Virus record (IMG/VR): IMGVR_UViG_3300025645_000518
Coordinates: 1 to 22,100 of that record
Reading direction: 5' to 3' (one strand)
Origin: a virus
Length of the DNA: 22,100 bases
The notes under the pieces were generated by a model. It did not search any database, had not been told where the DNA came from, and saw only the letters and a program-made list of their open reading frames with translations. Shown piece by piece: positions 1-22,100 of this stretch. The position numbers and the translations under genes were made by a program. Numbering within the stretch: position 1 is the first letter of the stretch; every line of letters begins with the position of its first letter.

Positions 1-453
1 CTCCTTTGTATATAAATATCTTTTTACTTGCCATTGTTTAGTTCCTAAAAATTTTTTCCAACCAGGTCTTGCATGTACCGCTATTTTTTTGCAATCTTCC
101 GATCTCGCAAAGTCTTCTATTGTGTCCGCAGCCTCGTCTTGCCATAGTTCTCTTTTGTCTCCTTTTAACAATATGACTTCACATTGTTTATAGTTCGGTA
201 AAACCATTACTCTAGTAACAAATACACCGAACACTTTGTACTTCTCACCATCGTCAGAGCCAAACATCATAAACAACTGAAAGGCTCCGTCTTTAATTCC
301 TTCTCGAAGATCATCAATACTCATGGGATCACCATCGTACTTCAAACCTTCTCTCAACATAAACTCAACAAGTGACCAATACTCGTCAAGTTGTTTTGGT
401 TCGATGTATAATACACCGACCTCTTTTTTAATTTGCTTTCTCTTTGGCTTCAT
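1..453 (-). CDS. GNAT-like conserved phage protein, 3' end beyond window
   Basis: The frame is open from an ATG at 453 to the left edge, giving 151 codons without a stop. The gene runs off the window, so the C-terminus is not seen. The start overlaps the upstream gene's end by 26 bases. No better start is visible, although the region before VGVLYIEP (residues 12-19) is rich in Lys and Arg. The pattern is an alpha/beta protein: a helix with EYW near residues 24-26, strands around residues 72-95, a helix near 103-118, then CKKIAVHARPGW (121-132). This order, ending in an R-x-GW segment and a YLYTK strand, resembles small GNAT-fold proteins common in marine podoviruses. That assignment is from memory and I cannot confirm acetyl-CoA-binding residues. 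A substrate is unknown. Confidence is high that it is a gene and low for enzymatic function. Confidence 0.7.
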   Translation of the reverse strand, partial: MKPKRKQIKKEVGVLYIEPKQLDEYWSLVEFMLREGLKYDGDPMSIDDLREGIKDGAFQLFMMFGSDDGEKYKVFGVFVTRVMVLPNYKQCEVILLKGDKRELWQDEAADTIEDFARSEDCKKIAVHARPGWKKFLGTKQWQVKRYLYTKE

Positions 454-1372
454 CTAATAAATCAAATATTCGTTTGAACTTAGCTTGTTGGCCATAAAAG
501 AATGCTGCTCCTTTTTTTCTCATGTCCTTAAAACTTTTAGGATTAGCACCTTCCATGATACCTGCTCCTAAAATTGCATCCGCTCTCGATACGAATTCCC
601 CATCTGCTAACTGAGCTAACATAGTGTCTTCATCTTTATCACCATTTCCTGAACCATCTTCTACATAGCCCATTGCTCTTACATAATTGTTAGCATCATT
701 TTTATCATGATCTGTCATTGATGGTAAATAATTTATACCACCACTATTAAATTTTCTTACTTCTGCAATACCACCTTTACTAAACGTGTAAAGTCTTTCA
801 TTACTATAGTCATAAGGAGATGCATCATCATCCCTATAATTACTGTAATCATAACCTTCTATTATACCTTCTAATTGTTTATCAGCTCTTTCTTTTGCTT
901 CTTTGTAATCTTCTGGTTTAGTACCTTCAGGCATCTCAGCTGGATCATCATCTCCTGCTAAAGCCGTAGTTGCCGCGGCACCTATACCTAATTGTGCTCC
1001 TGTACTTAATCCTCTAAACCCTGAACCTTTTTCTATTAAGTCACCTGCCTTATTATACTCTGCTGGAGATCCCATTAATTTTTGAATTCCTGAGCCAACA
1101 GGATTTGAAGTTAATTGTTGCGAAAAAGGCATGTTTATAAGTTGACCAGCCGATCCCGTTGTTTGACCTACAAAGTTACCTGTCATTCCAGGTATCGATG
1201 TAGAACCAAAAGCTTGTGGTGCAAAAGAACCCATACCCTTACCAATTCCAGCCATACCTGCAAACTGTCCAATACCACCTGCAATGGCGGCATCTCTTAA
1301 TGATCTTTTTGTTGACTTACCTCTGAGTTTTTGAATACCAAAGGTTGCTAATGCTATTGTAAATGGATCCAT
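428..1372 (-). CDS. Gly/Ala-rich virion-associated protein (possible ejection or internal protein)
   Basis: This 314-aa protein has a Gly/Ala/Met-rich N-terminal half (residues about 30-140) with weakly hydrophobic stretches such as GIGAAATTALAG (129-140). An acidic, Tyr-rich linker follows, containing YDYSN twice (174-178 and 187-191). The C-terminal part carries LAQLADGEFVSRADAILGAG (252-271), a pattern I recognise from marine phage proteins (x-LTDGEFV-x-A-x-A-x-x-GAG). The low-complexity hydrophobic N-terminus and the position after the tail genes fit a minor virion or ejection protein, but this is inference. It follows the longest intergenic gap in the window (1373-1428), has no clear Shine-Dalgarno sequence, and could begin a new transcript. 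Its last codons overlap the next gene. Confidence 0.75.
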   Translation of the reverse strand: MDPFTIALATFGIQKLRGKSTKRSLRDAAIAGGIGQFAGMAGIGKGMGSFAPQAFGSTSIPGMTGNFVGQTTGSAGQLINMPFSQQLTSNPVGSGIQKLMGSPAEYNKAGDLIEKGSGFRGLSTGAQLGIGAAATTALAGDDDPAEMPEGTKPEDYKEAKERADKQLEGIIEGYDYSNYRDDDASPYDYSNERLYTFSKGGIAEVRKFNSGGINYLPSMTDHDKNDANNYVRAMGYVEDGSGNGDKDEDTMLAQLADGEFVSRADAILGAGIMEGANPKSFKDMRKKGAAFFYGQQAKFKRIFDLLDEAKEKAN

Positions 1373-1397
1373 AATATTTTTAACTAGTTATTATGGT

Positions 1398-1426
1398 ATT
1401 TTAACTTATATATCGCTATTCTTCAA
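1398..1426 (-). promoter_or_regulatory. candidate sigma70-like promoter
   Basis: Read on the minus strand, TTGAAG (1426-1421) is followed after exactly 17 bases by TAAAAT (1403-1398). These match the consensus boxes at 4/6 and 5/6. The predicted start of transcription would be near 1391, about 19 bases before the ATG at 1372. A perfect 10-base palindrome, TAACTAGTTA, lies at 1381-1390. The site is in the largest intergenic gap of the window. Such matches arise by chance in AT-rich DNA, so this is only a candidate. Confidence 0.35.
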
Positions 1427-1428
1427 TA

Positions 1429-2187
1429 TCAGTCGATTTTATAGAACTCGTCCTTAACTTTACCTGTGTACTTATATTCTCCAATATGGCTTATTTCTTC
1501 GTCCGTAAGAGCATATATTTTCTCTTTGATAGATGTCCATAATTTACAGAAGTAAAAGTCCTCACCCATGTAAGTTTTGTCTTTTGGGCTCCAATAAGTG
1601 TCAAAAAAGTTATAGTAATTCGGTCTATCGACTAGCTCCCCGTTCATCATGGTTTTTTGTTTGATGACCAATTCTGAGTAATTTTTTATAAGTTTTTCAA
1701 ATGCGGATCTTTTGATCATCATCATACCTGTAGGTCCTTTAACTACTTCTACAAATCCATCTACAGGTCTTATATTTTTTGTGTCTGGTAACTCAATTGG
1801 AAACAAATGTCCCATGGTATTAATATCATCGTCAGGTCTAGATTGTAGATCATTTCTAATTTTGTTATCCGTTTTTTGTTTCATAGGGTAAGGTATTAGA
1901 CTAACTTCATGTTCTGATTTAAATAATCTATAAACCGACCTTGTTGTAAATTCTATATCTGAATCTATAAATAGCATTTGATCAGCATTTGAATTTAAAA
2001 AAGCAGAAGCGCAAAGATTTCTCCCCTGTGTCACAAGTGATGATTTCATTAATTGAAAAGTAATTTTTGTTTTATTTAAAATACATTCTTTTTGTAAGTC
2101 TAAACACGCTTTCATAAAATGTATTGATACTTCAGAATGTACAGGTGTACACACCATTAAATGATTCTTATCTATTTCGTTTGACAT
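1429..2187 (-). CDS. GT-A-fold glycosyltransferase (GT2-like)
   Basis: A 252-aa protein predicted to transfer a sugar from a nucleotide-sugar donor. Evidence: an N-terminal strand with CTP (13-15), a strand ending in the metal-binding DxD-like triad DSD (75-77, within LFIDSDIEF), the segment VKGPTGMMMIKR (149-160) and a GED acidic motif (208-210) where GT-A enzymes place the catalytic base. HIGEYKYTG (234-242) ends the domain. This architecture is familiar from marine phage glycosyltransferases. The start overlaps the preceding glycosyltransferase by 20 bases and has an AAAGGA ribosome site 7 bases upstream, so the two are co-expressed. Target and sugar are unknown. Coating or modification of virion proteins, or of a host glycan, is possible. 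Confidence 0.85.
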   Translation of the reverse strand: MSNEIDKNHLMVCTPVHSEVSIHFMKACLDLQKECILNKTKITFQLMKSSLVTQGRNLCASAFLNSNADQMLFIDSDIEFTTRSVYRLFKSEHEVSLIPYPMKQKTDNKIRNDLQSRPDDDINTMGHLFPIELPDTKNIRPVDGFVEVVKGPTGMMMIKRSAFEKLIKNYSELVIKQKTMMNGELVDRPNYYNFFDTYWSPKDKTYMGEDFYFCKLWTSIKEKIYALTDEEISHIGEYKYTGKVKDEFYKID

Positions 2188-3106
2188 TTATTGTTCCTTT
2201 TAAAAAGTTTTCCCAATTCCTACCTGTTAATTTCCAATTATAAAACCTATTATAATATTCTTGTTGAAATTTAAGACCATTAGATAAGTCTTGGGATAAC
2301 ATTTTTTTTGTTTGTAAAATACATTCCGCAAGTTGAATAGCTAGTTTTGGTTTATTTTGTGTATAGGGTATGTAAATAGGAAACTCACCACAGGTTTCTG
2401 GTAAAGCTCCGAGATCCGTGGTTATTAAAATTTGACCCGCAGCTAATGATTCCATAGCTGAGATACAAAATGTTTCTTCCCAGATACTAGGAAAACAATT
2501 TACATCATAGTCTTTAAGCTTAGTCATTAAAGTTTTGTGATCACAATAACCCATGTAATTAACATTAGACATATTTTTAGCTTTTTCATATAAAGGTTTG
2601 TACTGATCATCGTTTTGTTGTTCAAATGATTTACCATAAATAATTGTGCTAGAATAAACATCTAGTGTAATGTCTGGATCTTTTATGCCATCCATAGCAG
2701 CCAAAGCTATTTCTAAACCTCTCCATGGTGTAGAGATATAACACATTTTAATTTTTTTCTTTGGTGTAAAATCTGTTTTTAGTTCAAGTTCATCGTAGTC
2801 AACTGCATTTTTAATTACTGTGCATTTGTCTTCAGGTATCTTAAAAAAATATCTGTACTTCTCGTAACTCCAATGTGAATTAAATACATACCAATCATAT
2901 TTAGAATGGTTATCTTTATTTTGAAACCAAGGCGCTAAGTTTGGTTGGTCGTATGAATTTTTTAACCAAAGTATATTGGGTTTTATGGGATCTAAAGGTT
3001 CTTTCTCAGGAATTGAAGTTGTAATCTGCACTGAATCTAATACGCCTTGATCAACGTATTTTCTTAAATATCCTAGTTGTATTTCAGTACCACCTGCTGG
3101 TTGCAT
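2168..3106 (-). CDS. GT-B-fold glycosyltransferase (GT4-like)
   Basis: A 312-aa protein resembling family 4 glycosyltransferases. The N-terminus has the glycine loop AGGTE (4-8). VFNSHWS (74-80) and IKNAVD (98-103) match the GT4 linker, where an acceptor-domain strand is followed by a 'V-x-x-N-x-v-D' turn. The nucleotide-sugar domain begins at CYISTPWRGL (122-131) and contains the E-x7-E motif E211 to E219 within SIWEETFCISAMES. At 312 aa it is shorter than typical GT4 enzymes of about 350-400 aa, mainly because the N-terminal half is reduced. Its start overlaps the previous stop (TAATG) and its end overlaps the next glycosyltransferase. The pair probably acts on one glycan or one protein target, which the sequence does not identify. 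Confidence 0.88.
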   Translation of the reverse strand: MQPAGGTEIQLGYLRKYVDQGVLDSVQITTSIPEKEPLDPIKPNILWLKNSYDQPNLAPWFQNKDNHSKYDWYVFNSHWSYEKYRYFFKIPEDKCTVIKNAVDYDELELKTDFTPKKKIKMCYISTPWRGLEIALAAMDGIKDPDITLDVYSSTIIYGKSFEQQNDDQYKPLYEKAKNMSNVNYMGYCDHKTLMTKLKDYDVNCFPSIWEETFCISAMESLAAGQILITTDLGALPETCGEFPIYIPYTQNKPKLAIQLAECILQTKKMLSQDLSNGLKFQQEYYNRFYNWKLTGRNWENFLKGTINVKRNR

Positions 3107-3336
3107 TATTTTTTGGTTTTACCAAAAACTGAGAGAGATGCAACTGTTATTTTTTGATTTATTTGTAAATCTTCAGCCACAGTGTCTGTATCACTATTTG
3201 CTACATCAGCATCAAATTCTTCTTTAGATGCATAGACTGTGCCTGTTCTTTTATTTTTTACTTCTTCAACTGCTTTTGCAGGTACAATTGGTACTTCTTG
3301 CCCATTTACGATTATTGTTTTTTGTTTTTCAGTCAT
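3106..3336 (-). CDS. conserved small marine phage protein
   Basis: A 76-aa protein with a short beta-like start, IIVNGQEVPIVP (8-19), a central NKRTGTVYASKEEFDADV (28-45), and an end reading SLSVFGKTKK (67-76). The combination 'KTG-x-x-Y-x-S-x-E-E' and a terminal 'L-x-x-FGKT(K)' recurs in small proteins of marine podoviruses and cyanophages, as I recall, with no known role. It sits between a 42-aa basic protein and the glycosyltransferases, with TAATG overlaps on both sides, suggesting obligate co-translation. It is probably a minor structural or assembly factor. No enzymatic motif is visible. Confidence 0.75.
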   Translation of the reverse strand: MTEKQKTIIVNGQEVPIVPAKAVEEVKNKRTGTVYASKEEFDADVANSDTDTVAEDLQINQKITVASLSVFGKTKK

Positions 3337-3464
3337 TACCGTCCTTGTCTGTTGTATTTTTTATAACATCTTTTCTTACTTTTGTTAAGACTCTTCGTGT
3401 GACGTCTTGGACGTTTTCTAGGCTTTGGTCTAGGTTCAAAGTGTACAAATTTTTGTTTAGCCAT
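3336..3464 (-). CDS. 42-aa Arg/Lys-rich small phage protein
   Basis: Beginning MAKQKFVHFEPRPKP, the 42-aa product is strongly basic throughout its second half and ends KKYNRQGR. It starts 8 bases inside the end of the preceding gene (ATG at 3464, preceding stop at 3457-3459) and its stop overlaps the next start at 3336. This exact layout, 'F-V-x-F/Y-x-PR-x-(K/R)P-x-RR', then 'H-x-K-S-x-NK', then 'KKY-x-x-QGR', is one I recognise from many marine phage genomes, which argues it is a real gene. Its role is unknown. Nucleic-acid binding or packaging support is plausible given the charge. Confidence 0.75.
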   Translation of the reverse strand: MAKQKFVHFEPRPKPRKRPRRHTKSLNKSKKRCYKKYNRQGR

Positions 3465-3801
3465 TTTCCTCAGATCTATTAATCAATGCATAAGATAACA
3501 CACCATGACATGTGCCAGCATTATCTACCTGCATAGTTAACGAATCACCTTCTTCTAAATTTAAAGGTTCTCCATTTAAAGGATACTCAGTAAGATCTGC
3601 AGAAACTGCTTTATGATAAACAATAAAACTTGTACTAGCGCTTGAATCGTTGAAGTATATATGAGCATCTACATTGTTATTATGTTCATTGGCCAAAGTG
3701 TAACCTTTAACTATCGCTCTTGAGTCCGCAGCTATAGTTAAAACTGTAGTTAAATTTGTAGTTGATAATTCGTAACCTGCGTTTTTATATTGTAATGCCA
3801 T
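3457..3801 (-). CDS. conserved beta-rich phage structural protein
   Basis: A 114-aa protein with an alternating hydrophobic pattern typical of a beta sandwich: GYELSTTNLTTVLTIAADS (9-27), AIVKGYTLAN (29-38), HIYFNDSS (47-54), LNLEEGDSLTMQVDNAG (80-96), and GVLSYALI at the end. The order 'Y-x-x-AGY-x-L-T-T', 'S-R-A-I-V', 'L-x-x-GD' and a closing 'G-x-x-SY-x-x-I' is shared with small proteins beside the tail hub in marine podoviruses, as I recall. A neck, tail-decoration or fibre-attachment role is inferred from position only. There is no signal peptide or membrane segment. It is coupled on both sides by overlapping start and stop codons. Confidence 0.75.
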   Translation of the reverse strand: MALQYKNAGYELSTTNLTTVLTIAADSRAIVKGYTLANEHNNNVDAHIYFNDSSASTSFIVYHKAVSADLTEYPLNGEPLNLEEGDSLTMQVDNAGTCHGVLSYALINRSEENG

Positions 3802-3965
3802 TAACTATTAAACCAAGCAAAAGCTTGATCCTCCTCTTTTGTTTCTTTTTGATAGTTAGTGTTTAACTGCTGTTGTAACGTTTCCAACGCTAAGTTAATT
3901 TGTCTAAAAGACTCAGGACTAAACTCTTGAGGTGGTTCAGGTAAAAATACTTGTACTTTAGCCAT
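3801..3965 (-). CDS. 54-aa tail-module protein ending in a WF motif
   Basis: This small gene sits exactly between the tail hub gene and the 114-aa protein, sharing TAATG overlaps with both. The product starts MAKVQVFLPEPPQEF, has one amphipathic helix, SFRQINLALETLQQQLN (19-35), and ends with AFAWFNS. A short proline-rich start, one helix and a terminal WF is a pattern I recognise next to P22 gp10-like hubs in marine podoviruses. The conserved position suggests a peptide that binds the hub or assists its assembly. This is inference. The perfect gap-filling and coupling make it a confident gene despite its length. Confidence 0.75.
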   Translation of the reverse strand: MAKVQVFLPEPPQEFSPESFRQINLALETLQQQLNTNYQKETKEEDQAFAWFNS

Positions 3966-5878
3966 TATCTTCTACCATCAGGTTGTATGTCAAATCTAAA
4001 TTGACCAAATCTCCAGCTTTCATCTGTTCCATCATTTTCTATTTTAACTGCAGCAAGTCTTGCTCTTGCTCTTGTGTCTACTTTATCTGTAGATGACGTA
4101 ACTGTAAACGGCCCTAGTGGTGAGCCTACTTGTATGTTTGCAGGATAATCTCTTAACTCTAATGTTACTTTTGCATTACCATTAATGTATTTAAAATCTG
4201 GTATAAATCTCCTTACCTTTATAAAATACTCTCCATCCCCTTGGGCATCTAAATCAAAATCCCCTGATTTAATAAACGCAGGAATAGCATTAATTGTACC
4301 GTTAGCTAATACTTCATTTGTACCGATCTCATGATTAAATACTCTTGATGCTCCATTAGTCACCCCTTGAATAGTTGGTGTAGTTGGTGCAAGACTAGCA
4401 GAAAATTCAGTTGCGATTGGATCACCAAATACATGAGCATCTTCATAGGTCGTTCTAGCTAATGTACTAGTAGTCCAAGTTTGCTCTGCATAATTATAAG
4501 TAACAAGTTTATCTACATAAGGTGAATTTGCTGACGGATAGAACCAATAAATTTCAGAAAATAAACTGTTGTGAGATGCGATTGTTAGTTCAGAACCACT
4601 ATCAAAATTAAATCCTGGTGTGCCGTTGTTAGTTTGAAAAACAAAATCCTCAACTAAAGAACCTAATGATTTTACAGTACCATCAAAAACAAAAAATCCT
4701 CCTGAATCCGACATCCAATAAACAGCTCCATTAGCATACACTATAGAATTTTGCCCCATACAGCCACAATTAGATCCAACTTGTCTAATACTAAAAGTAA
4801 AAGGTGGACCCACAAACTGCATTAAATAAGCTGAAGTATCAGTTAAAATTAATATATAATCTTTTGCTTTTGCTGCACCTACAATTTTGGTACCGCTATC
4901 AATTCTAAATGACCCTGCGGTATTAGTTGATGTTGCCGTATAATCAGTTAAGGATTCTTGATCCGAGAATCTTATGAACATTTTGTCTTGAGTAATAGAC
5001 GATCCAATTGTTGTTTCTGTGCCTAATATGATTAAATGTCTATCCCTATCTGACACCATACTCATGACTGATCGTGTTGGAGCTCCAGACAATATTGTAG
5101 CTCTTGTTGCTACACCACTATTTGGATCCCAAGAAAAAGTTTGACCATTCTTAATAGTTGCAATTAATAGCTCACCATAATTATCTAGTGACCAAGCTCC
5201 TGGATCAAGTATTGCTTGCGAAGTTGTTCTTGGTGTACCCCAAGTAGATCCGCCCCATAGAGCCGTTCCCCAACCAAACCCAAGTGCCTGTAATAAAGGA
5301 CCGACTTTATAGTAAGGTTTACTATCTAATGTACCGTCATTTGTAGCTCCCGTACCAGTTTCAGCTGTAGGCATTGTAATTTCAAATGTAGTTGTAGTCG
5401 GTGCTAGTTGAACTTCAAATAATACGTCGTCAAAATCAGTTGCTGTGTAATCTGTTTGTCCTGCAGTAAAAGATCCTGCATTTTCAAAAGTTAAAATATC
5501 ACCTGGTTCTAGGTCGTGAGCCGTGGGACATGTAACTGTAACCGTGGTTGAACCATTTGTAGTAGTAATGTCACAACCAGATTCTGCAAGTGATGTATCA
5601 AAAGGTGTAATATCATAATAATCATCACCATTATAAACATATAAAAGTTTATTTGTACCGAACGCTATATATCTTCTACCATCTAAATCAGCCCAACTGT
5701 GAGAAGCTCTCGTAGCTCCTACTAATTTTTTATCCATGATTTCTGACCATCCGCCTATTTTTTCAGGCATACCATATCTAAATCTAACAAAGTCACCATC
5801 GACCCATTGGTTTTCAGCTCCTGAGTCTGATGCTTGTTTGTTAAATCCTGGTGCAAATTGTACTTTTGTTAACGGCAT
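3965..5878 (-). CDS. tail hub / packaged-DNA stabilization protein, P22 gp10-like
   Basis: A 637-aa structural protein expected at the distal end of the short tail. It begins MPLTKVQFAPGFNKQ and has WVDGDFVRFRYGMPEKIGGW about residue 24, the characteristic 'DG-x-x-VRFR-x-G-x-PEKIGGW' opening of a family in marine podoviruses related to the P22 gp10 beta-propeller hub. Repeated Trp/Gly strand motifs follow, such as WGTALWGGSTWG (about 210), and an FFVFDG element. The C-terminus ends with VDTRARARLAA, a Trp-Arg-Phe-Gly strand and IQPDGRR, also typical of the family. I chose the ATG at 5878 because homologues start MPLTK. A GTG at 5893 would add five residues and has AAGGG only 3 bases upstream, so it is not excluded. 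It is separated from the other connector genes by about 11 kb of fibre and oxygenase genes. Confidence 0.85.
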   Translation of the reverse strand: MPLTKVQFAPGFNKQASDSGAENQWVDGDFVRFRYGMPEKIGGWSEIMDKKLVGATRASHSWADLDGRRYIAFGTNKLLYVYNGDDYYDITPFDTSLAESGCDITTTNGSTTVTVTCPTAHDLEPGDILTFENAGSFTAGQTDYTATDFDDVLFEVQLAPTTTTFEITMPTAETGTGATNDGTLDSKPYYKVGPLLQALGFGWGTALWGGSTWGTPRTTSQAILDPGAWSLDNYGELLIATIKNGQTFSWDPNSGVATRATILSGAPTRSVMSMVSDRDRHLIILGTETTIGSSITQDKMFIRFSDQESLTDYTATSTNTAGSFRIDSGTKIVGAAKAKDYILILTDTSAYLMQFVGPPFTFSIRQVGSNCGCMGQNSIVYANGAVYWMSDSGGFFVFDGTVKSLGSLVEDFVFQTNNGTPGFNFDSGSELTIASHNSLFSEIYWFYPSANSPYVDKLVTYNYAEQTWTTSTLARTTYEDAHVFGDPIATEFSASLAPTTPTIQGVTNGASRVFNHEIGTNEVLANGTINAIPAFIKSGDFDLDAQGDGEYFIKVRRFIPDFKYINGNAKVTLELRDYPANIQVGSPLGPFTVTSSTDKVDTRARARLAAVKIENDGTDESWRFGQFRFDIQPDGRR

Positions 5879-5899
5879 ACGGGTATTATACACTAACCC

Positions 5900-6385
5900 T
5901 TATAAATACGTAATATTGATGATAATTCTTGTTTTAGTGTCTGTTTGAGAAACTGCCCTATGCTTATAATTACCATTAAAAAATAGACAAGAATTAGCCA
6001 CAGAGGGAACTTTAATCTTATCTTCAATAAGGGTGTATCCATTATTCGTATTTACATAGTAGATAGCCACCATATGTTTAAAGTTCTCATCCTTATGATT
6101 GGCAGTCTGATAGTTTTTATTTTCTCTAGGTGTGAGATTACCTCTTACCCTAAATATTTCTTTTGGTTTAAATTTTTCTAATACAGGAACTATAACAGGG
6201 TTCCAAAAGTCACTATTAACTTTGTCACTTTTAAATATGTGTACAAAATAGTATCGTTCTTTATCTTTTTGGTTGCCTCCTGAATCACAATAATACCATT
6301 GAAAATTACCTGCTGTCATTGTTTGTAGAATTTTTTTATGAATTTTCTTGGGTAAGAAATTATTGATTACCTTATAATTAAGCAT
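5900..6385 (-). CDS. 2OG-Fe(II) oxygenase-like protein 10 (HxD type, 'FxWYY' group)
   Basis: A 161-aa single-domain member of the double-stranded beta-helix dioxygenase superfamily. Predicted iron ligands are H97 and D99 (ANHKDENFKH) and H142 (NYKHRAVS), with R153 (TRIIINITY) as the 2-oxoglutarate-binding base. The N-terminal half shows LPKKIHKKIL and GNFQWYYCD (26-34), which aligns with FPWYF in the gene at 8495-9052. The two share the 'H-x-D-x-x-F-x-H-x-x-x-x-YY(V/I)N' core. The start at 6385 gives an 8-base overlap with the preceding stop (ATGCTTAA). A longer open frame from 6457 would add 24 residues unlike any relative and overlap its neighbour by 80 bases. It is the last gene of the oxygenase array, followed by the tail hub. 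Substrate unknown. Confidence 0.8.
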   Translation of the reverse strand: MLNYKVINNFLPKKIHKKILQTMTAGNFQWYYCDSGGNQKDKERYYFVHIFKSDKVNSDFWNPVIVPVLEKFKPKEIFRVRGNLTPRENKNYQTANHKDENFKHMVAIYYVNTNNGYTLIEDKIKVPSVANSCLFFNGNYKHRAVSQTDTKTRIIINITYL

Positions 6386-6890
6386 ATAAAAAATTAGTAT
6401 TGAAGGATATAATTGTTTTTCTTTTTCCTTTAGTCTTAGGTGCTGCATGTAATACATGTCCAGGGAAAGTTATTATTTGTCCTTCTTCTACTTCATAGTC
6501 TATTAATTTACCATCAACTTTAATCTGTGTTTTATCTTCTTTGTTTGGTAATTCTAAAAAATATACGTTTGTATAATTAGTGTTGGGATGGTTATGAAAT
6601 TTGTGAAAATCATTAACTATATATTGTTGAAACCATATTCTTTCAATTGTAAAGTTATCAGCCTTAAAGTGTTCTACTTGTTCAAACATCATTGGGTTAA
6701 GTATTTGTCGCCTCAACATCATGTGGTAATCCTTAGTTATATCTTCTGGTATCGTCCAATCTGTTTTAGTAATATTGTTGAATGTAATATCAGGACTTTC
6801 ATCTATTAAATTTAGTAACTTATCTTTGTATTTTTTATGTTTAGGAGATGTGTAGATTAAAAATTGTGATCGAATATCTATTGATTTCAT
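6378..6890 (-). CDS. 2OG-Fe(II) oxygenase-like protein 9 (HxH type)
   Basis: A 170-aa protein of the same group as those at 7965, 9591 and 10732. The core reads IERIWFQQYIVNDFHKFHNH (82-101), with H99-x-H101 in place of the usual H-x-D. Then come a short YFLELP strand (110-115), GQIITFPGHVLHAAP with the distal H148, and KGKRKTIISFN with R157/K158 at the 2OG-binding position. The layout 'W-x-Q-x-Y-x-x-x-x-x-H-x-x-H-x-H' and the distal 'FPG-x-x-x-H' fit the PF13759/TIGR02466-like family, named from memory. It overlaps the methyltransferase-like gene by an ATGA junction. Whether the second His of H-x-H really binds iron cannot be decided here. Substrate unknown. Confidence 0.8.
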   Translation of the reverse strand: MKSIDIRSQFLIYTSPKHKKYKDKLLNLIDESPDITFNNITKTDWTIPEDITKDYHMMLRRQILNPMMFEQVEHFKADNFTIERIWFQQYIVNDFHKFHNHPNTNYTNVYFLELPNKEDKTQIKVDGKLIDYEVEEGQIITFPGHVLHAAPKTKGKRKTIISFNTNFLYA

Positions 6891-7384
6891 ACATATACCT
6901 TTTTAGCTAATTTCTCTCCAAAAAAAAGAGAGGTTACCGATGTTTTCTTATCATATCTTTGACCTACAAAATCTAAACAATAATAATTACTTTTAAGTAA
7001 ACTATACGCTTCAAGATTTTTTTCTCCGTTATCTAAAATAATCATAGACCCATAATCTTTATTTAAATGAACAAACTCAGCTAAATCTAGTCTTGAAATA
7101 TTAGTAGGATCATTGTCAATTAAAATATAATGAGGTCTTCTGTTTAAACAATCGTTTAAAGTAGGGTAGATATTTTTTTGGTCAAACATTATTAAGTCTG
7201 CTTTCTTACATTTTTTAAAAACCTTGTCATACCATATCTGGTTGTCTTCTAAGCTAATAACCTTTCTAAATATATTTTCAAAAAATACCGTAGAATTACC
7301 CGAACCTATTTCAAGTAACGTTTTATTATTTGTTTTTACTTTTGTTAAGTAATCTAAAAAAGGTTTTGTAAGTAAAGGTTTCAT
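6887..7384 (-). CDS. class I SAM-dependent methyltransferase-like protein
   Basis: A 165-aa protein with a Rossmann-type core: glycine-rich motif I, LLEIGSGNST (23-32), an acidic residue ending the second strand in VISLEDN (42-48), and YILIDNDP (86-93) followed by SMIILDNGE (113-121), matching strands four and five of class I methyltransferases. At 165 aa it is a minimal domain with no added substrate-recognition region, so DNA, protein and small-molecule targets are all open. There is no DNA-methyltransferase catalytic motif such as DPPY or NPPY. It lies inside the oxygenase array with ATGA overlaps on both sides, the only non-oxygenase gene there. That points to a shared pathway, for instance methylation of a hydroxylated product. 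Confidence 0.75.
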   Translation of the reverse strand: MKPLLTKPFLDYLTKVKTNNKTLLEIGSGNSTVFFENIFRKVISLEDNQIWYDKVFKKCKKADLIMFDQKNIYPTLNDCLNRRPHYILIDNDPTNISRLDLAEFVHLNKDYGSMIILDNGEKNLEAYSLLKSNYYCLDFVGQRYDKKTSVTSLFFGEKLAKKVYV

Positions 7385-7965
7385 CTAAATTTAGGTCCTG
7401 TTAAAAATATAGCCAATGATTTTCTTGTCCCTTTTGTTACAGGCTCTACCATATGGTGTAAATGCGGTTTAAATAAAAGCACGTCACCGGGTTTACTAAA
7501 CCTGTCTATAGTTTCTACATTATTGTTTAATATTTTAAATGTGCCTCCTTTATACGGGGCAGGTGAAATATCAATTAACAAAGTCGCTTTAATATCAAAT
7601 GTAATATCGTTAGCCATATCATTATGCCAGTCGTATTTAGCTTTTCGTTTTGATGAATAAGTATTGTACAATACATATTCCATATCTCCATAGTCAAAAG
7701 TTACATAGCCAAATTTGTGATTAATTGTCCAAAGAACTTGTTTAATAAAATCATTTAAAAAAGGTCTTAGTGTTTTATACAGAACCCAATAAACATCACT
7801 AGTCTTTTTACTTTTTCCTTTTAAATCATGCGCGGAAAACTTTTCGTCTTGTCTACCTACAAGGTTCTCGTCACACAACTTTGTTAAAGCAGATATCTCA
7901 TCTTTGGTGAAATGGTTTTGCCAAAACCAGTAATCATATTTAGAAAATTCAGTATCTTTTTGCAT
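7381..7965 (-). CDS. 2OG-Fe(II) oxygenase-like protein 8 (PKHD/prolyl-hydroxylase-like)
   Basis: A 194-aa single-domain oxygenase. Expected ligands are all visible: H114-x-D116 in YDWHNDMA, distal H171 in LHHMVEPVTKGTR and the 2OG-binding R181. Between them lie KATLLIDIS (126-134) and KGGTFKI (139-145), the usual 'L-x-x-L-x-x-x-GG-x-F' strand pair of PKHD-type hydroxylases. The C-terminus, TKGTRKSLAIFLTGPKFR, is strikingly like TKGTRYSLVCWTIGPKFK in the gene at 10127-10732, so these two are paralogues or came from closely related sources. The N-terminus has DYWFWQNHFT, matching DYWYFEKVIP there. PKHD relatives act on protein residues or iron-chelator-related targets, and the substrate here is unknown. 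Confidence 0.88.
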   Translation of the reverse strand: MQKDTEFSKYDYWFWQNHFTKDEISALTKLCDENLVGRQDEKFSAHDLKGKSKKTSDVYWVLYKTLRPFLNDFIKQVLWTINHKFGYVTFDYGDMEYVLYNTYSSKRKAKYDWHNDMANDITFDIKATLLIDISPAPYKGGTFKILNNNVETIDRFSKPGDVLLFKPHLHHMVEPVTKGTRKSLAIFLTGPKFR

Positions 7966-8498
7966 TAAAACTCCACAATATCAAAATCAAACGACACTAC
8001 TATTCTATCTTTATCGCTTTGATTGGGGTTAGTATAGTGAAGAAGATAACCTGGAAAAAAACAAAGCGTACCTTCTTTTACCTCAGGCATAGCTAGTTGT
8101 GTATTTGCAGTAACAGGGTTTGGTACAGGTGAAACAAAATAAGTACCGTCCATTTTACCTTGAATGTCATAGTACAACACACCTGTGTACATTGCTTTAC
8201 CGTGATGATGAATTGTTTGATAGTCACCTTTTTTGTAAGCCACTGTCCAAATATCTTTAATATTAATTTTTTTTATATTAGTTTCTTTTAATAAAAGTTC
8301 CATATCTTTTTTAAAAACTGTGTTGAAAGTATTTTTAAATTCTTCTATGTCGTTACAAAAACGAGATGTTTCATAGTTTGTTAAGTTTCTTCTTAAAAAA
8401 GATAGATTTGACATAACCTTACCTAATTTCCTTTTTTTGTTTTTCCAATCTTTAACTTGTGTTGAGGCAATGTCTACAGAAAACAAAGTATTTATCAT
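7965..8498 (-). CDS. 2OG-Fe(II) oxygenase-like protein 7 (HxH type)
   Basis: A 177-aa protein. After a Lys/Asn-rich N-terminal helical part comes DIWTVAYKKGDYQTIHHHG (82-100), with H97-x-H99 at the first iron-ligand site, then YTGVLYYDI (104-112). The distal part reads GTLCFFPGYLLHYTNPN with H154, and DRIVVSF (164-170) with the presumed 2OG-binding R165. The spacing from H-x-H to the following 'G-V-x-Y' is the same (9 and 7 residues before the Gly) as in the genes at 9591 and 10732, which ties them to one group. Its FPG-x-L-LH segment is closer to the gene at 6378. It is coupled to its neighbours by TAATG and ATGA overlaps. Confidence 0.82.
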   Translation of the reverse strand: MINTLFSVDIASTQVKDWKNKKRKLGKVMSNLSFLRRNLTNYETSRFCNDIEEFKNTFNTVFKKDMELLLKETNIKKINIKDIWTVAYKKGDYQTIHHHGKAMYTGVLYYDIQGKMDGTYFVSPVPNPVTANTQLAMPEVKEGTLCFFPGYLLHYTNPNQSDKDRIVVSFDFDIVEF

Positions 8499-9052
8499 TT
8501 TATCCTTTCAAATGTATAGATGCAAATCATTCTTACTTCATCAGGTTTACCCACAAACCCTGCAGCATGAAAGTTCTCACCTGGGTAAATAGCATATTTA
8601 CCTTTTTTTGCAGTAATTTCTTTATCAATTCTTTTTGCTTTTTTATCTTTGTAGGTTTCTTTAAAAACAAACGTAGAACCTTTTGTAAAGGAGTTTATAT
8701 AATAAATAAATACATCATGGGGAAACTCATGATCCCAATGTGGATCGGAATATACACCACTATTATACCAAGTAAAGTTTAGTTGACCTCTAAGTATTCT
8801 TTTAATTTGAATCTTATTTTTTCTTAAAGCTTTTTCCATTATCGGATAAATTAAATCATGTAAGTTCGAATTGACTTTAAAACCCTCATCATTAGTATAA
8901 TCATACCTAGGTATAAGCACGTGGGTAACGCATGGGTATTTTGGAGTAACAGGACTTGGTAGAAAATACCAAGGGAACATATTATTATTTATGTTTGCTT
9001 CTAACATATCGGTATCTTTTTTATTTAAGTTTCCTTCTATTATCTTAACCAT
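8495..9052 (-). CDS. 2OG-Fe(II) oxygenase-like protein 6 (HxD type, 'FPWY' group)
   Basis: A 185-aa protein with the full set of superfamily residues: H105-x-D107 in SDPHWDHEFPHDVF, distal H162 in YPGENFHAAGF and R174 in DEVRMICIYTF. FPWYF (26-30) near the N-terminus, the IKRILRGQLNF strand (83-93), and VFIYYINSFTKGSTFVF (114-130) give the expected 'H-x-x-x-x-YY-x-N-x-x-x-G-x-T' core. The closest relative in the window is the gene at 5900-6385, with which it shares the FxWY segment and the second His four residues after the iron-ligand Asp (HWD-x-x-x-x-H). Its start lies 13 bases inside the end of the preceding gene. Reaction is probably an oxygen-dependent hydroxylation; the target is unknown. 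Confidence 0.87.
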   Translation of the reverse strand: MVKIIEGNLNKKDTDMLEANINNNMFPWYFLPSPVTPKYPCVTHVLIPRYDYTNDEGFKVNSNLHDLIYPIMEKALRKNKIQIKRILRGQLNFTWYNSGVYSDPHWDHEFPHDVFIYYINSFTKGSTFVFKETYKDKKAKRIDKEITAKKGKYAIYPGENFHAAGFVGKPDEVRMICIYTFERIK

Positions 9053-9594
9053 GGCTTCATTATTAGTTTAGGGTATTTACTATCTTCCATTCCATCATAA
9101 GCTCTGTCTCTGTTTTCCCCATCTGCTCTTATGTAATGCATAAAAATTTGACAGCACGACTCTCCTTCAAAGGGTTTTCTCCAATGATCGTATTTTTGCC
9201 CCTCGTAAAAAACAGCTTCACCTGGTTTTGTATACATAGGCACGTCACCTTTTTCTGTTTCATACCATAAAGGCCATTGAGTATCAGACCAGATATTAAG
9301 ACTTACAGAAACTTCACATGAAGATCTATCTGAATGTCGTTTCATTACATTATCTTTAAAATAAACTCTTGAAAATGAATAAGTAGGTATAAGTTTTGAT
9401 TTAAATACTTTTTCTACTAATGGTTTTTTTATACACATAAAGTATTGTGCTACTAAATCTGAATAAATAGATATAGATCCTTCTACCATAGGATCAGCTC
9501 TAGCTATTTTTTGTTTAAAAAAACAATGATCAAAATATATCTCTAGATCTTTAAGCTCTTGTTTAGTTAAGAAATTTTTATAGTGTTTAATCAT
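9040..9594 (-). CDS. 2OG-Fe(II) oxygenase-like protein 5 (HSDR type)
   Basis: A 184-aa protein whose core starts SFSRVYFKDNVMKRHSDRSS (73-92) with H87-x-D89, then CEVSVSLNIWSD (93-104). A distal segment, PGEAVFYEGQKYDHWRKPF, carries H137, and CCQIFMHYI closes the helix. The order 'RHSDR-x-SCE-x-S-x-S-LNI', 'PG-x-A-x-x-Y-x-G-x-x-x-x-HWR' and 'Q-x-F-x-HY' is one I recognise from T4-like cyanophage and marine phage oxygenases. Where other members have Arg or Lys for 2-oxoglutarate, this one shows Q149, which seems usual for the subgroup. A distinctive C-terminal tail with many Asp, Arg and Lys residues extends about 30 aa past the domain. Only member of this type in the window. Confidence 0.85.
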   Translation of the reverse strand: MIKHYKNFLTKQELKDLEIYFDHCFFKQKIARADPMVEGSISIYSDLVAQYFMCIKKPLVEKVFKSKLIPTYSFSRVYFKDNVMKRHSDRSSCEVSVSLNIWSDTQWPLWYETEKGDVPMYTKPGEAVFYEGQKYDHWRKPFEGESCCQIFMHYIRADGENRDRAYDGMEDSKYPKLIMKPWLR

Positions 9595-10130
9595 ATCAAG
9601 TTAAAAGAAAAAGATATTCTTTTTTTCTTTTTATTTAAATTAGGCTCTACATTATGTAATAACCAACTAGGGAATAAATAAAGTGTACCTTCTTTAGATG
9701 GCAACCACCAAGATTGCGCAGAATAATTATTAAGCTTCGGATATCTATTTATTTGCCAGGCAGGGTTGAAAAAAAATATATTTCCACAATCTTTAGGTGT
9801 TTGAGTGTAATATACACCAGATATCATTTCATCATTATGGTCGTGTAGTAAATTATAATCTTTATAATAATTAATATTACACCAAATGTTACTAAAATTT
9901 ACTTTTGTTTCATAAATTGCTTTTGAAAAATCATTAGCATATTTTACAATTTCTTTTTTTAATTCAGTTAAACAATCGTCCGATAGATCTTCAGATTGAA
10001 AACCGCCTCTATTAGACTTAACACATCCTTTTGAATTCTTTTCAATTAAATTAGCATAATTATTTAAAACATCGTTATTGATATTAAGTTCCTTTTTAAA
10101 TACGCTAGTTTTAAATATGTCTATAATCAT
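9591..10130 (-). CDS. 2OG-Fe(II) oxygenase-like protein 4 (PF13759/TIGR02466-like, HxH type)
   Basis: A 179-aa protein matching the family I know as TIGR02466 or 'putative 2OG-Fe(II) oxygenase': NIWCNINYYKDYNLLHDH (81-98) with H96-x-H98, MISGVYYTQTPKDCGNIFF (102-120), FNPA, then EGTLYLFPSWLLHNVEPN with distal H159, and KRISFSFN with R171. The FPSWLLH-x-V-x-P-N and RISFSFN segments are near-exact family signatures. It resembles the gene at 10732-11310 most (KDCG, FPSW, R-I-x-x-SFN), although a PKHD-type gene lies between them. The N-terminal 60 residues are Asn/Lys-rich and helical. Catalysis is unproven for this H-x-H family. Substrate unknown. Confidence 0.87.
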   Translation of the reverse strand: MIIDIFKTSVFKKELNINNDVLNNYANLIEKNSKGCVKSNRGGFQSEDLSDDCLTELKKEIVKYANDFSKAIYETKVNFSNIWCNINYYKDYNLLHDHNDEMISGVYYTQTPKDCGNIFFFNPAWQINRYPKLNNYSAQSWWLPSKEGTLYLFPSWLLHNVEPNLNKKKKRISFSFNLI

Positions 10131-10732
10131 TTGAATTTAGGTCCTATTGTCCAACAAACTAAAGAGTATCTTGTACCTTTAGTTATAGGAGTAACTTTAT
10201 GGTATATCTGACTTGGAAAAACAATTATACTACCCTGTTCACTCATCTCCCTAACTCTTTGAACTTCTCTCTTTATTCCTATTTTTGCGTCGACTGCTAC
10301 GTAAAACATACCTCCCTCGTAATCTTTAGGGTCTGATAGGTTTACACAACAGCTTAATTTTCTAATCTTACCCTTCCAATTCTCTCTTGAATTTTCATCA
10401 TAAGGCGCTGGGTTGGCATCAAAATGCCAATTGTAATGCTGTTTATCTTTACCTTTATACTCTGTAAATTGAACGTCTTCACACCAATCAAAGTCAAAAC
10501 CCCAATCTGCACTTTTATTAGCGCCATGTATAAAAGGTAAGATCATTTCGTATACCCAAGGATCATTAAACCAACCCGTGTGTGAATTACGCATTTCATA
10601 ATCTATTTTATTGTCATCAACTACAGCTTGTTCTTTTTCTAATTTTTTACCAAATTTAATAATTTCATTACATTGTTTTTTAGGTATAACTTTTTCAAAA
10701 TACCAATAATCAGCTTTACCAAATAAACTCAT
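10127..10732 (-). CDS. 2OG-Fe(II) oxygenase-like protein 3 (PKHD/prolyl-hydroxylase-like)
   Basis: The 201-aa product has the clearest canonical motif set in the array: H103-x-D105 in YNWHFDANP, distal H178 in FPSQIYHKVTPITKGTR and R188 ten residues later, the exact PKHD spacing. KIRKLSCCVNLSD (122-134) and YEGGMFYV (138-145) provide the core strands, with the 'Y-x-GG-x-F' turn of Fe2OG-type prolyl 4-hydroxylase-like domains. Similar proteins are common in marine T4-like phages. It is paralogous to the gene at 7381-7965 by its GADYWYF-like start and its TKGTR...GPKFK end. The family generally hydroxylates peptide side chains, so a virion or host protein target is a reasonable inference, but none is identified. 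Confidence 0.9.
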   Translation of the reverse strand: MSLFGKADYWYFEKVIPKKQCNEIIKFGKKLEKEQAVVDDNKIDYEMRNSHTGWFNDPWVYEMILPFIHGANKSADWGFDFDWCEDVQFTEYKGKDKQHYNWHFDANPAPYDENSRENWKGKIRKLSCCVNLSDPKDYEGGMFYVAVDAKIGIKREVQRVREMSEQGSIIVFPSQIYHKVTPITKGTRYSLVCWTIGPKFK

Positions 10733-11310
10733 TAAATGTTGAAGCTGTACGCTATCCTATCTTTATTAGTTTTATTTGGTGTAACAAAATGATTAATCCA
10801 AGATGGAAACAAAATACACATTCCTGTTTGTGGAATTACTCTGTACTCTTTTGAGTTATACTTATTATAGTTATGATAAGAAGTTGCATAATTATTCATT
10901 TCTGCGTTATTGTTAAAAATTAAATCACCGCAGTCTTTTTCAGCTTTTACATAATATATTCCAGATATCCAATAAGGAGGATGGTTGTGTGGTTTATTAA
11001 AATCTCCTTTATTGTTTATTATAAACCAACTGTTATGTATTGTTGGCGTTCCCTTAACTTCAAAATCTTTTAAAGGTCCCTCTTTAACAAACTTATGTAC
11101 TTCTTCGTTTAGTGTTTCAGTAACTGTAGGAAAGGGGTAGAAGAAGTATTGAGTGTGTATCCCTCCTTCAGCAGACGTACCTACATTATGGTTTTCATGT
11201 TTTATCTTATTTAAATATTTAATAATTTTTTTATTATCAACGTTTTTAAATGTTTTTGCATAAATAGGTGTCGTAAAAACATCCTGCATTTCAAATTTAT
11301 TTTTAGTCAT
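10732..11310 (-). CDS. 2OG-Fe(II) oxygenase-like protein 2 (PF13759/TIGR02466-like, HxH type)
   Basis: A 192-aa protein with the family layout: IHNSWFIINNKGDFNKPHNH (91-110), with H108-x-H110, then PPYWISGIYYVKAEKDCGDL, then CILFPSWINHFVTPN with distal H174, and DRIAYSFN with R185. TPIYAKTF near the N-terminus matches the 'F-x-T-P-(I/V)-x' strand that opens TIGR02466-like proteins. It overlaps the previous gene by 8 bases (ATGACTAA) and the next by a TAATG junction. Of the four H-x-H proteins here it is most like the one at 9591. A Tyr/Asn-rich insertion (about 138-155) lies between the core strands, where substrate-binding loops usually sit. Confidence 0.87.
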   Translation of the reverse strand: MTKNKFEMQDVFTTPIYAKTFKNVDNKKIIKYLNKIKHENHNVGTSAEGGIHTQYFFYPFPTVTETLNEEVHKFVKEGPLKDFEVKGTPTIHNSWFIINNKGDFNKPHNHPPYWISGIYYVKAEKDCGDLIFNNNAEMNNYATSYHNYNKYNSKEYRVIPQTGMCILFPSWINHFVTPNKTNKDRIAYSFNI

Positions 11311-11872
11311 AGTAAAACCATCCTGTAATTATATATTTATTTTCTTTTTGTTTTTCTGATATCTCACCCTTATGTGTATGTGTCCAGGCAGCAGGCCAAA
11401 TTAAAGTGTCTCCTTTTTTACAATCAAAAGTTTTTTTTTGATAATAAAACATAGTACCTGCATTTTTACAAGTATTTAAAAAAGTCATAAATACTAAATG
11501 TCTTTTTACTGCATCTGGTGAACCATCATTTTCATAATGCCATAATTTAAAACCCTGACCTGGTTTATACATTTGTATATTACAACCACCCAATCCCCAT
11601 TTAGATTGTTGTTGATCAGCAAAAACGTATTTCTTTTTGTATTTATTTACACAAAATGATAATTCTTCTAAATAAGATCTTATATCTTTATTTAAAGCTA
11701 AATCTTCTGTGGTTAGTGGTATATCGGTTGAATCCTTAGTTTCAAGAGCAAGTTCTTGTTTGCCTCCTACAATTCCAGCTTTATGTCTTTTTTTATTTTT
11801 ATTAAAAAATTTTAATACGTTATCTATAACTTCGTTTTCAACTTTAAATTTCCCAATGAAAGAATCTGACAT
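11303..11872 (-). CDS. 2OG-Fe(II) oxygenase-like protein 1 (HxE type)
   Basis: First gene of the oxygenase array. The 189-aa product has MYKPGQGFKLWHYENDG (101-117), with H112-x-E114 where most relatives carry H-x-D, then HLVFMTFLNTCKNAGTMFYY (125-144), GDTLIWPAAWTHTHKGE with H165 (or H167) as the distal ligand, and NKYIITGWF with K179 at the 2OG-binding position. The combination 'WH-x-E', 'L-x-x-x-x-x-x-G-x-x-FYYQ', 'WPA-x-WTHTH-x-G' and 'KYI-x-TGWF' is one I recognise from cyanophage oxygenases, where Glu and Lys are usual, so the variants do not mean it is inactive. It is separated from the upstream gene by 38 bases, one of the few gaps in the operon. Confidence 0.85.
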   Translation of the reverse strand: MSDSFIGKFKVENEVIDNVLKFFNKNKKRHKAGIVGGKQELALETKDSTDIPLTTEDLALNKDIRSYLEELSFCVNKYKKKYVFADQQQSKWGLGGCNIQMYKPGQGFKLWHYENDGSPDAVKRHLVFMTFLNTCKNAGTMFYYQKKTFDCKKGDTLIWPAAWTHTHKGEISEKQKENKYIITGWFYYD

Positions 11873-11910
11873 AACGTCAGTTATATAGAACTATTGTAAA
11901 TAATCAAGTG

Positions 11911-12339
11911 TTAGACAGGAACCCAAGCTGAACCATCCCAATAATTAGTAACAGTTTCACTTGTTGTATTTAAAGCGTTCCATCTGGTATTATCTTCGTC
12001 CCACTCTACAACGTAATAATCGTCACTAATACTAGAAGTATCTCCGTACGGAGTGCCTGGTGCTTGCCATTTATAATTAGCATCTAAAGACCAAGAAGCA
12101 AAAGGTTGTGGTTCGTAAAATGCATTATTTGTAGCATCCCAAGTATAACCTACTCCCGCATAGTTATATCTTGTAGAAGCATCATTTGCATTTATAAAAG
12201 TTTCAACAACAGTTGCAGTTTGATCATTTAATATATCTCTTGCTTGTTGAATTCCATCTGCTTCAGTAGCTACATCCAAAACCATATCGTCTGTAACAAT
12301 ATTATTATCATCCACTATAGCAAAATACTTTTCAGCCAT
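11911..12339 (-). CDS. Trp-rich conserved phage protein, fibre-associated
   Basis: A 142-aa protein beginning MAEKYFAIVDDNNIVTDDMV. A middle segment, YNYAGVGYTWDATNNAFYEP (58-77), is followed by QPFASWSLDANYKWQAPGTP. It ends with a Trp-rich stretch including VEWDEDNTRW (109-118). The order 'YAG-x-G-x-x-(Y/W)D-x-x-x-x-AF-x-x-PQP(F/Y)-x-SW-x-L' then 'W-x-AP' is widespread in T4-like cyanophages and pelagiphages beside tail fibre genes, as I recall, with unknown function. The position between the Gly-rich protein and the oxygenases, coupled by TAATG to the former, suggests a virion component or fibre chaperone. No catalytic motif seen. It is the last structural gene before the oxygenase array. 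Confidence 0.75.
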   Translation of the reverse strand: MAEKYFAIVDDNNIVTDDMVLDVATEADGIQQARDILNDQTATVVETFINANDASTRYNYAGVGYTWDATNNAFYEPQPFASWSLDANYKWQAPGTPYGDTSSISDDYYVVEWDEDNTRWNALNTTSETVTNYWDGSAWVPV

Positions 12340-13247
12340 TATTGAAATTTCCTTCTAATTATTACTCTACCTGATGAACCTGGAGATGCTTGACCAACGG
12401 ATTCACCGCCTCCGCCTCCACCGCCTCCTAGGCCTGATGTTGCACCACTTGGTGCTTGAGGAGGAGATCCTGCTCCTTGAGATCCTCCACCTGATCCACC
12501 ATTAGATCTTGGGTTACCCCAACTTCCACCACCACCGCCACCGGCCATAGTTACTGATGATCCTGTGATTGATGTTGATCTTCCATTACCACCATCTCCA
12601 CCTTGTGAATTGTTTCTCGATGGTCCTGGTTGTCCGCCGTTAGCAGCTCCACCGCCTCCTGAGCCGTGATGTGAAAATTGTCCTGATCCTCCAGGTTGTC
12701 CGTGACCGTATGTTCCTGAATTTCCTGGTTGACCTGGTTGTTGACCAGAACCTGATCCATAAGGGTTTCCACCCCCTGATCCGCCTCCTGATCCTCCAGA
12801 GTTAGGGTTGGCCTGCCATGCAGCTCCACCGCCCCCACCAAGTGCAGTTAATATAGTTGAACCGTCGTTAAAAGTAGATTGGCCTCCGGTGTTTCCTCTA
12901 GATCTTTGTCCAGCGGCATTTCCTTGACCACCAACACCAACGTTATAAGTTTGCTTTGCAACAGTTAACAGAGCGTTAGTCATATCGACCATTCCACCTG
13001 CTCCACCGCCACCTCCATGTTCGCATCCGCCTCCGCCACCTCCAGCGACTAGAACAATGTTAATAGCTTTTCCGTAAGTTCCATCTGTCCCTAATTTAGA
13101 GATAACAAATGAGCCTCCAGAATTGTAAGTGTGTATTTTATAATCTCCTGAAGTAGAAACACTACCTCCAGATGCTTCCATAAATGGTGGACCACCTCCA
13201 ATCATGCTTGGGAAAGATCCTCCGCCTCTAGTTGTTCTTAGTGGCAT
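12339..13247 (-). CDS. Gly-rich adhesin-like tail tip protein
   Basis: A 302-aa protein built around a glycine-rich region (about residues 68-285) with runs of five to eight Gly separated by short Asn/Ser/Gln/Pro segments such as NPYGSGSGQQPGQPGNSG (161-178). It is framed by GDYKIHTYNSGGSFVI (34-49) before and SGRVIIRRKFQ (292-302) after, both typical of the Gly_rich_2-like proteins of marine phages. Polyglycine helices of this kind form the receptor-binding tip of T-even-like gp38 adhesins, so host recognition at a fibre tip is the likely role. There is no strict Gly-x-y collagen repeat. AGGAG lies 6 bases before the ATG. Adjacent Pro, Asn, Asp and Lys residues make it a conceivable substrate of the downstream hydroxylases. 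Confidence 0.85.
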   Translation of the reverse strand: MPLRTTRGGGSFPSMIGGGPPFMEASGGSVSTSGDYKIHTYNSGGSFVISKLGTDGTYGKAINIVLVAGGGGGGCEHGGGGGAGGMVDMTNALLTVAKQTYNVGVGGQGNAAGQRSRGNTGGQSTFNDGSTILTALGGGGGAAWQANPNSGGSGGGSGGGNPYGSGSGQQPGQPGNSGTYGHGQPGGSGQFSHHGSGGGGAANGGQPGPSRNNSQGGDGGNGRSTSITGSSVTMAGGGGGGSWGNPRSNGGSGGGSQGAGSPPQAPSGATSGLGGGGGGGGESVGQASPGSSGRVIIRRKFQ

Positions 13248-13256
13248 TAATTACTC

Positions 13257-14324
13257 CTATGCGAATTGTGTTTGTGCTGCAAAAACTTTGAATGTTGCAT
13301 CACCAGTTTTTATAACAGTATATGTGTAAACGTCAACAGAGTTTGCGTTTCCAGCAGAAGGTGCATCTCCACCTTGCCATTCTGGGGTTACTCCTGATCC
13401 ATCAACTTGTACAGATGAATTGTAATAAGCAGTAGACATTGTTACTAGGTGAACAACAGTTAAAGATTCTCCTGTATCCATAATAGAGTTTAGTGAGTTA
13501 GAACCATCACCTCTAATATTTAAAGTCCAGTTTCCTGAAGCATTTGAAGTGTAATATAAAACTGCTTGAGTAATTGCATCAAAGTTTACAGTTCCTGATG
13601 CTGCAGTTGCAGTGACAGTTGCTTTTTCAGTTGTTTGTTGAATAGCTCCCGCTCCTAAAGAAACTCTTCCAATACCTTTTGGATTTAAGTTTAAATCGAT
13701 GTTGGTGTCTCCACCAGTTGCAGCTACCTCAGGTGCATTACCTGTTGCTGCGTTTGTTACGTCAATTTGGTTTACTGCTGATGCTGTTGTTTGAAATGTA
13801 ATTTGTTCATTACCATTTTCATCTTGTATTCCGTGAGCATCATCAATTTTAATGTTATGACTGTTAGTGTCTAAATCACCACCTAATTGAGGTGAAGTAT
13901 CTTCAACAACATTTGCTAAGAAAAATACATCGTTTACATTTGTACCATCTGAGTAAACTAAAATAGTTTTACCTTCTGGAATTTCAACACCTGTTCCCGA
14001 TACAGTTTTAATAGTTAAAGTGTTTCCTGATCTTGTAGTGTTATCTGCAACAATGTAAGTTTTTTCAATTCCGTCTGGAACGTTAACAACTCTTGTTCCT
14101 GCTAAAGTTCCTGTTAAAGAAAGAACCATATTTCTAGCATTTGATAAAGTTGCATTAGTCATAGCTAAAGTTACATCTGCTGATGCAACGTCTATAGCTT
14201 CATAACCTGCAATTGCTTGTTGTACTAAGTTTAAGTTTGTATTTGTTTTATCGCCCCATGTACCAGAGTTTTCCCCTGTTACCATAAGCTCTAGTTTTAA
14301 ATCTGTTGAATAACTTGATGCCAT
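13257..14324 (-). CDS. tail fibre protein
   Basis: A 355-aa fibre. The N-terminal part, YSTDLKLELMVTGENSGTWG (5-24) followed by TNTNLNLVQQAI, is the common virion-attachment segment of marine phage fibres ('L-x-LE-x-x-x-x-GE-x-x-GTWG-x-x-x-NTNL'). A shaft region has VVEDTSPQLGGDLDTNSHNI (139-158) and GDTNIDLNLNPKGIGRVSLG (205-224), repeat-like motifs typical of this class. The C-terminal 110 residues, starting about residue 245, form a distinct beta-rich domain (VNFDAITQAVLYYTSNASGN). An AAAGGA ribosome site lies 9 bases before the ATG, and a strong promoter candidate lies just upstream. It probably contacts the host surface together with the following Gly-rich protein. Confidence 0.88.
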   Translation of the reverse strand: MASSYSTDLKLELMVTGENSGTWGDKTNTNLNLVQQAIAGYEAIDVASADVTLAMTNATLSNARNMVLSLTGTLAGTRVVNVPDGIEKTYIVADNTTRSGNTLTIKTVSGTGVEIPEGKTILVYSDGTNVNDVFFLANVVEDTSPQLGGDLDTNSHNIKIDDAHGIQDENGNEQITFQTTASAVNQIDVTNAATGNAPEVAATGGDTNIDLNLNPKGIGRVSLGAGAIQQTTEKATVTATAASGTVNFDAITQAVLYYTSNASGNWTLNIRGDGSNSLNSIMDTGESLTVVHLVTMSTAYYNSSVQVDGSGVTPEWQGGDAPSAGNANSVDVYTYTVIKTGDATFKVFAAQTQFA

Positions 14325-14351
14325 AATTTTTATCCTTTATTAAGTATTATA

Positions 14352-14380
14352 ATTTTATTTGCATTAAGCCGCCTTGTCAA
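14352..14380 (-). promoter_or_regulatory. sigma70-like promoter candidate before the tail fibre
   Basis: On the minus strand, a perfect -35 box TTGACA (14380-14375) is followed by exactly 17 bases and TAAAAT (14357-14352), one mismatch from the -10 consensus. A second AT-rich TATAAT follows immediately at 14351-14346. The predicted transcript would begin near 14345 and carry AAAGGA before the ATG at 14324. The -35 box lies within the last codons of the 714-aa gene (Val-Asp-Lys) and the -10 box in the 39-base gap. It would drive the fibre, Gly-rich, Trp-rich and possibly oxygenase genes. Confidence 0.55.
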
Positions 14381-16508
14381 CAGGTGTCCATGTTGGAGCT
14401 GTTCCAGGGTCAACTACTGCCCATGCATTTACACTCATTATACCTGTTGTTGTGGTCATTGTCACTCCCGAAGGTTGAGCTTCTGCACTAATTCCTGCAA
14501 GATAATCACCTATTACTATAGTTCCTATATCGTTTCCTGAAACATTTATTCTTACATTTGTAAATGCATCTTCATCACCTAATTGTACATCTAAGCCGAT
14601 TCCTGTTAATAATAAATTAGAGTCACCTGTTACAGCCTCATTTCCTGTATTTGAAGATAGCTCTATACCTGTAACATCAACTTCAACCGAAGGTACAGCA
14701 ACCTCTTCTCCACCAATACCTATGTCAGTACCAACAGATTGACCCCATTGACCATCACCCCAAGCTACTTCACCCCAAGGCTGAGCAGAAGCTGTTGTGA
14801 CCTGTACTGCTACAACTTCTCCTGCAAAATGTTCTCCAATATCAAATCTTGCAATAGTTACTCCTGGAGCATCGTCTACTATATTTGTAGACCCATTTGC
14901 TCCATCCATGTGTAATAAGAATGTTGTGTTTGAATCTGGTACAAATGCTCCTGTAGGCTCAGTGAAACTTGAACCTCCGTATCTTGCAGTATCTGATAAT
15001 CTAAACTCATCAATATAACCATTGAAATCACCAAAGCCATTTTCACCAATACTGAATGGACCATTATCTTGTTTATTACCTGTAGAAGCCGTATCTTCTA
15101 AAGTTCCGTTTTTATATATTCTGTGAGTATTTCCTTGTCTTTCAAAAGACAACATAGTCCATTCATTTGCATTAACAGTAACTGCAGTAGTAATAATTGT
15201 TGATGGATTTACACTCCAATAAACTGCATTGCCTAATAAATAGGATTGCATCGTTGTGCTTGTTCCTGATTGCCAAATACCTTTGTAACCTGAAACACTA
15301 GTTGGTCTTATCCAAACATCAATTGTAAAATCACCAGAGCTTAAATTAACATTTGAGTTAGATTCTACATAATCATTTGTACCATCTAATAATAAAGATG
15401 CTGTTCCAAATTTAGCTTGAGCTGTAGATAATTGTGCTTGGTTGTATGCAGTAAACTCAACTACATTTTCAGATCCATTAGTTACTAAATATTTAGCCTC
15501 ATATTCTAATTGACCTGTGTTTCCAGTAATTTCTGATCCTGTTACACCTACATTGGCTTCTGCTGAAACTGTTTCATTACCAATTGTGAAATTAGCTTGA
15601 ACCCCTGTGATGTCAAGATTTGCAAAAGCAGTAACGGTTCCAACACCACTTGTAATAGTCATACCAACACCTGTCACACTTGCATCAGGAGCGGCATCGG
15701 CTGTTCCTTCAGAGATAGTAAGTGCTGTTACAGCTGTTACTTGTACAACTGCGTTACCTCTTGGAGTAGTAGAACCTAAATTAATTGATGTTCCATCTCC
15801 AATACCCCAAGCACCTTCTCCGTAAGCTTCTTCTCCCCAAGGATCTCTTGATGGAGATGTAACCTGTACTTCAATATTTGGTCCAGCAAATTCTTGACCT
15901 TGTTCTGAAGTTATTGAAATACCTGTAACCGGCGCTTCTGCTGAAGCTCCCGCGACTGCGGTTCCTGTATGAATTATTTTAGTATTATCGTTTGCTATGA
16001 CAGCGGTTGCACCTGCCTCCACACCTGTCACACCGACTTGTGTAGATAAACCATCTCCAACACCCCAACCTCCTTGACCCCAAGTATCAAATCCCCATTG
16101 ATCCGTTGTGCTTGAAGTTACTTGAACTTCAACAAGTTCTCCAGCAAAAACTGAAGTGACTGATGTTGTCGTTATTAAAGTTGTAGGAATTATAAGTTGT
16201 GAAATACCTGAAACTGCATTTCCAATAGTAGTATTTAATTGTAAGCCTGTTGCTTGGAAAACAAAATCAGTCCCTGCAGCAACAGAAGTTATTGAAGTAG
16301 TTAATGAATTACCTGTTAAAAGAATTTCAGGTGATGATAGATCACCCCATTCTCCAGCTCCCCAATACTGCCCACCCCATCCAGGGTTTACAGTTGAGCT
16401 TACATTACCTTGTTGTGAATTAAGTTGAATGCCACTTACTGGGGTCTCTGTATCACCAAGAGTACCCCAGTTAGAAAATCCCCATGTTTGTGAGCCCCAA
16501 GTGGCCAT
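14364..16508 (-). CDS. large tail-fibre-like protein with WG repeats and LamG-like domain
   Basis: A 714-aa extended protein. Five Trp/Gly motifs of the form WG-x-x-x-WG-x-x-x-WG (residues 4-15, 44-55, 138-149, 224-236 with Tyr for one Trp, and 578-589) alternate with Thr/Val/Gly-rich beta repeats containing 'V-T-G-(I/V)' and AG-x-x-VEVQVTS. A lectin-like laminin-G/concanavalin domain lies at about 348-535: KFGTASLLLDGTNDYVESNS (367-386), GDFTIDVWIRP (392-402), RIYKNGTL (463-470), NGYIDEFRLSD (496-506) and TFLLHMDG (529-536). Such domains bind carbohydrate, so receptor recognition on the host glycan surface is likely. The ATG has GAGGAG about 7 bases upstream. No signal peptide or catalytic motif is visible. 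It could form a side fibre or tail spike. Confidence 0.85.
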   Translation of the reverse strand: MATWGSQTWGFSNWGTLGDTETPVSGIQLNSQQGNVSSTVNPGWGGQYWGAGEWGDLSSPEILLTGNSLTTSITSVAAGTDFVFQATGLQLNTTIGNAVSGISQLIIPTTLITTTSVTSVFAGELVEVQVTSSTTDQWGFDTWGQGGWGVGDGLSTQVGVTGVEAGATAVIANDNTKIIHTGTAVAGASAEAPVTGISITSEQGQEFAGPNIEVQVTSPSRDPWGEEAYGEGAWGIGDGTSINLGSTTPRGNAVVQVTAVTALTISEGTADAAPDASVTGVGMTITSGVGTVTAFANLDITGVQANFTIGNETVSAEANVGVTGSEITGNTGQLEYEAKYLVTNGSENVVEFTAYNQAQLSTAQAKFGTASLLLDGTNDYVESNSNVNLSSGDFTIDVWIRPTSVSGYKGIWQSGTSTTMQSYLLGNAVYWSVNPSTIITTAVTVNANEWTMLSFERQGNTHRIYKNGTLEDTASTGNKQDNGPFSIGENGFGDFNGYIDEFRLSDTARYGGSSFTEPTGAFVPDSNTTFLLHMDGANGSTNIVDDAPGVTIARFDIGEHFAGEVVAVQVTTASAQPWGEVAWGDGQWGQSVGTDIGIGGEEVAVPSVEVDVTGIELSSNTGNEAVTGDSNLLLTGIGLDVQLGDEDAFTNVRINVSGNDIGTIVIGDYLAGISAEAQPSGVTMTTTTGIMSVNAWAVVDPGTAPTWTPVDKAA
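14742..16499 (-). repeat. five dispersed WG coding repeats in the fibre gene
   Basis: Coding copies of the Trp-Gly motif lie at 16499-16464, 16379-16344, 16097-16062, 15839-15801 and 14777-14742. The third, fourth and fifth copies are preceded by nearly the same peptide (VEVQVTS, VEVQVTS, VAVQVTT) and followed by G-x-GT/GTD. The large gap between copies four and five contains the LamG-like domain (about 15467-14904). The copies differ in DNA sequence, so they are old protein repeats. Confidence 0.7.
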
Positions 16509-16523
16509 TCATAATCTCCTCGC

Positions 16524-16952
16524 TTACGCTATTCTTAATATAGCTGACGAAGAAGTGAAAGCTGGAAACTGAATTGTAAATGTTCCAGAAGTCGCTGTTT
16601 TGTCTGAGCCAAAGTCTAGCGCACAAATTGCTTTGTCAGCTTGAGTATCGTTATAGATTAACGCACCTCTTGCAGTCAAAGTAACACCTGTAAAAGATAA
16701 GTCAGCAAAGTCAACGATAGCTACACCTGTATCTAAACTAACTTGTTGAGATTGTAGTATTCCGCCTCCTGCTGCGTATTGTCCTGATGCAGACACTTCA
16801 TTACCTGTTGTGTATGAAGTTGTTGCCGCACTTAATGTTGCTTGTGATGTATATAATGCTAGTTTAATTTGGTCGCCACCAGTTTCTAAATCGTGAGTAC
16901 CTTCTAGGATCTCTTCTTTGAAACTGTTAGCTACTGCTTGTGTAATTGCCAT
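16524..16952 (-). CDS. conserved phage virion protein, 142 aa
   Basis: The protein starts MAITQAVANSFKEEILEG, then GGDQIKLALYTSQATLSAAT (25-44), NEVSASGQYAAGGG (51-64), a hydrophobic beta part and IYNDTQADKAICALDFGSDK (98-117). The order 'F-K-x-E-(I/L)-x-x-G-x-H', 'D-x-x-K-x-ALYT-x-x-A-x-L', 'Y-x-x-x-(N/G)E', 'G-x-Y-x-x-GG' and 'Y-N-x-T' is a recurring phage structural family located among tail or fibre genes, as I recall. Function is unknown; decoration, neck or baseplate-like roles are possible. Strong ribosome site AAGGAG lies 8 bases before the ATG. The gene follows the SU10-type adaptor and precedes the large fibre, consistent with a role at the fibre attachment site. Confidence 0.8.
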   Translation of the reverse strand: MAITQAVANSFKEEILEGTHDLETGGDQIKLALYTSQATLSAATTSYTTGNEVSASGQYAAGGGILQSQQVSLDTGVAIVDFADLSFTGVTLTARGALIYNDTQADKAICALDFGSDKTATSGTFTIQFPAFTSSSAILRIA

Positions 16953-16971
16953 AATAATTTCTCCTTAATTT

Positions 16972-17661
16972 TTAATTATTTGGTGAAGGCGAAGGTATTT
17001 TTACTCTCGGCACTCCATCTGTATACTCATCTCTACGTCTTCTGCCCATTTGCTCTAACGCGAAGCTTTGTACAGATACATTATACTTGTCTGAATAGAT
17101 TTTGTACATATCCATTGGACCTTTTAAAAATTCATAAGCATTTACCATAACCCCATTAAACAATAAATCAGGAGCATTTTTAGATAAATATGTTTCTGTA
17201 TTAGTAGCTGATAATGCCTCAGGTGAATAAATATAACTCAATTGAACTTGAAATTGAGCGCTTGGAGCTGGAGCCATAATTAATGTAGTTTCTTTCCAAT
17301 TAGCGTAGTACTTTGGAACTCCTGTAGCTCCTGTTGAATTGTACTCAAAAATAAAACTTGTATCTCTTTTGTCTAAATATTCTTTTGTAGTAGGGCTTTG
17401 AGTTGTATCATATACAAGAATAGATCTAACTATAATAGAAGTCCTTGTAGCGGTAGTATTTGGAGAACTAGGTAGATCAAGATAAGGTGAATTAGTTTGT
17501 AAATTAGCTGTTGCATATTCTCGTGTATAATCAGCATCTACTTCTCTAAAGATACGGTTTTCAGCATCCCTAACCATTCCTTGAATAATTGAATCTGTTA
17601 AAACAGTTGATCCAACCTCTGTATAATCCCTAACTTTTTGTAATAATTCTGCGTATGTCAT
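16972..17661 (-). CDS. head-to-tail adaptor protein (SU10-type)
   Basis: A 229-aa connector. It begins MTYAELLQKVRDYTE, with DSIIQGMVRDAENRIFREVD (23-42), the usual 'I-x-x-x-I-x-x-AE-x-R-I-x-R-(E/D)' helix of podovirus adaptors that dock under the portal. The middle is beta-rich (residues 72-168), with KYYANWKETTLIMAPAPSAQ. The C-terminal part has a long helix (NAPDLLFNGVMVNAYEFLKG, 186-205) and a basic tail, GRRRRDEYTDGVPRV. This matches proteins annotated as phage adaptor or SU10-like in marine podoviruses, from memory. Neighbours on the promoter-proximal side are a 113-aa protein and another connector-like protein, which supports the assignment. It is coupled to the upstream gene by TAATG. 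Confidence 0.8.
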   Translation of the reverse strand: MTYAELLQKVRDYTEVGSTVLTDSIIQGMVRDAENRIFREVDADYTREYATANLQTNSPYLDLPSSPNTTATRTSIIVRSILVYDTTQSPTTKEYLDKRDTSFIFEYNSTGATGVPKYYANWKETTLIMAPAPSAQFQVQLSYIYSPEALSATNTETYLSKNAPDLLFNGVMVNAYEFLKGPMDMYKIYSDKYNVSVQSFALEQMGRRRRDEYTDGVPRVKIPSPSPNN

Positions 17662-18002
17662 TATGTTGTTATTGTAACACTTCCGACAGAAACACCCAAC
17701 TGTCTTTTGTTATTTTCTTCTAAAGGACTTGTTGATGGTTGCATACCATTAGAAGTAAATTGACCTGGCCAATATTGTGGATCTAAATATACTGTTACAG
17801 GTGCAGGTCTTTGAGGTCTAGCATTCCATAACGCTTGAGGATCTGCCATATGTGGCTTTGGGTCTAGTTGAGGATGTTTAGCCTCAAATTCAGATGTGTG
17901 AACCCATGAACCATTCCATTCTTTTACCATTTCTCTGTATGGAAAAGCTTGTCCTGATCTATCTGATATAGATTGGGAATATTTACCTTTAGCGTAAGCC
18001 AT
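17661..18002 (-). CDS. zinc-ribbon-like tail-module protein lacking its cysteines
   Basis: A 113-aa protein with ISDRSGQAFPYREMVKEWNG (12-31), SWVHTSEFEAKHPQLDPKP (32-50), and a Pro-rich second half (RPQRPAPVTVYLDPQ). Many phage relatives that I recall read 'CDRCG-x-x-(Y/F)P-x-x-x-LV-x-EWTG-x-(L/W)VC-x-x-C-x-x-x-RHPQ', a small zinc ribbon. Here every metal-binding Cys is replaced (Ser13/Ser16 and Val/Thr/Glu later), while the W-x-G, V-x-x-S-E-(F/W) and KHPQ landmarks remain. So the fold may persist without zinc. It sits between two connector genes with overlapping codons on both sides, which suggests a structural role in the neck. No other function can be read. Confidence 0.75.
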   Translation of the reverse strand: MAYAKGKYSQSISDRSGQAFPYREMVKEWNGSWVHTSEFEAKHPQLDPKPHMADPQALWNARPQRPAPVTVYLDPQYWPGQFTSNGMQPSTSPLEENNKRQLGVSVGSVTITT

Positions 18003-18676
18003 TATGATCCTTGTGGGTAATAAACATTAGGAGTGATGTAAACAGAAGTTCTTTGTCCATCTTCTTCTAATGCTCTTTTTAATTCATCTTCGTATAATAA
18101 TTTTAATGCCTGTAATCTATCCGGTGCTATCTTTTGTGATAAATAAAATGCTAATCCAGATACCATACAAGGGAAGAATCTAAACGGCATGTCTGAAGTG
18201 TTAGTATATGCACCTACATCTTCAATTCTTGCTAAGTAGTAATAGAATATATTAGTAACGGCGCTCGTATCAGGAGCCAGATATAAACTAATAGTTGGAT
18301 TGATTTGTCTATCAACGTAATACTGCGAAGGTGTTCCTGTTATAGTCTTATCAGGTATCGCAATATACTCAGATCTAGATACTTTTGTTAATGTTTGTTG
18401 ATTACCGCCTGTTGTAGTTACAACAGCTTCAAGTACATCATTACAATCACTTGGTGTATTGTAAGTTACTTGTCCGTTAACTAATGTTGTAGTTTCTGAT
18501 TTAACTTTCCAAAGGTTAATACCTCTGTTACCCCATTCAGAAAATAAAAGATTTAAACTTCTTCTAGCAGATTTAATATCGTGACCAGAATTAGTTCTTA
18601 CGCCACATCTTTCGTAAGCCTCTTCGATAACCTCATCAATAGTGATGTTAAAACTTGTAGTTCCTGATGTAGCCAT
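18002..18676 (-). CDS. connector / packaged-DNA stabilization protein (P22 gp4-like)
   Basis: A 224-aa protein. FNITIDEVIEEAYERCGVRT (9-28) is the 'I-x-x-I-I-x-x-A-(Y/L)-x-(R/K)-(C/L)G' helix that begins phage gp4-like tail accessory factors. It continues with KSARRSLNLLFSEWGNRGIN (35-54), LYLAPDTSAVTNIFYYYLAR (131-150) and a C-terminal helix pair, KIAPDRLQALKLLYEDELKR. These are consistent with the P22 gp4-like / podovirus connector family that joins portal and tail. AAGGA precedes the ATG by about 5 bases. It is the first of three connector-region genes and its partner, the gp10-like hub, lies far downstream at 5878-3965. The family assignment is from pattern memory. Confidence 0.75.
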   Translation of the reverse strand: MATSGTTSFNITIDEVIEEAYERCGVRTNSGHDIKSARRSLNLLFSEWGNRGINLWKVKSETTTLVNGQVTYNTPSDCNDVLEAVVTTTGGNQQTLTKVSRSEYIAIPDKTITGTPSQYYVDRQINPTISLYLAPDTSAVTNIFYYYLARIEDVGAYTNTSDMPFRFFPCMVSGLAFYLSQKIAPDRLQALKLLYEDELKRALEEDGQRTSVYITPNVYYPQGS

Positions 18677-18683
18677 TGCATCC

Positions 18684-18833
18684 TTACGCTTTTATTGCTT
18701 TTTGTAAATGTAAAGGTAAATTTTTTTGTTTTTCTGTTAACTTGCCTGTTTTAGCTTTCATCATTTTTCCAGTTTTAGCTTTGCCAACTTGACCAGTCAT
18801 TTTGTAATTTTTCTTTCCGCCACCCATGTTCAT
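18684..18833 (-). CDS. 49-aa Lys/Gly/Thr-rich small protein
   Basis: Begins MNMGGGKKNYKM and contains an imperfect internal repeat: VGKAKTGKMM (16-25) and MKAKTGKLTE (25-34). It ends with a short hydrophobic helix, LPLHLQKAIKA. It lies 7 bases before the connector gene and 1 base after the previous stop (TAATATG junction), so it fits the operon without a gap. The Lys-rich, repeat-like composition is typical of small basic proteins near marine phage head genes. Function unknown; DNA binding or a scaffold role is possible. Confidence 0.65.
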   Translation of the reverse strand: MNMGGGKKNYKMTGQVGKAKTGKMMKAKTGKLTEKQKNLPLHLQKAIKA

Positions 18834-18834
18834 A

Positions 18835-19014
18835 TTATTTTACTCCTTCAAATTTTCCTCCCTTAACAGCGATACCCATACCACCGCAAGAGAAATTGGT
18901 TATTCTATTTTTAGCCACAGCTTTTGCAGCCTTATCCTGTTTGTCTTCTTTGACAGAATCCGTTGCTTTTTTTAGTGCCTCTAAATAGGCTTTGTATTCA
19001 GTTGCTTCTTCCAT
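18835..19014 (-). CDS. 59-aa small phage protein
   Basis: The product opens with a charged helix, MEEATEYKAYLEALKKATDS, continues with KDKAAKAVAK-type basic residues and ends CGGMGIAVKGGKFEGVK (43-59). The tail 'GGM-x-x-(A)-x-KGGKF-x-GVK' recurs at the ends of small marine phage proteins that I recall, supporting a real gene. It fits exactly between neighbours, sharing TAATG with the gene at 19014-19340. It may be a virion or capsid-associated peptide. No known domain. Confidence 0.7.
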   Translation of the reverse strand: MEEATEYKAYLEALKKATDSVKEDKQDKAAKAVAKNRITNFSCGGMGIAVKGGKFEGVK

Positions 19015-19340
19015 TACTTTAATAAATCTCCATAATAGTCCATTGAATTTTTATTAGATAATTCTATGCCAGCAGAATCATGTTTAATAAATTTTCCTTG
19101 GTAAGCTGCTGTGTATTTTAGTTTACCCTTTTTATCATAATCAGAAATTGGATTTTGGATATCTATTAATTCTTTTCGTCTTTTGTCTCTATCACCGGAA
19201 ACAGTTTTCTGTTTTTTCTTTGGTTTTTCTGCGTGAAGTCCAACATTAGCTTTCTTAACACAGTTAGGGACTTTTCTTCCACCTTTGGATTTCATCCCAA
19301 TCATTTCATATCCTTCCCAACAAGGTCCCTTTTTTGCCAT
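19014..19340 (-). CDS. small basic phage protein with 'CWEGYEMIGMK' motif
   Basis: A 108-aa basic protein. It starts MAKKGPCWEGYEMIGMKSKG (1-20) and continues GGRKVPNCVKKAN. 'PCW-x-GYE-x-(I/V)GMK-x-K-x-G-(K/R)-K-VPNCV' is a widespread marine phage motif, often at one end of capsid-linked or protease proteins, as I recall. The rest is Lys-rich, with YDKKGKLKYTAAYQGKFIKH (68-87). Two Cys (7 and 27) bracket the motif and could bind metal or form a bridge. A clear AAGGAG lies 6 bases before the ATG. Function unknown. The gene follows two tiny basic ORFs that overlap each other. Confidence 0.75.
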   Translation of the reverse strand: MAKKGPCWEGYEMIGMKSKGGRKVPNCVKKANVGLHAEKPKKKQKTVSGDRDKRRKELIDIQNPISDYDKKGKLKYTAAYQGKFIKHDSAGIELSNKNSMDYYGDLLK

Positions 19341-19496
19341 TTAAATCTCCTTTTGTGCCGCGGCATTCAGAGTGTATAACTTCTGCTTTTTGCGGTTATA
19401 TAACTTCTTAGATTGTACCACTCTTGGTCTAAACAGTAAATGTCCTAGCGAGAGGATTCTTTTTATTGGATTTTTTTTCTTTATAGACTTTTCCAT
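19341..19496 (-). CDS. 51-aa basic protein overlapping its neighbour in another frame
   Basis: ATG at 19496 to TAA at 19341 gives 51 aa, beginning MEKSIKKKNPIKRILSLGHL and continuing LFRPRVVQSKKLYNRKK. 'K-x-NP-(I/V)-x-R-x-L' followed by 'F-(R/K)-x-(R/K)VV-x-SKK-x-YNRKK' is a pattern I recognise from small proteins of marine podoviruses. The first 68 bases lie inside the preceding 53-aa gene in another frame. The TAA directly precedes the next ATG with no space, as expected in this operon. The final 15 residues span a GC-rich palindrome, so a shorter true product is possible. Strongly basic; nucleic-acid binding is inferred. Confidence 0.65.
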   Translation of the reverse strand: MEKSIKKKNPIKRILSLGHLLFRPRVVQSKKLYNRKKQKLYTLNAAAQKEI

Positions 19497-19590
19497 GTGT
19501 TTTTGCGATTACTTTGTCAAATTTTTTCTTATCTGATGATCCTAGACCTGGTTCTAATTGTCTAGCCATTTGTGCTCTTGTTATTGCCAT
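19429..19590 (-). CDS. 53-aa small phage protein starting MAITRAQMARQLEPGL
   Basis: Starts at 19590, sharing TAATG with the endolysin stop. The opening 'MAITRAQ-x-x-x-(Q/E)LEPGL' is a frequent N-terminus of marine phage virion-associated proteins. It continues KKKFDKVIAKTHGKVYKE (21-38) and ends NPLARTFTV. The C-terminal third overlaps the start of the next ORF in a different frame. At only 53 aa it may be a truncated relative of longer capsid-proximal proteins that start in the same way. Function unknown. Confidence 0.65.
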   Translation of the reverse strand: MAITRAQMARQLEPGLGSSDKKKFDKVIAKTHGKVYKEKKSNKKNPLARTFTV

Positions 19591-20066
19591 TATACTAAAT
19601 CCTTTGCCTTTCCTATTATGGGTTTATATTTAGTTTTACCTTCTACTCTGTGCGCAAGTAAAAATTGTTCACGTCTTCCTTCAGGTATCCAACTACAGTG
19701 GATCCATCCGCTGTTTGGTTCTCCAGGCGTGTAGTACTCGAGGATCAATTGATCTGTCTCAAGGTTCTTTTTAATCCAATCAGCAACCTCAGCATTATCT
19801 ACTCCAATACATTCGAAGTCTGCGGCCTCAGCTTTTGCATGCTGGCTGTTCCGACTCGATCCTATAGCAAGACACAAATCCTCTGAACGAAATCCGCTTG
19901 TCACTTTAACTCTGCCAAAATGATCTCGTACTGGCTGTAAAATATTTTCACATAAAGCTTTTAACTTTTCTATTTGACCTGAACTAGGATTGTTATTTAT
20001 ACCTTTACGGATTGCTGTATCCGATTTAATTAATTCTTGTAGATTGAAATTACGAGAAAGGTTCAT
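19590..20066 (-). CDS. Peptidase_M15-family endolysin (zinc D-Ala-D-Ala carboxypeptidase-like)
   Basis: A 158-aa peptidoglycan peptidase that would cleave the peptide stems of the host wall at lysis. The M15 motif set is clear: VTSGFRSEDL (55-64), then SQHAKAEAADFE (74-85) with zinc ligands H76 and D83, and GWIHCSW (120-126) with the third ligand H123. FNLQELIKSDTA (7-18) matches the usual N-terminus of the family ('F-x-x-x-E-(F/L)-x-x-S-x-x-A'). There is no signal peptide or anchor, so the protein needs help to cross the membrane. The two upstream genes encode a membrane coiled-coil protein and a short protein with a hydrophobic start. Coupled to both neighbours by TAATG overlaps. Confidence 0.9.
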   Translation of the reverse strand: MNLSRNFNLQELIKSDTAIRKGINNNPSSGQIEKLKALCENILQPVRDHFGRVKVTSGFRSEDLCLAIGSSRNSQHAKAEAADFECIGVDNAEVADWIKKNLETDQLILEYYTPGEPNSGWIHCSWIPEGRREQFLLAHRVEGKTKYKPIIGKAKDLV

Positions 20067-20287
20067 TATTTTGATTCTATAACTATCTTATCAATACTTT
20101 CACTGCCGTCAATATTTATTGACATGTATGCTTCAACTTCACCACACATAAATTGTTTATTATCCATATTCATATTACGCGTTGCTTCACGTTTCATCTT
20201 TAAACATGTCCCCATAGATTCTTGAACTCTGTGTTCAACAAGCTGTCCATTTAAGAATAAACACAAAGCTATTACTGTTTTTGTCAT
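20066..20287 (-). CDS. 73-aa lysis-region protein with hydrophobic N-terminus
   Basis: MTKTVIALCLFLNGQLVEHR begins with about ten hydrophobic residues (5-13), too short for a confident membrane segment but possibly a signal. The middle has MGTCLKMKREATRNMN (25-40), and FMCGEVEAYMSINID (46-60) follows. Cys9, Cys28 and Cys48 might form a bridge in the periplasm. Related small proteins in marine podoviruses share 'LFLNG-x-(L/I)VE', 'CL-x-MKR-x-A-x-R' and 'C-x-EVEA', as I recall, without known function. It lies between the membrane coiled-coil protein and the endolysin. An outer spanin-like or lysis accessory role is possible, but no lipobox is seen. Confidence 0.65.
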   Translation of the reverse strand: MTKTVIALCLFLNGQLVEHRVQESMGTCLKMKREATRNMNMDNKQFMCGEVEAYMSINIDGSESIDKIVIESK

Positions 20288-20670
20288 TAATGTGCTCCAT
20301 TGCCATTACTAAATTTAATATCTCTTGTTGAATCTTTCAATTTCTCTATGTCTTTTTTTAATTTTTCTATTTCTTTTTCATGAGCTTTTAACATCACCCC
20401 TGTATGAACATTATCTTCTAACTGTTTTTGCATTTTCTCAATTTGAGTTGCTTGCCATTCGAGAATCATGAACTGCTCTTGGTCTATGGGTTTTTGAACC
20501 GATGCTTCCAATAAGTCTTTTTCAAATAATTGATTCTTCGTTTCTAATTGATTTAATCTTTCGATCACCCCAAATGCAAACCATGCACCAATCACGATTG
20601 CTCCAATCAGGCCAATTAAGTTACGTAATGGAAGACCGATTGAAGTGTTTTCTGAAATTTTTACTGACAT
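20287..20670 (-). CDS. membrane coiled-coil protein (holin or inner-spanin candidate)
   Basis: A 127-aa protein with one clear transmembrane helix, LIGLIGAIVIGAWFAFGVI (18-36), and a long charged coiled-coil region (LNQLETKNQLFEKDLLEA, 39-56, then 76-115 rich in Glu and Lys). The Arg at 16 before the helix predicts an N-in orientation with the coiled coil in the periplasm, which is the design of an inner spanin. A single-pass membrane protein before an M15 endolysin could also act as a holin-like factor. I chose the ATG at 20670 with GAG at suitable distance. A GTG at 20679 would add three residues (Met-Ser-Ile) and have its ribosome site too near. Confidence 0.65.
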   Translation of the reverse strand: MSVKISENTSIGLPLRNLIGLIGAIVIGAWFAFGVIERLNQLETKNQLFEKDLLEASVQKPIDQEQFMILEWQATQIEKMQKQLEDNVHTGVMLKAHEKEIEKLKKDIEKLKDSTRDIKFSNGNGAH

Positions 20671-20795
20671 GATAGACACTCATCAGAACCAGAATCTAAT
20701 TCAGCTAATGCCTCCTCTTTACAATCTTGACTACAAAATTGATCCAATTCGTCTTTTGGTTGAAACTCTTTTTTACACTGATTACACTTCTTCAT
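20661..20795 (-). CDS. 44-aa zinc-ribbon-like mini protein
   Basis: ATG at 20795 to TAA at 20661. The product starts MKKCNQCKKEFQPKDELDQF and has three Cys pairs: C4/C7, C21/C25 and C40/C43. The first two, 'C-x-x-C' and 'C-x3-C' separated by 13 residues, resemble a treble-clef or zinc-ribbon half such as small 'C-x-x-C-x-K-x-F-x-x-K' proteins. It starts inside the stop of the 33-aa gene (ATGA) and ends 10 bases into the membrane protein gene. Probably a small zinc-binding protein; DNA, RNA or protein binding is unknown. Confidence 0.7.
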   Translation of the reverse strand: MKKCNQCKKEFQPKDELDQFCSQDCKEEALAELDSGSDECLSCQ

Positions 20796-20893
20796 CTCTT
20801 TTTACCTTTTTTCTTTTTGAATATTATACTATCAATCTTCACAAAGATCGAATCTATAGCTCCTAAAAATTTGTACATAAACCTATCAAACAT
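20792..20893 (-). CDS. 33-aa amphipathic/basic mini protein
   Basis: ATG at 20893, TGA at 20792. The product, MFDRFMYKFLGAIDSIFVKI then DSIIFKKKKGKKR, has an amphipathic helix rich in Phe, Ile and Met followed by a Lys/Arg tail. A pattern 'M-x-D-x-F-(I/M)YKF-x-GAID-x-x-x-x-x-IDS' is common in marine podoviruses near lysis genes, as I recall. It could act at the membrane (small holin-like) or with nucleic acid. TAATG and ATGA overlaps on both sides support translation. Confidence 0.7.
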   Translation of the reverse strand: MFDRFMYKFLGAIDSIFVKIDSIIFKKKKGKKR

Positions 20894-21048
20894 TATATTT
20901 TTTGTAATCTAGGATCGTTTGATAAAATATTCTTTTCAGCTTTAGGTCTTGCGACAGAATCTTTGCTTCTCTTTCTTAATTGAGCTAAAGCAGATTCTTT
21001 TTTTCTTTTTTCGTCAAATTCTTTTTTTAAGTCTCTTAATAAATTCAT
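20893..21048 (-). CDS. 51-aa charged small protein
   Basis: ATG at 21048 to TAA at 20893. The product is almost entirely helix-forming and charged: MNLLRDLKKEFDEKRKKESA, then LAQLRKRSKDSVARPKAEKN, ending ILSNDPRLQKI. No Cys, Trp or membrane segment. It starts two bases after the previous stop and ends in a TAATG junction. Function unknown. A short coiled-coil or nucleic-acid-binding helix is possible from composition alone. Confidence 0.6.
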   Translation of the reverse strand: MNLLRDLKKEFDEKRKKESALAQLRKRSKDSVARPKAEKNILSNDPRLQKI

Positions 21049-21050
21049 AA

Positions 21051-21695
21051 TTAATCTTCTTTCTTTTCTACATTATAGAACATTTTGTTACTATCGTCAG
21101 TAAGCCAGTCTTTATTTTCGACATTCCATTTTGTAGTTTGGACTTCATAATCTGGTACCCTGTTACCAACAGTGTAGTTAGGAGCATCCCACAAAATACG
21201 ATTATTAGGCTGAGCTGCATAATTACCGTTATCAAGAGCCAATATATGTGCACACTTATGTTCAGCAGGAATTTCAGAATGTTCTGTATCCAAAATATTA
21301 CTTTCGGGGTGACCCCAATCAACGGTAAATAGATATTCGAATGGATAATTTTTTTTATCTTTTCCATAATATTTTCCTCGTTTTCCTCTTAGAAAACTAA
21401 AGCAATGCACACTAGGATAATAACTAAAACTATTCCACAGTTGTAACTGGTCGATCGGCAAATCTGGCACCTCGGCTCTATCATAACGTTCTTGGAAAAA
21501 CGCTGAGATAGGCAAACGCCAAAAGCACGCACCATTTGGTAGCATGATATTAAATAAGAGAGCACGGTCTGTGATAGACGTGACACTAAAGATACAACAG
21601 TCTTCACTTTCTCCTTGATGTTTTGATAAATCATATAAATACTCCTTCCTAATTTTACAGTATATTGGTGGTATGTCTGCATTCAAATAAGCCAT
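21051..21695 (-). CDS. conserved marine phage protein of unknown function, 214 aa
   Basis: A mixed alpha/beta protein without recognisable motif. It contains CCIFSVTSITDRALLFNIML (33-52), FWRLPISAF (58-66), and a long segment rich in Trp, Asp and Asn: ILALDNGNYAAQPNNRILWD (150-169), VPDYEVQTTKWNVENKDW (179-196) and FYNVEKKED at the end. The combination 'NG-x-YAAQPNNRI-x-W-D-(A/P)' with 'VPDY-x-V-x-(T/K)-x-x-W-x-VE-x-x-(D/K)W' is familiar from pelagiphage-like and cyanophage genomes, where it is listed as hypothetical. It has no signal peptide. It begins directly after the basic protein stop (one base after), so it is co-translated. A DNA-processing or head-related role cannot be distinguished. 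Confidence 0.75.
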   Translation of the reverse strand: MAYLNADIPPIYCKIRKEYLYDLSKHQGESEDCCIFSVTSITDRALLFNIMLPNGACFWRLPISAFFQERYDRAEVPDLPIDQLQLWNSFSYYPSVHCFSFLRGKRGKYYGKDKKNYPFEYLFTVDWGHPESNILDTEHSEIPAEHKCAHILALDNGNYAAQPNNRILWDAPNYTVGNRVPDYEVQTTKWNVENKDWLTDDSNKMFYNVEKKED

Positions 21696-22016
21696 TTAGC
21701 ATTTCCACCTTCTCCTTGCAGCACATATTCTTTTATCTGGAGTTTTACTACAATTGACATTATGCATTTTCATTTGACCTGCTGATCTTGCGCAATATGA
21801 CTTACGTCTTTTTGCAGCCTTACTTCCTTTTTTAACTTTACCTGTAACTGCTGTTTTTAGCTTAGATCCAGGGTTCATTCTTCTGTACGCACGAACACCT
21901 GCTGCAGTCATACCTGCTCCAGATTTTGTAGACCTAAAGTTCTTTTTATTTTTCGCTGGCATACCGCCTTTAGCGAAGCCATCGATCTCTATACCTAAGT
22001 CAGCATAGTAATCCAT
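21696..22016 (-). CDS. basic Cys-containing small protein (DUF6321-like)
   Basis: A 106-aa protein, strongly basic after residue 18. The core reads SGAGMTAAGVRAYRRMNPGS (32-51), KLKTAVTGKVKKGSKAAKRR (52-71) and SYCARSAGQMK (73-83), ending CAARRRWKC. This order of 'G-x-G-(L/M)-(T/S)-x-x-G-x-x-x-Y-x-x-x-(N/T)G-S-x-L-x-x-(P/A)V', 'KR-RKS(F/Y)CAR-x-x-G' and a final '(L/A)R-(R/K)W-(N/K)C' fits a small phage domain I recall as DUF6321; the name is from memory. The four Cys and high charge suggest metal-assisted binding to nucleic acid or a capsid-linked role. It begins 3 bases after the previous gene's stop. Confidence 0.75.
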   Translation of the reverse strand: MDYYADLGIEIDGFAKGGMPAKNKKNFRSTKSGAGMTAAGVRAYRRMNPGSKLKTAVTGKVKKGSKAAKRRKSYCARSAGQMKMHNVNCSKTPDKRICAARRRWKC

Positions 22017-22019
22017 AGA

Positions 22020-22100
22020 TTACCCATCGTAATAAGCTGTTACTGCATGACACTCTGTTTCATTAAAAGTCACATACGCACCGTCAGCAAATACTACTCC
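22020..22100 (-). CDS. C-terminal end of an upstream gene, cut by window edge
   Basis: The frame is open from the right edge to a TAA at 22020-22022 and yields 26 residues, starting GVVFADGAYVTFNETECHAV. It stops 3 bases before the next ATG. Only the tail of the protein is visible, so no family can be assigned. The same-strand direction and tight spacing show it belongs to the same operon. Confidence 0.6.
   Translation of the reverse strand, partial: GVVFADGAYVTFNETECHAVTAYYDG

Follow-up and report, generated by a model that had tools for sequence, protein, structure and literature searches.

Ten predicted 2OG-type oxygenase genes linked to a Gly-rich adhesin-like gene in a hypervariable tail-module island of a pelagiphage-related virus

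We analyzed a window of 22,100 nucleotides (positions 1 to 22,100 of IMG/VR virus record IMGVR_UViG_3300025645_000518) and found that its array of ten 2OG-type genes is linked to a Gly-rich adhesin-like gene within a hypervariable cassette. This main point was absent from the first-pass annotation of the sequence, and it is the setting, an adhesin-linked hypervariable island, that is new and not the array itself. With this linkage, host recognition replaces host metabolism as the central question, and there is a concrete substrate candidate. Our preferred reading, with a probability of about 0.45, is that the block supplies the enzymes of a host-recognition cassette and that these modify the cassette's own adhesin. 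Rather than being T4-like, the phage is a relative of the HTVC023P-type pelagiphage podoviruses.

Results

The block at positions 5900-11872 contains eleven minus-strand ORFs of 161-201 aa, adjacent ones overlapping by 1-13 nt, in the array order of eight 2OG genes, one other gene and two 2OG genes. It sits between a conserved tail/stabilization protein downstream (3965..5893, minus strand, phrog_3287) and a conserved tail-region gene upstream (13257..14324, minus strand). A scan for promoters and terminators inside the block performed no better than shuffles.

Sequence family or fold places all ten genes in the 2OG type, with predicted activity: seven exceed the gathering score of Pfam 2OG models, E and F have the fold in their models, and A shares phrog_274 with E. 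PF13759 was matched by genes B (6378..6890; H99/H101, H148, K158), D (7965..8498; H97/H99, H154, R165), G (9591..10130; H96/H98, H159, R171) and I (10732..11310; H108/H110, H174, R185). PF13640 was matched by genes C (7381..7965; H114/D116/H171/R181), H (10127..10732; H103/D105/H178/R188), which is also a distant match to PiuC structures, and J (11303..11872; H112/E114/H167). Pfam gave no match for the phrog_274 genes A (5900..6457; H121/D123/H166/R177 in 185-aa numbering) and E (8495..9052; H105/D107/H162/R174), nor for F (9040..9594; phrog_2954; H87/D89/H137). The likeliest start codon of gene A is the ATG at 6385, from which the protein has 161 aa and the gene overlaps gene B by 8 nt.

AlphaFold models of E (pLDDT 92.7) and F (pLDDT 89.9) matched 2OG oxygenases and prolyl hydroxylases when compared to the PDB with Foldseek, and the best structural match of F was the P. 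putida prolyl-4-hydroxylase P4H (4j25; E 5e-8, TM 0.64). The modeled F shares the fold and the HxD...H motif with this enzyme and with vCPH of PBCV-1 (5c5t), at an identity of only 10-16%.

The first-pass annotation had described ten such genes in one coupled block with a single interruption in the tail module, and had proposed structure prediction as a check. The seven Pfam matches, the two modeled prolyl-hydroxylase-type folds, the family of A, the overlaps and the flanking tail genes bear this description out. Genes A, C, E, F, H and J conserve the iron-triad motif HxD/E...H; B, D, G and I have a conserved HxH...H, a motif without a conserved acidic residue. The PDB relatives of gene I, 2RG4 and 3BVC, likewise carry HxH. 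The basic 2OG-binding residue expected about 10 positions after the distal His is an R or K in A, B, C, D, E, G, H and I and not clear in F and J.

The interrupting gene (6887..7384, minus strand) is SAM-methyltransferase-like, with an LLEIGSGNST motif and a weak PHROG match (E 0.02), and its relatives also adjoin 2OG genes. Where testable, dN/dS of the array genes was 0-0.12, which indicates purifying selection on functionally constrained genes and rules out pseudogenes. An assembly artefact was ruled out by the identical array on an independent IMG/VR contig (L013).

Two widespread family names had to be corrected, 'ferrochelatase' for phrog_2954 and 'DNA endonuclease V' for phrog_274, because the models of F and E have the prolyl-hydroxylase fold. 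None of 43 phrog_2954 homologues matched the Pfam ferrochelatase models, and a UniProt 'ferrochelatase' of S-SM1 (E3SI68) has the same fold as F. Among 34 phrog_274 homologues none matched an endonuclease in Pfam, and 15 matched PF13640. The modeled folds together with these profile results rule out both identities. The ferrochelatase name underlies published ecological conclusions (PMC9599517, PMC11561400).

A role in DNA or nucleotide modification or repair appears highly improbable. ALKBH5 is among the fold neighbors, and an earlier suggestion, cited in PMC3037559, gave cyanophage 2OG proteins a part in DNA repair. Against it, the genes lie in the tail module, the block has no other DNA-modification gene, and the name 'DNA endonuclease V' is refuted by fold and profile. 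DNA bases, one of the substrates first proposed for this array, gained no support.

Long arrays are not unique to this phage. In a run-length survey of 183 loci searched with group profiles, runs of 8-10 2OG genes were found in 14, among them the isolated cyanophages syn9 and S-SM1, so that the initial view of a run of ten as exceptional is not supported. High numbers per genome are already described, with 24 2OG genes in S-SCSM1 (PMC9602691) and eight distinct 2OG types in HTVC023P-type phages (PMC9599517).

In the HTVC023P-type pelagiphage relatives, the array occupies a hypervariable island between the two conserved tail genes. We retrieved 38 loci with both borders, 37 of them non-empty. 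Every one of these 37 complete islands held a Gly-rich adhesin-like gene (a 50-residue window with at least 40% Gly), and it was the first island gene in 33, against a background of 10% of genes of at least 150 aa. In the window, this upstream member of the cassette lies at 12339..13247 (minus strand, 33% Gly) and matches PF21722 (Gly_rich_2, E 2.8e-14) and phrog_2295. Between it and the array lies the usual small gene, here 11911..12339 (minus strand, phrog_7759), which is hypervariable as well, with a median identity of 30-33% among relatives. Sequence searches found no solved relative of the Gly-rich protein and nothing informative for the methyltransferase-like and phrog_1574 proteins.

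Arrays are replaced wholesale between near-identical backbones. We compared 105 pairs in which the tail genes were at least 95% identical and both members had at least three 2OG genes: the smaller array was shared entirely in 18, not at all in 87, and partially in none. The array is co-inherited with the adhesin: where the adhesin was in view, its identity was 90-100% in 8 array-sharing pairs and 30-51% in 20 non-sharing pairs. Synonymous divergence gave the same picture in the loci L039 and L088, with dS of 0.04-0.25 for island genes (0.15 for the adhesin) vs. 0.87 and 1.18 for the borders. Between the window and L107, 2OG genes with dS of 0.10-0.17 lie beside a tail gene with dS of 0.94. Most island 2OG genes (191/204) are co-directional with the tail gene, and 504 genes formed 284 clusters at 50% identity.

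This exchange bears on auxiliary metabolism, in which the enzymes, with ferrochelatase partners, would change the host's metabolism of 2-oxoglutarate, nitrogen or iron, as proposed for cyanophages (PMC3037559) and pelagiphages (PMC9599517, PMC11561400). We regard this as improbable: the 'ferrochelatase' is itself another 2OG-type protein, which rules out the partner model, and a bulk role leaves unexplained both the complete turnover with the adhesin and the sequence diversity.

Discussion

The Gly-rich protein is probably a receptor binder, by analogy with the gp38 adhesins of the T2-type phages S16 and PP01 (PMC12892980). Both are Gly-rich and hypervariable between relatives, gp38 in its receptor-recognition region and the tail-module protein described here with 30-51% identity when cassettes differ and tail genes are at least 95% identical. 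However, the latter matches PF21722 and phrog_2295 and has no GP38 Pfam match.

We propose that the cassette comprises the Gly-rich adhesin-like tail protein (12339-13247), its small companion (11911-12339) and the 2OG array, and that it is swapped between phages as a single unit in a fixed place of the tail module. Made late, together with the tail genes, the enzymes would hydroxylate side chains of the new adhesin or of a neighboring tail protein, and this would change how the host-binding tip behaves chemically, how stable it is or which receptor it recognizes. The enzymes of an array would differ in the residues they act on, so that a cassette must carry a set matched to its own adhesin. 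This proposal is supported by the prolyl-hydroxylase fold, the island content, the all-or-none swap, the adhesin co-inheritance, its recurrence in other phages, the co-directionality and the companion genes. A virion protein, as first suggested, is a plausible substrate class.

Among 64 other island genes, Pfam identified 17 Trp_halogenases, 10 carbamoyltransferases and about 10 sulfotransferases. In sister cassettes, flavin halogenases and carbamoyl-, sulfo- and methyltransferases may add further groups. Flavin halogenases act on aromatic rings and are a better fit to protein side chains than to sugars. If true, up to ten oxygenases, joined in sister cassettes by these other enzymes, would tailor one adhesin. 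More tentatively, an exchangeable adhesin with its own protein-tailoring enzymes could mean that host recognition by a ribosomally made adhesin is diversified after translation, like tailored ribosomal peptides.

Adhesin composition did not help this proposal. Adhesins of halogenase-bearing cassettes were not richer in Trp (p 0.46) or Tyr (p 0.12), which weakens the adhesin-modification reading by one failed test and discards aromatic content as a predictor of halogenase presence. His was higher (p 0.003), an effect lost after correction for 36 tests, and the number of 2OG genes did not correlate with adhesin length. Moreover, the co-inheritance would also be expected if the host receptor were the substrate, or through mere proximity in a recombination unit. 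A further point against the proposal is that the receptor-binding role of the Gly-rich protein is itself drawn by analogy with gp38.

The main rival, which we judge rather unlikely, places the target of the array on the host: late in infection the array would modify the cell surface or the receptor (lipopolysaccharide, surface glycan or outer-membrane protein), which would keep progeny from being trapped and block superinfection by relatives with the same adhesin. The array would then have to match the adhesin, which accounts for the linkage equally well. Immediately outside the island lie a GT4-type glycosyltransferase (2168..3106, minus strand, PF00534) and a phrog_1574 protein with a DSD motif (1429..2187, minus strand), possibly a GT-A glycosyltransferase; some arrays are adjoined by single kinases, cytidyltransferases or a glycosyltransferase, and sugars can be substrates of carbamoyl- and sulfotransferases. 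Yet both window genes are conserved and lie outside the swapped unit, and aromatic-ring halogenases are ill-suited to polysaccharides.

The array-adhesin pairing recurs in unrelated phages. In the myoviruses S-SM1, syn9, Mosig and HTVC008M, a Gly-rich gene is located 2-6 genes away from the largest array, and the fractions of random placements for this distance were 0.073, 0.13, 0.054 and 0.063, respectively. PF21722 was found in S-SM1, syn9, Mosig, HTVC033P, HTVC023P and DSL-LC04. In HTVC027P, three 2OG genes are inverted and no Gly-rich protein is in view, which counts against the adhesin-modifying cassette. Single 2OG genes are scattered in HTVC008M and in S-SCSM1, whose 24 are mostly so arranged (PMC9602691), thus some phage 2OG genes lie outside such cassettes.

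HTVC023P-type pelagiphages, the same phage group, were reported to have multiple different 2OG genes in each genome, with 'ferrochelatase' genes as neighbors (PMC9599517). There, 2OG genes are described as often near, not adjacent, and paired with ferrochelatases, whereas we observed near-uninterrupted arrays of up to ten. As here, the T4-like cyanophages syn9 (gp45-54) and S-SM1 (051-061) have runs of 8-9 2OG genes near tail-fiber and Gly-rich genes, hidden under the names ferrochelatase, DNA endonuclease V and minor coat protein. Variable metaviromic islands of marine phages list Fe(II)-dependent oxygenases (8) and gp38 adhesins (3), with host recognition inferred (PMC3909814); the parts of that paper drawn on here report no array, adhesin-array co-inheritance or block exchange.

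It is also conceivable, and distinctly less likely than modification of the host surface, that the products of the array build or modify a small molecule, a glycan or a lipid, virion-attached or released, the adhesin being a mere neighbor in a host-range island. Halogenases and carbamoyl-, sulfo- and methyltransferases together with 2OG oxygenases resemble natural-product tailoring, and the VirX1 halogenase of cyanophage Syn10 has a broad range of aromatic small-molecule substrates (PMC8407142). On the other hand, scaffold-building enzymes were not recognized in the islands, and array turnover is complete and occurs together with the adhesin. In Syn10, VirX1 is probably encoded by one of a pair of halogenase genes that have Gly-rich genes on one side and a 2OG array on the other, which supplies a genomic setting for this viral halogenase.

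A block of oxygenase-type genes

Block 5900-11872 comprises eleven minus-strand ORFs whose neighbours overlap by 1-13 nt. Ten are of the 2OG-Fe(II)-oxygenase type (genes A to J, from A at 5900-6457 to J at 11303-11872), as the first-pass annotation had proposed. We could uphold all ten: seven pass the Pfam gathering score (B, D, G, and I for PF13759; C, H, and J for PF13640), E and F were assigned by modelled fold, and A through phrog_274, which also holds E. The HxD/E...H motif is kept in six of the ten genes. The PF13759 group (B, 6378-6890; D, 7965-8498; G, 9591-10130; I, 10732-11310) shows HxH...H instead, as do its solved relatives PDB 2RG4 and 3BVC, and is a possible candidate for a three-histidine iron site. 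The LLEIGSGNS motif of the eleventh gene (6887-7384) suggests a small methyltransferase, with weak database support. In another locus, a relative sharing 49% identity with gene I (L105:6355-6930) lacks both histidines of HxH as well as the distal one (RKR, ETL) and is probably catalytically dead, though it adjoins intact 2OG genes.

In PHROGs, phrog_274 is named 'DNA endonuclease V' and phrog_2954, the family of gene F (9040-9594), 'ferrochelatase'. The latter name was rejected: no ferrochelatase model matched any member of the alignment of F and 42 relatives, and the AlphaFold model of F (pLDDT 89.9) has a 2OG-oxygenase fold matching PDB prolyl hydroxylases (best 4j25, E 5e-8, TM 0.64). H87, D89, R90, H137, R139, Q149, and H153 are invariant in this alignment. 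Sequence ties between F and the other nine array genes are weak (profile E about 0.002), so the assignment of F rests on fold and motif. The model of E (pLDDT 92.7) matches 2OG oxygenases, and 15 of 34 relatives match PF13640, so 'DNA endonuclease V' is a misnomer as well. Published ecological analyses treated the 'ferrochelatase' phrog_2954 as an iron-metabolism gene (PMC11561400, PMC9599517). Another wrong name may be 'ferredoxin' for phrog_3704, matched at E 1e-79 by 21051-21695, which has no Pfam match.

Frequency of long arrays

The window is a virus record of 22.1 kb. Its tail protein at 3965-5893 is 53-54% identical to those of Pelagibacter phages HTVC023P and HTVC027P, and an identical array (100%) is found on a second contig, L013. 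Using profiles per oxygenase group, we scored runs across 183 loci: 80 came from searches with the tail gene, 80 from the F family, and others from single genes, with GenBank phages included. As these loci were picked for carrying related genes, they do not sample marine phages at random. In 14 of the 183, 8-10 2OG genes run together with no more than one gap between neighbours; given the close pairs window/L013, L099/L100, and syn9/Syn10, about eleven of these loci are distinct. Ten genes are present in L176 (uninterrupted), L099/L100, L124, and L128; among isolated cyanophages, S-SM1 has nine and syn9/Syn10 eight. The initial view that a run of ten is exceptional was not supported: runs of at least eight recur, but no description of them as arrays was found in the open-access literature. 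DUF6445 (PF20043) proteins lie among the 2OG genes of several islands (L028:5714-6487 and relatives) and appear to be an additional kind of oxygenase; array sizes may therefore be underestimated.

A hypervariable island next to conserved tail genes

Genes flanking the array on both sides are strongly conserved in the window's relatives; the array itself is not. When the tail gene is 82-94% identical, almost no 2OG gene exceeds 44% identity to a window gene, with L107 as the exception. Across 102 loci, 504 2OG genes form 284 clusters at 50% identity and the adjacent tail genes five. Homologues of both border genes, 3965-5893 and 13257-14324, are present in 38 loci, where the island mostly spans 3.4-11.7 kb and averages 5.4 2OG genes out of 9.7. 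A gene with a segment of at least 40% Gly is found in each of the 37 non-empty islands and comes first in 33 of them; the usual order is this gene (adhesin-like in the window, 12339-13247, minus strand), a small gene akin to 11911-12339, and the array. PF21722 is common to the Gly-rich genes of the window, S-SM1, Mosig, syn9, HTVC033P, HTVC023P, and DSL-LC04.

Outside the island, the large tail gene at 14364-16508 is a second variable spot (24-87% identity between relatives), without link to the array. The nearby genes 16972-17661 and 18002-18676, each with a match to SU10 adaptor family PF24175, look like a duplication.

In S-SM1, Mosig, and HTVC008M, the examined sequence has a sole Gly-rich gene, and the largest array is two genes away from it; in syn9 the distance to a Gly-rich gene is six genes. 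The chance fraction is 0.05-0.13 for each. Together these recurrences, two of them in cyanophages (S-SM1 and syn9), are suggestive, not decisive. HTVC027P is an exception, with three inverted 2OG genes and no Gly-rich protein in view.

Exchange as one unit

When tail genes are at least 95% identical, the smaller array is shared in full by 18 pairs and not at all by 87, with no intermediate pair; several pairs come from the same strain clusters and are not independent, and because some loci are truncated, some of the sharing pairs cover only the genes in view. Where the adhesin is in view, its identity is 90-100% in eight sharing pairs and 30-51% in 20 non-sharing ones. At 80-95% tail identity, it reaches at most 60% in 294 non-sharing pairs and is 72-93% in three partly sharing pairs. 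Synonymous divergence shows that island DNA moves between phage backgrounds: for L039 and L088, dS is 0.87 and 1.18 in the border genes and 0.04-0.25 across the island (adhesin, 0.15); for the window and L107, it is 0.94 in the tail gene and 0.10-0.17 in the adjacent genes A and B. The 2OG genes of both pairs have dN/dS of about 0-0.12.

Several 2OG genes per phage were already known (PMC3037559, PMC9602691, PMC9599517), and both Fe(II) oxygenases and gp38 adhesins figure in the gene inventory of variable host-recognition islands in PMC3909814. Judging by the open-access literature, neither the arrays, nor the misnaming of the families, nor the exchange of adhesin and array as a block seems to have been reported before.

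Companion enzymes and possible function

Among 64 other island genes, the window's interrupting gene included, Pfam identified 17 tryptophan halogenases, 10 carbamoyltransferases, about 10 sulfotransferases, and single JmjC, cupin, and methyltransferase types. For 28/31 halogenases, 14/15 carbamoyltransferases, and 16/17 sulfotransferases of these families, a 2OG gene lies no more than three genes away, compared with 49% of other genes; the count is partly circular because the families were seeded from islands.

The presence of halogenases, which require aromatic rings, together with co-inheritance, position, strand, and the prolyl-hydroxylase-type fold, points indirectly to array enzymes whose substrate for modification would be the adhesin or a nearby tail protein, a reading to which we give a probability of roughly 0.45. 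The one composition test of this reading failed: adhesins of cassettes with halogenases showed no Trp or Tyr excess, and a His excess was lost after correction. Modification of the host surface predicts the same adhesin-array linkage and is the main rival, though we hold it less probable. In print, phage 2OG genes have been linked to nitrogen or iron metabolism and to DNA repair (PMC3037559, PMC9599517, PMC11561400).

In cyanophage Syn10, two halogenase genes lie between the Gly-rich genes and the 2OG array (L187:5928-9033). The characterised viral halogenase VirX1 comes from this phage (PMC8407142) and is probably one of the two, by length CPUG_00131 (530 aa).
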